This document shows, one piece after another, positions 1 through 64,000 of a DNA stretch of 64,000 bases; the stretch's first letter is position 1, and each line of letters starts with the position of its first letter. The notes below the pieces were generated by a model, which worked only from the letters and a program-made list of their open reading frames with translations, had not been told where the DNA came from and ran no database searches. Position numbers and translations under genes: made by a program. Where the stretch lies: contig CADEFQ010000012.1 in NCBI GenBank assembly GCA_902826635.1, positions 7,019 through 71,018 of the forward strand, given 5' to 3'. Origin of the DNA: an uncultured Pseudomonadota bacterium (GTDB lineage Bacteria; Pseudomonadota; Gammaproteobacteria; Steroidobacterales; Steroidobacteraceae).

Positions 1-976
1 AGTGCAGCCATTCATCGACGAGCCCCGCTTCGAGCAGCGCGCCGGCGAGCGTGGGCCCCGCTTCCACCCACAATTCGTTCATCGCGAGCTCGCCGAGGCG
101 GCGCATCGCAGCCGCGAGATCGACGCGGCCGATCGACGCGCCGGGCGCGGCCGCGGCCACTGCCTCGACGCGCGCCCCGCGCGCAGCCAGCACCGCGCCC
201 GAATCCAGCGCGGTGCGCCCATCCGCCGCATGCAGGATGATCACCTCGCCCGGCGCGCCAAACAGGCGCGCAGCGGACGGCATGCGCAGCTGCGAATCGA
301 GGATGATGCGCGCCGGCGCGCGCACGAGCGGCACGGCACGCCGTACGTCGAGCCGCGGGTCATCCGCGAGGACCGTGCCGATGCCGGTGAGCACCGCAGA
401 GCTGCGAGCGCGCCAGTCGTGCACGTCGGCGCGCGCCGCGTCCCCCGTGATCCAGCGGCTCTCGCCGTTCGCGAGCGCCGTGCGACCGTCGAGGCTCGCG
501 GCGGTCTTGAGGCGCACCCACGGGCGGCCGCTGCGCATGCGCTGCAGGAAGCCGGCGTTGAGCGCCGCCGCTTCCGCGTCGAGCAACCCGCTCGCGACCG
601 TGATACCGGCTGCCGCAAGCCGCGCGGCACCGCCCCCGTCGACGCGCGGGTTCGGATCGCGCACCGCGTAGATCACGCGCGCAAGCCGCGCTTCGATCAG
701 GGCATCGGCGCACGGGGGCGTGCGGCCGTGGTGGCAGCAGGGCTCGAGCGTGACATAGGCCGTGGCGCCCACCGCGCGCGCGCCGGCCTCGCGCAATGCG
801 CCGACTTCGGCGTGCGCCTCACCAGCGCGCACATGCCAGCCCTCGCCTACGATGGCCTCCCCGCGCGTGATCACGCAGCCGACGCGCGGATTCGGATCCG
901 TCGTTTCAAGCCCGCGTTCCGCAAGCGCGAGCGCGCGGCGCATCGCCCGCTCGTCGAATGCCGTGAAGCCGCTCAT
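1..976 (-). CDS. ribD: Riboflavin biosynthesis deaminase/reductase RibD (partial, 3' end outside window)
   Basis: Bifunctional enzyme of riboflavin synthesis: an N-terminal cytidine-deaminase-fold domain deaminates the pyrimidine intermediate and a C-terminal reductase domain reduces the ribosyl chain. The visible 325 residues begin [16 protein letters not shown]. They carry the deaminase zinc site, with His in [12 protein letters not shown] and cysteines in [11 protein letters not shown]. The reductase start follows at about residue 145, with [14 protein letters not shown]. The ATG overlaps the nrdR stop by four bases (ATGA), so the two are translationally coupled. The C-terminus runs off the left edge. 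Confidence 0.95.
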
Positions 977-1506
977 GGCTTGTCGTCTTTCGCGCCCCGC
1001 GCCTCGCCGCCGGGCAGCAGCGGCAGCTGGTCGCGATTTTCCTCGCGCTTGCGGCGGTGATGGCGCAGTTTCTCGACCTCGTCGCGAAACGCCTCGACGT
1101 CCTGGAAGCTGCGGTACACCGATGCAAAGCGCACGTAGGCCACTTCGTCGAGATGCCGCAGTTCCTCCATCACGAACTCGCCGATGCTGCGCGACGGCAC
1201 TTCGCGCTCCCCGAGGCCGAGCAGCTTGGTGCAGATGTGGGTCACTGCAGCCTCGATCGCTTCCTGCGACACGGGCCGCTTCTCGAGCGCCTTGACGATG
1301 CCGTGGCGCATTTTCTGTTCGTCGAAGGGCTCGCGGCTGCGATCGGATTTCACCACGAGCGGCAACACGAGTTCGGCGGTCTCGAAGGTCGTGAAGCGCT
1401 CGGCGCACCGGAGGCACTCGCGGCGGCGGCGGATCTGGCGGCCCTCGCCGGCGAGCCGCGAATCGGTCACCTTCGTCTCTTCGTGGCCGCAAAAAGGGCA
1501 GTGCAC
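973..1506 (-). CDS. nrdR: Transcriptional repressor NrdR
   Basis: Represses ribonucleotide reductase operons through a zinc ribbon and an ATP-cone that senses ATP/dATP. The 177-aa protein starts [17 protein letters not shown] and has a second Cys pair in [12 protein letters not shown], completing the four-Cys zinc ribbon. The ATP-cone follows ([19 protein letters not shown] onward). The C-terminus is about 20 residues longer than the usual 150-160 aa and is charged and low in complexity. It lies 21 nt after glyA and overlaps ribD, the gene order common in proteobacteria. Confidence 0.97.
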
Positions 1507-1527
1507 GCCACGCTCCGCGCGCGATCG

Positions 1528-2784
1528 TCAGGGGCCGTAGACGGGGAATCGGCCGCAAAGCGCGAGCACATCCGCCCGCACGCGTTCAACGACCGTATCG
1601 CTGCCGTTCGCGTCGAGCACGTCCGCGATCCAGCCGGCGACGGCTTCAACCTCGGCTTGCCTGAAGCCGCGCGTCGTCGCCGCGGGTGTGCCGATGCGCA
1701 ACCCGCTCGTGATCATCGGCGGCCTGGGATCGTTCGGTACTGCGTTCTTGTTGACGGTGATGTTGGCACGGCCGAGCGCAGCGTCCGCCTCCTTGCCGGT
1801 GATGGCCTTGTCCGACAGGTCGACGAGGAACAGGTGGTTGTCGGTGCCGCCCGAGACGATCCGGTAGCCGCGCTGCGCGAGCCGCGCACACATCGCGCGT
1901 GCGTTTGCGAGCACCTGCTTCTGGTATTCCGCAAACTCGGGCTGCAGCGCCTCGAGCAACGCGACCGCCTTCGCGGCGATCACGTGCATCAGCGGCCCGC
2001 CCTGCGTGCCGGGGAACACGAGCGAATTGAACTTCTTCGTGAGCTCCGGGTTTTCGCGCGCGAGGATCAGGCCGCCGCGCGGGCCGCGCAGGGTCTTGTG
2101 CGTCGTGGTCGTCACGGCGTCCGCGTGCGGCAGCGGGTTCGGATAGAGGCCCGCCGCGACGAGCCCGGCGACGTGCGCCATGTCGACGAAGAAGTACGCC
2201 CCGACCTCGTCGGCGATCGTGCGAAACTTCGCCCAGTCGATCACGCGCGAATAGGCCGAGAAGCCCGCGACGATCATGCGCGGCTTCTCCGCCCGCGCGA
2301 TGCGCGCCACCTCGTCGTAGTCGATCTCGCCGTTGTCCGGGCGGATGCCGTACTGCACCGCGCGAAAGAGCTTGCCGGAGAAGTTCACCTTCGCGCCGTG
2401 CGTCAGGTGGCCACCGTGATCGAGGCTCATGCCGAGGATCGTGTCGCCGGGATTGCAGAGCGCGAGGTAAACCGCCGCGTTCGCCTGGGAACCCGAGTGC
2501 GGCTGCACGTTGGCATACGCCGCGCCGAAGAGCTGCTTCGCCCGATCGATCGCGAGCGTCTCCGCGACGTCGACGTACTCGCAGCCGCCGTAGTAGCGCT
2601 TGCCCGGGTAACCTTCCGCGTACTTGTTCGTCAGCACCGAACCCTGCGCCTCGAGCACGCGCGGACTGGCGTAGTTCTCCGACGCGATCAGTTCGATGTG
2701 CTCTTCCTGGCGGCGGCGTTCGTTGTCGATCGCCGCAGCAAGCTCGGGATCGAAATTCGAGATGACCATCGAGGTCCGGAACAT
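1528..2784 (-). CDS. glyA: Serine hydroxymethyltransferase
   Basis: PLP enzyme that interconverts serine and glycine with tetrahydrofolate, the main source of one-carbon units. The 418 aa match the family length. Family signatures are visible: [20 protein letters not shown], the [18 protein letters not shown] substrate region, and [14 protein letters not shown] with the PLP lysine. The start [15 protein letters not shown] aligns with the E. coli N-terminus (MLKREMNIADYDAEL), which supports the first ATG over an internal one at 2769. First gene of the glyA-nrdR-ribD run. Confidence 0.97.
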
Positions 2785-2853
2785 GGGCGGAGGCTTTCGG
2801 TGCGGCGGGAGACCCGGGGAACGCCAAATTCTACCCGAACGCGGGTTCCGGGG

Positions 2854-3813
2854 TCAGGCCGCAAGGCCCTCGATCACGTTGTTCCACGCCGCAGCGAGAT
2901 TGGCGCGGTTGTAGCCGCCGCCGCCGAGCGCCACCACGCGGCCGTGCCCCAGGCGATCCGCCAGCTGCGACAGATCACGCGCGGCCCGGCCGTGCACGGA
3001 CGGCGAGAAACCAAGATGCGTGATCGGGTCGCCCGCGACGCTGTCCGCACCACACTGCAGGATGATGAACTCGGGGCGCGCCGCCTCGATGAACGCGAGC
3101 AACCGCGGCCAGGCGAGACCGAAAGTTTCGTCGTCGGCGCCGGCGGGCACCGGGATGTTGAGCTTCGTCCCTGTCGCCGCGCCTTTGCCCGTTTCGCCCA
3201 CGGCCCCGGTGCCGGGATAAAGCGTGCGGCCATCCTCGTGGATGTCCGCGAAAATGACCTGCGGATCGGCCTCGAAGGCATAGAACACCCCGTCGCCGTG
3301 ATGCGCGTCGATATCCACGTACGCGATGCGCGCGAGGCCGTGTTCCCGCCGCAGGACCTCGATCGCGACGCCGATGTCGTTGAACACGCAGAAGCCCGCC
3401 GCGTGATCGCGCGCCGCGTGGTGCAGGCCGGCGATCGGCACGAACGCGCGCTGCGCAGCGCCCGTCATCACCGCGCGCACCGCGACGAGGGTCGCGCCGA
3501 CAACGCTGGCCGACGCCTCGTACACGCCGCGAAACGCGGGCGTATCGCCGTCATCGAGACAACCCTGCCCGGTCGCCGACCGTTCGCGAACGAAATCAAC
3601 GTAGAGCGGCGCGTGGAACAGCAGGATTTCGTCGCTTTCCGCCGGCACGGGTTGCGTCACGCGCACCCGGGAATCGAAGCCGCGCGCGTCGAATTCGGCG
3701 GCAAAAGCGTGATGGCGATCGACGCCGAACGGGTGGCCTTCTGGAAACCCATAGCGGGCGATCGTTTCACCCATGACGACGAGCACCGATGCCACGGTCG
3801 GGAAGCCTAGCAC
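2854..3813 (-). CDS. Histone deacetylase family protein (AcuC/Hda-like)
   Basis: Zinc-dependent deacetylase of the arginase/HDAC fold; bacterial members act on acetylated polyamines, acetoin-related substrates or proteins. The 319-aa protein shows the catalytic HH pair in AGLHHAARDHAAGF, the metal motif DIDAHHGDGVFYAF, the ligand Asp in QCGADSVAGDP and the transition-state Tyr in GGGGYNRAN. All active-site residues are therefore present. The start is a GTG at 3813; the first beta strand (VLVVMGE) begins only a few residues later, so a start at the internal ATG would clip the fold. The substrate cannot be told from sequence. Confidence 0.9.
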   Translation of the reverse strand: MLGFPTVASVLVVMGETIARYGFPEGHPFGVDRHHAFAAEFDARGFDSRVRVTQPVPAESDEILLFHAPLYVDFVRERSATGQGCLDDGDTPAFRGVYEASASVVGATLVAVRAVMTGAAQRAFVPIAGLHHAARDHAAGFCVFNDIGVAIEVLRREHGLARIAYVDIDAHHGDGVFYAFEADPQVIFADIHEDGRTLYPGTGAVGETGKGAATGTKLNIPVPAGADDETFGLAWPRLLAFIEAARPEFIILQCGADSVAGDPITHLGFSPSVHGRAARDLSQLADRLGHGRVVALGGGGYNRANLAAAWNNVIEGLAA

Positions 3814-3865
3814 AGGGCCTCCCGCTACCCCATAATGCGCGCCGTTTTACTCCCACCGACCGGTC

Positions 3866-5523
<1,658 letters not shown>

Positions 5524-5539
<16 letters not shown>

Positions 5540-5570
5540 CCCGCGCCGCAGCGCGGCGCGCGTCAGCGGC
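5524..5570 (+). terminator. Nested GC hairpin at the ettA 3' end
   Basis: A perfect 8-bp stem with a triloop (CGCGCCGC at 5542-5549, GCGGCGCG at 5553-5560) lies just after the ettA stop. It sits inside a second perfect 9-bp arm pair, GCCGCTGAC (5524-5532) and GTCAGCGGC (5562-5570). There is no T-run, so a classical intrinsic terminator is doubtful. It could be a Rho-assisted terminator or an RNA-stabilising 3' structure. Confidence 0.5.
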
Positions 5571-5716
5571 GAACAGCGAAGGGCTAACAGCCAGGCCGTT
5601 GGCTCGGCCCGCGCGGCTGGCCAGCCGTCGCTCCGGCTATCCACTGACGTGCACGCGCCAGCGAGTCACACGGTGCAGCGGCGAAAGCAAAAGCAGAGCG
5701 TCACGATGCGCTCTGG

Positions 5717-5744
5717 CCGTTCGCCGTTCGCTGTTCGCTGTTCG
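5717..5744 (+). repeat. Tandem heptamer repeat upstream of hutH
   Basis: Four head-to-tail copies of C(C/T)GTTCG end 29 bases before the hutH start. The derived 12-mer TTCGCTGTTCGC (5727-5738) has its exact reverse complement at 5569-5580, so the ettA-hutH gap is framed by an inverted repeat. Function unknown; it may be a small REP- or MITE-like element or a binding-site array. Confidence 0.6.
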
Positions 5745-5773
5745 CTACTTCAGCCATCGCGTATCCTTCCCCC

Positions 5774-7267
5774 ATGTCATCCACCTCCCTCGACGGCCGC
5801 TCCCTCACCCTCCAGATCCTCGCCAACGACGCCCACAAGGCGCGCGCCTTCGTGCTCGCGCCCGAAGCGCACGTGCGGCTCGGCGAATCGGCGCGACAGG
5901 TCGCCGCCGCTGCGCAGGGCGACGCGGCGGTGTACGGCATCAACACCGGGTTCGGTGCCTTTGCCAACCGCCGCATCGAGCGCAGCGCCGTCGCCGCTTT
6001 GCAGGTCAACCTCGTGCGCAGCCACGCCTGTGGTGTCGGCGAGCCGCTGCCGGACGCCATCGTGCGTCGCATGATGATCCTCAAGGCCAACAGCCTTGCG
6101 ACCGGTTGTTCGGGTGTGCGCCCGGAAGTGGTCGACGCAATCCTCGCGCTCGTCGATGCGAACGTGCTGCCGATCGTGCCGCGCTTCGGATCCGTGGGCG
6201 CCTCGGGCGACCTGGCGCCGCTCGCGCATCTCGCGCTCGCGCTGATCGGTGAAGGTGAGGCGCGCCATCGCGGCCGCATCGTCAGTGGCGCCGAGGTGCT
6301 GCGCGCCGCCGGCATCCAGCCGATCGTGCTCGAAGCCAAGGAAGGTCTCGCGATCCTGAACGGCACGCAGTTGTCCTGCGCGCTGGCGATCGAGGGCCTC
6401 TTTGCCGCGCAGAACGTGCTCGCCTCATCGATCGCGGCCGGCGCGCTCACGGTCGAGGCGCTCGCGGGCAGCCACACGCCGTTCGATGCCCGCATCCACG
6501 ACGCGCGTGGCCTGCCCGGCCAGATCGAGGTCGCGCATCGCTTCCGCACCTGGCTCACCGACAGCGAGATCCACCGCAGCCACGCCGACTGTGATCGCGT
6601 GCAGGACCCGTACGCCGTGCGGTGCATGCCGCAGGTGCTCGGCGCCTTCGCCGACACGCTCGCGCATGCGCGTTCGGTGCTCGAGCGCGAAGTGAACGCC
6701 GCGACCGACAATCCGCTCGTCTTTGGTTCCGACATCCTGTCGGGTGGCAATTTCCACGCCGCACCGCTCGGATACGTCGCGGACTTCATGGCGATCGCGA
6801 CCGCCGATGCGGCCTCGATTTCGGAGCGGCGCATCGACCTGCTCGATCGCCGGGTCAACCCGCGCCTCACGATGTTCATGGCGGATCACCCCGGGCTCGA
6901 GTCGGGTTTCATGATCGCGCACGTCTCGGCCGCGGCACTCGCTTCGAGCGTCAAGGCGCTGGCGCACCCCGCGTCCGTCGATTCGATCCCGACTTCCGCC
7001 GGCCAGGAAGACCACGTGAGCATGGCGCCGTGGGCGGGAGAGAAGCTGCTGACGATCTGCGATCGCGCCGCCTCGGTGCTCGCCATCGAGTTCCTCGCGG
7101 CAGCGCATGCGATCGACATGATGCGCCCGCTGCACTCGAGCGCGAAGCTCGAGACGCTGCACGCCCGCATCCGCGAGCGCGTGCCGTTTCGCCGCGAGGA
7201 TCACCGCCTCGATCGCGACATCGCGGCAGTCGGCGAACTCGTGCGCTCGGGCGCCCTCGCCTCGTAG
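5774..7267 (+). CDS. hutH: Histidine ammonia-lyase
   Basis: Removes ammonia non-oxidatively from L-histidine to give urocanate, the first step of histidine degradation. The 497-aa protein has the autocatalytic MIO prosthetic-group triad Ala-Ser-Gly in GSVGASGDLAPLAHLAL. The SH selectivity pair in NLVRSHACGVGEP is typical of histidine rather than tyrosine or phenylalanine ammonia-lyases. YGINTGFGAF and EVNAATDNPLVF are further family motifs. No hutU, hutI or hutC is near, so it stands alone here. It is convergent with purL. Confidence 0.92.
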   Translation: MSSTSLDGRSLTLQILANDAHKARAFVLAPEAHVRLGESARQVAAAAQGDAAVYGINTGFGAFANRRIERSAVAALQVNLVRSHACGVGEPLPDAIVRRMMILKANSLATGCSGVRPEVVDAILALVDANVLPIVPRFGSVGASGDLAPLAHLALALIGEGEARHRGRIVSGAEVLRAAGIQPIVLEAKEGLAILNGTQLSCALAIEGLFAAQNVLASSIAAGALTVEALAGSHTPFDARIHDARGLPGQIEVAHRFRTWLTDSEIHRSHADCDRVQDPYAVRCMPQVLGAFADTLAHARSVLEREVNAATDNPLVFGSDILSGGNFHAAPLGYVADFMAIATADAASISERRIDLLDRRVNPRLTMFMADHPGLESGFMIAHVSAAALASSVKALAHPASVDSIPTSAGQEDHVSMAPWAGEKLLTICDRAASVLAIEFLAAAHAIDMMRPLHSSAKLETLHARIRERVPFRREDHRLDRDIAAVGELVRSGALAS

Positions 7268-7279
7268 GGCGACGCGGCC

Positions 7280-10200
7280 TCAGCCGACCCAGGCCCGCGC
7301 GTTGCGGAAAAGGCGCATCCAGCCGCTCGCTTCGCCGACTCCCGACGGATGCCACGAGTTCTGCGCATAGCGGAATGACCGCTCCGGATGCGGCATCGTG
7401 AGCGTCACGCGGCCGTCCGCGCTCGTCACGGCCGCAATGCCGCGCGGCGAACCGTTCGGATTCGCCGGATAGCGGTTCGCCACCGCGCCGTGATGGTCCA
7501 CGTAGCGAAAAGCCGTGAGCCCGGCAGCAACGAAAGCCGCTTCGGCTTCCATCGATGCGAACTCCGCGCGCCCTTCGCCGTGCGACACCGCGACCGGCAG
7601 GCGTGACCCCGCCATCCCCGCGAGCAGGATGGAAGGCGACTCTACCATTTCGACCAGCGAGAAGCGGGCCTCGAACTGTTCGCTGCGGTTTCGGACGAAG
7701 CGCGGCCAGTGAGCCGCACCCGGCACGAGTGATTTCAGCGCCGACAGCATCTGGCAGCCGTTGCACACGCCGAGCGTGAACGTATCCGGCCGTGCGAAAT
7801 AGGCTTCGAACTCGTCGCGCACGCGCGGATGGAAGAGGATCGACTTCGCCCAGCCTTCACCCGCGCCGAGCACGTCGCCATAGGAGAAGCCGCCGCAGGC
7901 AACGAGGCCGCGGAACTCCGCGAGCTGCCGCGCACCGGACAGCAGGTCGGTCATGTGCACGTCGTGCGGCTCAAAGCCGGCGCGATCGAGCACCGCCGCC
8001 ATCTCGACCTGGCTGTTCACGCCCTGTTCGCGCAGCACCGCGATCCGCGGTCGCGCGCCGCGCGCCACGAACGGCGCGGCGACTTCCGCTTCCGGATCAA
8101 AACCGAGCGCCACCGTGAGCCCGGGGTCGGTCGCGTCGCAGCTCGCCGCAAATTCCTCTTCCGCACAGGCGGGATCGTCGCGCAGCTTGCGCATCTCGTA
8201 CGACGTACGCGACCAGGCTTGCCGCAGTTCGCGCCACGGCAGGTCGAGCACGGTGTCGCCCACGGCGATGCGCAGTTGCATGCCGGACGCCGGCGCACCG
8301 ATCACGCGCAGATCCCCCGCGAGTCCGTGTGCATCGAGCACCGACTGCACGCGCTCGAGCGCCGCGGCGGGAACCTGCAGCACGACGCCCGGTTCTTCCG
8401 CGAACAGCTGTGCGACCGCCGCGCCGTCGCCCGGCGGCAGCGTCACGTCGAGCCCGCAATGGCCGGCGAACGCCATTTCGACGAGCGTCACGAAAAGACC
8501 GCCGTCGGACACGTCGTGGTACGCGAGCACCTGCCCCGCTGCGCGCAGGGCGCGCAGCGCCGCCGCGAACTGCACGAGGCGCGACGGATCATCGAGATCC
8601 GGACATTCGTCACCGAGCTCGCCATGCACCTGCGCGAACACCGATCCGCCCAGGCGATGGCGACGCCCGGCAAGGTTCACGTGCAGCAGGCAGGTATCGC
8701 CGGCGTCGGTGCGCAGCACGGGAGTCAGCGTTCGGCGCGCGTCCTCGACCGGCGCGAAGGCCGAGATGATCAGTGACACCGGAGCGACGACCGCGCGCTC
8801 GCTGCCGCCGCCGCCCGCGGGCTCGCGCCACGCGGTTTTCATCGACAGCGAGTCCTTGCCGACCGGGATCGCGATACCGAGGGCCGGGCACAATTCTTCG
8901 CCCACGGCGCGCACGGTCGCATAGAGCGCCGCGTCCTCGCCCGGCTCGCCGCAGGCCGCCATCCAGTTCGCGGAGAGCCGGATATCGCCGAGCGCGCCGA
9001 TGTCAGCCGCGAGGATATTGAGCACGGCTTCGGCTACCGCGAGGCGCCCCGATGCCGGCGCGTCGAGCACCGCCACCGGCGTGCGCTCGCCCATCGCCAT
9101 CGCTTCGCCGCGGTAGCCCTCGTAGTCGGCCAGCGTGACGGCGACATCGGCCACCGGCACCTGCCACGGGCCCACCATCTGGTCGCGGCTCACCATGCCG
9201 CCGACCGTGCGATCGCCAATCGAGATCAGGAAGGTCTTGTCGGCCACCGCCGGGAACTGCAGCACGCGCAGCGCCGCCTCGCGCAGCGCCGGTGACGCCG
9301 CGAGAGCGCCGGCCGCGAGCGGTGCACGCACCGGCGCGACCGTGCGGACATCGCGGAGCATGCGCGGCGCCTTGCCGAGCAGCACTTCGATCGGCATGTC
9401 GACGACGTTCACGCCCGTGAGGCGATCGTGCACGACGAGCTGCCCGCTCGCATCGATGTCGCCGATCACCGCGTACGGCGCACGCTCGCGCACGCACAGC
9501 GCGTGGAACAGCGGGAGGTCGCCCGGCGCGATCGTCAGCACGTAGCGCTCCTGTGCCTCGTTGCACCAGATTTCCATCGGCGTCATGCCGGGTTCGTCGT
9601 TCGGCACGTCGCGCAGCTCGATGCGCGCGCCGCGACGGCTGTGCGCGACCACTTCGGGCACTGCGTTCGAGAGCCCGCCCGCGCCGACGTCGTGGATGAG
9701 GAGGATCGGGTTCTCCGCACCGAGCGCCCAGCACCGATCGATCACTTCCTGGGCGCGTCGCTGGATCTCCGGATTGCCGCGCTGGACGGACGCGAAATCG
9801 AGCGCCGCGCTCGACGCGCCGCTACCGACCGACGACGCCGCGCCTCCACCGAGGCCGATCAGCATCGCGGGGCCGCCCAATACGACAATCTTCGCGCCGA
9901 GCGGCACTTCGCCCTTCTCGACGTGCGCGCGGCGCACGTTGCCGACGCCGCCCGCGATCATGATCGGCTTGTGATAGCCACGCACGCGGCCCGCCGGATC
10001 CCCGGCGCCCTGCAATTCGAAGTTGCGGAAATAGCCGCAGATATTGGGACGGCCGAATTCGTTGTTGAACGCGGCGGCGCCGACCGGCCCGTCGAGCATG
10101 ATGTCGAGCGCCGACGCGATGCGATCCGGCTTGCCGAACGGCGTCTCCCAAGGCTGCGGCAGGCCCGGCAGGCGCAGATGCGACACCGAAAACCCCGCGA

Positions 10201-11197
10201 GCCCGGCCTTGGGCTTGGCGCCGAGGCCCGTCGCGCCCTCGTCTCGAATCTCGCCGCCCGCGCCGGTCGCGGCGCCCGGGAACGGCGAGATGGCCGTCGG
10301 ATGATTGTGCGTCTCGACCTTCAGCAGGATGTCGATCAGTTCGACGCTGCGCCGGTAGGCTCCGCCGTGCGGGCCGGGAAACCAGCGCACACCCTCCGCA
10401 CCCTCGAACACCGCGGCGTTGTCGCGATAGGCGGAGAGCACGCCGCGCGGGCTGCGCGCATGCGTGTTGCGGATCATCGCGAACAGCGACTTCGCCTGCG
10501 GCACGCCGTCGATGATCCAGTCGGCGTTGAAGATCTTGTGACGACAGTGCTCGGAGTTCGCCTGTGCGAACATCATCAATTCGACGTCGGTCGCATCGCG
10601 CCCGAGGCGGTCGAACGCGGCCAGGAGGTAATCGATCTCGTCGTCCGACAGCGCGAGCCCGAGTTCACGGTTGGCGCGTTCGAGCGCCGGCTTGCCGCCC
10701 GAGCGGGGCACGGTGCGCAGCGCCCCGGGCGCCGCGTGCGCGAACAGCGTCGCGAGTTCGCCGGCGCCCAGGAACACCGCTTCGGTCATGCGATCGAAGA
10801 GCGGCGCGGCGAGGCGAGTGAGCGCCGCCGCATCGAGCGCCTCGACGCCACCGATCCGGTACTCGATGCCGCGCTCGATCCGGCGGACCGGCTCGAGCCC
10901 GCACACCTGCGCGATGTCGGTGGCCTTGCTGGCCCAGGGCGACACCGTGCCCGGGCGCGGAGCCACGATGACCACGCGCGCGCCCGCCGCGGGACTCGCC
11001 GCGGGTGCGCGGGGCCCGTAGGTCAGCAGCGTCGCGAGCAACGTGCGCTCCGAAACCTCGAGCTCACGGGCGGCATCGACAATATGGATGAAACGCGCCT
11101 CGAGCGCGCGCACCGCAGGCTCGATCGCACGCAGGCGATCGAGCAGCTTCGCGAGTCGAAACAGGGAGAGTGCGGGAGAGCCTTCGATTATCAGCAT
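7280..11197 (-). CDS. purL: Phosphoribosylformylglycinamidine synthase (single-chain PurL)
   Basis: Converts FGAR and glutamine to FGAM in purine synthesis. The 1305 aa match the large gammaproteobacterial form (E. coli about 1295) that combines an N-terminal PurS-like part, two AIRS-type synthase halves and a C-terminal glutamine amidotransferase. Visible are [15 protein letters not shown] and [20 protein letters not shown] (synthase). In the amidotransferase the nucleophile is in [10 protein letters not shown] and the His in [12 protein letters not shown]-type sequence near residue 1220. The gene starts 12 nt after the DUF1820 stop, so co-transcription is likely. Confidence 0.97.
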
Positions 11198-11209
11198 CGT
11201 GCGAGCGAC

Positions 11210-11554
11210 CTACTTGCGCGGTCCCTCGCTGCCCGGAGGCGGTGACCAGATCGGACCCGGGAAGTGCGCGACGTTGCCGCCCTCGATCGCGGTGATCTTG
11301 CTGACGCCCTGCTTCTTCACCTCATCGATGCGCAGCACCGAGTGCAGCGGCAGCCAGGAGCGCTTGACCCCCTCAAACTCGCCTTTTACCCGCTCTTCAC
11401 CCGGGTCGAGCACCACGGAACTGCGTTCGCCGAACACAAGTTCTTCTATCTCTATGAATCCAAAGATATTTCCGTGGTGGACCTTACGGGCGTACACCTC
11501 GTAGACCTTGCCCTGATTCACGAACATGACTTTGAAAATGTGACTGGCTGCCAT
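11210..11554 (-). CDS. DUF1820 family protein
   Basis: Small 114-aa cytosolic protein of the DUF1820 family, widespread in gammaproteobacteria and of unknown function. It starts MAASHIFKVMFVNQGKVYEVYARKV and ends with a proline-rich tail (FPGPIWSPPPGSEGPRK). Between them is a small beta-rich body with a conserved GFIEIEELVFGERSSVVLDPGEE stretch. The reading frame stays open upstream for hundreds of codons, but that part is antisense to the FHA gene. The ATG at 11554 is chosen because family similarity begins there and a consensus -10 box lies about 37 bases upstream. Confidence 0.88.
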   Translation of the reverse strand: MAASHIFKVMFVNQGKVYEVYARKVHHGNIFGFIEIEELVFGERSSVVLDPGEERVKGEFEGVKRSWLPLHSVLRIDEVKKQGVSKITAIEGGNVAHFPGPIWSPPPGSEGPRK

Positions 11555-11590
11555 CGGGATCGGACGATCGCTTGTTAATTTAAGCCTCCC

Positions 11591-11596
11591 ATTATA
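11591..11596 (-). promoter_or_regulatory. -10 box of the DUF1820-purL promoter
   Basis: On the minus strand this reads exactly TATAAT, in a local AT-rich patch between the divergent DUF1820 and FHA genes. The matching -35 position is GC-rich and weak. Placement about 37 bases before the DUF1820 ATG fits a short leader. Confidence 0.5.
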
Positions 11597-11644
11597 TGTC
11601 TGTGCGGCCCCCGCAGCGGGTCCGTACGAACGGTCGTTTGAACC

Positions 11645-12883
11645 ATGGCGCTCAGACTGCGTGTCGTCAGCTCCCAGCGTCGCTCCCTTGGCGACCGAAG
11701 CACGATCGTGTTCGGCGTCGGCGGCGGAACGATCGGCCGCGCGGCCGACAACGACTGGGTGCTGCCCGACCCGCTGCGCTATCTCTCGAGCTGTCACGCC
11801 CGCGTCCACTTTCGCAAAGGTGAATGGCTGCTGGAGGACCTGTCCACGAACGGCGCGTTCGTGAACGACAAGGACCGCCCGATCGGCAAGCACGCCACGC
11901 ACAAGCTCGCGAACGGAGACCTGATCCGTCTCGGTGAGTACGAACTCCTGGTCGCCGTCGATTCCGCGACTGATTTTCCGCCGACCGACAGCGCCCGGGT
12001 CGCGCTTGACGTCCTCGGCGCGAGCGCCGACCCGGTCGCGACCGACGGCGATATCGGCGCGTCGATCAACATGGTCTCGCTGCTCGCATCCGATGTTTCG
12101 CCGAGCGACAGCTTCCGCGCCGTGAACGCGTTCGGGCAGGCGGTGGCCACGCCGCTCGATCCGGCGCGCGACTCGAACATCGCGCGTCAGGCCGAGGCCG
12201 AAGCGGTATCGCGGCGGATGACCCGGCTCGCGCGTGCCGCGCGCGCGAAGGACGCCGCGCGGCCCGCCGCGCTGTACGACGTGCAAACCGGGCTCGCGGC
12301 GTTCTGCCGCGGCGCCGGCATCGATCCCGATCGCCTGCCCGCCGAGGCGCAGACACGGATGCTGCATCTCGCGGGGCAGATGTTCCGCGAGGCGCTGCTC
12401 GGCCTCAAGGACCTGAGCCGCCACCACCACGAAGTGCGCAACAGCTACCGCATCGAACTGCCGGCCGCGGCGGCCGATGAACCGTTCCCGCTCGATCGCG
12501 GTGCCGTCGACGACCTTGTGCTGAGCGTGCTCTCGAGCCACGACAGCCGGCGCATCGATGCGGTGCAGTGGCTGCGCGAACGCTTCGACGACATGCGCGG
12601 CCACGAGAAGGCCGCGGGCGCGGCGTTGCGCGCGGCGTTCATCGAATTCATCGACCGCCTCGACCCGGCGGAACTCGAAAGCCGCTTCGATCGCGCGCTG
12701 AAAAAAGGCAAGCTGTCCGGTAGCCAGCGCGCGCAGTACTGGGACCTCTACGCCGATTTCTACCGCAACGTAACCGAAATGCCCGCGAACCAGCTGCCGC
12801 ACGTGTTCGTCGAAGCGTTCGCCCGCGCGTACGCCGAAGCGCGCGTCGCCGCGAAAAGCAGCGGCCGGGGTGGCAACGACTGA
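11645..12883 (+). CDS. tagH: FHA-domain protein with T6SS TagH-type C-terminal domain
   Basis: A forkhead-associated domain binds phosphothreonine peptides; TagH-type proteins take part in post-translational control of type VI secretion. In this 412-aa protein the FHA fold spans about residues 1-100, with GGTIGRAADNDWVLPD, SSCHARVHF and LSTNGAFVN covering the phosphate-binding Arg, Ser and Asn. A variable middle is followed at about residue 215 by a helical domain (YRIEL, SSHDSRRIDAVQWLRERF, LSGSQRAQYWDLYADFYRNV) typical of T6SS-associated FHA proteins. No other T6SS gene (tssB/C, vgrG, clpV, stk1) is in the window, so it is an orphan here. Confidence 0.8.
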   Translation: MALRLRVVSSQRRSLGDRSTIVFGVGGGTIGRAADNDWVLPDPLRYLSSCHARVHFRKGEWLLEDLSTNGAFVNDKDRPIGKHATHKLANGDLIRLGEYELLVAVDSATDFPPTDSARVALDVLGASADPVATDGDIGASINMVSLLASDVSPSDSFRAVNAFGQAVATPLDPARDSNIARQAEAEAVSRRMTRLARAARAKDAARPAALYDVQTGLAAFCRGAGIDPDRLPAEAQTRMLHLAGQMFREALLGLKDLSRHHHEVRNSYRIELPAAAADEPFPLDRGAVDDLVLSVLSSHDSRRIDAVQWLRERFDDMRGHEKAAGAALRAAFIEFIDRLDPAELESRFDRALKKGKLSGSQRAQYWDLYADFYRNVTEMPANQLPHVFVEAFARAYAEARVAAKSSGRGGND

Positions 12884-12899
12884 TCGCGCGAGCGCGGCG

Positions 12900-14825
12900 T
12901 CAGTCGACCGATTTCTCGTCGGCAAAAATGGCCGTGCGCGGCGCCTCGCCGGCCGCGACCCTGCCGCGATACATGCCGAGGTCGTTGATCGCGAAGGCGG
13001 GCCTGCCGTCCGGGCCCATCGCAATGAGCCCGCCGTCGCCGCCGATCGCGCCGACTGCCATGATCGTGTCGTGCGCGGCGACGCTCGTGCTGTCACCACG
13101 CCATCGCACCCGATCGCACACCTGGCGCGCGGCGGATTCGCGGATGAAATACTCGCCGGATCCCGTGGCGGAGACCGCGCACGCGCCGTCCATCGCATAG
13201 GTTCCCGCGCCGATGATTGGCGAATCGCCGATGCGGCCCCAGCGCTTGCCGGTCATGCCACCGGTCGACGTCGCCGCGGCAAGATGCCCTGCGGCATCGA
13301 GGGCCACGGCGCCGACCGTGCCGAACGTGTGGGTCGGGTCGGCGACGTACGCATGGTCCTGGCGCCACTTGAGCAATTGCTGCCAGCGCTCTTCCGTGCG
13401 AAACCACGCGGGATCGGCCTGTTCGAGCCCCATCTCGACGGAGAAGCGGTCCGCGCCCTCGCGCGCGAGCATGACGTGCGGTGATTTTTCCATGACCGCG
13501 CGCGCGAGGCTCACCGGGTGGCGCGTGCGGGTCACACCGGCGACCGCGCCGGCTTTCAGCGTCGCGCCGTCCATGATCGCAGCGTCGAGTTCGTTGCGGC
13601 CCTCGGCCGTGAACACCGCGCCGCGGCCCGCATTGAACAGCGGGTTGTCTTCCATCACCTTGATGGCCGCCTCGACCGCATCGAGCGCACTGCCATCCTT
13701 GTCGAGCACCGCGGCACCGGCGCGCATCGCGGCGTCGAGCCCGGCACGGTAGTCGCGCTCTTTTTCCGCGGACAGGCTCGCGCGTTCGATTACGCCTGCG
13801 CCGCCGTGGATCGCGAGCGACCATCGCGGCACTTCGGCGAGCAGGCCGCCGGCCACGGCGTATGCCCGCCTGAAAGACGGCGCCTCCACGCGGCGCTCGG
13901 GCAAGTGCAATACCGAACCGTGGCCGATGCCCGTCACTTCGACACGACCGAGGTGCAGCGCCTTGCCGGCGGCCTGCGATTCGGGGAAGCCCCCCTTGAC
14001 GAGCCAGGCGCCGCCGTCCGGTGCCGTGGCATAAATACGAGCGGTGCCGTCGGGCTCGACAGCGAGCGCCGCACTCTCATCGACCCCGAGTCCCCACAGC
14101 GGCGTCGTGGCCGACCCGCGCAGGACCTGCGCCTTGGCAAGAAACGCGAACAAGCGGCCGAGCCTGTCGCGCTCCTTGAAATGCGTGTCCGTCACGATCC
14201 CGCGCAGCGCCGGGAAATGCAGGAAGTCACCCTCGATCGTATTCGCTGGTCCCAGTGGATCGGCCATCGCGGCCGGTGACGTGATACTGCCGCCGTCCAT
14301 CGCGCCGTAGAGGTATTCGCCCTGGATCGCGAGACCGGCACTCGTGCCTCCGAGCGGCTTGCCCGCCGCGACATGCGCATCGAGCGCCGTCGCGACCGGT
14401 GTGCCCTTCCAGAAACGCACGTAGCGCGCCTGGTCGCCGCCGGCGATGAAAATGCCGTCAGCCTTCCCGAGGCTCGCGAGGACCCGCGGATCGGTCGCGG
14501 CACCGCGGCCCGTGAACACGAAAGTCTCGACGGAAGCGACGCCACCCACGTCGTGAAAGAACTCATCGGCGACTTCCGCGCCCTGCGACGCGCGCAGCAC
14601 GACGAGGTGGCCGTGCCCGGCTTTGGCGATGAACCAGCGCAGCGCGTCGTAGTTGCGATCGCCGCCGCCCATCAGCAGGAGGCCGCCACTCACGGGGCCC
14701 GGCGTGGGCGCCGCCGGATTTCCGACGAGATAATGCCGATAGTCGGCGCCGATGGCGGGCGCCGCCAACGCCGCGGCGAGCGACACAACCAGGATTTTCC
14801 AGCCCAACGCCAAGCTTCGCGACAT
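12900..14825 (-). CDS. Exported bifunctional cyanophycinase-isoaspartyl aminopeptidase fusion
   Basis: The 641-aa protein joins two steps of cyanophycin breakdown. After a signal peptide (residues 1-26, ending APAIGA) comes an S51-family cyanophycinase domain (about 35-325) with LLMGGGDRN, the catalytic Ser162 in GGTSAGLAI, and a VTDTHFKERDRLGR His motif. From residue 336 (LAIHGGAGVIERAS) a type-2 asparaginase/isoaspartyl aminopeptidase domain follows, with the self-cleavage nucleophile Thr503 in GTVGAVALD and STGGMTGKRWGRIGDSPIIGAGTYA. The first domain should release beta-Asp-Arg and the second split it to Asp and Arg. The ATG at 14825 is preceded by a strong GGAGGA site; an upstream TTG at 14840 is not. 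It is last in a LOG-marC-fusion run, 25 nt after marC. Confidence 0.88.
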   Translation of the reverse strand: MSRSLALGWKILVVSLAAALAAPAIGADYRHYLVGNPAAPTPGPVSGGLLLMGGGDRNYDALRWFIAKAGHGHLVVLRASQGAEVADEFFHDVGGVASVETFVFTGRGAATDPRVLASLGKADGIFIAGGDQARYVRFWKGTPVATALDAHVAAGKPLGGTSAGLAIQGEYLYGAMDGGSITSPAAMADPLGPANTIEGDFLHFPALRGIVTDTHFKERDRLGRLFAFLAKAQVLRGSATTPLWGLGVDESAALAVEPDGTARIYATAPDGGAWLVKGGFPESQAAGKALHLGRVEVTGIGHGSVLHLPERRVEAPSFRRAYAVAGGLLAEVPRWSLAIHGGAGVIERASLSAEKERDYRAGLDAAMRAGAAVLDKDGSALDAVEAAIKVMEDNPLFNAGRGAVFTAEGRNELDAAIMDGATLKAGAVAGVTRTRHPVSLARAVMEKSPHVMLAREGADRFSVEMGLEQADPAWFRTEERWQQLLKWRQDHAYVADPTHTFGTVGAVALDAAGHLAAATSTGGMTGKRWGRIGDSPIIGAGTYAMDGACAVSATGSGEYFIRESAARQVCDRVRWRGDSTSVAAHDTIMAVGAIGGDGGLIAMGPDGRPAFAINDLGMYRGRVAAGEAPRTAIFADEKSVD

Positions 14826-14865
14826 GGCCTTCCTCCGCAAGAATCGTGCGCCGGGCGCTACCCTA

Positions 14866-15528
14866 TCAGAGTCCCGCCAGGAGCTCGCGCGCGCCGCTCC
14901 ACAGCACCTGCACCCCGATGCAGAAGAGCAGGAACGCCGACAGGCGCATGATGATGTTCGTGCCGGTGCTGCCGAGCAGGCGCGAGACCCGGTCGGAATA
15001 TCGATACAGAAAGTAGATCAGCGCCGAGATCGCGAGCGCCGTGATCGCGACCTCGACGACGAAGCCGAGGAAGTGCAGGTGCCCGATATCGCGCGGCCGG
15101 CTCGTGCCGAGGGAAATCGCGACCGCGATCGTTCCGGGCCCCGTGGTGAACGGCATCGCGAGCGGATAGAACGCGATCCGCCTCACTGTCTCGCGTTCGA
15201 CCAGCGCCGCCGCGGCGCTCTCCGCCGCGCGTTCCTGCATCGGCGCCACGTCATCCGGCGCGTTGAGCATCTTCCAGGCGGCGAGTGCGATCACGATCCC
15301 GCCCGCGACGCGCAGCACCGGGATCGAGATGCCGAAGAACTCGAGCACATACGCGCCGACGTAGACCGAGCCGGTCACGATCGCGAAGCTGTAGATCGCA
15401 ACCCAACGCGCGAGCTGCGCGCGCACCTCGCGCGGGTAGTGGTCGGTCGCCGACAGGAAGACGAAGCTGCCGCCGAGCGGATTGATGATGGAAAAAAGCG
15501 CGGGAAAGGCGATCAGGATGAATGACAC
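14866..15528 (-). CDS. MarC family integral membrane protein
   Basis: A 220-aa polytopic inner-membrane protein of the MarC/UPF0056 family, of unknown transport role. It begins MSFILIAFPALFSIINPLGG, the family hallmark, with about six membrane segments. The second half carries ITALAISALIYFLYRYSDRVSRLLGSTG and LLFCIGVQVLWSGARELL. It sits 9 nt after the upstream LOG gene and 25 nt before the cyanophycinase fusion, so the three are probably one transcript. Whether MarC moves anything related to cyanophycin products is unknown. Confidence 0.88.
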   Translation of the reverse strand: MSFILIAFPALFSIINPLGGSFVFLSATDHYPREVRAQLARWVAIYSFAIVTGSVYVGAYVLEFFGISIPVLRVAGGIVIALAAWKMLNAPDDVAPMQERAAESAAAALVERETVRRIAFYPLAMPFTTGPGTIAVAISLGTSRPRDIGHLHFLGFVVEVAITALAISALIYFLYRYSDRVSRLLGSTGTNIIMRLSAFLLFCIGVQVLWSGARELLAGL

Positions 15529-15537
15529 GGCGCTATC

Positions 15538-16281
15538 TTACCGGAGCCGTTCCCAGGCCTCATCGGCGTTCGCCGCGAAGCTGAAGAGCCCGAGGTCCGC
15601 GTCGCTCACCATGCCGTGCCCGGCGAGGGCGCGGAAATTGATCACCGACGTCCAGTACGCCTCGTCGACGAGCACCGTCGGAATGCGCGGCGCCTTGTTG
15701 GTCTGCTGCAGCGTCAGGATCTCGAACAGTTCGTCGAGCGTGCCGAAGCCGCCCGGAAAGACGACCAGCGCCTTCGCCCGCATCGCGAGATGCATCTTGC
15801 GCATCGCAAAGTAGTGGAAGCGGAAAGTCAGCTCGGGAGTCGACCACGGATTCGGCTCCTGTTCCATCGGCAACGTGATGTTGAAGCCGATCGAGGGCGC
15901 ACCGGCGTCGGTCGCACCGCGGTTGGCGGCCGCCATGATGCCCGGTCCGCCGCCGGTTGCGATCACGTTGTCGCGCTGGCAGCCGTCGGTGCGCAGCGCG
16001 CCGCCGCGCTCGGACGCGATGCGTGCGAAGCGCCGGGCTTCCGCGTACCAGGCGCCCGGGCGACCTGCGTCGTGTTCGCCCGCGCGTGCGGTGCCGAACA
16101 CCACGATGGTCGAACGCACGTGCCAGCGGCGCAGCACCTCCTCCGCTTTCGAATACTCGAGGAGAAAGCGCACGCCCCGCATCGAATCGCCGAGGATGTA
16201 GTCCGCGTCGCGTGCCGCGAGCCGGTAGGAAGGCGATGCCAGTTGCGCCGCGTTCGACGGCGGCTCGAAACCTTGTTGCAT
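15538..16281 (-). CDS. LOG family protein (TIGR00730-like)
   Basis: Lysine-decarboxylase-like Rossmann protein; characterised LOG members hydrolyse nucleoside 5'-monophosphates (cytokinin activation in plants). The family motif PGGFGTLDELFE is present, with the nucleotide-site signature ATGGGPGIMAAANRGA. The ATG at 16281 gives 247 aa; an open frame continues upstream to 16344 but would overlap the response regulator. The protein has an N-terminal extension compared with short LOG enzymes. It is divergent from the response-regulator gene and first in the marC/cyanophycinase run. A second, shorter LOG gene lies at 32444-32989. Confidence 0.85.
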   Translation of the reverse strand: MQQGFEPPSNAAQLASPSYRLAARDADYILGDSMRGVRFLLEYSKAEEVLRRWHVRSTIVVFGTARAGEHDAGRPGAWYAEARRFARIASERGGALRTDGCQRDNVIATGGGPGIMAAANRGATDAGAPSIGFNITLPMEQEPNPWSTPELTFRFHYFAMRKMHLAMRAKALVVFPGGFGTLDELFEILTLQQTNKAPRIPTVLVDEAYWTSVINFRALAGHGMVSDADLGLFSFAANADEAWERLR

Positions 16282-16322
16282 CCGTGCACGATATCGCGAT
16301 GGAGTATCGTTGGCGACCGGCC

Positions 16323-17039
16323 ATGACCCCGCACCCGAACCCACGCATCCTCCTCGTCGACGACGACGAGGGCCTCGCGGCCCTGCTCGGCGAGATCCTG
16401 CAGCTGCACGGATTCGAGGTGGCCCGCGTCGCGAGCGGCGAAGCGGCCCTGGAACGCATCGGGGCCACGCCTCCCGATCTCGTCGTGCTCGACGTGATGT
16501 TGCCCGGTATCAACGGCATCGAAGTGCTCACGCGCCTGCGACGCAGCTCGGACGTGCCCGTGATCATGCTCACCGCGCGCGGCGCCGAGGCGGAGCGCAT
16601 CGAGGGGCTCACGAGCGGCGCCGACGACTATCTCGCGAAGCCCTTCAACCCGCTCGAACTGACGGCCCGCATTCGCGCGATCCTGAAGCGCGCGCCGCGG
16701 CGCGACCCCGACGCCGGCGCGACCGACGAACTCGTGATCGGCGCGCTGCGCCTCGACCTCAAGCGGTTCGAATTGCGGGCCGACGATCAGCCGATCGCGC
16801 TGACCCCGGCGGAGCTGCGCGCCATCGAAGTGCTGATCCGCCGACACGGTGAAGTGCTGTCGCGGAGCGAACTCACCGAGTTCGCGCTGCAGCGCCCGCT
16901 CGAGCCGTACGATCGCAGCATCGACACGATCATGAGCAAGTTGCGACGCAAGCTCGCCGAGGCGCAGGTCGCGAGTCCGCGCATCCACGGCGTGCGCGGC
17001 CACGGCTACGTGCTCGACGTCGGCGAGGCGACGCCGTGA
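16323..17039 (+). CDS. OmpR-type response regulator (CpxR-like)
   Basis: DNA-binding regulator of a two-component system. The receiver domain (about residues 7-120) has the acidic pocket LVDDDEG, the phospho-acceptor Asp57 in VVLDVMLPG, the Thr of MLTARG and the Lys of YLAKPFNPLEL. A winged-helix OmpR domain follows (LTPAELRAIEVLIRRHGEVLSRSEL ... IDTIMSKLRRKL ... IHGVRGHGYVL). 238 aa from the ATG at 16323; a second in-frame ATG at 16299 would add eight residues. Its stop overlaps the sensor kinase start. The overall form is closest to CpxR, but the controlled genes cannot be read from here. Confidence 0.92.
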   Translation: MTPHPNPRILLVDDDEGLAALLGEILQLHGFEVARVASGEAALERIGATPPDLVVLDVMLPGINGIEVLTRLRRSSDVPVIMLTARGAEAERIEGLTSGADDYLAKPFNPLELTARIRAILKRAPRRDPDAGATDELVIGALRLDLKRFELRADDQPIALTPAELRAIEVLIRRHGEVLSRSELTEFALQRPLEPYDRSIDTIMSKLRRKLAEAQVASPRIHGVRGHGYVLDVGEATP

Positions 17040-18415
17040 TGCTGCGCCCGCCCGGTTCACCGCTGTACTGGCGCCTCTTTCTGACCGTCGCCGCGGCGAT
17101 CGTGCTGTTCATTGCGCTCGCGCTCGTCACCACGGCGATCCTCGTGTCGCACGAGCTCGAGGGCTATGTGCACGCCCGGCAGAGCCAGCTCGGACGCGAA
17201 GCGGCCGATGCGTTCTCGGCCGGCGGCGTCGAGGGCCTGCGCGCGTGGCTCGAGCGCGGCGACACCGGCATTCCGAGCGACGTGACCGTCTACATCGTCG
17301 CGCCCGACGGCTCCGAGATACGCGGCCGCGAATTGCCGGGATGGTCGGCGCGCATGATGCGCGCGATTGCCGCGCACGGCGCGACACCCCATCCGGACAA
17401 CTACCGCCCCACCGTGCTGGCGCCGCTACTGATCGGGCCGGGCGGTGAAGTGCTGTCGATGTTCGTGATGCCGAAGAACGTCAGCCCCTGGGGCAGCGGC
17501 ACCACCACGCTCGCACTCCTTGCCGTGGCACTGCTCGTGATCGCGGCCGCAGCCTGGCTCGTCGCCCGCGCGCTCACCCGGCCCATCATGGAGCTGCAGC
17601 TCGCCGTGCGCGGTCTTGCCTCCGGACACGTGGATGCGCGCGTGCCTGCGCGCATTGCGCAGCGCTCAGATGAGCTCGGCGCGCTAGCGACCGATTTCAA
17701 CGCGATGGCCGAGCGCCTTTCGACGCTGCTCGAAAACCGCCAGCGCCTGTTGCGCGACGTGTCGCACGAACTGCGCTCGCCGCTGACCCGCCTGCAGGCG
17801 GCGACGGTGCTGTCGGCTCACCGCGATGCCCTCACCGCGGCCGATCGCGACCGGATCGAGCGCGAGATCCGGCGCATGGACGTGCTGATCGGCGACATCC
17901 TGCGCTATTCGCGCCTCGACGACACGGCTTCGATGACGCGCAGGCTCGTGCGCGTCGAGGAAATCTTGCGCGGAATCGTTGAGGACACGGAAGTCGAAGC
18001 CGCGAGCCGTGGCGTGCGGCTCGCGTTGAACGCGGCGCCCGAGCTGCTCGTCGTGGGCGACCCCGAACTCCTGCACAGCGCGCTCGAAAATCTCGTGCGC
18101 AATGCCGTCCGCCACAGCCCCCGAGGCGGCCTCGTCGAAGTCGCGGCCCGCGGTGGCGACGAAATTCACGTTGCAGTCGCGGACGCCGGCCCCGGCGTCC
18201 CGGAGGAATTCCTCGAACGCATTTTCGAGCCGTGGTTTCGTGTCCCGCAGATCGGCGCGCAAGCCGCGCCCGGCGCCACGACGGCGGGCACCGGCCTTGG
18301 ACTCGCCATCGCGCGCCGCGTGTTCACGCTCCACGGAGGCGAGGTGGCCGCCCACCGTCGCGAAGGCGGCGGCCTCGTTCTCGACGTGCGACTGCCGGCA
18401 GCCGAGGTCAGTTAG
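17039..18415 (+). CDS. Sensor histidine kinase (CpxA-like)
   Basis: Inner-membrane partner of the preceding regulator. Residues about 10-37 form the first membrane helix and a periplasmic sensor region runs to about 155. A second helix (LALLAVALLVIAAAAWLVA) follows, then HAMP (ALTRPIMELQLAVRGLASG). The H-box RDVSHELRSPLTRLQ carries phospho-acceptor His243. ATP-binding boxes are ENLVRNAVRHSP (N), VADAGPGVPEE (G1) and TGLGLAIARRVFTLHGG (G2). Start: ATG 17039 overlaps the regulator stop as TGATG; a GTG three bases earlier is equally possible. The 458-aa length is normal for the CpxA/EnvZ type. Confidence 0.92.
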   Translation: MLRPPGSPLYWRLFLTVAAAIVLFIALALVTTAILVSHELEGYVHARQSQLGREAADAFSAGGVEGLRAWLERGDTGIPSDVTVYIVAPDGSEIRGRELPGWSARMMRAIAAHGATPHPDNYRPTVLAPLLIGPGGEVLSMFVMPKNVSPWGSGTTTLALLAVALLVIAAAAWLVARALTRPIMELQLAVRGLASGHVDARVPARIAQRSDELGALATDFNAMAERLSTLLENRQRLLRDVSHELRSPLTRLQAATVLSAHRDALTAADRDRIEREIRRMDVLIGDILRYSRLDDTASMTRRLVRVEEILRGIVEDTEVEAASRGVRLALNAAPELLVVGDPELLHSALENLVRNAVRHSPRGGLVEVAARGGDEIHVAVADAGPGVPEEFLERIFEPWFRVPQIGAQAAPGATTAGTGLGLAIARRVFTLHGGEVAAHRREGGGLVLDVRLPAAEVS

Positions 18416-18485
18416 CCGCCCATCGCGGCCGACAGGCGGACACCCCGACCTACAGCACGGCCGCGCATGGCTCGTTGACGCGCCG

Positions 18486-18518
18486 TTGACACACGGGACA
18501 TGGCACCCTGCCTAGACT
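18486..18518 (+). promoter_or_regulatory. Possible promoter of the fdxA operon
   Basis: A perfect -35 hexamer TTGACA (18486-18491) is followed by TGCCTA after 17 bases and TAGACT at 18513-18518; the -10 match is weak. A strong AAGGAGG ribosome-binding site at 18530-18536 precedes the fdxA ATG. The placement fits, but the -10 choice is uncertain. Confidence 0.4.
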
Positions 18519-18540
18519 CGGCGAGACAAGGAGGGCCCCG

Positions 18541-18879
18541 ATGACCCATGTCGTGACCGAGAGCTGTATTCGCTGCAAGTACCAGCACTGTGTCGAAGTC
18601 TGCCCTGTGGATTGCTTTCACGCCGGGCCGAATTTTCTGGTCATCGATCCAGCCGAGTGTATTGACTGCACGCTTTGCGTGCCCGAATGTCCCGTCAACG
18701 CCATCGAGGCCGAGGACGACCTGCAACCCTCCATGATTTCCTTCGTTTCGCTGAACCGTGAGCTCGCCGCCGTGTGGCCGGTGATCGCACGCAAGGGCGA
18801 AATTCCCGCCGACGCCGCCCAATGGGACGGTGTCGAAGCGAAACTGCAATATCTCGAAATGCCGGAGAAAAGAGTATGA
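18541..18879 (+). CDS. fdxA: 7Fe ferredoxin FdxA
   Basis: Small electron carrier of the bacterial 7Fe-8S type with one 3Fe-4S and one 4Fe-4S cluster. The 112-aa protein starts MTHVVTESCIRCKYQHCVEVCPVDCF and continues CIDCTLCVPECPVNAI, giving the nine-cysteine ferredoxin pattern, and ends with the long C-terminal tail usual for FdxA. Its stop overlaps the ATG of the next gene (ATGA), which ties it to an uncharacterised membrane protein. That partnership suggests the ferredoxin supplies or accepts electrons there, which is inference. Confidence 0.95.
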   Translation: MTHVVTESCIRCKYQHCVEVCPVDCFHAGPNFLVIDPAECIDCTLCVPECPVNAIEAEDDLQPSMISFVSLNRELAAVWPVIARKGEIPADAAQWDGVEAKLQYLEMPEKRV

Positions 18880-19844
18880 ACGCCGCGTCGAATGAGACCG
18901 CCGCTCCCCAGAGCGCCCTGAAGCGGTTGCTGTACCGCCCGCCCTTCATCGGGCTTCTCGCCTTCGTGATCGTGTTCGTCGTCCAGGCCCTCGGCCACAC
19001 GGTCATGATCCTGATGGAAGACGTGTTCGGCGAGCAGTACGTCTACCAGTCGGCCTTCGCGATGGGCCTGCTCGGCGCCGTGCTGCTGCTCGTCGGCATG
19101 CGCAAGACGAACGAGGTCTCGGCCACCTGGTACGGCTTCTGGGCCGGCACCTTCCTGTGGTCGGGCTGGGTCGAGTTCTCCTTCGTCTGGTCGGCGCACA
19201 CCCTCGGCGTGCCGGACCTGATGGACCCGCGGGTCCCGGACCAGATCGCGACCAAGGCTGAGTATCTCGTGATGATGTCCTCAGTCGGCGTGCTGATGTC
19301 GACGCTGGTGTACTTCCTCTTCAACAAGGAGACGAAGTGCAACATGTTCTTGTGGATCCAGCGCCACGGGCACATGAAGACCGGCAAACCGAACCCGGCG
19401 CACCAGCGCAACTTCGCGGCGATCACCGCGCTCGAGACGATCTACGTGATCTGGTTCTGCTACCTGCTGCTCCTTTTCATCTACGACGAGAACATTCTCG
19501 GCGACCACCACCCGGCGACCTACGTCATCTTCTTCCTGATGGTGATCTGGGCGGGTTATCTTTTCCTGCGCCTGATCAAGTTCTGGAAGGTGACGACCGC
19601 GATCCGCTACGGCATTCCGACCGCGATCATCGCGTGGAACGCCGTCGAGATCGGCGGGCGCTGGCATCTGTTCACCGAGTTCTGGGAGAAGCCTTGGGAA
19701 TACGGCCTCGAAATGAGCCTCTTCACCGTCGGTCTGATCATTGCGGCCTGGCTCGCGGCGCGCACGCCGGCGCACGTGAAGGCCGAGTTGTCGCGGCAGC
19801 AGCTCGCGGCGGGCGCTGCGGACAAGCCGGAGGCGAAGCAATAG
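18876..19844 (+). CDS. Uncharacterised eight-helix membrane protein
   Basis: I do not recognise the family. The 322-aa protein has about eight membrane helices, at roughly residues 25-45, 60-78, 88-110, 128-147, 180-200, 213-232, 240-258 and 273-292. Between helices 4 and 5 is a hydrophilic loop with MFLWIQRHGHMKTGKPNPAHQRNF, rich in His and basic residues. It begins inside the fdxA stop codon and ends 19 nt before a nitrilase gene. The link to a ferredoxin and the buried aromatic and His residues make a membrane redox or transport role possible, but nothing proves it. Confidence 0.85.
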   Translation: MNAASNETAAPQSALKRLLYRPPFIGLLAFVIVFVVQALGHTVMILMEDVFGEQYVYQSAFAMGLLGAVLLLVGMRKTNEVSATWYGFWAGTFLWSGWVEFSFVWSAHTLGVPDLMDPRVPDQIATKAEYLVMMSSVGVLMSTLVYFLFNKETKCNMFLWIQRHGHMKTGKPNPAHQRNFAAITALETIYVIWFCYLLLLFIYDENILGDHHPATYVIFFLMVIWAGYLFLRLIKFWKVTTAIRYGIPTAIIAWNAVEIGGRWHLFTEFWEKPWEYGLEMSLFTVGLIIAAWLAARTPAHVKAELSRQQLAAGAADKPEAKQ

Positions 19845-19863
19845 CCGCCGCCGGCGCACTTCG

Positions 19864-20886
19864 ATGAGTCACACACAGTACGAGACGGTGCCGCTCACGC
19901 GCGACGAGATCTCGCTTTGCGTGGTCCAGTCGCGCGTGCGCGCGGTCGACGTCAAGAACCGGGATGCGGGCGTCGCCGAGAACCTGGCGCACATGCTGGG
20001 CCTGATCGACGCCGCCAACGGCTGGCTCGGGCCGAAGGACCTCGTGATGTTCCACGAGTTCCCGCTCACGGGTTTCGACGCGCGCTGGCGGCGCGAGGAC
20101 CTGCTCAAGGTCGCAATCGAAATCCCGGGCCCCGAGACCGAAGCGATCGCGGCGCGCGCCAAGCGCTACGGCTGCTACGTGGTGTTCGGCTCGTACGCGC
20201 GCGATCCGGCCTGGCCGAACCACATCCTCTCGATCACGACGATCATCGATCGCGAGGGCAAGATCGTCGGCCGGCACTGGAAGGCCCGCAACATCAAGGG
20301 CCTCTTCGGCGGCGCGTTCGAGATCTTCACGACGACGATCTACGATGCGCTCGACCAGTACGTCGAGATGTACGGCGCCGAGGAAGCGGTACCGGTCACC
20401 CGCACGCCGATCGGCAACCTCTGCACGACCTCGACACAGCTCGAGCCCGAGATCATCCGGGCGTTCGCGCTGCGGGGCGGCGAGATCATGCTGCGCACCG
20501 CGACCGGCGGCTTCGACGAGTACGACATTCGCGCGAACGCGCGCTACAACCAGATGTATACGGCGATCGCGAACAATGCGATCTCCCCCGGCAACCCGGG
20601 CTCGTTCGACGACATCAGCTCGGGCGGCAGCGCGATCTACGGTCCCGACGGCGCGCAGCTCGCAAAGGCAAACTCGGCCAACGAGGGCCCGGTGGTTGCG
20701 CGCATCCCGATCAAGGCGTTTCGCGAGAAGCGGCGCCTGCCGAACATCCATCCGTCGCTCTACAAGGATCTCTACGCGAACTACGTCGAGACCTTCCCGC
20801 CGAACCTCTACACGCATTACCAGCCAACCGACGGGCGTGATGCCGCGCGGTATCTCGCCGACCGGAGCCTCTGGAAGAAGGGATGA
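19864..20886 (+). CDS. Nitrilase-superfamily carbon-nitrogen hydrolase (amidase-like)
   Basis: Cytosolic C-N hydrolase of the nitrilase fold, 340 aa, close in size and layout to aliphatic amidases and formamidases. The Glu-Lys-Cys triad is visible: Glu65 in MFHEFPLTG, Lys140 in GRHWKARN and Cys187 in IGNLCTTST. EIPGPETEAIAARAKRYGCY matches the helix between them. No signal peptide is present. It follows the membrane protein by 19 nt and precedes the HutX-like gene by 4 nt. A Tat-exported paralogue at 58478-59677 has Ala at the Cys position. The substrate is unknown; a small amide or nitrile is likely. Confidence 0.85.
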   Translation: MSHTQYETVPLTRDEISLCVVQSRVRAVDVKNRDAGVAENLAHMLGLIDAANGWLGPKDLVMFHEFPLTGFDARWRREDLLKVAIEIPGPETEAIAARAKRYGCYVVFGSYARDPAWPNHILSITTIIDREGKIVGRHWKARNIKGLFGGAFEIFTTTIYDALDQYVEMYGAEEAVPVTRTPIGNLCTTSTQLEPEIIRAFALRGGEIMLRTATGGFDEYDIRANARYNQMYTAIANNAISPGNPGSFDDISSGGSAIYGPDGAQLAKANSANEGPVVARIPIKAFREKRRLPNIHPSLYKDLYANYVETFPPNLYTHYQPTDGRDAARYLADRSLWKKG

Positions 20887-20890
20887 CACC

Positions 20891-21517
20891 GTGTTGAAAT
20901 TCGCACCGGCCGCGCTGACGCTCACCCTCTGCATGGGGCTTGCCACGCCCGTGCTTGCCGACAACTTCTGCGCCACACCCGAGCAGGTGAAACAGGTGCA
21001 GGCGTTCTACGCTGCGAACCCGGGCGCCATGCCGCCAGTCGCGGCGACCCGCCTGAAGTTGCCCGAAGCCACCGTGGCGAGTGCGCTCGGCGCCGACCGG
21101 GCAGCGTCCGCACCCGGTTCGGACTTCGCCGAAATCTGGGCCGCGATCGGCACCTGGAAAGAAGCGACCTTCCTGATCATGAAGGGCCCGAACGTCTTCG
21201 AGATCCGAAGCGCAGCCGGCAAGGGCACGCCGTCGAAGACCAGCAAGTATTTCAACATCGAATACACACACCCGCTGCGCGGCCATCTTCGCCCCGACCT
21301 CTTCGCTTCCATCTACGCCGTGTCACTCAAGGGCAAGGATGAGGGCAAGGACAAGGTCAGCCCGCGCGGAATCCTCTTCTACGACAACGAAGGCGCCTCC
21401 GTCTTCGGCGCGTTCATGGGCGGCGACGGCCCGACGCCCGATGCGGCCGATCTCGCGAAGTTCGACGAACTGATGAAGCTCGTGCGCGCGAAGTCCGCGG
21501 TCTGCCCGCGGGAGTAG
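20891..21517 (+). CDS. Exported HutX/ChuX-like protein
   Basis: The 208-aa protein starts at a GTG (20891) eight bases after an AAGAAGGG site and has a signal peptide (LKFAPAALTLTLCMGLATPVLADN). The mature part resembles the haem-utilisation HutX/ChuX fold: LKLPEATVASALG, then EATFLIMKGPNVFEIR, YFNIEYTHPLRGHLRPDLFASIYAVSL and GRIL-type FYDNEGASVFGAFMG. Known HutX proteins are cytosolic haem carriers, so a secreted form is unusual. It is last in the fdxA operon. The 3' 139 bases overlap the convergent arginase gene. Haem binding is not shown. Confidence 0.7.
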   Translation: MLKFAPAALTLTLCMGLATPVLADNFCATPEQVKQVQAFYAANPGAMPPVAATRLKLPEATVASALGADRAASAPGSDFAEIWAAIGTWKEATFLIMKGPNVFEIRSAAGKGTPSKTSKYFNIEYTHPLRGHLRPDLFASIYAVSLKGKDEGKDKVSPRGILFYDNEGASVFGAFMGGDGPTPDAADLAKFDELMKLVRAKSAVCPRE

Positions 21518-22461
21518 CCGTCCGCCGCGGGCGCGCGTCGCATCAGCGTCGTCTTGCCGAACAGCGATTCGATCAACTCCACGGCCAGCGCCGCGGTCTG
21601 GTTGCGCACATCGAGCGCCGGGTTCAGCTCCACGACATCGAGTGAGCCGAGCCGCGCGGTGTCGGCAATCATCTCCATGCAGAGCTGCGCTTCACGGTAC
21701 GAAGGACCGCCCTGCACGGTCGTGCCGACGCCGGGGGCATTCTGCGGGTCGAGGAAATCGACGTCGAAGCTCACGTGCAAGTGAGTCTCCGCATCCATGC
21801 CGGACAGCGCGAGCTCCATGGCCCGCCGCACCCCGATCTCGTCGATGCAGCGCATGTCGAAGACTTCGAGCGCCTGCTCGTGCACGAAGCGGGACTCCCC
21901 GGCATCGACGCTGCGAATGCCGATGAGGCGCAGCCACTCCGGGCGGATCGCAGGTGCGACGCCGCCGATTGACACCAGTTCCTGCGGGCCGAAACCGCAC
22001 AGGCACGCGAGCGGCATTCCGTGCAGGTTGCCGCTCGGTGACAGTTCGGGCGTATTGAAATCGGCATGCGCGTCGAGCCACAGCACCCGCAGTTTGCGGT
22101 TCGCTTCACGGCAGTGCCGGGCGACGGCGCTGATCGAGCCGATGCCGAGGCAGTGATCGCCGCCGAGCACGATCGGCATACGATGCGCGGCGAGCTCCGC
22201 GTACACGGCCGCATGCACACGGCGATTCCACTCCACGACCTCGGGCAAGTGCCGATAGCCGTCGTGCGGCGGCTGGCAGGGATTGGCCGGTCCGCTCAGG
22301 TTGCCACGATCGACGACATTCACCCCGCGACGGGCCAGCGCCTCGCGAATGCCGGCGACGCGCAGCGCCTCGGGGCCCATCGACGCGCCGCGCGCACTCG
22401 CGCCGACGTCGGTTGGCACACCAATCAGACTCGCCGCGACCGGCGGCGCCTGCACGATCAT
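21379..22461 (-). CDS. Arginase with C-terminal extension
   Basis: Manganese ureohydrolase that splits arginine to ornithine and urea. The 360-aa protein has all metal motifs: GGDHCLGIGS, DAHADFNTPELSPSGNLHGMPL and SFDVDFLDPQNAPGVGT. Family members end near residue 307 (LIESLFGKTTL here). A further 50 or so residues rich in Ser, Pro and Ala follow, and most of them are antisense to the end of the HutX-like gene, so they probably arose by loss of the original stop. The ATG overlaps the ornithine cyclodeaminase stop (ATGA). Together the pair would convert arginine to ornithine and then to proline. Confidence 0.9.
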   Translation of the reverse strand: MIVQAPPVAASLIGVPTDVGASARGASMGPEALRVAGIREALARRGVNVVDRGNLSGPANPCQPPHDGYRHLPEVVEWNRRVHAAVYAELAAHRMPIVLGGDHCLGIGSISAVARHCREANRKLRVLWLDAHADFNTPELSPSGNLHGMPLACLCGFGPQELVSIGGVAPAIRPEWLRLIGIRSVDAGESRFVHEQALEVFDMRCIDEIGVRRAMELALSGMDAETHLHVSFDVDFLDPQNAPGVGTTVQGGPSYREAQLCMEMIADTARLGSLDVVELNPALDVRNQTAALAVELIESLFGKTTLMRRAPAADGYSRGQTADFARTSFISSSNFARSAASGVGPSPPMNAPKTEAPSLS

Positions 22462-23510
22462 GCCCGCGCGCGCTCTGCGCCCGCGCTCCGGCTCGAAAAG
22501 AGGTCCTTCGGATCAGCAAGATCCGGCACAAGATCGATCTCGCTGCGTGCGCCGCCCTGCTCGCGGTTCAGCCGATGCAGCCAGCGCAGCGTCGAAAAGT
22601 CCTCGAGCGCGAAACCGACCGAATCGAAGACCGTCACGTCCTCGCGCGAGACCCGCCCGCGCACCCGCCCGGCCAGCACTTCGCTCAACTCGGTGACCGT
22701 GAACGCCGACCCGAGCTGCTGGATCTCGCCTTCGATGCGGGCCTGCGGCTCGAACTCGACGAACACGCGCGCATCGGGGCGTCGCAGGATGTCGGCGTGC
22801 AGCTCGGTCTTGCCCGGGCAATCGCCGCCGAGTGCATTGAGGTGCATGCCCGGCTCGATCGAATCCGGAGCAAGGATGACGGCGTTGCGCTTGTCGGCCG
22901 TCACCGTGGTCACGATGTCGGCTCCGCGGGCCGCTTCGGCCGCCGAAGCACAGCGCACCAGCCGCAGCCCCGGGAGTCGTTGCGTAGCGAGGTTGCGCAC
23001 GAGCTTGTCCGTCGCGCGCGGATCGGTGTCGAAGAGCCGCAGCTCACGGATGCCAAGCATCGCGTGAAAGGCGATCGCCTGGAATTCGCTCTGTGCGCCG
23101 TTGCCGATCAACGCCATCCTGGTGCACGCCGGGCGCGCGAGCGCACGCGCCGCCAGCGCCGACGTGGCGGCCGTGCGCAGCGCGGTCGCGTACGTCATCT
23201 CGGAGAGCAGCAGCGGATAGCCGGTGTTCACGTCCGCCAGCACGCCGAAGGCGGTGACCGTCAGCAGGCCCTCGGCCGTGTTCTTCGGGTGGCCGTTGAC
23301 GTATTTGAACGAGTACAGCTTGCCGTCGGCGGTCGGCATCAGTTCGATGACCCCGACCGCGGAATGAATCGCGTGCCGCGCTGATTTCTCGAACTCGCCC
23401 CAGCGCAGGAAATCGGCTTCGATCTCTTTCGCGAGGCCGGTGATCAGGCCGGCCACGCCCACCCGGTCCATGAGCGCCTGAATGCGCGCGACACCGATGT
23501 AATCGACCAT
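22458..23510 (-). CDS. Ornithine cyclodeaminase family protein
   Basis: NAD-dependent enzyme of the ornithine cyclodeaminase/mu-crystallin family that turns ornithine into proline and ammonia. 350 aa from the ATG at 23510 (MVDYIGVARIQALM), which has GAGAGG just upstream; the frame is open further to 23576 without a good site. Visible are KYVNGHPKNTAEGLLTV (substrate loop), LLSEMTYATALRTAATSALAAR and the Rossmann motif ALIGNGAQSEFQA with FDTDP. The next gene, arginase, starts inside its stop codon, which makes ornithine a likely true substrate. Confidence 0.92.
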   Translation of the reverse strand: MVDYIGVARIQALMDRVGVAGLITGLAKEIEADFLRWGEFEKSARHAIHSAVGVIELMPTADGKLYSFKYVNGHPKNTAEGLLTVTAFGVLADVNTGYPLLLSEMTYATALRTAATSALAARALARPACTRMALIGNGAQSEFQAIAFHAMLGIRELRLFDTDPRATDKLVRNLATQRLPGLRLVRCASAAEAARGADIVTTVTADKRNAVILAPDSIEPGMHLNALGGDCPGKTELHADILRRPDARVFVEFEPQARIEGEIQQLGSAFTVTELSEVLAGRVRGRVSREDVTVFDSVGFALEDFSTLRWLHRLNREQGGARSEIDLVPDLADPKDLFSSRSAGAERARA

Positions 23511-23664
23511 GGCACCTCTCCCACCGTTGCGTCCGCCCATGGTGTTCGCGCGGCAAGGCATTGAATAGACAGACAACCGCTCGATTTGGCGTGATGATTG
23601 AGCATTTCGTCATGCATCGCTGACGTTTTGGCTAAAATGGCCGGCGAGCCGCACCGGAGCCACC
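23511..23664 (-). promoter_or_regulatory. Divergent control region between ornithine cyclodeaminase and lrp-type regulator
   Basis: This 154-base gap separates divergent genes. It has an AT-richer core (about 23580-23640) in an otherwise GC-rich setting, with a candidate -10 TAAAAT at 23633-23638 facing the regulator. It is the natural site for Lrp-type control of both sides. I cannot define an operator precisely. Confidence 0.45.
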
Positions 23665-24087
23665 ATGGACGACATCGACCGCAAGCTCATCGCGCTGCTG
23701 CGAGACAACGCCCGCGCCTCGATCGCCACCCTCGCGCAGCAGTTGCGCGTGGCGCGCGGCACCGTGCGCAACCGCCTGACACGGCTCGAGAACGCGGGGG
23801 TGATCGTCGGCTATTCGGTGCGCCTGAAGCCCCAGGTCGAAGAACAGCGCATCCGTGCGCTGATGACGGTCCTCGTCGAGGGCAACCGGACCGAGGCGGT
23901 GATCAGGGCGCTGCGCGGCGACCCCGCGGTCAGCGCCCTGCATTCGACCAACGGCCGGTGGGACATCGTGGCCGAACTGCGCGCCGAGAGCCTCGAGGCA
24001 TTCGACCGGGTGCTCGCCCGGATCCGGCTCGTGGAGGGCATCTCGAGCACCGAGACGAGCCTGCTCCTTTCGACGCACAAGCTCTGA
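23665..24087 (+). CDS. Lrp/AsnC family transcriptional regulator
   Basis: The 140-aa protein has an N-terminal helix-turn-helix (MDDIDRKLIALLRDNARASIATLAQQLRVARGTVRNRLTRLENAGVI) and a C-terminal RAM/AsnC effector domain (VEEQRIRALMTVLVEG ... LHSTNGRWDIVAELRAES ... ISSTETSLLLS). Such proteins sense amino acids and control their catabolism. It is divergent from the ornithine cyclodeaminase-arginase pair, so arginine or ornithine is the likely signal (inference). The regulator's stop abuts a decayed nspC fragment on the other strand. Confidence 0.92.
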   Translation: MDDIDRKLIALLRDNARASIATLAQQLRVARGTVRNRLTRLENAGVIVGYSVRLKPQVEEQRIRALMTVLVEGNRTEAVIRALRGDPAVSALHSTNGRWDIVAELRAESLEAFDRVLARIRLVEGISSTETSLLLSTHKL

Positions 24088-24367
24088 ACGCGCAGGTTGC
24101 ACGGCCGGCCGGCGGAGCGTTGCGCGTAGCGCTCGAGCTGCCCGATGGAATTGAAGATGATCTTGTCGGCGTGCGCCACGCCCGCGTCGATCTCGCCATC
24201 CGCGTAGGTCACGCTGTAAGCGTGCGTTTCGCCGCCGAACTTCTCACGCCTGAGCCGCACTTCGTAGGCAGCACGCGCACGCCGGCACGTTCGCGCACGA
24301 CCTCGATCAGTAGCAGGTTGCGCAGGAGTCCCGTCTCGTCGACGAGGTAGTAAGAGATTCCAATCAT
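24088..24367 (-). pseudogene. nspC: Decayed carboxynorspermidine decarboxylase (nspC) fragment
   Basis: Two stretches in different frames match the N-terminal part of carboxynorspermidine decarboxylase, a PLP enzyme of the alternative spermidine route. From 24367 down, one frame reads ISYYLVDETGLLRNLL and then EVVRERAGVRVL. From about 24275 another frame continues AAYEVRLRREKFGGETHAYS, then IDAGVAHADKIIFNS and IGQLERY. The segment between them in intact enzymes, which carries the PLP lysine, is missing, and a frameshift joins the parts. Similarity ends at the lrp stop, so roughly the last two thirds of the gene are gone. Identification rests on remembered family motifs. Confidence 0.75.
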
Positions 24368-24647
24368 CGCAACGCAGGCGTGTGGGTGTTGCGGGAGCGT
24401 GGGATACGACCACGCTGGGCCGCGGGTCCGAGTGGGAAGTACCGCGGGCATTTTGCCGCTTTGGTTCAGCGCGGGCCGGCCGGCACTTTCACGCCGATCG
24501 AGCCTGCTGCGCACGGTGCGGTCACTCGCCGCGGGAGCCACAACGCCCCGGTTTGCCGTGGCATGATCGGACGCGAGTATGTTTGCAACCACCGTCGTCG
24601 GCATCTTCGTGATGCCGGACCATCTACGTAAACGGAGCAGAGTCCCC

Positions 24648-25706
24648 ATGTCCACGAGAACCAGCGTCACCCTGCTTGCCGCGGCCTTTGCGCTCGGCAC
24701 TGTGACCGCGACCGCGATCGCAGACGAAGCGAAGAGCCCCGAGCTGCCGGTGCGCCTCATTCCGAATGTGCCGAAGAATGCCGAGGCTTACTACGCGACC
24801 GACAACCTGCACATCATCTCCCAGACGCAGGACCCGGCCGCCAACCACGCGCCCGGCCGCGAAACGGGCGCGCTCACCTACACGTTCAAGGACGACGGCA
24901 CCGACGTTCGCCGCATCAACGACAAGGGCCAGGACGCCTGCTCGTACTTCTTCCCCGACATGAAGCGCATCGTCTGGACGTCCACGCGGGACAACCTCGA
25001 CATGCCGGTCGGCAACTGGTCGGACTCGAACGACTACCCGCAGGGCGCCGAGATCTACACCTCGGATCTCGACGGCAAGAACATCAAGCGCCTCACGAAC
25101 AACAAGTGGTACGAAGCCGAGGTTTCCGTCTCGCACGACGGCAAATGGCTCGTCTTCGGCCGCCAGATCGACGGCAAGATGGACCTGTGGCGCATGCGCC
25201 CCGACGGCACCGGCGAGCAGCAGATCACCTTCACGGATGACTGGCAGGAAGGCGCACCCTTCTTCCTGCCCGACAACAAGACGATCCTCTACCGCGCCTG
25301 GAAGCGCAGCGAGTACGGCAAGATCAAGCCGACGCCGATGACCGTCTTTACCATCAAGGCCGACGGCACCGACCACACCGTGCGCACCTTCGACCATGAC
25401 ATGAACTGGGCGCCCTACCCGGCACCGGATGGCCGCCACTATGTCTTCGTGCGCGTGGTCGATGGCAACAACTGGGAGATCTTCCTCGGTGACCTCGCGG
25501 GCGGTGCGCCGAAGCGCCTCACCTTCAACGCCGGCTTCGACGGCTTCCCGTCGCTCTCGCCGGACGGCACGAAGATGCTGTTCGCCCGCAGCACCGGCGG
25601 CGGTTTCATGTCGAACCTCTACACGCACGTGATGGATGTTTCTTCGCTGAACCTCGGACCGAAGAACTACAAGGGCGTGCCCGGCATCAAAGCGCCGAAG
25701 CAGTAA
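24648..25706 (+). CDS. Exported TolB-like beta-propeller protein (PD40 repeats)
   Basis: A 352-aa protein with a signal peptide (MSTRTSVTLLAAAFALGTVTATAIADE) and repeated propeller blades of the PD40/WD40-like type: YFFPDMKRIVWTS, VSVSHDGKWLVFGRQ, PFFLPDNKTILYRAW, PYPAPDGRHYVFVR and PSLSPDGTKMLFAR. Each has the SPDG turn followed by a beta strand, about 45 residues apart. It ends three bases before an exported amidohydrolase, and a second amidohydrolase overlaps that one. In some bacteria such propellers are fused to amidohydrolases, so it may form a complex with one of them. Start by signal peptide at 24648. Confidence 0.85.
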   Translation: MSTRTSVTLLAAAFALGTVTATAIADEAKSPELPVRLIPNVPKNAEAYYATDNLHIISQTQDPAANHAPGRETGALTYTFKDDGTDVRRINDKGQDACSYFFPDMKRIVWTSTRDNLDMPVGNWSDSNDYPQGAEIYTSDLDGKNIKRLTNNKWYEAEVSVSHDGKWLVFGRQIDGKMDLWRMRPDGTGEQQITFTDDWQEGAPFFLPDNKTILYRAWKRSEYGKIKPTPMTVFTIKADGTDHTVRTFDHDMNWAPYPAPDGRHYVFVRVVDGNNWEIFLGDLAGGAPKRLTFNAGFDGFPSLSPDGTKMLFARSTGGGFMSNLYTHVMDVSSLNLGPKNYKGVPGIKAPKQ

Positions 25707-25709
25707 CTG

Positions 25710-27392
25710 ATGATCGGCCGGCGGCTCGCCGAGTCGTCGGCGCCCAGGTTCCTCGCGCTGGCAGCGTTGATCGCGCTGCCAGCGCAGGACGCGCGCGCGG
25801 ATGCTCCACGCATTCACGCGATCACCGGGGTACGCATCGTCACGGCGCCCGGTCACGTGATCGAGAACGGCACGATCGTGCTGCGTGACGGGCTGATCGA
25901 GGCGGTGGGGCCGAAGGTGCCCGCACCCGCAGACGCCGAAGTGATCAAGGGCGAAGCGGGCTGGACCGTCTACCCCGCATTCATCGACGCCGCCTCCTCC
26001 GTGGGCCTCGACACGGAAGCGACGGCCGGCGCACCGCGCGGTGGGCCGGCGCCGAAGCGCCTCGGCGCACGGCACGAACTAAAATCCGTACACCCCGAGG
26101 ACGGCATCGTCGATCGCGTCGACGTGAGCCATGCAAGCGTTGCCCGCCATCGGGAGATGGGTTTTGCGCTCGCACAGGTGCTGCCGGACAAGGGCGTGTT
26201 CCGCGGCGAATCCGCGCTGCTCGCACTGCGAAAGGCGCCCGCCCCGGAAATCGTGGCCAGCGCCCGCCTCGCCCAGGTGATCGCGCTCGAAGCCTCGAGC
26301 TTCATGGCGGGCGAGTATCCGTCCTCGAAATTCGGCGCCATGGCGACCGTGCGCCAGGTGTTCCTCGATGCGCAGCGCCAGGGCGAGTGGAGCGCGCGCT
26401 ACGCTGCCAATCCCGCGGGCATGGCGCCGCCGGAGTTCCGCACTTCCGACGCGCCGCTGCTCGCGCTGCTGCGCGGCGAGCGCCTGCCGATTTTTGTCAC
26501 GATCAACGGACTCGATCCGGGGCGCTTCGGCAACCTCACGCGCGAGTTCGCGCTCGGTGGCGCGATGACCGTCGCGCGCGGACTCGGCGATCGTGCCGAA
26601 GATCTCGTGGCCGCCGGCATGCCGGTGCTGCTACCGCTCGAGCTGCCGGCGAAACCGAATCTCACGACGGACGACGACCTGGTCGAGACCGGGCTGCGCC
26701 AACTGCAGGAGTCGCTGCTCGCCCCCAAGCTGCCGGCGGCGCTCGAGGCGGCAGGCGTGAAAGTCGCGTTCGTGACGCTCGGCATGAAAAATCCGCGCGC
26801 CTTCACCGAGAATCTCGCGGCGATCGTGAAAGCGGGCCTGCCCGCCGACGAAGCGCTCGCCGCCGTCACGACGACGCCCGCCGCGCTGCTCGGACTCTCG
26901 CGCAGCACCGGCACGCTCGAGCCCGGCAAGCAGGCGAATCTCATGGTGGTGGACGGCGAGCTGTTCACCGCGAAACCGAAGCTGCGCCACCTCTTCGTCA
27001 CGGGCTACCACGAAGAGATCGAGCCCGAGAAGGCCGTGGGTGATCCGAACGCGGTGATGGACCCGCGCGGCACGTGGACGATCACCTCCGAGGTGATGGG
27101 TCGCGCGTCCGAATCCACCTGGATCATCACGGGGACCACGGATGCCGACGGCCGCAAGCGCTACGCCGGATCGAGCGACGGCGCGCGCGGCAAGCGCGAC
27201 TTCGCGAGCGTCGAGGTCACCGGCAACGCCCTGACGGTGGTGAGTGCCGGCCAGGGCGGCGAATTGAAGACGACGGTGATCGTGAGCGGCGAAGCGCTCT
27301 CCGGCGGGGCGACGATGCAGTCCGAGCGCGGCGCCATGGAAATGAAGGTGACCGGGCGACGCGTAGCGCCGCCCGAAGGGGGCGCGCCGTGA
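25710..27392 (+). CDS. Exported amidohydrolase-like protein lacking the HxH metal motif
   Basis: 560 aa with an N-terminal signal sequence (SAPRFLALAALIALPAQDARA). It has the amidohydrolase frame: an entry strand region (ITGVRIVTAPGHVIENGTIVLRDGLIEAVG) and the C-terminal LAAVTTTPAALLGLSRSTGTLEPGKQANLMVVDGELF. The usual PGFIDxHxH is replaced by VYPAFIDAASSVGLDTEA, so the first two metal ligands are missing. After about residue 450 comes an extra beta-rich domain (TWTITSEVMGRASESTWIITG ... MEMKVTGRR). It is probably catalytically altered or a structural partner of the next protein. Second gene of the propeller operon. Confidence 0.82.
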   Translation: MIGRRLAESSAPRFLALAALIALPAQDARADAPRIHAITGVRIVTAPGHVIENGTIVLRDGLIEAVGPKVPAPADAEVIKGEAGWTVYPAFIDAASSVGLDTEATAGAPRGGPAPKRLGARHELKSVHPEDGIVDRVDVSHASVARHREMGFALAQVLPDKGVFRGESALLALRKAPAPEIVASARLAQVIALEASSFMAGEYPSSKFGAMATVRQVFLDAQRQGEWSARYAANPAGMAPPEFRTSDAPLLALLRGERLPIFVTINGLDPGRFGNLTREFALGGAMTVARGLGDRAEDLVAAGMPVLLPLELPAKPNLTTDDDLVETGLRQLQESLLAPKLPAALEAAGVKVAFVTLGMKNPRAFTENLAAIVKAGLPADEALAAVTTTPAALLGLSRSTGTLEPGKQANLMVVDGELFTAKPKLRHLFVTGYHEEIEPEKAVGDPNAVMDPRGTWTITSEVMGRASESTWIITGTTDADGRKRYAGSSDGARGKRDFASVEVTGNALTVVSAGQGGELKTTVIVSGEALSGGATMQSERGAMEMKVTGRRVAPPEGGAP

Positions 27393-30100
27393 GGAGGATG
27401 CTGGTCATTCTGGCGAGCGGCGCGCTCGCGGTAGCCGCGCACGCGGAGATGAAGCTCGATGCGGCGCTCGCGACGCAACCCTACCCTTCGCCGCCCGAGA
27501 CCCCCTCCCGGGTGCTGATCCGCAACGGCACGGTCTGGACCATGGGCCAGGGCGGCATCGTCGAGCAGACCGACGTGCTGATCGAGAACGGGCGCATCGC
27601 CGCCGTCGGTCGCGGCCTGCACGCCGGCAGCGGCGCGCTCGTCATCGACGCCGCCGGCCAGCACGTCACACCCGGGATCATCGACGCCCACAGCCACAGC
27701 GCCACCGAGCAGCTCGACCTCAACGAAGGCGTGAACAGCATCAGCGCAGAGGTGCGCGTGCGCGACGTGCTCGACCCTCGTTCACCGCAGATCTATGAGC
27801 AGCTCGCGGGCGGCGTGACCGTCGCGCACGTCCTGCACGGCTCGGGCAATGCGATCGGCGGGCAAAGCGCCCTCATCAAGTACCGCTGGGGCGTGAAGAC
27901 GCCCGACGAGCTGGTGCTCGCGGGCGCGCCACCGACGATCAAGTTCGCGCTCGGCGAGAACCCGACGCGGGCCGCTTTCCGCGGCGGCATGCCGGGTGGG
28001 GCGGGCCTGCGCTACCCGGCGACGCGCATGGGTATCGCGGCCTTCATCCGCTCGAACTTCGAGCTCGCCCGACAGTACCAGCGCGACTGGCAGCGCTACG
28101 AGGCGCTCCCGAAGCGCGAACAGGCGCGCACGCCGCCGCCGCGCCGCGACCTGCGGCTCGAGCCTCTGGTCGAGATCCTCGATGGCAGGCGCAGCATCCA
28201 TTCGCACAGCTACCGCGCCGACGAGATCCTCATGCTGATGCGGCTCGCCGACGAAGTGGGCTTCAAGGTCGGCACTTTCCAGCACGTGCTCGAGGGCTAT
28301 CGCGTCGCCGACGAGATGGCCGCGCACGGCGCGGGCGGCTCCACGTTCTCCGACTGGTGGAGCTTCAAGATGGAGGCCTTCGAGGCCATCCCCTGGAACG
28401 CCGCCATCATGGAGGAACGCGGCGTGCTCGTGAGCCTCAACTCCGACAACTCCGAACTCGCGCGCCGCCTGAATCTCGAGGCTGCGAAAATGCTCCACTA
28501 CGGCGGGCTCGACCGCCAGCGGGCGTTCGCGATGGTTACCCTCAACCCCGCGAAGCAGCTCGGCATCGAGCAGCGCGTCGGCTCGATTGCGGCCGGCAAG
28601 GATGCCGATGTCGTCGTCTGGAGCGGCGATCCGCTCAGCGTTTACACGCGCGCCGATCTCACTTTCGTCGATGGCCGCCTGCGATTCGATCGGCAGCGCG
28701 ATGTCGCGCATCGTGCCGAAGTCGCCGAAGCGCGCACGCGGCTCGCGAACGAGTTGCGCGGCCCCGGCACGAAAGTGACGGCGCCGCCTGCGGGCGACGC
28801 CGGGATCAACGCGCCCGCGCCGAAAATCGAGTACCACTGGGCGCAAGGCGCGCCGGCCACGCCGGTCGCGATCGTCGGCGCAACGGTGCATACGCTCGAG
28901 GGCCCGGCGATCGAGAACGGTGTCGTCGTCTTCGCAAGCGGACGCATCACCACGGTCGGCGGCCCGGACACCGCGGTGCCCGCGGGCGCGAAGCGCGTCG
29001 ACGCCCGCGGCAAGCACCTCTGGCCGAGCCTGATCCATCTCAACACGGTGCTGGGCCTGAGCGAAATCGACAGCGTGCCGGGCAGCGTGGACGTCGCGGA
29101 GACCGGCGAAATCAACGCGGATGCGGATTCCGCTGTGGCGATCAACGCCGCGAGCACGCACTTCCCGGTCGCGCGCTCGGGCGGCATCAGCCACGCACTC
29201 GTCGTGCCCTCGAGCAAGCTCGTCGGCGGCACGACGACGCTCGTGCGCACGGACGGCTGGACCTGGGAGGAAATGAGCGCCGCGCGTCAGAACGCGCTCG
29301 CGATCCGCTGGCCCGCACCGCCGCCCCCGCAGTATCAGATTTTCCTCGGTCCGCCGAAGTCGCTTGCCGAGCGCAAGAAGGAAACCGATGAGCGCGTGAA
29401 GACGCTCGACAAGCTCTTGGGCGATGCCGAGGCTTATGGCCGCGCGAAGGCGGCTGCGCAAAAGAATGGCAAGTGGCAATACGACACGCAGCTCGAGGCC
29501 CTGCAGCCGGTGGTGCGGGGCGAACGCCCGCTCTGGGCGGACGCGCGCGAGAAGTACGCGATCGAAGCCGTGGTCAACTGGGCCGTGAAGCGCAAGCTGC
29601 GCGTGGTGATCACGGATGGCCGCGACGCCTATCTCACGGCCGACCTGCTCGCGCGGTACCGCGTCCCCGTCGTGCTCACCAACATCGTCGGCGAAGCACC
29701 GCGGCCGGATGATCCCTACGACGTGCTGTATTCATTGCCGGCAAAGCTCGAGAAAGCCGGCGTGCTCTTCGCCATCGCGAGCGGGACGCGCTCGGGCGGC
29801 TCCGGCAACGCGCGTCACATCAGCCTGTTCGCGGGCATCGCCGCAGCCTACGGCCTCGACCGCGAGGCCGCGTATCGGTCGATCACGCTGAATCCCGCAA
29901 AAATCCTTGGCCTCGAGTCGGTGCTCGGCTCGATCGCGCCGGGCAAGAGCGCGAGCCTCGCGCTCACGGACGGCGACCTGCTCGAGCCTGCCACGAACGT
30001 CGATCAAATCTGGATCGACGGAACGACGCCCTCGATGGACGACGTGCAGAAGGCAGCGTGGCGGAAGTGGAGCGCGCGGCCGCGGCCGTCGGCCCCCTGA
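27389..30100 (+). CDS. Exported tandem-domain amidohydrolase
   Basis: A 903-aa protein starting at GTG 27389, which overlaps the previous stop and has GAAGGGGG six bases upstream; the ATG at 27398 has no spaced site. Signal peptide: RRMLVILASGALAVAAHA. The first amidohydrolase unit (about 40-440) has His101 and His103 in GIIDAHSHS, further His in SIHSHSYRAD and TFQHVLEGY, and Asp in SLNSDNSE, so it looks active. A second unit starts near 475 (VAIVGATVHTLEGPAIENGVV) but has HLWPSLIHLNTVLGLSEID in place of the metal motif. It ends LNPAKILGLESVLGSIAPGKSASL. The substrate is unknown; peptidase- or imidazolonepropionase-like exported enzymes are the nearest relatives. Confidence 0.85.
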   Translation: MRRMLVILASGALAVAAHAEMKLDAALATQPYPSPPETPSRVLIRNGTVWTMGQGGIVEQTDVLIENGRIAAVGRGLHAGSGALVIDAAGQHVTPGIIDAHSHSATEQLDLNEGVNSISAEVRVRDVLDPRSPQIYEQLAGGVTVAHVLHGSGNAIGGQSALIKYRWGVKTPDELVLAGAPPTIKFALGENPTRAAFRGGMPGGAGLRYPATRMGIAAFIRSNFELARQYQRDWQRYEALPKREQARTPPPRRDLRLEPLVEILDGRRSIHSHSYRADEILMLMRLADEVGFKVGTFQHVLEGYRVADEMAAHGAGGSTFSDWWSFKMEAFEAIPWNAAIMEERGVLVSLNSDNSELARRLNLEAAKMLHYGGLDRQRAFAMVTLNPAKQLGIEQRVGSIAAGKDADVVVWSGDPLSVYTRADLTFVDGRLRFDRQRDVAHRAEVAEARTRLANELRGPGTKVTAPPAGDAGINAPAPKIEYHWAQGAPATPVAIVGATVHTLEGPAIENGVVVFASGRITTVGGPDTAVPAGAKRVDARGKHLWPSLIHLNTVLGLSEIDSVPGSVDVAETGEINADADSAVAINAASTHFPVARSGGISHALVVPSSKLVGGTTTLVRTDGWTWEEMSAARQNALAIRWPAPPPPQYQIFLGPPKSLAERKKETDERVKTLDKLLGDAEAYGRAKAAAQKNGKWQYDTQLEALQPVVRGERPLWADAREKYAIEAVVNWAVKRKLRVVITDGRDAYLTADLLARYRVPVVLTNIVGEAPRPDDPYDVLYSLPAKLEKAGVLFAIASGTRSGGSGNARHISLFAGIAAAYGLDREAAYRSITLNPAKILGLESVLGSIAPGKSASLALTDGDLLEPATNVDQIWIDGTTPSMDDVQKAAWRKWSARPRPSAP

Positions 30101-30108
30101 TCAGAAAA

Positions 30109-30201
30109 TGGCGGAGAGGGTGGGATTCGAACCCACGTGCCGGGATTAACCGACCATCCGATTTCGAGTCGGCGCCGTTATGACCACTTCGGTACCTCTC
30201 C
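30109..30201 (-). tRNA. tRNA-Ser(CGA)
   Basis: On the minus strand the gene starts GGAGAGGTACCGAAG and ends with the pairing CCTCTCC, discriminator G and an encoded CCA. The T-arm reads GTGGGTTCGAATCCCAC. The anticodon loop CTCGAAA gives anticodon CGA, which reads UCG. A long variable arm (GGTCGGTTAATCCCGGC region) is typical of class II serine tRNA. Length is 93 nt with CCA. Confidence 0.97.
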
Positions 30202-30384
30202 GGGTGTGCTGGTTCCAGACGTAGGGCCGGAATTCGAAATAGTGCGCAATTCATTGAATTTGCGCATATTTGCGACTCGCCTCACGGCTTGATGCACGGT
30301 GCGGGACCGACCCCGGATCTCTCCGCGGCGGGCTCGCTGAGCTTGGTATTCTAGCGGAAGTTTTCCTTCCCGTGAGGTGGCTTG

Positions 30385-31824
30385 ATGCGCCACATCGGCG
30401 GCCCGTCGCGATGGCGGGCCCTCAGTGTGCTGACCACCCTTGCGGGGCTGGCCCAATGCACCGCCCCGCCTACGACCCTCGAACAAATCCGTGAGCGCGG
30501 CGAGCTGCGGGTCGCCACGCTCAACTTGCCGACGACCTATTACTTCGGTTCCCAGGGACCCGAAGGGCTCGAATACGAGCTCGCGCGGGACTTTGCACGC
30601 TCGCTCGGCGTGCGCCTCGCGATCACGCCTTACGAGGACGAGCGGCACGTGCTCGAGGCCCTTCGCAAAGGCAGTGCCGACATCGCAGCAGCGCAGATCA
30701 CGTATCGCGGCCCCTGGCGCGCCTTCGCGCTGCCCTCGCGCAACTACGACCAGATTGCGCAGCTCGTCGTTTACGCCCGCGGCACGGTGCGGCCCCGGAA
30801 TTCCAAGGCGCTCGTGGGTCGACGCATTGTCGTCAAGGCAGAAAGTCCGCAGGCCGACGAGCTTGCGGCGCTGCGCTCATCGCTCGGCCATGCGCTTGAA
30901 TGGCAGGAACTACCCGTCACCGCGGTCAATCGCCCACTCGATGTGCTCGCTGCCGGCGAAGCCGACGTCTCGCTCGTCGATGCCCCCGCATTCCGTTTCA
31001 TCCAGCAGGCGTACCCGGAGCTGCTCGCCGGTTTCGAGCTCGAGCGCAGCCGCTCCGTCCAGTGGATGGTGCGCCGGCGCTCGAACGCGCTGCTCGCCAC
31101 GATCGATGCGTTCCTCGGCTCCGATGCGGCGATGCAGCTGATCGCGGCGGCCGCCGTCGAGCCGGTCGAGAAATCGCCGCGCATGCAGCTCGAGATGGCG
31201 CGCAGCTTTCGCAACCATATCGAAACACGCTTGCCGCTGTTGCGGCCCTGGTTCGAGGAAGCCGCGCGTGAAACCAACCTCGACTGGCGCCTGCTCGCCG
31301 CGATCGGCTACCAGGAATCACAATGGGATCGTGACGCGCGTTCCTTCAACGGCGCACTCGGCGTGATGATGCTGATGCCGGCGACGGCGACCTCGGTCGG
31401 GGTGGAAGACCCCTTCGATCCGCGCGAAAACATCCGGGGCGGCGCGCGCTACTTCATCGAAGTGCGTGACAAGATTCCCGCGCGCATCCCGGAGCCCGAT
31501 CGCTCATCGATGGCGCTTGCGGCCTATAACGTCGGCTACGGCCATCTCGAGGATGCGCGCGTGATCACGCAGGCGCGCGGCGGCAATGCGGATCGCTGGT
31601 CGGATGTGCGCCAGAACCTTCCGCTCCTTGCACAAGAGGGCTGGGCCCTGCAGGCGAAACGCGGCTACGCGCGCGGCTGGGAGCCGGTGCAGTTCGAGCG
31701 CAGGGTGCGGCAGTATCTGAGCGTGCTCGAATGGCAAACGCTGCCGTCGATCGAGACGGTGCTGCAAGCGGAAACTGATTTGTTGCCGCCCCCTGCGATC
31801 GCGACCGAAGTCGCGACGCAGTGA
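30385..31824 (+). CDS. mltF: Membrane-bound lytic murein transglycosylase F
   Basis: Outer-membrane lipoprotein that cleaves peptidoglycan glycan strands. The 479-aa protein has a lipoprotein signal with Cys after LAGLAQ. Next comes an SBP_bac_3-like domain (about 35-260, LRVATLNLPTTYYFGSQGPEGLEYELARDFA). A lytic transglycosylase domain begins around residue 285, with LAAIGYQESQWDRDARSFNGALGVMMLMPATA holding the catalytic Glu, and later LAAYNVGYGHLEDARV. GAGGTGG precedes the ATG. In E. coli mltF neighbours purL; here they are about 19 kb apart. Confidence 0.94.
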   Translation: MRHIGGPSRWRALSVLTTLAGLAQCTAPPTTLEQIRERGELRVATLNLPTTYYFGSQGPEGLEYELARDFARSLGVRLAITPYEDERHVLEALRKGSADIAAAQITYRGPWRAFALPSRNYDQIAQLVVYARGTVRPRNSKALVGRRIVVKAESPQADELAALRSSLGHALEWQELPVTAVNRPLDVLAAGEADVSLVDAPAFRFIQQAYPELLAGFELERSRSVQWMVRRRSNALLATIDAFLGSDAAMQLIAAAAVEPVEKSPRMQLEMARSFRNHIETRLPLLRPWFEEAARETNLDWRLLAAIGYQESQWDRDARSFNGALGVMMLMPATATSVGVEDPFDPRENIRGGARYFIEVRDKIPARIPEPDRSSMALAAYNVGYGHLEDARVITQARGGNADRWSDVRQNLPLLAQEGWALQAKRGYARGWEPVQFERRVRQYLSVLEWQTLPSIETVLQAETDLLPPPAIATEVATQ

Positions 31825-31848
31825 GCAGACAGAGGTCAGCCTGAGGGA

Positions 31849-32337
31849 TCAGGCCTTCGCGCGACGGCGAACGAACGCCAGGCACAGCAGGCCGAGGCCG
31901 AGCAGCGCCAGGGTGCTGGGCTCCGGAACGCGCGTTGCCTGGGCCACGAAGCGCATGGTCCCCGCGTAGCCGGTGAACAGCCCACCCGCCGTGCCCGCCA
32001 CGAACAGCGAGTACGCGCCGGCCGTCAAGCCGGAGAAGCTGAACGTGCCCGGCGTCAGGTCGAAGTTGAAATACGTGTTCGACGCGAGCGCGACCAACTG
32101 CACGTTGGTTTGTCCCAGCCACCAGTCACCCTCGAGGATGACGCCGAAGACACTCGCGCTGTTGGTCAGGTCGAACGCGAATTCGTCCGCGAACACCGCC
32201 GGCGCGACAGTCCACGAGTTGCCGAAGTGAACGGTTTGCGGCGCCGTGACGGTGCCGAGGTCGATGTAGTCGGCCTGCGCGGCGCCCGAAGCGGCAATCG
32301 CGATGACAGCGAGTGCGAGTCGAAATTTCTTGGTCAT
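31849..32337 (-). CDS. PEP-CTERM sorting domain protein
   Basis: 162-aa secreted protein. It starts with a signal peptide (MTKKFRLALAVIAIAASGAAQADY) and ends with a PEP-CTERM tag: VPEPSTLALLGLGLLCLAFVRRRAKA, that is VPEP motif, hydrophobic helix and basic tail. Exosortases process such proteins for export linked to exopolysaccharide. The middle (about 110 residues) is beta-rich with TYFNFDLTPGTFSFSGLTAGAYSLFVAGTAGG. No exosortase or EPS gene is in the window, so the partner is elsewhere. Convergent with mltF. Confidence 0.88.
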   Translation of the reverse strand: MTKKFRLALAVIAIAASGAAQADYIDLGTVTAPQTVHFGNSWTVAPAVFADEFAFDLTNSASVFGVILEGDWWLGQTNVQLVALASNTYFNFDLTPGTFSFSGLTAGAYSLFVAGTAGGLFTGYAGTMRFVAQATRVPEPSTLALLGLGLLCLAFVRRRAKA

Positions 32338-32443
32338 TTTCTCTCTATTCCTCTGGCGGACGCCTCTCAGAGGAGCAAGATGCAGGCCACGAACCGTTAC
32401 CCGTCTTGAAACAATGACTTAGTTGTCTTGCGAGCCGTCGAGG

Positions 32444-32989
32444 CTATGAATCTGTAAAGAAAGCCGACGGTGAAGGCAATTGCGGCACCACCCGAAGCAG
32501 CGCGCGGATTGCGGGCCGCAGGAAACCATCCCGCGTCGCTCGATCGAGGAAATTGACGATTTCGTCGTAGTAGCCGTCCGTGTTGATCAGCGCGCAGGGT
32601 TTGGCGTGCAGGCCCAGCTGCGCCCACGTCCACATCTCGAAGAGTTCGTCGAGCGTGCCGATGCCGCCCGGCAACGCCACGAACGCATCGGACAGCTCGG
32701 CCATCTTCGCCTTGCGCTCCTGCATCGATTCGGTGACGACGAGTTCGGTGAGTGCCGGGTGTGCCAGTTCCCGGCGCATCAGGATGCGCGGCATGACGCC
32801 GATGACCTGGCCGCCGGCCCCAAGTGCCGCATTGGCGACCACACCCATCAGCCCGACGCTCGCGCCGCCATAGACGAGCGTGAGCCCATCGCGCGCGATC
32901 GCCTCGCCGAGCGCCGCCGCGGCGCGCGCGTATGACGGCGAGGCTCCCATCTGCGAACCGCAATAGACACAGACGCTGCGGATACTCAT
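32444..32989 (-). CDS. LOG family protein (cytokinin riboside 5'-monophosphate phosphoribohydrolase-like)
   Basis: 181-aa Rossmann-fold protein starting MSIRSVCVYCGSQMGASPSYARAA. It has the LOG motifs YGGASVGLMGVVANAAL and PGGIGTLDELFEMWTWAQLG. This is the standard short LOG form, which removes ribose 5-phosphate from nucleotides; its bacterial role is poorly known. Its ATG overlaps the tadA stop (ATGA), so the two are coupled. The longer family member at 15538-16281 is not close enough to be a recent duplicate. Confidence 0.9.
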   Translation of the reverse strand: MSIRSVCVYCGSQMGASPSYARAAAALGEAIARDGLTLVYGGASVGLMGVVANAALGAGGQVIGVMPRILMRRELAHPALTELVVTESMQERKAKMAELSDAFVALPGGIGTLDELFEMWTWAQLGLHAKPCALINTDGYYDEIVNFLDRATRDGFLRPAIRALLRVVPQLPSPSAFFTDS

Positions 32990-33447
32990 GCGCCGCGCCT
33001 CGCCGCAAAAAACCGCGTCAGTCGGTCGCCGCATTCCTGCTCGAGCACTCCACCGAAGACATCGACGCGATGGTTCATCGCGGGCAGCTTGAACGCGTCG
33101 ATCGTGCTGCCGGCGGCGCCCGCCTTCGGGTCCCAGGCGCCGAACACCACACGCTGCACGCGAGAATGCACGATCGCGGCCGCACACATGAGGCAGGGCT
33201 CGAGGGTGACATAGAGCGTGCTGCCCGTGAGGCGGTAACCGGCCTCGGCGCGGCCCGCGGCCCGCAGCGCCTCGATCTCGGCATGCGCGGTCGGATCATG
33301 CGCACCGATCGGCCGATTGAAGCCTTCGCCGAGAATTGAGTCCCCTCGCACGAGCACCGCTCCCACCGGCACTTCACCGTGGCCCTCCGCCTCCGCCGCC
33401 AACGCGAGCGCGCGCTGCATGAAATCGACGTCACTGCGCGGCGACAT
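32986..33447 (-). CDS. tadA: tRNA-specific adenosine deaminase TadA
   Basis: Makes the inosine wobble base at position 34 of tRNA-Arg(ACG). The 153-aa protein has the zinc-deaminase site: His and Glu in DPTAHAEIEAL and the Cys pair in TLEPCLMCAAAIVHSRV. The core VPVGAVLVRGDSILGEGFNRPIGAHDPTA is standard TadA. The ATG shares one base with the upstream gene's stop (TGATG), and its stop overlaps the LOG start. Confidence 0.95.
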   Translation of the reverse strand: MSPRSDVDFMQRALALAAEAEGHGEVPVGAVLVRGDSILGEGFNRPIGAHDPTAHAEIEALRAAGRAEAGYRLTGSTLYVTLEPCLMCAAAIVHSRVQRVVFGAWDPKAGAAGSTIDAFKLPAMNHRVDVFGGVLEQECGDRLTRFFAARRGA

Positions 33448-34928
33448 CAAATCGTTCCTGCGCGAAGCCGGGCAGCGAGCGGCGCGAGCTGGCGCGCGTA
33501 ATGCGCCGCGCGTCCGGACGAGGCCTGATGGATCGGTTGACGCACCTGCCACACGCTCGCGGTCTTCACGGCGCCGGTGGCGCGTTCGGGCGTGAGGCAG
33601 GCATCGTCCCAGTCGAGCCCGCAGAACGCGAGCAGCCGCTCGATCGCAGGCCGCGGCGCATGCACGAACGCGTCGTAGTCGAAATCGAGGATGTCCCCGG
33701 CATACAGCGACTTCCAGTGCGCCATCAGGCGACGGTATTGGGTGTAGTGATGGCCCGTGTCCATCAGGTCGAGTGCGTAGCTCATGCGCTGATCGAGGTG
33801 CAGGAAAAAAATCGAGAGGCAATTGTCGAGTGGATCGCGGGTCGTATGGACGATCTTCGCATCGGGGAACAGCGTCTTCACCAAGCCGATGTGCTGGAAG
33901 TTGTCGGGGCGCTTGTCCGTGACGAAGTCGGCGCCGGGGAACCGCTGCCCCAGTGTTCCGAGGTACCGGCGCGCCAGCTGCGCCTGCTGATGCGGCGAAA
34001 AGCGCGCCATCGATGCCGGATACGGCGCCAGTTCTTCGCGCACGAGCGCCGGCAACAGATCGAGCTCGCCTCCCGCAATCACGCGCGGGTGGCGAGCGAG
34101 CACCTGCTCGGCAAGGGTCGAGCCCGAGCGGAACATGCCGCAGATGAAAATCGGCTGCGGGGTCCCCACGCACGACGACTCGCCCGGCTCGTGCCTGCGT
34201 GCGCGTCCCGCGAACGCTGCAATCAGCGCATCGACCTGCGCTTCCGCGCGGCGCCGGTCATAGCGGGGTCCGTGCGGGGTCGTGCTGGCGCGGCTTGCGC
34301 GATTGGCGGCTTCATAGGCATCGAAGGCCGCGTCGTACGCCCCGCAGCCGTCGAGCACCTTGCCGAGTGCAAAGCCGAGACTCGCCTGATCGGCAGCGCC
34401 CACGCCGCCGCGCACGATGGCCGCGCGCAGTTGCACGACCAGCGGGTCTTGCACGCTCGTGACTCCCTTGAGCGCGGCGTAACGCGCGAGCGCCTCGCAG
34501 TGCTGCGGGTCGATTGCGAGCAGGCGCTCGTAGGTCTCGAGCGCCGCATCGCGCCGGCCGAGATCTTCCTGCAGGTTCGCGAGGTTGAGGAGCGCCGGCA
34601 CATAGCGGGGGTTCAGCGTGAGCGCGGCGGCGAGCTCGCCTTCGGCTGCAGCATCCTGCCGCAAATGATCGGCGAAAATGACGCCGCGATTGAGATGCAC
34701 TTCCTCGGGTCGCGCGACGCCGCGATCGAGCGCCTCGCCGTAGGCTGCGAGCGCGGCCTCGAACTGCCCCGCCTTGCGCCGCAGGACCGCGAGATTGAAC
34801 CAGCTGTCCGGTAGCGCGGGATGTCCGGCCAGCAGGCGTTCATAGGCCGCGATGGCCTCTGCGACTCGACCGGTATTCTCGAGCTGCACCGCCTCGCGCA
34901 GCAGCGCATCGGGCAAGTGCGCATTCAT
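33447..34928 (-). CDS. TPR-sulfotransferase fusion protein
   Basis: 493 aa. The first 190 residues are tetratricopeptide repeats (about 34 residues each, ending LGRRDAALETYERLLAIDPQHCEALARYA). A sulfotransferase domain begins near residue 255 with the PAPS-binding loop PIFICGMFRSGSTLAEQVLARHP, then GGELDLLPALVREEL, a 3'-phosphate motif region (AKIVHTTRDPLDNCLSIFF) and FDYDAFVHAPRPAIERLLAFCGLDWD. These motifs support a PAPS-dependent sulfotransferase, but its acceptor is unknown. The frame is open to 35033, but the ATG at 34928 is the first to match a TPR start. It is coupled to tadA, an unusual pairing. Confidence 0.88.
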   Translation of the reverse strand: MNAHLPDALLREAVQLENTGRVAEAIAAYERLLAGHPALPDSWFNLAVLRRKAGQFEAALAAYGEALDRGVARPEEVHLNRGVIFADHLRQDAAAEGELAAALTLNPRYVPALLNLANLQEDLGRRDAALETYERLLAIDPQHCEALARYAALKGVTSVQDPLVVQLRAAIVRGGVGAADQASLGFALGKVLDGCGAYDAAFDAYEAANRASRASTTPHGPRYDRRRAEAQVDALIAAFAGRARRHEPGESSCVGTPQPIFICGMFRSGSTLAEQVLARHPRVIAGGELDLLPALVREELAPYPASMARFSPHQQAQLARRYLGTLGQRFPGADFVTDKRPDNFQHIGLVKTLFPDAKIVHTTRDPLDNCLSIFFLHLDQRMSYALDLMDTGHHYTQYRRLMAHWKSLYAGDILDFDYDAFVHAPRPAIERLLAFCGLDWDDACLTPERATGAVKTASVWQVRQPIHQASSGRAAHYARQLAPLAARLRAGTI

Positions 34929-34996
34929 GCGCTCAATTGTAGCGGATGCGGGCAACCCGGATTGTGCCCTCGCCGAATGATCGCCATCCTTCGCCG

Positions 34997-35530
34997 ATGG
35001 CTCCCACCCGCCTCGATCGCTGGCGCTCGCCACTCGTCGTGTTCACGCTCGCCGGATGGCTGTTCGCGCTGCTGTCGGGCTCGGTCCTGCTGTTTTTCAG
35101 CATGCCCGGGGCGCAGCGCGAGTACTGGATACTCGTGCACTGGCTGCTCGCGATGGTGGCGCTCGTGCCTTACGCGCTCTATCAGCTGCGTCACTGGCTG
35201 CGGGTGCGCGAGCACGCGCAGCGCACGCACTATCGCGTCGGCCTGCATGCCTTCTTCGTGATCTGCGGCACCGTGCTCACCGGTCTGCCGCTCGTCACGC
35301 CGCTCGAATCCGGCACGCAGGCCTACACGATCGTCGATCTCGCGCACATGTTCTTCGGCTTCGTGTTCGTGCTGCTCGTCTCCGCGCACCTGACGCTGGT
35401 GGCGGTTTTCACGGTCACGCAGGTCGCGCCCGACGAAGCGCAGGCCGCGCGCGCAGCGGTACGCTACATGGTGGTCGGCGCGTGCAGCATCGCGATCGTC
35501 GGACTCATTGCCGCGATCACAGGTAGTTGA
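34997..35530 (+). CDS. Small membrane protein with conserved-looking histidines (cytochrome b-like)
   Basis: 177 aa with four or five membrane helices (about 15-35, 45-65, 80-100, 115-135 and 150-172). Histidines lie in helices or at their ends: WILVHWLLA, YQLRHWLRV, VGLHAFFVICG, VDLAHMFFGFVFVLLVSAHL. Such spacing is seen in haem b membrane proteins (DUF4405- or b561-like), but I am not sure of the family. Start at 34997 (MAPTRLDRWRSP), where hydrophobicity and coding bias begin. It is divergent from the TPR gene, and its 3' end overlaps the next convergent gene by 14 bases. Confidence 0.75.
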   Translation: MAPTRLDRWRSPLVVFTLAGWLFALLSGSVLLFFSMPGAQREYWILVHWLLAMVALVPYALYQLRHWLRVREHAQRTHYRVGLHAFFVICGTVLTGLPLVTPLESGTQAYTIVDLAHMFFGFVFVLLVSAHLTLVAVFTVTQVAPDEAQAARAAVRYMVVGACSIAIVGLIAAITGS

Positions 35531-35939
35531 TCGCGTACAGCGCCCAGCCGCTGCCCACGCTCGAAATCCACAGTCCGAGGAATGACCACGCGATCGCCGG
35601 GTGATCGCGGAAGAAGTGGCGACCGCGTTTCCACGCGACGAACGCGAGATACGAATACACGACCAGCAGCAGGAACACGAGCAGCGACAGGATGCCGTGC
35701 GCCGCCATGAACGGCGCGAGCGGATGCGGCGCGCCCGCGGCCTCGTGCCCCGCCGACACTTCGCGCATGCGGAAGATCATGTACATCATGTTGACCGAGA
35801 ACTCGAAGATGACCAGGCCCGCCGCGAGCCGCCACGCGAAACCCTTCTGCGCGTAGTTGTGCAACACGATGTAGAAAACGCCCGCCGTGACGAAAAGCTC
35901 GGCGATGGCGGAGAAAGTGCTGAATGCGGGTGCGTTCAT
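35517..35939 (-). CDS. Small four-helix membrane protein
   Basis: 140 aa starting MNAPAFSTFSAIAELFVTAGVFYIVLHNYAQKGF. Four hydrophobic segments are visible (about 9-27, 37-55, 72-95 and 112-135). His residues occur in YIVLHNYAQ, SAGHEAAGAPHPLAPF and GRHFFRDHPA. I do not recognise the family; it may be DUF420-like. It is convergent with the preceding small membrane protein, with a 14-base overlap of 3' ends. A pair of small His-containing membrane proteins side by side hints at a respiratory or haem-related role, which is inference. Confidence 0.7.
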   Translation of the reverse strand: MNAPAFSTFSAIAELFVTAGVFYIVLHNYAQKGFAWRLAAGLVIFEFSVNMMYMIFRMREVSAGHEAAGAPHPLAPFMAAHGILSLLVFLLLVVYSYLAFVAWKRGRHFFRDHPAIAWSFLGLWISSVGSGWALYAINYL

Positions 35940-36128
35940 CAAAACCCTGGGTCCTCGTGGGACGGCTGCGGCGGGCAAGGCGCGTAGCTTACACGAGGCG
36001 CGCGGCGTGGCCGTCGAGCCCGGTCAGGGCTCGCGATGTTGGCTGCCGGCGACCGGCGGGAGTATTCTCGCCCACTCTGGGCAGGCCGGTCGAAGGTCGC
36101 CCGGCAAAAATATAATTGGGGAGGCAGC

Positions 36129-37055
36129 ATGGATCGCGATGGACCGATGATCGGAATGTTGATCGGCCTGGCCTGCATGACGCTCACGGGCGTCGCCCAA
36201 GCGGCGCAGGAAGTCAAAGAGCCGGTGATCCCAACCTGTGACTCGAAGATCGGCACGCTCGCAGTCACGGAACCCGAGAACAAGTGGTGGATTCCACTCA
36301 ACCTCGAATCACCCGAGGCCTTGATCAAGGTGTTCGTGTCGCAGTCCAAGTGCTTCACGCTGCTCGATCGTGGCAAGGGCCTCGCGGCCGCCCAGCAGGA
36401 ACGCGCATTGGCCGGCTCCGGCGAAATGCGCGGCGGATCCAACATCGGCAAGGGCCAGATGAAGGCGGCCGACTACGTGCTCGTCCCCGACGTCGTCAAC
36501 CGGAATGCCAACTCCGGTGGCAAGGGCATCGGCGGCCTCCTCGGCGGCATGATCGGTGGCGTGGCGGGCGCGGTTGCCGGCGGCATCAGCTTGAAGAGCA
36601 AGACCGCGGACGTCGTGCTGACCCTCACCGATGTGCGTTCGACCGAACAGGTCGCGCTCCAGCAGGGCCACGCGAAAAAGACCGACCTTGGCTGGGCCGG
36701 CGGCGGCGGCGCGTTCTTCGGCGGGTTTGCCGCCGCGGGCGCCAGCGGCTACGCCAACACCGAAATCGGCCAGGTCGTGACGATGGCCTATCTCGATGCC
36801 TTCTCGAAGCTGGTCACCGACGTCAAGCAGATCCAGCCGAATGCCAAGGCAGACAACGTCTCGCAGTCAGTGACGATGGCCAAGCCCGGCAAGCTGTACG
36901 AAACGCCGAGCACCAAGGGCAAGGTCGTGCGCGACCTCGATGCCGGCATGACGCTCTACCCCTCGGGAGAGAAGCAGGGCATCTGGTGGAAGGTGTCCGA
37001 CGAACTCGGCAACGAGGGCTGGGCGCCGTCGACGCTGTTCCAGCTGGCGAAATAG
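36129..37055 (+). CDS. CsgG-like exported protein with C-terminal SH3 domain
   Basis: 308 aa with a signal peptide (MIGMLIGLACMTLTGVAQAA). The body resembles the CsgG/curli-secretion fold: SQSKCFTLLDRGKGLAAAQQERALAGSG, ADYVLVPDVV, a Gly-rich membrane-active stretch (GIGGLLGGMIGGVAGAVAGG) and VVLTLTDVRSTEQVALQQGHA. From about residue 245 a bacterial SH3-like domain follows (PGKLYETPSTKGKVVRDLDAG ... WWKVSDELGNEGWAPSTLFQL). No lipobox is clear. No csgA, csgE or csgF is nearby, so a curli role is not supported. Start ATG 36129, near a GGGGAGG site. Confidence 0.78.
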   Translation: MDRDGPMIGMLIGLACMTLTGVAQAAQEVKEPVIPTCDSKIGTLAVTEPENKWWIPLNLESPEALIKVFVSQSKCFTLLDRGKGLAAAQQERALAGSGEMRGGSNIGKGQMKAADYVLVPDVVNRNANSGGKGIGGLLGGMIGGVAGAVAGGISLKSKTADVVLTLTDVRSTEQVALQQGHAKKTDLGWAGGGGAFFGGFAAAGASGYANTEIGQVVTMAYLDAFSKLVTDVKQIQPNAKADNVSQSVTMAKPGKLYETPSTKGKVVRDLDAGMTLYPSGEKQGIWWKVSDELGNEGWAPSTLFQLAK

Positions 37056-37071
37056 TCCGGGAAGCAGGCCC

Positions 37072-37104
37072 GCTGCCCGCGCGCAATCGTCACCGCGCGG
37101 CAGC
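37072..37104 (+). terminator. GC hairpin after the CsgG-like gene
   Basis: GCTGC + CGCGCG pairs with CGCGCG + GCAGC (37072-37083 with 37094-37104), 11 bp with one bulged C and a 10-base loop, starting 17 bases after the stop. There is no T-run, so termination would need Rho or be partial. Confidence 0.4.
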
Positions 37105-37716
37105 GGATCGGATCGATTTGGGCGGCTGCAGCGTCTTGATGGGCCTCTCCGGCGTGCACCCGATCAATCAGCGCAAGCCGATCCTACAGTCAGCGAGCAT
37201 GATCACTCGCTACCTGCTGCAGGGATCGGTTGAGACCGACGGGGCAACTCCTGTGGCGACGTCTCGGCAAGTCGAAATCGAAGACTACAACCGCCCCACT
37301 TCCCACCAATCTTCGCTTTGTCCGGCTTGCCGCTGCAGCCGTGCAAAGTCTCTCATTCTCGCCAGCGACTCGCCCGGGAAGGTCGGTGGAGCCGTGCACG
37401 GCGTTTCCGGCAAGCGGCGAACGGACGGGTCGCGCTGATGGGTGAGCAGGACGCCTGACAGGATGATGATTATCCCGACCAGCGGGGGTATCGGAGAGCG
37501 TCGAAAAATAAACATATGGGGCGTGCCGGGGTTCCAGGTGAGAGGCGGACCGCGGAGCCGCGTTGACCACCAAGTGCCGACATTGTGGGCGGAGCGGGAC
37601 ACGGCATCGCGACGGCCGGCGACACGAAGCAAGCAAAAACGGACATTAAGCCAGTGACACTGTGCGGACTCGGCCGTTTCTTGTTGCATACTGCGCCTCA
37701 TGGGAGATGTCCGAAA
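37105..37716. other. Gene-poor stretch before the AraC regulator
   Basis: About 610 bases with no gene I can support. Short frames occur on both strands. The most notable starts at 37514 on the minus strand (MFIFRRSPIPPLVGIIIILSG), one possible membrane helix with no clear ribosome-binding site. Base composition is more even than the flanks, as in an old insertion or gene remnant. It probably holds the promoter of the regulator that starts at 37717. Confidence 0.4.
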
Positions 37717-38736
37717 ATGCGCGCGCAGTCATCAATGATCGACCTGCTGTTTGTCATCGCGCCGCACTCGCTGCTGCTCGACATCGCCGGGCCGGCGGAG
37801 GCATTCCGTCTGGCCAATCTTCATCGCGCCGATCGCGGGCTGCCGCCGAAGTTCCGGCTGCGCTTTGCCGGCGCTTCGCAGACCACGGTGACCTCGGTGG
37901 GCTTGTCGCTCGACCATCTCGAGGTGCTGCCGAGGGTATTGCGATCACCGACCTGGACGGTGGTGGTGGGCCAGCCGAGTGCGTACGCACACAAGGCCAC
38001 TCCGGCCATTCATACGCTCGCGCGATATCTTTCGCAGACGCTGCGCGGACACCTGCTGGCACCCGGAAGTCCGCACCGGCTGGTCACGATCTGCTCCGGT
38101 ACCGTGCTCGCCGCACGCGCCGGGTTACTGGATAACCGCCAGTGCACCACGCATCACCATCTGATCGGGCTGCTGAGGACTCTGGCGCCCCGGGCGCGGG
38201 TGGTCGAGAACCGCGTGTTCCTGGTCGATGGACCCCTCGCGTCCAGCGCCGGCGTCACCGCGGGCATCGATCTCGCCCTGCATTTGATCGCGGGCGAATG
38301 CGGCGATTCGCTGGCTGCCAGCGTGGCCGAAGACATGGTGGTCTATCTGCGCCGCTCGTCGCTTGATCCGGAGTTGTCGCCGTTTCTTGCCCATCGGCGA
38401 CATACGCATGCGGCCGTGCACCGCGTGCAGGATGCAATCAATGCAGCGCCGGAACGAGACTGGGACATGGCTGCCTTGGCTGCATTGGCTCATGTCACTG
38501 AGCGTCATCTGCTGCGACTGTTCGTTCTGCATGCCGGAGTATCACCACTGCAGTTCCTTGCAACCATTCGACTGGAGCGTGCGCGCCAGTCGCTGGAACA
38601 CGGCTCGAACGTCACCGTCGCTGCCGAGGCCGCAGGTTTCTCGTCCGGATTGCGGCTGCGCCGCGCCTGGCAAAAAAAATGGGGCGGATCGCCTCGCGAT
38701 GCGCGGGTGACCGCGGCGGTGTCCAGAGCGAGTTGA
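37717..38736 (+). CDS. GlxA-family AraC transcriptional regulator
   Basis: 339 aa. The N-terminal half is a DJ-1/PfpI-type amidotransferase-like sensor fold (MIDLLFVIAPHSLLLDIAGPAEAFRLAN ... TICSGTVLAARAGLLDN). The C-terminal half is an AraC DNA-binding domain (NAAPERDWDMAALAALAHVTERHLLRLFVLHAGVSPLQFLATIRLERARQSLEHG). Such regulators control catabolic genes such as carnitine or amide use. The ATG at 37717 is used; 37735 is also possible. It is just upstream of the Tat amidase and may control it (inference). A second GlxA-type regulator lies at 62451. Confidence 0.88.
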   Translation: MRAQSSMIDLLFVIAPHSLLLDIAGPAEAFRLANLHRADRGLPPKFRLRFAGASQTTVTSVGLSLDHLEVLPRVLRSPTWTVVVGQPSAYAHKATPAIHTLARYLSQTLRGHLLAPGSPHRLVTICSGTVLAARAGLLDNRQCTTHHHLIGLLRTLAPRARVVENRVFLVDGPLASSAGVTAGIDLALHLIAGECGDSLAASVAEDMVVYLRRSSLDPELSPFLAHRRHTHAAVHRVQDAINAAPERDWDMAALAALAHVTERHLLRLFVLHAGVSPLQFLATIRLERARQSLEHGSNVTVAAEAAGFSSGLRLRRAWQKKWGGSPRDARVTAAVSRAS

Positions 38737-38907
38737 CCACGGCCCCGGCGTCCCGGGTCCCGGCCCGAGTACCGTGATCGAACCGAGGTGTACATCGCGG
38801 TGATTGCTGCTCCGCGGCGCGCTCTTCGGCGCGTTTGTGCGATCCTTCTCGCGCACTGCGGTCCGTGCAGTTCGTCTCGCGCCGACGATCAACACAGGGG
38901 GCATTGG

Positions 38908-40443
38908 ATGAGCGACTCACTGACCCGCAGAACGATGCTGAAGGCGCTCGGCGGCGCAGCCGCCGGGTCCGCAATCGCACCTGTCGCTGCGGCGAGGTCC
39001 GCGGAGGAGCGCTTGCCGCGCAGCGCGGTGCGCGAGTTGTCGTCTCCTCTGCATTTCTCGTCCGCCGCTGCGCTCGCCAGAGCCATTCGCGCGAAGCGTA
39101 TGAGCTCTGAAGATGTGACGCGCGCATTCCTCGCACGCATCCGCGCGGTCAATCCAAAGATCCATGCCGTGATGCAGGTGCAGTGGGAGGCTGCGATCGT
39201 GCAGGCCCGGAACGCCGACGCGCGGTTGATGCGCGATGAGCCGCTCGGGCCGCTGCACGGCGTGCCGATCACCATCAAGGATTCGCTCGATACGGCGGGG
39301 ATTGTCTCGACCGCCGGGACCAAGGGCCGCGCACAGTTCGTCCCGGCACGGGATGCGGCCGTCGTTGCGCGCCTGAAGGCCGCCGGCGCCATCGTCATCG
39401 GGAAGTCCAATACGCCCGAACTGACGCTGCACGGCTTTTCCGAGAACCTGATCTACGAGCGCACCAACAACCCCTACAACCTCGCGCGCAGTCCGATGGG
39501 CAGCAGCGGCGGCGCCGGGGCGATCGTCGCAGCGGGTGGCTCGGCTTTCGACATCGGCTCGGACACCGGCGGGAGCGTTCGCATTCCGGCGCACGTCAAC
39601 GGCGTCTGTGGACTGATACCCACGGCCGGGCGGATTGCCAGGACCGGCCACATCATCACTTACGACACGTTCGATCAGTCTCTGACCACCCTCGGCCCGC
39701 TCGCCCGGTATGTCGAAGACCTCGAGACGATCCTGCCCATCATCGCCGGTAGCGACGGCATCGATCCGTTTGCCTACGACCTGCCGATGGGTGACTCGCG
39801 AGCCATAGACATCGCGCGACTGTCGTTTGCCTTCTATGTCGACAATGGTACCGCCAAGCCGGTCGCGTCGATCGACGAGGCTTTGCGGCAAGCCGCAAAC
39901 CGACTCGCGGGTGCCGGCGCGCGGATCGAGGAGCGGCGGCCGCCGGGGACGGACGAGGCACTCGACCTGCTGTGGACGATCCTCGGTGGCGACGGCGGCT
40001 ATGCGGTCCAACGGATACTCACTGACAGCGGGACGACGGAGGTCGCGCCCTACCTCGCAGGGGCGTTGGGAGATCCCGCGCGATTCGACAAGCCCGCGTT
40101 GTCGCACCGGCAGTTCGCAAACTTCTTCATGAAATGGCACGTCTACAAGAGTCGCATGACGCACTTCTTTGCCGACTACGACGTCATGCTGTGTCCGGCG
40201 TCCGCCATCGCGGCGCCGACGCACGACACGGATATCAAGTCACTCGAAGCGACGATGTTGTCGTACACGGCGCCGTTCAGCATCACGGGCTGGCCGGTGG
40301 CGGTGGTCCGGGTGGGCACGTCGGAGGAAGGGCTTCCGATCGGCGTACAGATCGTCGGCAAGCCGTTCCAGGAGCACGTGGTGCTGGCTGTGGCGCGATT
40401 CCTCGAGCGAGAGTTCGGCGGATTCGTCGCGCCGGAAATCTGA
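38908..40443 (+). CDS. Tat-exported amidase-signature hydrolase
   Basis: 511 aa. Tat signal: SLTRRTMLKALGGAAAGSAIAPVAAA. Amidase signature domain: the catalytic Lys is in PITIKDSLDTAG, the bridging Ser in SPMGSSGGAGAIVAAGG and the nucleophile Ser in DIGSDTGGSVRIPA, so the Ser-cisSer-Lys triad is complete. It hydrolyses an amide or ester bond outside the cytoplasm; the substrate is unknown. The ATG at 38908 follows ACAGGGGG. It is followed after 143 bases by a flavoprotein dehydrogenase on the same strand. No close paralogue is visible here. Confidence 0.9.
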   Translation: MSDSLTRRTMLKALGGAAAGSAIAPVAAARSAEERLPRSAVRELSSPLHFSSAAALARAIRAKRMSSEDVTRAFLARIRAVNPKIHAVMQVQWEAAIVQARNADARLMRDEPLGPLHGVPITIKDSLDTAGIVSTAGTKGRAQFVPARDAAVVARLKAAGAIVIGKSNTPELTLHGFSENLIYERTNNPYNLARSPMGSSGGAGAIVAAGGSAFDIGSDTGGSVRIPAHVNGVCGLIPTAGRIARTGHIITYDTFDQSLTTLGPLARYVEDLETILPIIAGSDGIDPFAYDLPMGDSRAIDIARLSFAFYVDNGTAKPVASIDEALRQAANRLAGAGARIEERRPPGTDEALDLLWTILGGDGGYAVQRILTDSGTTEVAPYLAGALGDPARFDKPALSHRQFANFFMKWHVYKSRMTHFFADYDVMLCPASAIAAPTHDTDIKSLEATMLSYTAPFSITGWPVAVVRVGTSEEGLPIGVQIVGKPFQEHVVLAVARFLEREFGGFVAPEI

Positions 40444-40586
40444 GGCTGGCGCGCTGCGTGACGTGCGACGCGGCGACGCGATTGCGCCCATGGGGTTCCT
40501 GTTGTGGGTACAACCCGAAGTTGTTGTGCAGGGCCGGACCGCCGTTGCAGAGTGTCCGCACTTTCTCTCAATCGTGAGTGCACATC

Positions 40587-42089
40587 ATGGCCAGCCTTGC
40601 CGGAATCGAACACTGGGATGAAGAAGCGGACGTCGTGATCGTCGGCTACGGATTGGCGGGCGCGACGGCCGCGATTGAAGCGCGCGATCGGGATCCGGGC
40701 GCCGACATCCTGATCCTCGAGAAGTTGGGCGCGCAACATGCCGGCGGCAACAGTCGTGTGTCAGGCCAATCGCTGTTGATCTCCAAGGACAAGGAGGCGC
40801 TCAAGGACTATCAGCGCGCCCTGAGCCGACCCAATCCGATCCCCGAAGAGATGCTCGACGCGTGGGCGGCCCGCATGGTGGAACTGGAGCCTTACATCGA
40901 GGCTCGAGCCAAGGAAGCCGGGGCGCGCTATATCCACAGTGCCGGGTGGAGCGAACGCGGGCGCATCCTGGAGTTTCCCGAGTACGGTGCCGAACAGGCG
41001 GTGGCCCATACGGCCACGATTCTTCCGGTGCCGAGCGGTGTGTGGCTCGCCTTCGAGGCCTGCGTGAAGCGGCGACGCATCCGGATCGCCCACGACACCC
41101 CCATCGTCGACCTGGTGCAGGACCCTGACACGCTCGAGGTGTTCGGTGTCATCGCGCAGCGCGGCGAGCGGCGCATCGCCGTCAAGGCGAAGCGGGCCGT
41201 GGTGATGGCATGCGGCGGCTTCGAGAATAATCTCGACATGCAGCGCAACTATTTCGGCCTCGCGCACTGCGCGCCGCTCGGCACGCCCGGGAATACGGGC
41301 GACGGTATCCGCATTCTGCAGAAGGCGGGCGCGGCCCTGTGGCACTTGCGGAACCAGGGGCAGTCTGGCGGAATCTGGCCGGGCTTCCGCTTTCCGGGGC
41401 ACGATACGGTATTCCTGCGCACGCTCTTCTGGCAGAGCTTCAGCTGGATCGACATCGCGAGCGACGATCAGCGCTTCTTCGACGAAACGGCCGAATGGCA
41501 ACTCACCCACTACAAGCAGAAACTGCAAGGCGAGTACATCGACACGCCGCATCATCGCGTGGGCCGCATGCACATGCTGTTCGACGAGACGACGCGGCGG
41601 CACAACCGGCTGGTGACCGAAGTGATGACCTGGAACTCGGTCGTGGAAGGCTACGGCTGGAGCGAAGACAACGCGAACGAGATCGAGCGGGGCTGGATTG
41701 TCCGGGGCGAAAGCATCGAGGACCTGGCCGCGCGCATCGGGCGCGACCCCACTGCCGTGGCGGCGACGGTCGATCGCTACAATCGCGCCTGCCGCGAGGG
41801 CGTCGATACGGAGTTCGGCCGCAATGCGGCCACATTGCAACCCATCGCGGCGCCTCCGTATTACGCCATCGAGATTGTTCCTGCGATCGTCTGCACCGGC
41901 GGCGGCGCGCGGCGCAACATCGAGTCCGAGGTACTGGATCACGCTGGCCGTCCGATCGCGCGTCTGTACGAAGCGGGCGAGCTCGGTTCGATGTTCTCGA
42001 ACCTGTACCAGAACGGCTCGTACCTGACCGAAGCGATGATTTCGGGACGCGCTGCGGGGCGAAACGCCGTCGCGCGTTCCCCGTGGTGA
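40587..42089 (+). CDS. FAD-dependent dehydrogenase (fumarate reductase/3-ketosteroid dehydrogenase-like)
   Basis: 500-aa flavoprotein with the FAD-binding motif DVVIVGYGLAGATAAIEARD near the N-terminus, GGNSRVSGQSLL, the ACGGFENN turn and the C-terminal GGGARRNIESEVLDHAGRPIARLYEAGELGS with LYQNGSYLTEAMISGRAAG. The layout fits the succinate dehydrogenase/fumarate reductase flavoprotein superfamily, in which 3-ketosteroid delta-1-dehydrogenases and urocanate reductases are placed. No Tat signal and no haem motif. Start ATG 40587; a GTG at 40578 is also in frame. It is 3 nt from a 63-aa gene and upstream of a LysR gene, so it is probably a catabolic step. Confidence 0.88.
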   Translation: MASLAGIEHWDEEADVVIVGYGLAGATAAIEARDRDPGADILILEKLGAQHAGGNSRVSGQSLLISKDKEALKDYQRALSRPNPIPEEMLDAWAARMVELEPYIEARAKEAGARYIHSAGWSERGRILEFPEYGAEQAVAHTATILPVPSGVWLAFEACVKRRRIRIAHDTPIVDLVQDPDTLEVFGVIAQRGERRIAVKAKRAVVMACGGFENNLDMQRNYFGLAHCAPLGTPGNTGDGIRILQKAGAALWHLRNQGQSGGIWPGFRFPGHDTVFLRTLFWQSFSWIDIASDDQRFFDETAEWQLTHYKQKLQGEYIDTPHHRVGRMHMLFDETTRRHNRLVTEVMTWNSVVEGYGWSEDNANEIERGWIVRGESIEDLAARIGRDPTAVAATVDRYNRACREGVDTEFGRNAATLQPIAAPPYYAIEIVPAIVCTGGGARRNIESEVLDHAGRPIARLYEAGELGSMFSNLYQNGSYLTEAMISGRAAGRNAVARSPW

Positions 42090-42092
42090 AAC

Positions 42093-42284
42093 ATGCGTGT
42101 CAAAACTCCGGCGATGAAGCTCGACGTGCAGCTCGAGAGCGCCCGCAAGCAGGGCGGCGAGCTGCAGTTCACGGGACTTGCGGGCCTGCTACCGTGCGAA
42201 GTGACGCTGGCGCCCGCCGAGTTGCGGCGCGTGCTGGCCATGGTGCTGAGGCCGTCGATCCTGGGCCTGCTGCTCAGGAAATGA
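42093..42284 (+). CDS. Small hypothetical protein (63 aa)
   Basis: MRVKTPAMKLDVQLESARKQ, then FTGLAGLLPCEVTLAPAELRRVLAMVLRPSILGLLLRK. It starts 3 bases after the flavoprotein stop and ends 7 bases before the LysR start, so it fills the gap exactly. Coding bias is like that of its neighbours. No motif is recognised; a hydrophobic, helix-prone C-terminal half is visible. It may be a co-translated accessory of the flavoprotein. Confidence 0.6.
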   Translation: MRVKTPAMKLDVQLESARKQGGELQFTGLAGLLPCEVTLAPAELRRVLAMVLRPSILGLLLRK

Positions 42285-42291
42285 GGCGGCC

Positions 42292-43230
42292 GTGGAGCTG
42301 AAGCAGCTGCGTTACTTCCTGGCGGTCGTCAGGCTCGGCAGTTTCTCCGCGGCTGCCGAGGAACTCGGGCGTACCCAGCAGGCCGTGAGCAAGGGGGTAC
42401 AGCAGCTCGAGGAGCGGCTCGGCGTCCGGCTGGTGGATCGCAGCGCGCGGCAACCGCGTCCGACGGCTTTCGGCGAACTGCTGCTCAGGCACGCGAACAC
42501 CGTAGACGCCGCCTTGCACGGGTTCGAACGCGAACTCGAAGCCATGCGTGCGCCGGACGTCGCGCCGCTTCGAATCGGAGCGAGCGCCACGGCGTCGAGC
42601 CGCATCGTATCCGCGGCTGTCATGAAGCTGCGCGAACAGCGACCCGGTCTCGCTTGCCACGTCTTCGGCGGCATCGACGTCGACCTGCTACCGCGCCTGG
42701 AACGCAGCGACCTGGATCTGGTCGTGGCTTTGCACACGCAGCCGGACCTGGGTCGCGACCTGAGCTCCGAAGTGCTGGGATACGAGACCTACGTGGTCGT
42801 CGCAGGGCGCGATCATCCGTTGGCGGGCGCGGCCACCCTTTCGGCACGCGATCTCGCGGCACAGGACTGGCTCGAAGGCATCAATCTGGGAGAAGTGAAA
42901 GGCGCCCTGCACGGTGCTTTCGAAGCGCAATCGCTCCCGCCGCCCGTCGCGGTACTCGAATCCACTTCGCCCGAGTTTGCCCGCAGCGTGCTCGCGAGCG
43001 GAAAGCTCGTCAGCGTCCTGCCCCTTTCACTGCTGGAATCCGACTTCGCGAGCGGCAGGTTGCGGCGCCTGCGGGTGCCGGGCTTCGAATGGTCGCGGCC
43101 ACTGACGTTGTTTCGCCGGCGCGGGCCCGAGTTGCGTCCGGGCGTGCTGGCCTGCGTCGACGCCCTGCACCACGCCGCGGCGAGTCTGCCCGCCGCGCCG
43201 CGATTGCCGCTCGTGGAGGTGGTGTCGTGA
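42292..43230 (+). CDS. LysR family transcriptional regulator
   Basis: 312 aa starting at a GTG (MELKQLRYFLAVVRLGSFSAAAEELGRTQQAVSKGVQQLEERLGVRLVDRS), a typical LysR winged helix. The C-terminal periplasmic-binding-protein-like effector domain follows (LRIGASATASSRIVSAAVMKLREQRPGL ... LVVALHTQPDLGRDL ... VVVAGRDHPLAG). It lies downstream of the flavoprotein and the 63-aa gene on the same strand, so it may be autoregulated with them. The 3' end faces the convergent VOC gene. Confidence 0.92.
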   Translation: MELKQLRYFLAVVRLGSFSAAAEELGRTQQAVSKGVQQLEERLGVRLVDRSARQPRPTAFGELLLRHANTVDAALHGFERELEAMRAPDVAPLRIGASATASSRIVSAAVMKLREQRPGLACHVFGGIDVDLLPRLERSDLDLVVALHTQPDLGRDLSSEVLGYETYVVVAGRDHPLAGAATLSARDLAAQDWLEGINLGEVKGALHGAFEAQSLPPPVAVLESTSPEFARSVLASGKLVSVLPLSLLESDFASGRLRRLRVPGFEWSRPLTLFRRRGPELRPGVLACVDALHHAAASLPAAPRLPLVEVVS

Positions 43231-43246
43231 CGGGCGCGGCGAGCTG

Positions 43247-43753
43247 TCAGCTGTTCGCCGCTCGCTGGACAGGCTCAAAACCCATTACGCTCACCGGAAT
43301 TCCGTCGGGATCGAAGAAAATCATCTCCGTGTAGCGTCCGGCAGGCATCTTTGGACTATCGGTCGGTTTGTCGTACCCCTGCGGGCGCAACACGAAGTCG
43401 TATCCTTGTGCTTCGAGGTCGTGCGCGATGGCGTCGATCTGCGATGTCGTCAGCACGATTGCCGCCTGACCAAACGACAGCCGGTCCTTGCGCGGCAGCG
43501 GCAGCGAATCGGGCGCGGGCTGCGCACCTTGCAGCGCATACAGGCCAATCCAGCCGTAGTCGGTGCCGGCGGGCGCGAGGTGCACCATGCGCATGCGACC
43601 GTCCTGGTAACCCACCATGCCCATGATTGCGGGGCCGGAGAGAGTCTTGTCCTCGACGACCTCGAGACCGAGCAAGTCGCGATACAGCGCGAGCGAACGG
43701 TCGATGTCACGTACCCAGATCGTGACGCGCTTGACGGGTCCGGTGCGACTCAT
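43247..43753 (-). CDS. VOC superfamily protein (glyoxalase/dioxygenase fold)
   Basis: 168 aa with paired beta-alpha-beta-beta-beta units of the VOC fold: VKRVTIWVRDIDRSLALYRDLLGLEVVEDKTL, then AAIVLTTSQIDAIAHDLEAQGYDFVLRPQGYDK ... EMIFFDPDGIPVSVMGFEP. The metal-ligand pattern is not a clear glyoxalase I one, so function (isomerase, dioxygenase or resistance protein) is open. Start ATG 43753 is 15 bases from the divergent LysR start at 43769, so at least one promoter must lie inside a gene. It ends convergent with the other LysR gene. Confidence 0.85.
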   Translation of the reverse strand: MSRTGPVKRVTIWVRDIDRSLALYRDLLGLEVVEDKTLSGPAIMGMVGYQDGRMRMVHLAPAGTDYGWIGLYALQGAQPAPDSLPLPRKDRLSFGQAAIVLTTSQIDAIAHDLEAQGYDFVLRPQGYDKPTDSPKMPAGRYTEMIFFDPDGIPVSVMGFEPVQRAANS

Positions 43754-43768
43754 GATGATTCCTTGGCG

Positions 43769-44674
43769 ATGGAAATGAGGCAGTTGCGCCACTTCCTGGC
43801 GCTGATGGAGACGAAAAGCTACTGGCGCGCGGCGGAGTCATGCGGCATCACCCCGCAGGCGCTCAGCAAGAGCATCCGGCGCTTCGAGGAGCATCTCGGC
43901 GTGCGGCTGTTCGACCGCGACACGCGCTCGGTGAAGCCGACCCTGTTTGCCGGGCAGATCGCGAACTACGCGCGCAACATCGACGCCGAGGCTCGCAGCC
44001 TGCGCCGTTCGCTCGACACGTTGCTGGGCGCCGGCACCAACCAGCTGGTGGTGGGGGCGGGGGCGGCGGCCGCCACGAAGATCGTGGTCGAGGCGGTTCT
44101 CGCAGTACGCGCGCACAACCCGACGCTTGCTGTCACCGTGCTCGAAGGCACTTTCGAGGAAATGGTGCCGCTCTTGATGAATGGCAAGGTCGACGTGGTC
44201 GTCAGCATCATGACGACAGACGTCGTCGACCGACTGATCGACTATCGGGTTCTGCAGGTCGAGCGATACCACGTCTACGCACGCGCCGGTCATCCGCTCG
44301 CCGGTTGCAAGCAGGTTCCGCTCTCGAGGCTGCTGGAGTTTCCATGGATCGCGGGTGCCGATGAGGACCGTGTCTCCGAAGACGTGGCAGCGAGCTTTCG
44401 TTCGGTCGGGCTCGAAGCTCCGACGGCGGCGTTCCGCACGAATTCCGTGTCGTTCGCGATCAACCTCGTGATGCAATGTGATGCGCTGTTCCTTCTGCCT
44501 GCCGAGACGGTGAGTCGCGACGTCATCGCAGGAAGGCTGGCCGCGATCGACGTGAACGCCGAGCAGTGGACTCGTCCGACGGTCGCCTTCTACCGCAAGA
44601 ACAGTACCCGCTCGCCCGACTCCATCCTGCTCCTGCAGGAATTGAAGCGCATCGTGGAGCGCAGCGCGTCCTGA
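43769..44674 (+). CDS. LysR family transcriptional regulator
   Basis: 301 aa: helix-turn-helix MRQLRHFLALMETKSYWRAAESCGITPQALSKSIRRFEEHLGVRLFDRDTRS and effector domain (NQLVVGAGAAAATKIVVEAVLAVRAHNPTLAVTVLEG ... VDVVVSIMTTDVVDRLIDYRVLQVERYHVYARAGHPLAG). Start ATG 43769, or 43775. It is divergent from the VOC gene and ends 89 bases before the TonB receptor, with an 11-bp inverted repeat just after the stop. It is a likely controller of the receptor operon. Confidence 0.92.
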   Translation: MEMRQLRHFLALMETKSYWRAAESCGITPQALSKSIRRFEEHLGVRLFDRDTRSVKPTLFAGQIANYARNIDAEARSLRRSLDTLLGAGTNQLVVGAGAAAATKIVVEAVLAVRAHNPTLAVTVLEGTFEEMVPLLMNGKVDVVVSIMTTDVVDRLIDYRVLQVERYHVYARAGHPLAGCKQVPLSRLLEFPWIAGADEDRVSEDVAASFRSVGLEAPTAAFRTNSVSFAINLVMQCDALFLLPAETVSRDVIAGRLAAIDVNAEQWTRPTVAFYRKNSTRSPDSILLLQELKRIVERSAS

Positions 44675-44680
44675 GGCAAA

Positions 44681-44713
44681 CAACTTCCGGTTGTCGATAA
44701 AGACCGGAAGTTG
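44681..44713 (+). promoter_or_regulatory. Perfect 11-bp inverted repeat between lysR and the TonB receptor
   Basis: CAACTTCCGGT (44681-44691) pairs perfectly with ACCGGAAGTTG (44703-44713) across an 11-base centre. The arms and spacing suit a dimeric regulator operator such as a LysR or MarR site. It could equally be a hairpin ending the lysR transcript, although no T-run follows. Confidence 0.55.
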
Positions 44714-44724
44714 ATGGCTCGGGC

Positions 44725-44760
44725 GATCTCCGGCCGTCGATACTCGGCCGAAAGGAGATC
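44725..44760 (+). promoter_or_regulatory. Hairpin that covers the ribosome-binding site of the TonB receptor
   Basis: GATCTCC (44725-44731) pairs perfectly with GGAGATC (44754-44760), and inside it GGCCG (44732-44736) pairs with CGGCC (44745-44749), leaving an AAA bulge. The 3' arm contains the AAGGAG ribosome-binding site (44752-44757), seven bases before the receptor ATG at 44764. Folding would hide the site, so translation may be controlled. Confidence 0.6.
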
Positions 44761-44763
44761 ACT

Positions 44764-47064
44764 ATGCGGTCACGCGGAAAAATTTCAAAGAGCATTGGTA
44801 TTTCACTGACATTGTGTCTCAGCACGTCGGGCGCAGCGCTGGCGCAGTCGGCGGGCGATGCAGAACAGGGGGTACTCGCCGAAGTCACAGTCACCGCCCA
44901 ACGGCGCAGTGAAAGCCTGCAGAGCGTGCCGGTGGCCGTGAGTGCGTTCGATCCCGCCGCGCTCGATGCTCATCAGGTGCTCACGCTGCGTGACGTATCG
45001 AACGTCGTGCCAAACCTGTGGATGGAGACCAACACTGGCCTCTCGAGTGGCTCACGCGCCGCGCTGCGTGGGGTCGGTGAGGACGAAAGCTTCTTCACTT
45101 CTGACCCGCCGGTTGGCATCTATATCGACGACGTCTACATACCGCGCCAGACGGGCGCTTTGTTCGACCTGTACGATGTCGAGCGCATCGAAGTGCTGCG
45201 CGGCCCGCAAGGCACGCTCTACGGACGCAATACATCCGCGGGTGCGATCAAACTCGTCAGCGTCAAGCCTTCTCCGGAGCGCCGCGTCATGGCGGAACTG
45301 ACGGGCGGCGATTATGGCCGCTTCGACGCGCGAGCGAGCTTGTCGGGCGGGTTGTCGGAGCACCTGTCGGGTCAGCTCGCCGCGCTTTCGCGTCAACGCG
45401 ATGGCTACGACAGAAACCTGGTGGATGGCTCGCGCGTCAACGACCAGGATATTTTCTCGTGGCGCGCTGCGCTGCGTTACCAGCCATCGGAGACGCTCGA
45501 CATTCTGCTGTCTTTCGACCAGAGCCGTGAGCGCTCGACGCCAGGCTATGCGACCGGCGTACTGCTTCAGCCGCCCGGCGGTCTCGGGCCATGGAATCCT
45601 GACCAGCAGTACGACGGCGACACGAACGTGCACACACTGCGCTCGGACCTGCTTGACCCGCAGAATGATCTCGACCAGCGCGGCGGGAGCGTCAACATCG
45701 GTTGGGAGCTTGGCGACGCGACCCTGCGCTCGATCACGGCGTGGCGTGGCCTCGACAACACGCTGCTCCTGGATGCCGACGGGCAAGACACCTGCTTCGG
45801 ACTCGCGCTACCTTGCCTGCACCTGTACCAGGACCAGAGCCAGGATCAGTTCAGCCAGGAGCTGCAGCTGCAGGGCAAGGCTTTCAGCGACCGGCTCGAC
45901 TACGTCGCCGGTGCGTACTATTTCACCGAATCGAACTGGCAGCGCACCGAGAACATCATCCTCGCGCCGTTTGGCACCAATCCGTACTTCGACACTTCGC
46001 TCGACACCGATAGCATCGCGCTCTTTGGCTCGGCGACCTGGGCCGCGACGGAACGGCTCAATCTGACAGCCGGTGTGCGGTGGACCAGGGATTCAAAGGA
46101 TTTCGGATCTGCGGTGTTCGAGGCTTCCGGTGCCGCGCAGCAAGTGTGCGTCTCGGCAGATCACACACAAGTTTACTCGGCCGGGCCTTGCACGATCGGA
46201 TCGCCGGTCGGCGCGACTACCGATCGTCTTTCGCGCCGCTTCGATCAGTCTTGGTCGAAAGTGACGCCACGAATCGCGGCCGACTTCCAGCTGAACGACG
46301 ACGCAATGATCTACGCCTCGATCAGCACGGGCTTCAAGTCGGGCGCGTTCGACGGCCGCGAATCGAGTACGGCGCTCTACACGCTACAGCCGATCGCACC
46401 CGAGACGACCCAGTCTTATGAAGTCGGCGGCAAGGCCGAGTGGTTCGGCCGGCGCCTGCGCACGAACCTTGCGCTTTTCATCAATGAGATTGATGACCTG
46501 CAGGGCACGGGCACGAACGTGGTGACCAATACCTTCACCCGGTTCTCGGTGGGTGATGCCGAGACCCGCGGCGCCGAAATCGAGATCACCGCAAAGCCCA
46601 TCGCGCCACTGACGCTCACTGCGTCGGTCGGCCTTCTCGACACGAAGTACACGAAGATCAACTTCGACCAGGTCGTCGATTGCGGGCCGGTCGGCACGGG
46701 TACCACGGACCTCCAGCTCAAGTTCTCGCCGAAGGTCTCATCGTTCGTCGGCGCCGCGTGGCGCGTGCCGGTCGCCGCACTGAGCGGCGAGGTCGAGATT
46801 GGTGGCGACTGGACTCACAAGAGCAGTTATTTTCACAGCTCGTGCAACCCGGTGCCCAGCAAGGAAGACGGCTACAATCTCTTTAACGCCCAGATCGCTT
46901 TCGAGTCCGACGATGCGCGCTGGCGGATCGCCGCCGCCGTGCGCAATCTCGGCGACGAGGACTACTCGACGGGCCAGTTTTTTATTCCCGGACTCGGCTT
47001 CGACGCGATCTATTTCAACCCGCCGCGCAACTGGTCGATCACGGCACGCTACACGATCAAATGA
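44764..47064 (+). CDS. TonB-dependent outer-membrane receptor
   Basis: 766 aa. Signal peptide (ISLTLCLSTSGAALAQ), TonB-box-like region (VLAEVTVTAQRRSESLQSVPVAVSAF), then a plug domain (LTLRDVSNVVPNL ... VGIYIDDVYIPRQTGALFDLYDVERIEVLRGPQGTLYGRNTSAGAI). A 22-stranded barrel follows, ending in NWSITARYTIK. The plug is typical of catabolic receptors in sphingomonads and related bacteria rather than siderophore receptors. The ATG lies seven bases after AAGGAG inside a predicted hairpin. The next gene, an amidohydrolase, starts inside the receptor's stop (ATGA). Ligand unknown. Confidence 0.92.
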   Translation: MRSRGKISKSIGISLTLCLSTSGAALAQSAGDAEQGVLAEVTVTAQRRSESLQSVPVAVSAFDPAALDAHQVLTLRDVSNVVPNLWMETNTGLSSGSRAALRGVGEDESFFTSDPPVGIYIDDVYIPRQTGALFDLYDVERIEVLRGPQGTLYGRNTSAGAIKLVSVKPSPERRVMAELTGGDYGRFDARASLSGGLSEHLSGQLAALSRQRDGYDRNLVDGSRVNDQDIFSWRAALRYQPSETLDILLSFDQSRERSTPGYATGVLLQPPGGLGPWNPDQQYDGDTNVHTLRSDLLDPQNDLDQRGGSVNIGWELGDATLRSITAWRGLDNTLLLDADGQDTCFGLALPCLHLYQDQSQDQFSQELQLQGKAFSDRLDYVAGAYYFTESNWQRTENIILAPFGTNPYFDTSLDTDSIALFGSATWAATERLNLTAGVRWTRDSKDFGSAVFEASGAAQQVCVSADHTQVYSAGPCTIGSPVGATTDRLSRRFDQSWSKVTPRIAADFQLNDDAMIYASISTGFKSGAFDGRESSTALYTLQPIAPETTQSYEVGGKAEWFGRRLRTNLALFINEIDDLQGTGTNVVTNTFTRFSVGDAETRGAEIEITAKPIAPLTLTASVGLLDTKYTKINFDQVVDCGPVGTGTTDLQLKFSPKVSSFVGAAWRVPVAALSGEVEIGGDWTHKSSYFHSSCNPVPSKEDGYNLFNAQIAFESDDARWRIAAAVRNLGDEDYSTGQFFIPGLGFDAIYFNPPRNWSITARYTIK

Positions 47065-48476
47065 TGGATATACCCGAGTTCATTATTCGTGACGGCACCG
47101 TGCTCACCATGAACAGTGGGCGCGAAAGCTTCGAATCCGGTTTCATCTGGGTAAAGGGCGAACAGATCTTTCGCGTCGGAGACGTGTCCGAACTGGGCGA
47201 TGTGCCGGCGGGGGTCAGCATCACCAGCGCACGCGGCAGGTTGATCATGCCGGGGCTGGTCAATGCCCACGGCCACCTTTCAAATGGCGTCCTGCGCGGA
47301 ATCTATGACGAGATGCCGCTCAGTGTGTGGTTTTCGAAGGGAATGTGGCCGGTGCTGGAGGCACTGGATGCAGAGACCGGCATGGCGAGTGCCGAACTCG
47401 CGCTGATGGAACTGATGACCACCGGAGTCACAACCACGGTCAGCGCGGAGTTCGGCACACCCAGACGGGAGCTTCCGGACGCGGTGCTGACGGCCGTGCG
47501 CAAGTCGCGCGTGCGTGCGCTCGTCTCGCGGATGACGATGGACAATCCGGATGAGTCCGACCCGTCCCAGGCGGTTCCGCCCGCGTATCGTGAATCGGTC
47601 GCGCAGGCCGTATCCGAAGTCGAGCGCCTGCAGCGGGAGTATCGATCGGCGCTCGTGACCGTGGCCCCGGAGGCGCTCGGTGTCCTGCGATGCACACCGG
47701 AGATGGTATCGGGACTCCATGACCTCGCAGTGCGTAGCGACTCACCGTTCCTGATGCACATCGCGAGCTCGAGAGACGAGCATGAGTCGAGTCACCGTTT
47801 GTTTGGACATGGCAGTGTCACGGAACTGAAGCGCCGCGGTGCGCTGTCCGGGCGCACTTTGCTCGCGCACGCCATTTGGCTCGACGACGCCGAGATTCGG
47901 GACGTCGCGGCGGCCGCCACCGGGGTCTCCCACAATCCAGTCGCCAATGCCTACTATGCATCCGGTATCGCGCGCTTGCCGGAACTGCTTGCGGCCGGCG
48001 TGCGCGTCGGACTCGGCGTCGACGGGGCTTCGACCAACAACAGCCAGAATCTGTGGGAGACGATGAAGATGGCGCTGCTGTTCCAGAAGGAGCGTACGGC
48101 TGACGCCGGCTTCGGCTCTGCCGAATTGGCTCTTGAGCTGGCGACTCGCGGCGGCGCGGCCGCGTTGCACATGGAAGACCGGATCGGTTCGCTCGAGCCG
48201 GGCAAGCAGGCAGACTTCATTTCGATCGATACTGCGCGTACCGCGCTCGCGCCGCGTCAGACTCTCATTTCGAATCTCGTGTATTCGAACGATCCCCTGG
48301 CCGTCAGAGATGTCTACGTGGCCGGAGAGGCGGTCGTGGTCAATGGCGTGCATCGCTTTCTTGAGCGGGACGCGGTTTTGATGGCCGCCAATCAGGCGCT
48401 CGGGCGCATTCTGGAGCGATCCGGATTGAAGTCGTACCTCGAGTCACGGTCCGGCTGGCATTGGAGACGGTCATGA
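47061..48476 (+). CDS. ATZ/TRZ-type amidohydrolase (MTA/SAH deaminase-like)
   Basis: 471-aa cytosolic metal-dependent hydrolase. Motifs in order: IMPGLVNAHGHLSNGVLRG with metal His70 and His72, FLMHIASSRDEHESSH, LLAHAIWLDDAEI with a metal His, GVSHNPVANAYYASG and the metal Asp in VGLGVDGASTNNSQN. It ends IGSLEPGKQADFISID. All ligands are present, so it should be active. The family deaminates or dechlorinates ring amines (S-adenosylhomocysteine, guanine, triazines). The ATG lies inside the receptor stop, so uptake and hydrolysis are coupled. Next gene also ATGA-linked. Confidence 0.88.
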   Translation: MMDIPEFIIRDGTVLTMNSGRESFESGFIWVKGEQIFRVGDVSELGDVPAGVSITSARGRLIMPGLVNAHGHLSNGVLRGIYDEMPLSVWFSKGMWPVLEALDAETGMASAELALMELMTTGVTTTVSAEFGTPRRELPDAVLTAVRKSRVRALVSRMTMDNPDESDPSQAVPPAYRESVAQAVSEVERLQREYRSALVTVAPEALGVLRCTPEMVSGLHDLAVRSDSPFLMHIASSRDEHESSHRLFGHGSVTELKRRGALSGRTLLAHAIWLDDAEIRDVAAAATGVSHNPVANAYYASGIARLPELLAAGVRVGLGVDGASTNNSQNLWETMKMALLFQKERTADAGFGSAELALELATRGGAAALHMEDRIGSLEPGKQADFISIDTARTALAPRQTLISNLVYSNDPLAVRDVYVAGEAVVVNGVHRFLERDAVLMAANQALGRILERSGLKSYLESRSGWHWRRS

Positions 48477-49162
48477 GACGCAGGCACTATTCGGGAGTCA
48501 TCGAGGCGATCGGCGACTCAAAGGGCCTGCGTGGACTCGAGCGGTTCTCGGTTTCCGTCGCCCCCGACGGGAGTCGCACGCTGCACGCCACCTGCGAGAT
48601 CTACGACCGCAACGTGTCGAAAGACATCGTCTATTCGGTCGACCGTGACTTCCGGCCCATCGATTCCTATGTACGCCTCATCAAGGACGGCGCACTGCTC
48701 GGTTCGGGGCGCTTCCAGTTTGACGGCAACGGAGCCGGCCTCGAGTGCGACAGCCGTGTACTGGGTCACGTCGCGCAGCGCATCGATCAGCGGGGTGGAT
48801 TCCCGAGCTTCGGCCCGCACCCGCTCACTTGCGACATCTGGCACCTCGCGCGCTACGACCATGACAGTGGCGTGAAGGTGCAGTACATCGATTCGGCGCT
48901 GAGTTCGCTCGAGCACGACGGCTGTTCGGGACCCATGCTGCATCCGATCAGGTTCGGAATCGAGTTCCTCGGCCCGAAGACGATTACCGTGCCGGCGGGC
49001 ACTTTCGAGACTCACCACTATCAGTTTCATCTCGAAGGCAGCCTCCCGCAGGAGCACCCGCTCGAGCAGCTTTGGTGCATCCCCGGCGACTTCATTTTCG
49101 TGAAGATCCGCGTCGATGGCTACATGTCGACGACCTATCAACTGACCGAACTGGTTCGTTGA
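48473..49162 (+). CDS. Hypothetical protein (229 aa)
   Basis: Starts at ATG 48473 inside the amidohydrolase stop. No signal peptide or membrane helix. It looks beta-rich: LHATCEIYDRNVSKDIVYSVDRDFRPIDSYVRLIKDGALLGSGRFQF, and TVPAGTFETHHYQFHLEG near the end. That last phrase resembles small beta-barrel DUF3108-like proteins, but the match is weak. Position between the amidohydrolase and a 222-aa membrane protein suggests a role in the same pathway. A frame open to 48461 uses TTG and is less likely. Confidence 0.75.
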   Translation: MRRRHYSGVIEAIGDSKGLRGLERFSVSVAPDGSRTLHATCEIYDRNVSKDIVYSVDRDFRPIDSYVRLIKDGALLGSGRFQFDGNGAGLECDSRVLGHVAQRIDQRGGFPSFGPHPLTCDIWHLARYDHDSGVKVQYIDSALSSLEHDGCSGPMLHPIRFGIEFLGPKTITVPAGTFETHHYQFHLEGSLPQEHPLEQLWCIPGDFIFVKIRVDGYMSTTYQLTELVR

Positions 49163-49175
49163 GGGTGCCTGCGGC

Positions 49176-49844
49176 ATGACCGGCGTTTACCTGCTGCTCG
49201 TTGTCGCGCACGTCCTCCTCTTCGCGTACTGGCTCGGAGCGGACTGGGGCGTGTACGTTACGTCGCGCTATGTCGCCGATCCGAAACTTTCGCTCGACGA
49301 GCGGCGCCGATTCCTGCAGGCCGCATTCCGCATCGACCTGTTGCCGCGCATCTCGTTCACGATGCTGCTGCCGGTCGGTGTGCAGATTGCCGCCTACTAC
49401 GGCGCCTGGCCGTTTCACGCCGCGTTCATCCCGGCTGTCTGGGTGTTTGCGCTCGCGTGGATGATTCTCAACGTGGCGGGCTACCTGCGAGCCGGCACGC
49501 CCGCCGGCGATCGCATCCGCGGCTGGGACCAGCGCATCCGGGTCGTGATGGCGCCGGTGCTGGTCGGTACCGGGCTGTGGTCCATCTCAACCGGCTATCC
49601 GGTTGCGCCGCTTTTCATCGCCCTCAAGATCACGGTGTTCGGCATCATGATCATCGTGGGCCTCGTGCTGCGCGCGATCATGAAGAACTGGGCGGTGGGC
49701 TTTCGCCGGCTTGCGACCGAAGGGCCGAGTGAGGCCATCGACGTGCTCTTCCAGGGCTCCCTGAAGCGCGCGCGCTTCATCGCGTACTTCATGTGGTCGC
49801 TGTCAGCCGTGATGGCCGTGCTCGGAATCGTGAAGCCCGCGTGA
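49176..49844 (+). CDS. Polytopic membrane protein, 222-aa paralogue A
   Basis: 222 aa with about five or six membrane helices. It shares motifs with the protein at 57788-58456: HVLLFAYWLGADWGVYVTSRY against HVLVMGYWIGSDLVVNALTHY, and the endings VLGIVKPA and YLGVAKPA, both at exactly 222 residues. The WDQRIR (here) and WDWRLR (there) segment precedes a similar helix. I do not recognise the family; CopD-like proteins have a related topology. It precedes an MFS gene whose GTG lies inside its stop. Confidence 0.8.
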   Translation: MTGVYLLLVVAHVLLFAYWLGADWGVYVTSRYVADPKLSLDERRRFLQAAFRIDLLPRISFTMLLPVGVQIAAYYGAWPFHAAFIPAVWVFALAWMILNVAGYLRAGTPAGDRIRGWDQRIRVVMAPVLVGTGLWSISTGYPVAPLFIALKITVFGIMIIVGLVLRAIMKNWAVGFRRLATEGPSEAIDVLFQGSLKRARFIAYFMWSLSAVMAVLGIVKPA

Positions 49845-51121
49845 TCCGTGGCGGTGCCAAAGGATTCACGCGCGGCCAATGGTCGTGGGCGATGGCCGAT
49901 TGGGCGCGCGAGCCGTTTTTCACCATCGTCCTGAGCCTGGTCTTTCCGCCGTACTTTGTCTCGGTCGTCGCCGCGGATCCCGTACGTGGCACGGCCCTGT
50001 GGGGATACGGCCTCGCCACGGCAAGCGCACTCCTGGTGGTCCTGAGCCCCTTTGCGGGTGCCGCGGCCGACAGCACGGGCCGGCGAAAACCCTGGATTGT
50101 TGGCTGCGTCATCGTGGCGGCGGCAGCTCTCGCGAGCCTGTGGGTGGCGACCGGGGCGCCGGGGCGCATCATATGGGTGCTCGCCTCGTGCGCGCTTGCA
50201 CAGCTCGCGATCGAGCTGTCACGCGTATTTACCGACAGCATGGTGCTGCGAGCGGCAGCACGCGAGCGGGTCGGCGAACTCAGCGGGCTTGCCGTCGGGC
50301 TCGGTTTTGCAGCCAGCATTCTGTATATCTGCGCAACGCTGGTCTTCGATGGCGCCAGCGCCCGCACCATTTCGGCGCTGAGCGGCGCATGGCTCGCGGT
50401 GTTCTTCGTACCACTGCTCCTCTGGTGCCCGGACTATCCCGGAGAATTGCGCGGCTGGGCCGCGAGCCGCCGCGACAGCCTCGCGCGGTTGCGCAACTTG
50501 CTGCGCGACCTGGTGCTTGTGCCGCAGGTGGGGCGCTTTCTGCTCGCACGGATGATTTACTGGGATGGCATGATGGGCCTGTTTTCGTTCATCGCGATTC
50601 TCGCGTCTTCGCGACTTGAATGGCGCGCCAGCGAGATCTCCGCGTTCGGCCTGCTGGGCCTGATTGCCGGCGCAGCAGGCGGCATCTTCGGCGGCGTGCT
50701 TGATCGCCGCTTTGGCTCGAAGCGTCCGTTGATGGGAGCGCTCGTGATCATGCTCGCCGTGTCGATCGTCATGCTGATCGAGCTGCCTGATAACAGCGAG
50801 CGCGCGATTGATGCGAAGCTTTTTTCTTCAGCCGGCGACCTGACGTTTCTGTCGCTTGCGATCGTCGCAAGCGCCGGCGTCGGTGCGCTGCTCGCGAGCA
50901 GCCGCTCGATGATGGTGCGCCTCTCGCCGGCCGATCGTCTCGGCGAGTTCTTCGGTCTGTACGTCATGGTGGGTCGGGCGTCGAGCTTCGCGGCGCCATT
51001 GCTGGTCGCGCTCGCCACGACCGCATTTGGCAACCAGACGACCGGCGTGTTCGGCGTCGCGCTCACCTTCATGGCGTTCGGCCTCGTGCTGCTCGGCAGG
51101 GTGCATGAGCCCGCGCGCTGA
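49841..51121 (+). CDS. MFS transporter, UMF1/Atg22-like
   Basis: 426 aa from GTG 49841, which overlaps the previous stop (GTGA). Twelve membrane segments are expected. The start GQWSWAMADWAREPFFTIVLSLVFPPYFVS is typical of the UMF1/Atg22 subfamily, and the cytosolic MFS motif appears as ADSTGRRKPW. Some relatives carry amino acids or drugs, but substrate here is open. A longer frame from 49793 would overlap the preceding gene. The next MFS gene overlaps its end by 17 bases. Confidence 0.86.
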   Translation: MIRGGAKGFTRGQWSWAMADWAREPFFTIVLSLVFPPYFVSVVAADPVRGTALWGYGLATASALLVVLSPFAGAAADSTGRRKPWIVGCVIVAAAALASLWVATGAPGRIIWVLASCALAQLAIELSRVFTDSMVLRAAARERVGELSGLAVGLGFAASILYICATLVFDGASARTISALSGAWLAVFFVPLLLWCPDYPGELRGWAASRRDSLARLRNLLRDLVLVPQVGRFLLARMIYWDGMMGLFSFIAILASSRLEWRASEISAFGLLGLIAGAAGGIFGGVLDRRFGSKRPLMGALVIMLAVSIVMLIELPDNSERAIDAKLFSSAGDLTFLSLAIVASAGVGALLASSRSMMVRLSPADRLGEFFGLYVMVGRASSFAAPLLVALATTAFGNQTTGVFGVALTFMAFGLVLLGRVHEPAR

Positions 51122-52412
51122 GCGCCCGGACGCGCCCTGGCCCACCGCGCGCATCGCATGGAGCGCGGTCGTCGTCCTGACACTCGTCTACTCTATCGCC
51201 TTCGTGCACCGCATCGGTCTCGGGCTGCTCGTCGAGCCGCTGCAGAAGGACCTGCACTTCAGCGACACGGCGATTGGATGGCTCGCGGGTATCCTGTTCG
51301 CGGTGCCGTACACGCTCGGCGGGCCGTTCTTCGGCTGGCTCGCCGATCGGAGCAGCCGCCGCTCGCTGATCGCGATCGCCTCGGCGGGCTGGAGCGCGAC
51401 GACTGCGGCGTTCGGCCTGCTGACGTCCTACCCGGCGCTGGCCGCCACACGCATCGCGGCGGGCCTCACGCAGTCGGCGCTGCAGCCGGCCGCCGCGTCG
51501 ATGATCGCCGACTGCTTTCAGGCGCGCGACCGCTCCCGAGCCTATGGAGTCTATGTCGCCGGCACTGCGTTTGGCACGGCGATCGCGTACTGGCTCGGCG
51601 CCGTTGCGATCGGCGTCGGCGCGCTCATCGCGACGACGACCGGCATGAAAGACTGGTCCGCGGCTTTCCTCGCGCTCGCCGTGATCGGGCTCATCGCGCC
51701 GCTCGCCATGGCGTTCGTCCGCGAGCCCGCGCGACAGGAACGCGCCGGGGAAGCGGCCGCGAACTTGCGCGCGACCTTTGGCTTCATCCGCCGCGAGTGG
51801 CTGGTCGTCGGCAGCCTGAGCCTCGGTGTCGCGATCTGCTTCCTCGCCCCCTACGGCCAGCTCGCCTTCATGCCGGTGATGTTCTCGCGCAAGTACGGCT
51901 GGAGCGCCGGCGAGCTCGCGCTCGTCTACGGCGTGATCGCGGTATTTGCAGGCGGATCCGGCTCGGTGCTCGGTGGCTGGATCTCGGCATGGCTCGCGCG
52001 CCGCGGCCGTGCCGACAGCGACTGGATCATCTGCACCGCGGGTTCGGCAGGCAGTCTCGTGACCGGCGGCATCGCGCCGCTGATGCCGACCGCCGAGTGG
52101 AGTCTGTTCTTCTTTGCGCTCTCGGGCCTGTTCACGAACTGGCCCTCGGTGGGCGCGCTCGGCGCGGTGAACCGCCTGGCGCCGAACGAAATGCGCGGTC
52201 AGCTGACGTCGGTCTATACGTCATGCGTGGGTCTGATCGGCGCAGGCCTCGGCCCGGTCGCCATCGGCACGCTGTCCGATCGCCTGCCGACGGCGTGGGG
52301 CGGGGTGTCGGCGGCGATGTCGATCACCTTCTTCGGTTGCGCGGTGCTGTCCTGCGCATTGCTGGCCGTGGGGCAGCGGTCGTATCGCACGCTCGCGGCC
52401 GGACGCACCTGA
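51105..52412 (+). CDS. MFS transporter, Spinster-like
   Basis: 435 aa from ATG 51105, overlapping the preceding gene by 17 bases. Twelve-helix major-facilitator protein with LLVEPLQKDLHFSDTAIGWLAGILFAVPYTLGGPFFGWLADRSSRRSLI, the loop 2-3 motif being DRSSRR. It resembles the MFS at 56420, so it is a probable paralogue. Last gene of the TonB-receptor operon. Direction of transport is not evident: it could import a hydrolysis product or export a metabolite. Confidence 0.88.
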   Translation: MSPRAERPDAPWPTARIAWSAVVVLTLVYSIAFVHRIGLGLLVEPLQKDLHFSDTAIGWLAGILFAVPYTLGGPFFGWLADRSSRRSLIAIASAGWSATTAAFGLLTSYPALAATRIAAGLTQSALQPAAASMIADCFQARDRSRAYGVYVAGTAFGTAIAYWLGAVAIGVGALIATTTGMKDWSAAFLALAVIGLIAPLAMAFVREPARQERAGEAAANLRATFGFIRREWLVVGSLSLGVAICFLAPYGQLAFMPVMFSRKYGWSAGELALVYGVIAVFAGGSGSVLGGWISAWLARRGRADSDWIICTAGSAGSLVTGGIAPLMPTAEWSLFFFALSGLFTNWPSVGALGAVNRLAPNEMRGQLTSVYTSCVGLIGAGLGPVAIGTLSDRLPTAWGGVSAAMSITFFGCAVLSCALLAVGQRSYRTLAAGRT

Positions 52413-52462
52413 TCCCATAACCGCCCTCCCCATCCTTCCTTGACCGCGGTTCCGCGATGCGC

Positions 52463-52474
52463 TAGTGTCTTCTA
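52463..52474 (+). promoter_or_regulatory. TAGTGTCT(T/G)CTA motif upstream of the second TonB receptor
   Basis: TAGTGTCTTCTA lies 17 bases after a TTGACC hexamer (52440-52445), so TAGTGT could be a -10 element. Just downstream, GCTTTT-CA-AAAAGC forms a six-bp hairpin near the start codon. The same motif with G at position 9 occurs at 56380-56391, before the MFS gene. Confidence 0.4.
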
Positions 52475-52506
52475 TATAGCTTTTCAAAAAGCAACCTGAG
52501 ACGTAT

Positions 52507-55122
52507 ATGAAAGCCATCAGGCGAATTGGAATTGCAGTCGCAGCGCTGACGATCGGAATTGGACCGGCAGCCGCCCAGGAGGCTGGCGATGTTGCGGCGG
52601 AGGAGTCCGCCGGCGCACTCGAGGAGATTCTCGTGTCAGCGCGCAAGCGCAGCGAGACGCTGCACGACGTGCCGCTCAGCGTCTCCGCGTTCTCGTCCGA
52701 CCAACTCGCCGCGATCGGCTTTCGCGGCCTAGAGGACGTCGCGCTCCGCACGCCCGGCCTGATGTTCTCGCAGCAGGGTGGTGCGATCCCGGGCCGCTAC
52801 AACTGCGCGATCCGCTTCCGCGGCATGAACGTGTCGTCCGAAATGCCTTCCTATCAGGTGGGTGCACTGTTTATCGATGGCGTCTATGCGCTCTCCGGCT
52901 GCAACAGCCTCGGCGCCGAAGACATCGAGCAGGTCGAAGTCATCAAGGGCCCGCAGGCGGCCTATTTCGGTCGCAATACCTTCGGTGGCGCGGTCAACTA
53001 CATCACACGCAGACCGCGCTCCGAGTTCGACATGAAGGCGTCCGCTGATATCGGCACCGAGGACGACCAGGAGTACCGGCTTTCGATTGAGGGTCCGGTC
53101 GTGGGCGACCATCTTGCCGGACGCGTGACGGGCCGTTTCTACGACAAGGGTGCGCAGTACATCGCATCTGACGGCGGCAACCTCGGCGCCGAGAAGACGA
53201 GGTCGATCGGCATTTCGCTCGCTACCGATCCGACCCGGACGCTCAGCGCGCGCTTTCGCGCTTTCTACTCGGAGGACCGTGACAGCGCGCCGGCGGGCGG
53301 CTTCATCTCCGGCACATTGTTCGATTCGTGCTCAGGGACCATCGGCCCGGACGGGATGGTGAGGGGACGTTACTTCTGCGGTCGAATTCCAAGCCGCGCG
53401 TCAATGGGTCCCGGCTTCATCAGCAGCAATACCTCGCTCGATCCACGCGGCTTTTCACCGGACCGCCCCAACTTCCTTTACGACGCGCTCGTCAACAACA
53501 GCTGGACGCTGCCCATCGGCGCTGCCAATCCGACCTCGGACCCGGCGCAGGATGGCGCGCTCGCGAGCGACTTCTTCGGCCTGAAGCGCAATGCGTTCCG
53601 CATTAGCGCCAGCGCGCGCTATGAACTGCCGAACGGCTGGGCGATGACTGCAGTCGCCGCGCGTAACGAGCTTGCGGCCACCTGGATTCGCGACTATGAC
53701 CTGACGGATGTCGAGGTTTGGTGGTCACGCGACCCGCAGGACATGCGAGACACCAGCTATGAGCTGCGCCTCCAAGCACAGTCGGGCCGCCTCGACTGGC
53801 TCGCCGGCGTCTCATACTACGAGCAGGAGTTCACCGGTAACGGTGGAGGCGGCACAAGCGTGACGCGGTTTCCGACGGCCACCGGTTTCGTGCCCCAGGT
53901 CTTCACCAACGGCCTGAACAACAATGACGAGATTCGCAACATCGGCGTTTTCGGCGGGCTTACTTACGCGCTCAACGACCAGTGGAAGCTGTCGCTCGAG
54001 GGTCGCTATCAGACCGACGAGATGATCAAGGGCCAGGTGGCCGCCGAGCAGAGCAATCTACCGGCTGCGAAGCAGAAATGGGAGACGTTCCTGCCGCGCG
54101 TGATCCTGCAGTGGGAGCCGGACGCGGCCAACAATATCTATGCGTCGTTCTCGCAGGGCGTGTTGCCCGGCGACATCAACGCGAGTTATGTGTTCGGCAC
54201 GGCTGGCATGCGCAGTGCGCAGGAAATCGCGTCGCTGCAGCAACAGGTCCGCGAGGGCGTGGCGGATCGCCCCGACCTCGGCGTCCCGGGAGGCACCGAT
54301 CCGATCAGCGGCGTCGACATCTTCATCGACCAGGAAGAGATTCAAAGCATCGAGCTCGGCTGGAAGCGACAGTGGTTGAACGGGCGGGTGCAGACCGGCC
54401 TCGCGTTCTATGCGATGGAATGGGACAACCAGAAGGGCGGCGGCACGCGCTATGTCATTGACTTCAACGGTGGCACCGGCAATCCGTATGTCGCCGACAA
54501 TCCCGCGGCCTGCGCGGGCCAGCCGAAACCGAGCGCGCAGCCGGGCGGGCTCTTCTGCGACGACGTTCTGCGCTCGATCAGCGTGAAGTTTCCGGGCTCC
54601 TCGCGACTCAAGGGAATCGAATTCGACGGGCGCTGGGCAGTGACCGACAACCTGACCGTCGACGGCGGCATCGAGTGGAACGACAACGAGTACACAGCGT
54701 ACACCGTGAACATCGTAGAGCCGATCGCGGGTACGAACGACATGACCGGCAACCGCACGCCGCGCTATCCGGAATGGAAGGGTAATGCCGCCGTGACCTA
54801 CAACGGCGTGCTGCCATGGAGCGACGCGAGCTGGTACACGCGCGCCGACTTGACTTACATCGGCCCGTACTTCATCGACGAATCAAACCTCGCGACCGCG
54901 CCGTCGCAGACGCTCGTCGGCGCGCAGTTCGGAGTGCGGTGGGACAAATTGCGCCTCGAGCTCTACGGTAAGAACCTGACCGACGAGGACAACTGGGCCG
55001 CCGCGTCGCGCTGGTCCGACTTCACCATTCCAGGCGTGTTCTTGTTCTCGGTAAACCAGGGCGCGTCGGTGTCGCCGCAGCCGCCCCGGCGCTTCGGCAT
55101 CCGCCTCACCTACGAATACTGA
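52507..55122 (+). CDS. TonB-dependent outer-membrane receptor
   Basis: 871 aa. Signal peptide (GIAVAALTIGIGPAAAQE), TonB-box region (LEEILVSARKRSETLHDVPLSVSAF), plug domain (FRGLEDVALRTPGLMFSQ ... VGALFIDGVYALSGCNSLGAEDIEQVEVIKGPQAAYFGRNTFGGAVNYITRRP) and a barrel ending PPRRFGIRLTYEY. It shares the general design of the first receptor but is not a close copy: barrel loops are longer. The next gene is a Sel1-repeat protein starting 27 bases later. Ligand unknown. Confidence 0.92.
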   Translation: MKAIRRIGIAVAALTIGIGPAAAQEAGDVAAEESAGALEEILVSARKRSETLHDVPLSVSAFSSDQLAAIGFRGLEDVALRTPGLMFSQQGGAIPGRYNCAIRFRGMNVSSEMPSYQVGALFIDGVYALSGCNSLGAEDIEQVEVIKGPQAAYFGRNTFGGAVNYITRRPRSEFDMKASADIGTEDDQEYRLSIEGPVVGDHLAGRVTGRFYDKGAQYIASDGGNLGAEKTRSIGISLATDPTRTLSARFRAFYSEDRDSAPAGGFISGTLFDSCSGTIGPDGMVRGRYFCGRIPSRASMGPGFISSNTSLDPRGFSPDRPNFLYDALVNNSWTLPIGAANPTSDPAQDGALASDFFGLKRNAFRISASARYELPNGWAMTAVAARNELAATWIRDYDLTDVEVWWSRDPQDMRDTSYELRLQAQSGRLDWLAGVSYYEQEFTGNGGGGTSVTRFPTATGFVPQVFTNGLNNNDEIRNIGVFGGLTYALNDQWKLSLEGRYQTDEMIKGQVAAEQSNLPAAKQKWETFLPRVILQWEPDAANNIYASFSQGVLPGDINASYVFGTAGMRSAQEIASLQQQVREGVADRPDLGVPGGTDPISGVDIFIDQEEIQSIELGWKRQWLNGRVQTGLAFYAMEWDNQKGGGTRYVIDFNGGTGNPYVADNPAACAGQPKPSAQPGGLFCDDVLRSISVKFPGSSRLKGIEFDGRWAVTDNLTVDGGIEWNDNEYTAYTVNIVEPIAGTNDMTGNRTPRYPEWKGNAAVTYNGVLPWSDASWYTRADLTYIGPYFIDESNLATAPSQTLVGAQFGVRWDKLRLELYGKNLTDEDNWAAASRWSDFTIPGVFLFSVNQGASVSPQPPRRFGIRLTYEY

Positions 55123-55148
55123 TTTTCATCATGACGGGAGTCTCTGCA

Positions 55149-55766
55149 ATGCGAAGTCTATGGAGTGTATCGGTCGCGGTTTTGCTGCTGGGTGGACTCG
55201 CCTCACCGGCTTTCGCCGACATCACGGAATGTGACTGGGTAGCAGGCCACACGACGATGCCCGAAAGGCAGACGCCAGGCGTGCCCCCCAAGATGATCCG
55301 GTGGAAGGGTGCGATCTTTGCCTGTGAACGGGACCTGGCGGCCGACCCGCAGAATCCGCGCCTGATGTATTTGCTTGGGCACGCGCTGTACTTCGACCAC
55401 CCGTGGCAGGACCGCAAGCGCTCGATTGAGCTGATCCGTGCTGCCGCGGACAAGGGCTACTCGCAAGCTCATTTCGTGCTAGGACTGTTCTATTCGAATG
55501 GCGAACTGGGCGAGGTGCTGCCGCAGAACTGGTGCGAAGGTGCGAAGCATCACCTGATTGCCGCGCGCTGGGGCCGTTACGCCTCGCTGATCAGCTACAG
55601 TCGCTTCGCCCTCAAAGGCCGCTACGAGAAGTGCACCGAGCCGGTCGACTGGAACGAGGTTGCCGGCTTCCTGGACCTCGCGAAAGGATCAGCTCAGTAC
55701 GACTGGTATGACGGGTTGCTGATCGAGGACCTCGAGGAGCAGCTGGCGAAGAAGCTCCAGCACTGA
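55149..55766 (+). CDS. Exported Sel1-like repeat protein
   Basis: 205 aa with a signal peptide (MRSLWSVSVAVLLLGGLASPAFA). After it come Sel1/TPR-like helical repeats: DRKRSIELIRAAADKGYSQAHFVLGLFYSNGE, CEGAKHHLIAARWGRYASLISYSRFALKG. Such proteins act as periplasmic scaffolds. Cys residues (CDW, ACER, NWCEG, KCTE) could form disulphides. Start ATG 55149 has GGGAG upstream; ATG 55131 lacks a spaced site. Follows the second receptor. Confidence 0.78.
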   Translation: MRSLWSVSVAVLLLGGLASPAFADITECDWVAGHTTMPERQTPGVPPKMIRWKGAIFACERDLAADPQNPRLMYLLGHALYFDHPWQDRKRSIELIRAAADKGYSQAHFVLGLFYSNGELGEVLPQNWCEGAKHHLIAARWGRYASLISYSRFALKGRYEKCTEPVDWNEVAGFLDLAKGSAQYDWYDGLLIEDLEEQLAKKLQH

Positions 55767-55821
55767 CGTAACGCTGAGTCGCGCGGGCATCCTGCGTTCT
55801 GTACGAGCGCAGTGTGCCCGC

Positions 55822-56349
55822 TCAGCGCAATCCCTCCAGGATCGACGCGCTTACCGACCCGGACTCGAAACGTGCGACGAGCGTGCGCAGCGTGGCGTAG
55901 AGATGTGCACGCTCGGCTGCCGGCAGCGATTCGACGTGCGCAAGCTGGTTGGCACTGATCGCGCTGAGCGCCTCTTCCGCAAGCTTGTGGCCTCGCGCCG
56001 TAATTTCGACGCGCACCCCGCGTCCGTCGCGCTTCGATGGGGCGCGCTTGACCAAACCGCTTTTTTCCAAGCGCCGCAGCAGGTTCGACAGCCCGCCGGT
56101 CGACATGCCGATGCTCTCGCTGATGGAGGTGGGCGACATGGTCCCCCGGGGGCCGCTTCGACGTAGAGTGGAAATGACCAGGTACTCGCCCCAAGACAGG
56201 CCGAACTCTTCCAGAACGCGCCCGCCGGTCCGCGAGAAGTGATTTGCCAAGTAGAAGAACGAATAGACAATGCCCTTCGCAGTACCGTCGATATTGGGGA
56301 ATTCCCGCTTCAGGTCGATAAGCGCGCGGTCGATGATGCTGGTCTGCAT
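55822..56349 (-). CDS. MarR family transcriptional regulator
   Basis: 175 aa. Winged helix: LSWGEYLVISTLRRSGPRGTMSPTSISESIGMSTGGLSNLLRRLEKSGLVKRAPSKRDGRGVRVEITARGHKLAEEAL. MarR proteins bind palindromes as dimers and are released by aromatic ligands. It is divergent from the MFS gene at 56420, with 70 bases between, so it probably controls that gene and itself. The shared TAGTGTCT motif lies in that gap. Confidence 0.9.
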   Translation of the reverse strand: MQTSIIDRALIDLKREFPNIDGTAKGIVYSFFYLANHFSRTGGRVLEEFGLSWGEYLVISTLRRSGPRGTMSPTSISESIGMSTGGLSNLLRRLEKSGLVKRAPSKRDGRGVRVEITARGHKLAEEALSAISANQLAHVESLPAAERAHLYATLRTLVARFESGSVSASILEGLR

Positions 56350-56379
56350 ACTTTTTTTTCACTGATCGGAGGTACGGTG

Positions 56380-56391
56380 TAGTGTCTGCTA
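56380..56391 (+). promoter_or_regulatory. TAGTGTCT(T/G)CTA motif upstream of the MFS gene
   Basis: TAGTGTCTGCTA starts 40 bases before the MFS start, with TTTCAC 17 bases before it as a weak -35. It is one base different from the motif at 52463-52474. It may be a promoter element or part of an operator for the divergent MarR protein. Confidence 0.4.
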
Positions 56392-56419
56392 ACCCCGCAA
56401 GTCGAGCAAGAGTAGCGCC

Positions 56420-57757
56420 ATGAGTCGAGCGAAGAACTCCGATGCCTCCTATCCGCGGTCAGTCTATTCTTGGTACGTCGTCGGCGTATTGCTCCTAGCG
56501 TACATCTTCGCGTTCATTGACCGCGACGTGATCGCGCTGCTGGTGCAGCCGATCAAGGCGGACCTCGGCATCAGCGACACGCAGATGAGCTTCCTGCTCG
56601 GGGGTGCGTTCGCGCTGTTCTATACCTTCTTCGGCATGCCGATCGCGTGGCTCGCCGATCGCAGCAGCCGACGCCGGATCATCTCCATCGGCGTGACGCT
56701 GTGGTGCGTCGCGACCGTCTTGTGCGGAACGGCCGGCAGCTACTGGGCGCTGTTCGCGGCGCGCGTCGCCGTCGGTGTCGGTGAGGCGGCGCTGAACCCG
56801 CCCGCACTGTCGCTGCTGAAGGATTACTTTCCGCCGCACCGGCTCGGCCGCGCGGTCGGTCTTTACACGGCCGGCATCGCCTGCGGCAGCGGCGTCGGCA
56901 GCTTCCTGTCGGCGACGGTGTATCCATCGATCGACGCGCACGGCGCCTACACGCTGCCGCTGTTCGGGCTCGTACAGCCCTGGCAGTTCATGTTCATCCT
57001 TGTGGGGATGCCCGGGCTTGCCGTAGCGCTCCTTACCCTGACGATTCGCGAGCCGGTGCGCCGCGCGAGTGCGTCCGTGTCGCAGCCGCTACCCCTATGG
57101 CGATCTTTCGCGTTCGTCGCGAGCCGCCGATCGACCTACGTGCTGCTGTTTCTCGCGATCTCGGTGACCGCAATCACCAACTACGGCGTGGGGTACTGGG
57201 TGCCCGAATTCCTGCGCCGAACATACTTGCTCGACGTTCCACAGATGTCGTATTTCCTGCAGGTGCGCGGCGTGGTGCTGATTGTCACCGGCCTCGTCGG
57301 CGTGCTGATCGGCGGCTGGCTGTGCGATGTACTGAACCGGCGCTACGACGACGGTTATATCCGAGTCGCGCTGATCGGCTTCGTGCTGCTCTTTTTCGGC
57401 TACGTGGGTATGCCGCTGATGCCGACCCCCGAGCTCGCCATGGCGATGCTGGTGCCGGCGGTCCTCGGCGGCGCGATCCCGACGGTTGCCGGTATTGCCG
57501 CAGTGCTCGCAATTGCGCCGCCCAACATGCGCGCGCAGATCACCGCGATGTACTATTTCACGCTGAATCTCGTCGGGCTCGTGGTGGGCCCCACGATGGT
57601 CGCGGTGCTCACCGACCGCGTCTTCAGGGACGAGGCGGATCTCTACAAATCGCTCGCGGTGACGGCGTTCGTGAGCATCGCGATCGGCTTTGCGCTGCTC
57701 GGGTATTGCCGCCGTCATTATGCGGCCAGCATGCGCGAGTCCCGCGGCTGGGCATGA
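56420..57757 (+). CDS. MFS transporter, Spinster-like
   Basis: 445 aa with twelve membrane helices. FAFIDRDVIALLVQPIKADLGISDTQMSFLLGGAFALFYTFFGMPIAWLADRSSRRRIISIGVTLW matches the Spinster-like pattern and the MFS protein at 51105. It has the DRSSRR loop and ARVAVGVGEAALNPPALSLLKDYF. Divergent from MarR; the gene is followed after 30 bases by the 222-aa membrane protein. Its substrate is probably the compound taken up by the second receptor (inference). Confidence 0.9.
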   Translation: MSRAKNSDASYPRSVYSWYVVGVLLLAYIFAFIDRDVIALLVQPIKADLGISDTQMSFLLGGAFALFYTFFGMPIAWLADRSSRRRIISIGVTLWCVATVLCGTAGSYWALFAARVAVGVGEAALNPPALSLLKDYFPPHRLGRAVGLYTAGIACGSGVGSFLSATVYPSIDAHGAYTLPLFGLVQPWQFMFILVGMPGLAVALLTLTIREPVRRASASVSQPLPLWRSFAFVASRRSTYVLLFLAISVTAITNYGVGYWVPEFLRRTYLLDVPQMSYFLQVRGVVLIVTGLVGVLIGGWLCDVLNRRYDDGYIRVALIGFVLLFFGYVGMPLMPTPELAMAMLVPAVLGGAIPTVAGIAAVLAIAPPNMRAQITAMYYFTLNLVGLVVGPTMVAVLTDRVFRDEADLYKSLAVTAFVSIAIGFALLGYCRRHYAASMRESRGWA

Positions 57758-57787
57758 ATTCGAATTCTCCAATGAAAGTGTGACGCC

Positions 57788-58456
57788 ATGACTGCTTATA
57801 AATTTGCGCAATGGATGCACGTGCTCGTGATGGGTTACTGGATCGGCAGCGACCTCGTTGTCAACGCGCTGACGCACTACACCGCGCGAGCGTCCGGCCT
57901 CTCGGGCGCGGAACGCAAGCGGCTCTGGGATTTCCTGCTCGACGTCGACCAGCATCCGCGCAACGCGCTGATCTTCAGCGTGCCGCTCGGCCTCACGTTG
58001 GCGTCGATGCTCGGTCTCGTGGCCATTCATGGTGCTGGGCTCGTGGCTGTGTGGGTGCTGTGCGCGGCGTGGTTCTGGTTCATGTGGTTGACCCACTGGA
58101 AGCGTGACGCGCCGACCGGTCGCACATGGGCGAAATGGGACTGGCGGCTGCGCTATGTGCTGATCGCCGCCGCGGTCGGAGTCGGGCTCTGTTCGCTGAT
58201 TGCCGGCCGGCCGTTTGCCGCGCCGTGGCTCGCGTGGAAGGTGCTGCTCTTCGGCGGCGTGCTCACCTGCGGCATCGGCATCCGCTACTACATCAGGAAG
58301 TCGTACGCGGCGTGGCCGCGCATCTGGGCGGAAAAGGCCGAACCGGGCGACGAAGCGATCGTGCGCGCGGCGATGTGGCACGGCACCTATGTGCTGTGGA
58401 CGCTCTGGGCACTGCTCGTCGTCATCGGCTATCTCGGCGTTGCGAAGCCGGCGTAA
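57788..58456 (+). CDS. Polytopic membrane protein, 222-aa paralogue B
   Basis: 222 aa with about five or six helices, paralogous to the 49176 protein: same length, YWIGSD near the start, WDWRLR before a helix and LGVAKPA at the end. It has extra His and Trp residues (WFWFMWLTHWKRDAP, WHGTYVLWTLWALL). No known family was recognised. In both copies the gene lies next to an MFS gene, here 30 bases downstream, so a joint function with the carrier is plausible. Its end is convergent with the Tat nitrilase-like gene. Confidence 0.8.
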   Translation: MTAYKFAQWMHVLVMGYWIGSDLVVNALTHYTARASGLSGAERKRLWDFLLDVDQHPRNALIFSVPLGLTLASMLGLVAIHGAGLVAVWVLCAAWFWFMWLTHWKRDAPTGRTWAKWDWRLRYVLIAAAVGVGLCSLIAGRPFAAPWLAWKVLLFGGVLTCGIGIRYYIRKSYAAWPRIWAEKAEPGDEAIVRAAMWHGTYVLWTLWALLVVIGYLGVAKPA

Positions 58457-58477
58457 CGGCCGCGGGATGATTCCGCC

Positions 58478-59677
58478 TCAGCGGCCCGTCCGTCGCTTCA
58501 GCAGCGCGCCCGCCTCCCCGTAGTCGTTCGGCAGTTCCTCGAGGAAGGCGTTCGGTTTTACTGAAGGCTCATATTGCTGAAAAACCGGCAGGAACAGCGC
58601 CATCGGGTACTCGGCCGGTGCGCGTGTCCGGCGAAAATCCGCGATCGGAACGCGCGCCGTCACGATGTCTTCATGGTGGTTGGCCGAGGCGGCAAGCGTC
58701 GCGCCGCGCGGGTCGACAATCACGGTGCCGCCGTCGCGCGCGCCCACCGCTTCCGTGAAGCCCGGATTGTCAGGCGAAACCGAGTTGCCGACACCCACGC
58801 AATACGTTCGCGTCGTGCGAGCCGTCTGCGTAGCCTGCTCCGAGTTCGAAGCCCCGGTGACCGTGAGAATCAGGATCTCCGCGCCCTTCATCGCGAGTGC
58901 CTGGTAGAGCATGGGCTCGAGGCCCACCGCCGTCGTGGCGATGTTGCCGATGTCGGTGCGCGCAACGGGCAGCGTCGCATCCCAGCCGTACAACTCGACG
59001 TAGCGATCGAGCACGTCGTACACGGTCGTGCCGATGAGCCCGATGCCACCGAAGGCGCCAAGGATGTTGCGCGCCTTCCATTGCTTGCTGACGATGTCGC
59101 CCCCCGGCCCGACGATCACCGACATGTTGATGACGTGATTCGGCCAGTCCTTGTCGCGCGCGTAGCAGCCGAACGTGATGTAACAACCGTAGTGTTTCGC
59201 GCGCTCGCCGATCGCCGCCGATTCGGGGCCCGGCAGGTCGAAGGCGATCTTCTGCAGCTCCGCGCGATTCCATGGCTGCCAGCCCTGGATTGGAAACTCG
59301 TGCATGCACAGCAGGTCTTGTTTCGCGCCCCACCGGCGCTCGCCGCCCCATTCAGGAGCCGAGCCCTGTGCGTAGTCGATCAATTTCACGACGTGTGCGA
59401 GATTGCGCTTTGTGGTCGCATCGCGGTTCTTCAGGTCGACCGACATCAGTCGCGACTGGATCGCCGAAACATTGATCGAGTCCTGCCGAAGCGGCACGGT
59501 CGCGTAGACACCCTTCTTCATCACCGACACGGCATCACCGGATGCGCGTACCGACGCCGTGTCGGCAGATTGAGCGCCCAGCGCCGCCGGCGCGGCCAGC
59601 GCCCCGAGGCTCGCAATTCCTGCGCCTGCCAGCAGTTCGCGACGGGAAATGGGGTCCGGAGACGACTTGTGCTTCAT
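58478..59677 (-). CDS. Tat-exported nitrilase-fold protein with catalytic Cys replaced by Ala
   Basis: 399 aa from ATG 59677, preceded by GGAG; ATG 59689 has no site. Tat signal: PISRRELLAGAGIASLGALAAPAALGA. The rest is a nitrilase-superfamily domain that aligns with the protein at 19864: Glu127 in CMHEFPIQG, Lys201 in SKQWKARN and then IGNIATTAV where the other protein has IGNLCTTST. The Cys codon position is GCC (58937-58939), so residue 247 is Ala. It cannot use the normal Cys thioester chemistry and is either inactive and ligand-binding or works differently. Convergent with the 222-aa membrane gene. Confidence 0.85.
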   Translation of the reverse strand: MKHKSSPDPISRRELLAGAGIASLGALAAPAALGAQSADTASVRASGDAVSVMKKGVYATVPLRQDSINVSAIQSRLMSVDLKNRDATTKRNLAHVVKLIDYAQGSAPEWGGERRWGAKQDLLCMHEFPIQGWQPWNRAELQKIAFDLPGPESAAIGERAKHYGCYITFGCYARDKDWPNHVINMSVIVGPGGDIVSKQWKARNILGAFGGIGLIGTTVYDVLDRYVELYGWDATLPVARTDIGNIATTAVGLEPMLYQALAMKGAEILILTVTGASNSEQATQTARTTRTYCVGVGNSVSPDNPGFTEAVGARDGGTVIVDPRGATLAASANHHEDIVTARVPIADFRRTRAPAEYPMALFLPVFQQYEPSVKPNAFLEELPNDYGEAGALLKRRTGR

Positions 59678-59780
59678 CGGTGGCTCCATGATCAGGATCG
59701 CACGACCCTAGCACCTGAAATGGCGCGTGAACAACAACGAAACCGCTCGCGCCACAACCAGCCGTTGTGACGCGCCGCCT

Positions 59781-60209
59781 TCACTTCACGAGCACCACGG
59801 GCATGGATGCCAGCTGCACGACCCGCTGCGCGACCGAGCCCAGCGCCACGCTGCCGAGGAAACCACGCCCGTGCGTGCCCATCACCACCTCGTCGCAGTG
59901 CTTGCTGCCGGCGTACTCGACGATCACGTGCCCGGGGTCGCCGACGCCGATGTGAAACTCGTGTTCAATGCCGGCTTCCGACAGGCGCCCGCGCGACCCG
60001 GCGAGCACCGCCATGCCCTGCTCGCGGTAGTGTGTCTGCTGGCTCTCCTTGCTGATGAAGAGCTTGACGTTCACGCCGGCAATCGGAGTCTGCACGTTGA
60101 GCAGATGCATGTGCACGCCCTCACGCGTCGCGGCGGCGCGAGCCAGCGCGTAATCGACTGCGCGGTCGGAGTACTGTGAGCCGTCAACGGCAATCAGCAG
60201 GGTCAACAT
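59781..60209 (-). CDS. Universal stress protein (UspA family)
   Basis: 142 aa starting MLTLLIAVDGSQYSDRAVDYALARAAA, with the ATP-binding signature GDPGHVIVEYAGSKHCDEVVMGTHGRGFLGSVALGSVAQRVVQLASMPVVLV (G2xG9xG(S/T) pattern). It is a small soluble nucleotide-binding stress protein. The ATG at 60209 is used; the frame is open to 60248 but lacks a better start. It lies 10 bases after terC and is probably co-transcribed with it. Confidence 0.92.
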   Translation of the reverse strand: MLTLLIAVDGSQYSDRAVDYALARAAATREGVHMHLLNVQTPIAGVNVKLFISKESQQTHYREQGMAVLAGSRGRLSEAGIEHEFHIGVGDPGHVIVEYAGSKHCDEVVMGTHGRGFLGSVALGSVAQRVVQLASMPVVLVK

Positions 60210-60219
60210 GGGTTTTCCT

Positions 60220-60948
60220 TCATTCACCGTCGTGGCGGGCGAGATCAACCGGCCCGGCTGTTGCGGGCGCCGTCGGACGACGCGCGGCGATGAACTTGCC
60301 GATCGTCACCACCAACAGCGCGCCGGCCACGGGCGCGGCATACACCCACTTGCCGGGCAGTAACGCCGCGGCGTAATCCTTCAACGCGACATCGTGGGCG
60401 ATCATGTCGCCGGCGATCCAGCCGAGCAGCGCCGCGCCGGCGACGATGACGATCGGGAACCGGTCCATCAGCTTCAGGACGAACTGGCTGCCCCAGACGA
60501 TGATCGGCACGCTGACGACCAGGCCGAATACCACCAGCCCGACATGATCCTTGGCCGCGGCCGCGATGGCGATCACGTTGTCGAGGCTCATGACCGCATC
60601 GGCGACGACGATCGTCCGGATCGCACCCAGCAGATGCGTACTGGCGTCGATGTCGTGGCCCTCGCCTTCCTTCTGCGGCAGGAGCAGTTTGACCCCTATC
60701 CACAGCAACAGGAGCCCGCCCCCGAGCTTGAGAAACGACACGCGCAGCAACTGCAGCGCGAAGTAGATCAGCGCCACGCGCAGCGCGACGGCGCCGAACA
60801 CACCCCAGAAAATCGCCTTCTTGCGCTGCGCCTGCGGCAGGCGGCGCGAGGCGAGCGCGATGACCACCGCGTTGTCGCCGCCGAGCAGGATGTCGATGAT
60901 GATGATCTGGCCGACGGCGATCCAGAACTCCGGCGACGTGAATTCCAT
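60220..60948 (-). CDS. TerC family membrane protein
   Basis: 242 aa with about seven helices. The two Asp-containing signatures of TerC are present: IIIDILLGGDNAVVIALASRRLP and IVVADAVMSLDNVIAIAAAA. TerC/YjbE-type proteins are linked with metal (often manganese) export and tellurite resistance. It is followed by the universal stress protein gene. No other ter genes are near, so tellurite resistance is not implied. The ATG follows GGGAAGGC. Confidence 0.9.
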   Translation of the reverse strand: MEFTSPEFWIAVGQIIIIDILLGGDNAVVIALASRRLPQAQRKKAIFWGVFGAVALRVALIYFALQLLRVSFLKLGGGLLLLWIGVKLLLPQKEGEGHDIDASTHLLGAIRTIVVADAVMSLDNVIAIAAAAKDHVGLVVFGLVVSVPIIVWGSQFVLKLMDRFPIVIVAGAALLGWIAGDMIAHDVALKDYAAALLPGKWVYAAPVAGALLVVTIGKFIAARRPTAPATAGPVDLARHDGE

Positions 60949-60991
60949 TGCCTTCCCTTGTCTTGCGGAGCCGCAAGTGTACCGAAACAGG

Positions 60992-62338
60992 TCAGGCGGC
61001 TGAACTCAAGGGTGCGGCGGACTGCGCACGCGCCCACAACCGGGCGCCCCACTGGCTGGCTGGCTTGTGCGTCAGGCGCTCGGCCGTGTAGTGCCGGGCA
61101 AGGTTCGCGGCACCGCTGCGAAGCGCGGACTCGATCAGCGTGAGCGTGATCAGATCGCGTTGCGCATGGCTGCCGCCGAAACGATGCGCACCATCACGGA
61201 TCGACTCGAGCCGCGCCGCTGCGTCGGCGTAGCGCCCATGCACGAATGCGGTGACGGCCTCCGTCAACGGCAGGCCGACGTCACGGGTCATTGCCGCGTT
61301 GGTGTCCCCCTGCCTTGTAGCGTCCTGCATGCGCAAGGTGAGCTGCGCCAGCGCGGACTCGCGCCCCGTCGCGGCGAGCGCCATCGCAGCATGCGCATCG
61401 TTGAAGGCATAGAAGCCGGCCTCACCATCGAGTCGCGCCTGCCAGTCGTCCGCCACCCTCTCAAAGCGATCACCGACATCCACGTCCTCCAGGTGCAGCC
61501 GCCAGAGCAGCGCTGTCGCATCAATCAGTGGCAGCAGGAACGAGGCCGGCTCGGGATGCACATGACGATCGAACAACGAGAGGGCGCGGTCATGGTGGGC
61601 GCCGTCCAGGTAGAACAGCGCGAGATGCCAGAAGTTGTGGAACGCGAATCCATTGCCTGGCGCCCAGTCGATTTCGCGTGTGACAAGGAAGTTGATTCCG
61701 TCCTCGATGCGGCCCCGCATCTCCATCACGTGCACGGCGGCATGCACGGCCCAGCCGTCCTTCGGCTGGATGGACAGGGCGCCCAACGCCGTCGCCTCCG
61801 CCTCCGGGTATTGATTCATCTCCTCGAGGCCGAACGCGTGCATCCCAAGCACATAGGAATAGCCCGGGAGCGATGCGTCCCAGTGCGGCAGCACGCGGGA
61901 GACCCTGTTGCGCAAGTTCAACGCGTCGCCGCAGTAGAAGTCCATGAGGTGTCCCACCTGCAACGCGAGAGCATCGCGCGGATGGTTCGCCAATACGTGA
62001 TCAATCGAACGACTGGCTGCCTGCCAGCGACCTTCGATCAACAGCCCGGTGGCGGCGATGAGGCCCTGCTCCCGATCGTTGGCCTGCGCCGAATGGGCGC
62101 GGGCCGCTTCGAGCGCTTGCGCCGCCAACGGCACGAATTTGCGCTCGGCCAGCGTATACAGCACCAGCGCCTTCATCAAATGCCCGGCGATGAACCCGGG
62201 CGAGGCCTGCAATGCCTCATCGATTGTCGCAACGGGGTCGCCGACATAGCCCTGAAACTGCTCGAGCGCACTTTCATAGCGGTCCAGCGCGAAAGCGTCG
62301 GCGCCGATGAGGGGAATGCCGCGTAGATCCTTCTTCAT
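60992..62338 (-). CDS. TTC38-like tetratricopeptide protein
   Basis: 448 aa starting MKKDLRGIPLIGADAFALDRYESALEQFQGYVGDP. It has helical TPR-like pairs (AQALEAARAHSAQANDREQGLIAATGLLIEGRWQAAS, LNLRNRVSRVLPHWDASLPGYSYVLGMHAFGLEEMNQYPEAE, GWAVHAAVHVMEMRGRIEDGINFL, NFWHLALFYLDG) in the order seen in TTC38-family proteins. No signal or membrane segment. Biochemical role unknown. Divergent from the GlxA-type regulator at 62451, which may control it. Confidence 0.8.
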   Translation of the reverse strand: MKKDLRGIPLIGADAFALDRYESALEQFQGYVGDPVATIDEALQASPGFIAGHLMKALVLYTLAERKFVPLAAQALEAARAHSAQANDREQGLIAATGLLIEGRWQAASRSIDHVLANHPRDALALQVGHLMDFYCGDALNLRNRVSRVLPHWDASLPGYSYVLGMHAFGLEEMNQYPEAEATALGALSIQPKDGWAVHAAVHVMEMRGRIEDGINFLVTREIDWAPGNGFAFHNFWHLALFYLDGAHHDRALSLFDRHVHPEPASFLLPLIDATALLWRLHLEDVDVGDRFERVADDWQARLDGEAGFYAFNDAHAAMALAATGRESALAQLTLRMQDATRQGDTNAAMTRDVGLPLTEAVTAFVHGRYADAAARLESIRDGAHRFGGSHAQRDLITLTLIESALRSGAANLARHYTAERLTHKPASQWGARLWARAQSAAPLSSAA

Positions 62339-62450
62339 GATGACCGATCCCTTGGATGAAATTGACAAACCCTGGAGTACAGGTGACAAGTTACGATGGC
62401 GGTGCCTGTTGGGCCAGGGCCATTTCGGCAACAAACCGGACGGATCGGCC

Positions 62451-63512
62451 ATGACGAATTCACCTGTACCCGTGGACGTCGCGATCCTCGCGTTTCCCGA
62501 GACGACAGCCTCCGTGACCTACGGCATGTATGACCTGTTCATGGCCGCCGGTCGCGACTGGAGTCTTGCCGTCAGTGGCCGCGCCGGGCCGGAACTGATG
62601 CGCCCCTGCATCGTTTCCGCACATGCGAACCCGTTTGTCGCCGCCAACGGAGTGACGATTGCGCCGCATGCAACGATTGCGGATCGCCCTGATGCGCGCA
62701 TTGTCTGCATATCCGAAATCGCGATTCCACCGAGTGAATCCTTGGGCGGCCGGTTCGACAGAGAGATTGCATGGCTGCGGCATTGCCACGCGCAGGGAGC
62801 GACGCTGGCCACGGCCTGCTCGGGTGCGATGCTGCTCGCCGAGGCCGGGTTGCTGGATGGGCTCGACGCTACGACGCATTGGGCCTACTGCGACACCCTG
62901 CACACACGCTACCCGACCGTGAAGGTCCGCCGCGAGCGCGCACTGGTCGTAGCCGGCGAGGGTCAGCGCCTGGTCATGGCGGGAGGCGGCACATCATGGC
63001 AGGACGTGGCGCTCTATATCATCGGACGCTACGTCGGCGTGGAAGCGGCGATGCAGGTTGCACGCATCAACCTCATCGACTGGCACAGCATCGGCCAGCA
63101 GCCTTTCGCGAGCCTCGCACGCTCGCGGCAGCTGGACGATGCACTGATCGGCCGCTGCCAATCCTGGATCGCCGATCACTATGACGAACCTGCACCGGTC
63201 GCCGCGATGGTTCGGCTCAGCGGCCTCGCGGAACGCTCGTTCAAACGCCGCTTTCACCTGGCCACCGGCATGTCGCCGCTGGAGTACGTGCATGCGCTGC
63301 GCCTCGAGGAGGCGAAGCAGATGCTCGAGGCCGGCGATCTGCCGATCGAGACCGTTGCCCACGAGGTTGGTTACGAGGATTCAGGATTCTTCAATCGGCT
63401 GTTCCGTCGACACGTGAACCTGTCTCCCGCGCAGTATCGCAAGCGGTTCGGTGCGCTGCGGCGGACGCTTGAAAGCCGCGACTCATTCACGCGCGCTACG
63501 GGCGTGCAGTAG
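62451..63512 (+). CDS. GlxA-family AraC transcriptional regulator
   Basis: 353 aa. N-terminal DJ-1/PfpI-like domain (VDVAILAFPETTASVTYGMYDLFMAAGRDW ... LATACSGAMLLAEAGLLDG) and C-terminal AraC domain (YDEPAPVAAMVRLSGLAERSFKRRFHLATGMSPLEYVHALRLEEAKQMLEAGDLPIETVAHEVGYEDSGFFNRLFRRHVNLSPAQYRKRFG). It is divergent from the TTC38-like gene and its last 17 bases overlap the convergent sterol desaturase gene. Start ATG 62451. Confidence 0.9.
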   Translation: MTNSPVPVDVAILAFPETTASVTYGMYDLFMAAGRDWSLAVSGRAGPELMRPCIVSAHANPFVAANGVTIAPHATIADRPDARIVCISEIAIPPSESLGGRFDREIAWLRHCHAQGATLATACSGAMLLAEAGLLDGLDATTHWAYCDTLHTRYPTVKVRRERALVVAGEGQRLVMAGGGTSWQDVALYIIGRYVGVEAAMQVARINLIDWHSIGQQPFASLARSRQLDDALIGRCQSWIADHYDEPAPVAAMVRLSGLAERSFKRRFHLATGMSPLEYVHALRLEEAKQMLEAGDLPIETVAHEVGYEDSGFFNRLFRRHVNLSPAQYRKRFGALRRTLESRDSFTRATGVQ

Positions 63513-64000
63513 ACCCCACCGACCGCGCATAGTCGTTGGCGGCGACGTCCCTGAACACCAGCATCTGCGCGATCTGCGCCGATGAGGCGCCCTCGAAGCC
63601 GCTCTCGGCGACGAAGTCCTTCGGGTTGCGGAAGGTGCCGAAGAGGACGTCGAACAGCGGCAGGTCCGAGTAGTTGTAGTGATGGATGCCGCGCCCGTGG
63701 TGCACGCTGTGGCTCTCGGGACGCTGCACGATGTAACCCAGCCACTGCGGCGTGCGGATGTTGGTGTGCTGGAAGGTGGCGAGGAACATCGTCGCGTACA
63801 GGTACCAGGTGACGGACTGCGCGGGCAGTCCCACCACCGTCAACGCGAGGCTGCTGAGGAGGGCGAAACCGGCGACGTCGAGCGGGCTGAAGTAGAAGGC
63901 CCCGAAGCTGTCCACCCGTTCCGCGCTGTGATGCATCTGGTGAAACGCACGCCACAGCCAGTGGGATTTGTGCATCGCGCGGTGCCACGCCCAGACCAGC
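63496..64000 (-). CDS. Sterol desaturase/fatty-acid hydroxylase family protein (partial, 5' end outside window)
   Basis: Membrane di-iron enzyme family. The visible 168 residues include histidine clusters expected for the metal site: WAWHRAMHKSHWLWRAFHQMHHSAERVD, FQHTNIRTPQW and SHSVHHGRGIHHYNYSDLPLFDVLFGTFRNP. Between them are two hydrophobic stretches (AGFALLSSLALTVVGL, WYLYATMFLATF). The N-terminus lies beyond the right edge. Substrate is unknown. Confidence 0.88.
   Translation of the reverse strand, partial: LVWAWHRAMHKSHWLWRAFHQMHHSAERVDSFGAFYFSPLDVAGFALLSSLALTVVGLPAQSVTWYLYATMFLATFQHTNIRTPQWLGYIVQRPESHSVHHGRGIHHYNYSDLPLFDVLFGTFRNPKDFVAESGFEGASSAQIAQMLVFRDVAANDYARSVGSTARP

Follow-up and report, generated by a model that had tools for sequence, protein, structure and literature searches.

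Two divergent membrane proteins resembling HemJ and DUF2269 in a catabolic locus of an uncultured Steroidobacteraceae bacterium: candidate haem-binding oxidoreductases

HemJ (UPF0093, PF03653) is a protein of about 140 residues with four helices, in which H-x6-W, W-x3-K and a KP/RP towards the end are functional residues (H10, W83 and K87 of HemJ). In a title cited within PMC11662147 it is called a b-type haem protein. The membrane urate oxidase PuuD (DUF989), as presented in PMC4562309, has eight helices and, at its C-terminus, a cytochrome c; within a catabolic locus its gene has a transporter and a deaminase gene as neighbours, it is often found with urate transporters, its role as urate oxidase was assigned by deletion and complementation, and its membrane domain bears only distant similarity to DUF2269. 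The latter (PF10027) is itself an uncharacterised membrane family, with members of about 155 residues. Here we describe a family of membrane proteins that resembles these systems to different degrees, and of which two members, A and B, are encoded in a single locus of an uncultured gammaproteobacterium of the Steroidobacteraceae.

The stretch of DNA analysed here, henceforth the window, comprises 64,000 nucleotides of one contig (C12, CADEFQ010000012.1) of a draft genome of 3.2 Mb (G000). As an earlier note on the window had observed from the letters, A and B are equal in length and have start, middle and end motifs in common, and each adjoins an MFS gene and lies downstream of a TonB-dependent receptor; open reading frames, Pfam matches and the alignment of the two proteins all agree with this description (Table 1). 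The locus is headed by a LysR regulator. Its amidohydrolase falls under the cut-off of each model among the best 25 of 49 NCBIfam models, and the N-terminus of the carbon-nitrogen hydrolase gives a weak Tat-target match (E 0.055). The ATG22-type MFS gene has a possible GTG start that overlaps the stop of A by 4 bp (as GTGA). No megablast match to phage records was obtained for positions 47000-58500. Elsewhere in the window four long candidate genes, at 36284-37435, 33501-34811 and 18774-19841 on the plus strand and 60992-62452 on the minus strand, are without a Pfam match at 1e-5.

Table 1. Genes of the locus encoding members A and B, with positions in the window
Feature	Position	Strand	Basis and remarks
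LysR regulator, head of locus	43766-44674 (start approximate)	+	PF00126, PF03466
TonB-dependent receptor 1	44764-47064	+	PF00593, PF07715
Amidohydrolase, deaminase/TRZ-ATZ type	47061-48476	+	Amidohydro_1 1.7e-53
Partner c1, LolA/DUF1849/DUF3108-type beta-barrel	48461-49162 (likely start 48473)	+	Profile, AF2 model
Member A (222 aa)	49176-49844	+	ORF; homologue of member B
MFS carrier, ATG22/MFS type	49841-51121 (ORF 49793-51121)	+	ATG22 1e-22, MFS_1 2.5e-17
Second MFS carrier	51027-52412 (limits of the ORF; start probably more internal)	+	MFS_1 2.7e-43
TonB-dependent receptor 2	52507-55122	+	PF00593, PF07715
TPR/Sel1-like protein (weak)	55131-55766	+	Weak Pfam and NCBIfam matches
MarR regulator	55822-56349	-	MarR_2 1.1e-11
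Third MFS carrier	56420-57757	+	MFS_1 1e-44; ends 30 bp before member B
Member B (222 aa), deep paralogue of A	57788-58456	+	ORF; separate clade in 134-member tree
Carbon-nitrogen hydrolase	58478-59689	-	CN_hydrolase 6.4e-11

Members A and B share 29% identity over 212 residues (BLASTP, E = 4e-30), a value indicative of homology, and in the AF2 model of A (mean pLDDT 93.4) six helices are long and one is short. The family was rightly taken to be an unnamed one, as no Pfam, NCBIfam or PHROG model matches A or B; DUF2269 in particular matches neither at E up to 1, and a sequence search of the PDB (E up to 10) returned nothing for the 222-residue protein. The fold search of the PDB with the model likewise recovered nothing at E 0.001 or better. 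The structures it listed, with Z of 14.8 and below, were receptors, rhodopsins, sensor domains and designed bundles, and were set aside because helical bundles tend to yield such matches. Self-comparison gave no internal repeat (best off-diagonal probability 1.0), and the cytochrome c motif CXXCH is absent from both sequences.

The two neighbourhoods had suggested a single module, carrier plus helper, that was duplicated and put to use on different compounds. This picture dissolves when their parts are compared. The MFS proteins adjoining A and B show no significant similarity to each other (E 0.14), it is the middle of the three carriers that shares 33% identity with the carrier adjoining B, the two TonB receptors share 24% identity, and the gene order is unlike, A preceding its MFS gene and B following its own. 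In a midpoint-rooted tree of 134 members, drawn from 105 genes of 30 out of 98 related genomes and 29 of 36 genome-contig loci (two short gene fragments, four loci on the same contigs and three broken or partial loci being left out), A and B fall into different clades of one half of the tree, each with its own orthologues in other genomes. This separation, together with the unrelated MFS proteins, argues against a duplicated module. Two further genomes, G002 and G046, the latter from another genus, hold both paralogues within a single locus, that of G046 also encoding a LysR regulator, the barrel protein c1 discussed below, an ATG22-type MFS carrier, a second MFS carrier, a TonB receptor and an amidohydrolase according to protein clustering. 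Because of these two genomes, what is conserved appears to be a single catabolic locus that contains two dissimilar family members. Pairs of family genes no more than 10 kb apart were observed 9 times against 1.2 expected under scattering; as G060, G075 and G088 are congeneric and the loci of G000, G002 and G046 are of a single type, these amount to about five or six independent cases. Up to eight copies are present per genome (G061), and the window genome has four, two of them outside the locus. Two of the public records in our collection look mislabelled: that titled Klebsiella pneumoniae (L034) has the gene layout of a contig from the window's own family (G018:C23), and that titled Bifidobacterium breve (L037) has a locus resembling other actinobacterial loci, one of which is titled Nanopelagicaceae.

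Profile comparisons connect the family with DUF2269 and HemJ. With the alignment of 134 members hhalign gave probabilities of 91.1 (global mode) and 74.6 (local mode) for DUF2269 and of 79.0 and 78.4 for HemJ, six control membrane families reaching at most 0.3 globally and 8.2 locally. With an alignment of 36 members the global and local values were 84.7 and 75.0 for DUF2269 and 57.4 and 44.7 for HemJ, and one control attained 15.0 locally. The local alignments to both families are confined to the C-terminal half. No such profile similarity was found to eight PuuD proteins (2.7 and 0.8 local, 0.3 and 0.2 global). The comparison profiles were made from 6 of 8 DUF2269, 12 of 15 HemJ and 8 of 9 PuuD loci, the others being left out where extraction was not clean or, for one DUF2269 locus, where it lay under the cut-off. 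When the 36 members were searched against Pfam at E up to 10, DUF2269 matched 14 (best 7e-5), CopD (PF05425) matched 3 (best 0.11) and UPF0093/HemJ matched 1 (E 0.54), values that do not amount to membership of either the CopD or the HemJ profile; the window genome contains no PF03653 candidate.

The conserved residues point in the same direction. The histidine of H-x6-W and one lysine are present in all 134 members, the tryptophan of W-x3-K in 121 and a KP/RP near the end in 104. The longer form H-x6-W-x-G occurs in the N-terminal stretch of 129 of the 134 and of all eight PuuD proteins, and H-x6-W in 12 of 12 HemJ proteins. The ordered combination of H-x6-W, W-x3-K and a KP/RP end, a pattern composed after the alignments were seen, is found in 98 of 134 members and in every one of the 12 HemJ proteins, and in none of 6 DUF2269 proteins or of 515 other proteins of 120-300 residues; member A misses it by one letter, having F in place of W. 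DUF2269 is the best profile match of the family and retains the helix-1 histidine in all six sequences and KP/RP near the end in five, but lacks H-x6-W in all six. HemJ has the three motifs in the same order, but it is far shorter than the 222 residues of the family proteins and has four helices where the model of A has six long ones; the family proteins, unlike HemJ, are present in several copies per genome, sit in catabolic loci and, in the case of one clade, come mostly from genomes without HemE. With PuuD the family has in common the N-terminal motif and the catabolic setting beside transporters, and differs from it in the number of helices and in the lack of a cytochrome c domain. On these sequence comparisons the family appears to be a variant, as yet uncharacterised, of the DUF2269 and HemJ kind, distantly related to both.

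The gene directly upstream of A encodes a protein of 233 residues, c1. Its profile found 35 matches in the loci searched, two of which come from a contig represented twice, and had no match in 20 control regions. Among 87 non-redundant loci c1 lies within 5 kb of a family gene at 17 and within 600 bp at 7; at the remaining 70, some of them cut by contig ends, it was not found within 5 kb. Its placement varies. In the window (13 bp by ORF ends), L007, G002 and G046 it immediately precedes the family gene on the same strand. On the sphingomonad plasmids pJE1 and pTomTYG65b it follows that gene after 24 bp, again on the same strand, the pJE1 copy being labelled DUF3108. In seven actinobacterial-type loci, of which several are closely related, it is encoded on the opposite strand at a distance of about 500 bp. 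By profile matches it thus stands beside the family in Gammaproteobacteria, Alphaproteobacteria and Actinobacteria, and in part of the family's range it is a closer conserved partner than the adjoining MFS gene. The AF2 model of c1 (pLDDT 89.8) matches the DUF1849 structure 6ntr with Z 17.4 and an rmsd of 2.9 over 201 residues, and also 2h1t (Z 15.9), VioE (Z up to 9.5) and LolA (Z up to 9.4). It thus has the fold of the LolA, DUF1849, DUF3108 and VioE barrels, at about 6-13% identity in those matches. Barrels of the LolA type bind lipids, and VioE is an enzyme. The window copy has no Pfam match at 0.01, and the DUF3108 matches of other c1 members lie below the cut-off of that model. A signal peptide is unlikely, since the first strand of the model begins at residue 4 and reading of the sequence shows none; c1 is therefore probably cytosolic. 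On the two plasmids (pTomTYG65b and pJE1; L234 and L235, 1-20603) the arrangement of the locus is nearly identical: besides the family gene and c1 it encodes two MFS carriers, one TonB receptor, an oxidoreductase linked to FAD and proteins resembling 3-isopropylmalate dehydratase. TomTYG65 is among the isolates of a study on tomatine (PMC10653915), in which no link between this locus and tomatine was seen.

We infer, tentatively, that A and B are membrane-embedded haem-b-binding oxidoreductases of a catabolic locus, with c1 as a binder of substrate and with carriers that can be interchanged; this is the reading towards which we lean. It is modelled on PuuD because there a membrane domain encoded beside transporters can be a catabolic oxidase. 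In such a scheme one or another carrier would import the substrate, and c1 would bind it in the cytosol and present it to the family member. A and B would then oxidise the imported catabolite, a hydrophobic or aromatic compound, possibly acting on different intermediates of one pathway, and the electrons might pass to the respiratory chain, as proposed for PuuD via its cytochrome c. A related but unlikely possibility is that the family members have no substrate site of their own, and serve a soluble dehydrogenase as its membrane anchor or as a quinone-interacting electron acceptor. Genes for FAD-binding proteins, a GMC oxidoreductase and electron transfer flavoproteins near several members would fit such a role, but no single dehydrogenase family is constant among the matches listed, and only one histidine is conserved in at least 90% of the members, fewer than classical bis-His cytochromes b need.

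The earlier note had instead seen in the family a possible new accessory of transporters, and a subunit that binds the MFS carrier and aids its folding, specificity or coupling would account for the placement of both window copies beside MFS genes, one with the possible overlap noted above. Part of this observation was borne out, as adjacency to an MFS gene recurs in G002 and G004 (loci of the member B type) and in G046 (member A type). The notion of a conserved carrier and helper pair was not, for the MFS proteins beside A and B show no detectable relationship and the transporter genes differ by locus, with MFS and TonB genes in some, LIV-type ABC genes in the actinobacterial loci and a TRAP-like cluster (c24) in six loci, the ABC and TRAP labels being assigned by reading of the sequences. 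The survey of neighbours covered the 87 non-redundant loci with 170 direct neighbours, 164 of which were scanned with Pfam after four family genes and two ORFs open at the locus end had been left out; the control consisted of 129 genes from 20 regions, the last three of which gave one, no and one gene. Since gene calling took the longest ORFs, some of the neighbours may not be real genes. Considering the best 25 families of each set, MFS_1 was matched by 10 of 164 direct neighbours and 2 of 129 control genes (p = 0.07), an excess in the direction of an accessory role, but 154 of the 164 do not match it. TonB receptors account for at least 5 of the 164, in a ranking that mostly excludes families with a single member. 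Direct neighbours among the matches listed include FAD-binding proteins, CoA-transferases and hydrolases. The family is therefore found largely beside genes without a link to one type of transporter, and its recognisable relatives are DUF2269 and HemJ; we accordingly regard a transporter-accessory function as improbable. In a further set of loci (L117, L119, L122-L125, also L082 and L084) family genes lie in similar order near MFS-like, electron transfer flavoprotein, rhodanese and DUF6491 genes.

One part of the tree bears on haem itself. A clade of 25 genes (support 1.00) is spread over 22 genomes, all of which lack HemJ, whereas HemJ is present in 7 of the 8 family-bearing genomes outside the clade. 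HemE is absent from 19 of the 22 and from 1 of the 8 (Fisher p = 4e-4, a statistic that ignores kinship, some of the genomes counted being 78-91% complete), and the three clade genomes with HemE have HemG or HemY matches. In the window genus (G000-G006) none of the seven genomes yielded HemE, HemJ, HemG or HemY, G004 being 89% and G006 78% complete. Ferrochelatase is absent from five of the nine clade genomes first noted and present in G000, G070, G083 and G094. As HemE is missing from so many of them, most genomes with the clade, the window genus included, are probably haem auxotrophs. G000 would be an auxotroph that keeps HemH. No paper in the collection searched combines heme auxotrophy with Steroidobacteraceae, and the part of PMC10740692 available contains nothing on HemJ.

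These patterns raise the possibility, likewise improbable in our estimate, that the family, at least in this clade, acquires or handles haem in cells that do not make it. Besides the deficit of HemE and the HemJ-like motifs, homologues in actinobacterial records would agree with this, one being titled Nanopelagicaceae, the group to which Planktophila belongs. Haem auxotrophy is reported for Planktophila in PMC12381374. The association fails in reverse, since G015 lacks HemE and HemJ and yet has no family member, and shared ecology or ancestry could produce the same pattern. Furthermore, the neighbours seen in the clade are electron transfer flavoprotein, redox and other metabolic genes, with no haem-uptake gene noticed. 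A and B both lie outside the clade, which from the window genome includes the copy on contig C22, and the HemE and HemJ counts come from the 30 family-bearing genomes among the 98 related ones. The joint absence of HemJ, HemY and HemG had also suggested a missing protoporphyrinogen oxidase, an idea dropped in view of the absent HemE and, in five of nine genomes, ferrochelatase. That the family is a fourth protoporphyrinogen oxidase substituting for HemJ is accordingly very improbable despite the complementary distribution of HemJ and the shared motifs, since without HemE the substrate of such an enzyme should not be made, the three clade genomes that have HemE also have HemG or HemY matches, and the family is found in as many as eight copies in a genome and in loci with catabolic genes.

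The reading of A and B as oxidoreductases may be carried further. More speculatively, and with appreciably less confidence than we place in that reading, the family might constitute a new class of membrane haem oxidases of HemJ stock that spread in the catabolic loci of a diverse range of bacteria, the two unlike copies serving successive steps and a cytosolic LolA-like barrel feeding them a hydrophobic substrate. If true, HemJ and PuuD would be joined by another kind of membrane oxidase, one clade of which would be tied to a way of life that does without haem synthesis. The catabolic loci of many uncultured bacteria and of sphingomonad plasmids carry this unnamed family, and if its members are oxidases and not parts of transporters, a redox step has been overlooked in the pathways predicted for these loci, just as happened with urate oxidase until PuuD. 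How haem is used in cells that are unable to make it becomes a directly testable question through the association of one clade with absent haem biosynthesis.

Follow-up and report, generated by a model that had tools for sequence, protein, structure and literature searches.

A predicted Tat-exported nitrilase-fold protein that lacks the nucleophile cysteine and belongs to a conserved Cys-less bacterial clade

Sequence comparison and structural modelling give P0001, a protein encoded by an uncultured member of the Steroidobacteraceae, a nitrilase fold, an export signal, no cysteine at the nucleophile site, a shortened nucleophile elbow, retained Glu127, Lys201 and Glu228 together with a hydroxyl group at position 249, and a history of purifying selection. 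Descriptions of the nitrilase superfamily present it as Cys-dependent, and its known enzymes use a cysteine. The favoured explanation, to which a probability of about 0.4 is assigned, is that P0001 is a periplasmic member of a Cys-less clade whose active site would combine Glu, Lys and Glu with a hydroxyl group in non-thioester chemistry, in a role in uptake and breakdown. The window, meaning the whole 64,000-nucleotide stretch of DNA that was analysed, holds the gene, its paralogue and the following features of the two proteins:

58478..59677, minus strand: P0001, predicted Tat-exported, Cys-less nitrilase-fold protein, 399 aa
59567..59677, minus strand: Tat signal peptide, approximately residues 1-37, motif S-R-R-E-L-L
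59297..59299, minus strand: Glu127, equivalent of the catalytic Glu, in an invariant H-E-F-P motif
59075..59077, minus strand: Lys201, equivalent of the catalytic Lys
58994..58996, minus strand: Glu228, candidate second active-site Glu
58913..58948, minus strand: nucleophile elbow (residues 244-255, GNIATTAVGLEP), remodelled and shorter than canonical by two residues
58937..58939, minus strand: Ala247, variable in-strand position
58931..58933, minus strand: Thr249, site candidate in the helix-anchored register
58925..58927, minus strand: Val251, site candidate in the hairpin-anchored register
19864..20886, plus strand: paralogue, 340 aa, without a signal peptide, Cys-less at the site (Thr189/Thr191; alignments, conservation and tree)

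The gene runs from 59677 to 58478 as an open frame of 399 codons, read from the list of open reading frames and their translations. Its CN_hydrolase domain matches Pfam PF00795 with E = 6e-11 and 42.6 bits, against a curated cut-off of 23.2, which places P0001 in that superfamily and makes it one of nine CN_hydrolase matches in its own genome. Neither the aliphatic amidase model NF009802 nor the formamidase model NF009803 of NCBIfam matches P0001 at E 0.01, and the paralogue scores far under their cut-offs (50.8 versus 427 and 42.9 versus 406, respectively). The N terminus reads SRRELLAGAGIASLGALAAPAALGA and combines a twin-arginine motif with a weakly hydrophobic stretch (SRRELLAGAG...) that is conserved over the orthologues; R12 and R13 are conserved at 90% or more, Arg13 being invariant in all 50, and residues 1-46 of the AF2 model are of low confidence. 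By these sequence features, P0001 is a predicted Tat substrate and periplasmic. An earlier note on this DNA had recognised a Tat signal on a nitrilase-fold protein without giving the strand, and the motif, the Pfam match and the amidase-like model all agree with it.

The AF2 model, built from 61 alignment rows, reaches a pLDDT of 85.2 and a pTM of 0.84. Among the superfamily structures listed, VIA-align gives Z scores of 25-30, as expected of the alpha-beta-beta-alpha fold, with Z 30 to aliphatic amidases and 28-30 to formamidases; Foldseek returns an E value of about 1e-17. The closest fold is that of AmiE (2uxy; Geobacillus pallidus 4kzf and 2plq), with Z 30 over 277 residues at 2.7 Å for 2uxy and also Z 30 for 4kzf, and the positions of Glu and Lys are shared. 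The AmiE group also contains the nearest PDB sequence relatives, at about 17-19% identity, for which a profile is required; P0001 as a single query finds no match in a PDB sequence search. Unlike AmiE, P0001 has no equivalent of Cys166, an elbow shorter by two residues, a Tat signal and an extra YDxLDxYxExYG segment. The formamidase AmiF (2e2k, 5g3o) likewise shares the fold and the Glu-Lys pair, but its triad is Cys-Glu-Lys, whereas the P0001 family is without the Cys.

Relatives were gathered from 98 related genomes and the GTDB collection, yielding 50 full-length orthologues with at least 57% identity and another 65 members whose identity falls as low as 28%. Glu127 and Lys201 are each present in 50/50 orthologues and in 63 of the 65 others (113/115 in the whole family), as the earlier note had stated for P0001 itself, and Glu228 follows in 49/50 and 58/65 (107/115). 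Judged by position only, Glu228 may be the equivalent of AmiE Glu142. Asn occupies position 245 in all 50 orthologues, 82 positions are invariant among them, and their mean pairwise identity is 68%. With a dN/dS of 0.09-0.12 (Nei-Gojobori, the P0001 gene against five orthologues of the genus), the gene is under strong purifying selection at the sequence level. Such conservation over 50 orthologues, together with the low dN/dS, indicates that the observation is not due to chance. Three relatives (L065, L066 and L067) have lost all three sites, with Glu replaced by Ala, Lys by Gln, and His at 249, and are clear pseudoenzyme candidates; since Glu and Lys disappear there along with the residue at 249, both appear to be kept for use in the main clade.

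In canonical members, the Cys is found at position -6 relative to the Pro with which the next helix begins and, as a rule, at +7 relative to the preceding hairpin Gly. The Gly-to-Pro distance is 11 in the P0001 family, versus the canonical 13, in 116/117 members, the sole exception being truncated, so that P0001 departs from canonical elbow spacing. The residue that substitutes for Cys depends on where the deletion is placed, and is either Thr249 or Val251 (or a deleted position). Three alignments give Thr249: one by HMMER with 2uxy, in which the aligned block was extended without gaps, and two by hhalign, with a set of five AmiE sequences and with a canonical enzyme from P0001's own genome; Thr249 is thereby matched to AmiE Cys166 and to the Cys of L001. 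Four alignments give Val251 or a deletion, including hhalign and MAFFT against the sister E-R-S/E-R-C group, where Val251 falls on Ser or Cys, and the canonical HMM, in which the Cys column is deleted in 67 of 114 aligned members and filled by Val in 32 and by Cys in 6. The modelled strand (244-249) and helix (255-263) are compatible with both registers.

All 50 orthologues have Thr at position 249, where the rest show S49 T12 H2 G1 L1, giving Ser or Thr in 111/115; Val fills position 251 in 49/50 orthologues, and the rest show V33 T21 C6 I3 M1 S1 there. The Glu-Lys-Cys triad is therefore incomplete: Glu and Lys are in place, the Cys site is taken by Thr249 or Val251, and the absence of the nucleophile Cys from P0001 and its paralogue is secure by alignment. 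A small subgroup of six family members (L029, L030, L136, L138, L148, L150) carries Cys at 251, within GN[IV]CISPCKMEPE, and may have kept or regained a nucleophile there.

The earlier note had proposed that Ala247 replaces the nucleophile. The loss of Cys from the site stands, but residue 247 is not that site: none of the seven alignments matches it to a Cys, and the position is open to six different residues (A42 S3 C3 T2 in orthologues; A32 C21 S6 T4 I1 G1 in the rest), so that Ala is not strictly kept among the orthologues. That note would have given up its reading had a nearby residue clearly taken over as nucleophile, and the conserved hydroxyl at 249 goes part of the way. Its comparison with the paralogue holds insofar as Cys187 is indeed present at the equivalent of position 247; however, no alignment puts Cys187 at the Cys site, which in the paralogue is occupied by Thr189/Thr191.

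Nor does the evidence support the paralogue as a Cys-bearing, active counterpart, as both proteins lie in one Cys-less clade. The tree, a quick one whose long outgroup branches call for caution, unites the 82 family rows with an SH-aLRT of 99. The Thr clade containing P0001 forms one branch (97), in which all rows have a twin-arginine-like N terminus. Tat-bearing rows occur throughout the other branch, and the signal-less paralogue group (L045, L057) is nested among them, so that the paralogue is more plausibly a protein that lost its signal than a Cys-bearing original. The orthologues are labelled mostly as Gammaproteobacteria (Steroidobacter, Peristeroidobacter and many MAGs), although some of their record titles, such as 'Klebsiella pneumoniae', apparently belong to mislabelled MAGs. 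Steroidobacter agaridevorans (L131) and Peristeroidobacter agariperforans (L084) carry the gene and are in culture. Alphaproteobacteria, Acidobacteria and Blastocatellia are also among the labels of genomes that hold the 65 further members. In a thin sample across the phylum the family is matched in 5/398 genomes and is thus patchy; a search of viral contigs returned none, and plasmids yielded distant nitrilases only.

The surroundings of the gene contain several transport-related features:

57788..58456, plus strand: 222-aa membrane protein with a largely helical model, its gene convergent with that of P0001
56420..57757, plus strand: MFS transporter (Pfam), adjoining the membrane protein
52507..55122, plus strand: TonB-dependent receptor
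49176..49844, plus strand: another copy from the membrane protein family, 28% identical to the first (tblastn, open reading frame)

The duplicated membrane protein that the earlier note placed beside the gene is thus confirmed. Searches of Pfam and of PDB sequences found no match for the copy at 57788-58456, nor did fold comparison give a confident one, and its model is of modest confidence. Its family occurs in 25/26 related genomes with the nitrilase family versus 3/69 without it (Fisher p 1e-18 by genome and 2e-9 by genus, kinship not being corrected for), and lies near nitrilase-fold genes at several loci (L028, L143, L039) and beside other enzymes too. This unannotated family reaches up to 8 copies per genome and often adjoins catabolic genes. 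The region from 44.7 to 60 kb, with two TonB receptors, an amidohydrolase (47061-48476), MFS transporters, a MarR regulator and both membrane protein copies, looks from its gene content like an uptake and breakdown island. Within it, 44764-52412 presents a consecutive TonB receptor, amidohydrolase, membrane protein and two MFS transporters, itself a likely island of this kind. Receptors of the same cluster as that at 52507 adjoin several orthologues. Open reading frames within 1.3 kb of 37 orthologues include a TonB plug (10), a 2-hydroxyacid dehydrogenase (8), MaoC (6) and a PLP Cys/Met enzyme (4), and no universal neighbour was found in this range. In other members of the genus (L082, L083, L085, L086), the PLP Cys/Met-metabolism enzyme follows the Tat gene in the same orientation, only a few bases away; it is absent from that place in the window.

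According to the favoured explanation, P0001 would act on a small amide- or amine-like periplasmic compound without thioester chemistry. Glu127 would serve as the base and Lys201 as the acid or oxyanion holder, Glu228 would support both, and the hydroxyl of Thr249, or a water held by it, would replace the thiol. The protein may thereby serve the uptake and breakdown of a compound imported by TonB-dependent receptors. Retention of Glu, Lys, Glu and the hydroxyl while the Cys is gone favours an enzyme, as do the catabolic neighbours of several orthologues (TonB receptor, MaoC dehydratase, 2-hydroxyacid dehydrogenase and PLP Cys/Met enzyme) and the up to 10 relatives that some genomes carry, since enzyme families often have many relatives in one genome. 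Against it, Val at 251 could not be a nucleophile if the hairpin register holds, and the neighbours vary between lineages, so that no substrate can be named. By analogy, the engineered Cys-to-Ser mutant of MtCPA also speaks against an enzyme, being strongly less reactive: it loses most reactivity and keeps binding (PMC4812014).

A second reading is nearly as probable: P0001 would be a ligand-binding pseudoenzyme, a binder or sensor whose periplasmic Glu/Lys/Glu pocket takes up an amide, an amine or a carboxylate but does not turn it over. The earlier note's suggestion of a binding, sensing or regulatory role in the periplasm lies near to this. The missing Cys and shortened elbow in every member with an intact stretch are consistent with this, as is Val251 in nearly all orthologues if the hairpin register is correct, and crystals of amidase mutants lacking the Cys do contain bound ligand (glutaramide in 6ypa, C146A; acrylamide in 4izv; putrescine in MtCPA C158S, PMC4812014). 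Against a pure binder, the proton-relay residues are almost fully retained, the neighbours in several lineages are of a catabolic and not a regulatory kind, and a sensor would have no conserved partner to signal to. The kept Glu/Lys/Glu and the conserved hydroxyl slightly favour a working non-thiol site. It is improbable that P0001 is a Cys hydrolase drawing its nucleophile from another cysteine of the fold, such as Cys165, Cys171 or Cys124: Cys165 is present in 50/50 orthologues and 59/65 of the rest, but it precedes strand 166-174 and aligns with a non-triad residue of AmiE, while Cys171 and Cys124 are variable. Simple decay of a formerly active amidase would account for the lost nucleophile, yet it is very unlikely given a dN/dS of about 0.1, the many invariant positions and a single clade spanning many families; the earlier note had likewise argued against decay.

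Natural replacement of the Cys by a hydroxyl with the other triad residues kept has a precedent in cephalopod vanin/symplectin homologues, which carry E-K-S and E-R-S triads and in which the authors think that Ser could act (PMC5541922). Those proteins are animal, with a base domain and Ser at the Cys site, whereas the P0001 clade is bacterial and combines a Tat signal with Ser/Thr (or Val) and a deletion. An E-R-S group in the same genomes (L079:1-909, minus strand, contig C14 of P0001's own genome; rare across the phylum, at 3/299 genomes) resembles the cephalopod E-R-S triads. Like P0001, it lacks the Cys and has a YDVxDxYxExYG...FPVA segment; unlike P0001, it has a canonical elbow, Ser exactly at the Cys site, Arg in place of Lys and mostly no Tat signal. 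In the library searched, nothing relevant turned up on Steroidobacter, Tat-exported or bacterial Cys-less nitrilases. The fold and the two triad residues are standard, and no description was found there of an exported bacterial clade with an elbow that is shortened and lacks the Cys, as read from these sequences.

Because the complete triad was looked for and is absent, neither amidase nor nitrilase is a suitable label for P0001, and the family-level name 'carbon-nitrogen hydrolase' may mislead as to the activity of genes of this family. That the Tat-exported bacterial clade as a whole transforms a substrate through a Glu-Lys-Glu-Ser/Thr site, with a redesigned elbow and non-thiol chemistry, is a more doubtful proposition than the reading favoured for P0001. 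A conserved bacterial clade lacking the Cys, in which strong selection has preserved the remainder of the site, makes the choice between alternative chemistry and reuse of the fold as a periplasmic binder directly testable.
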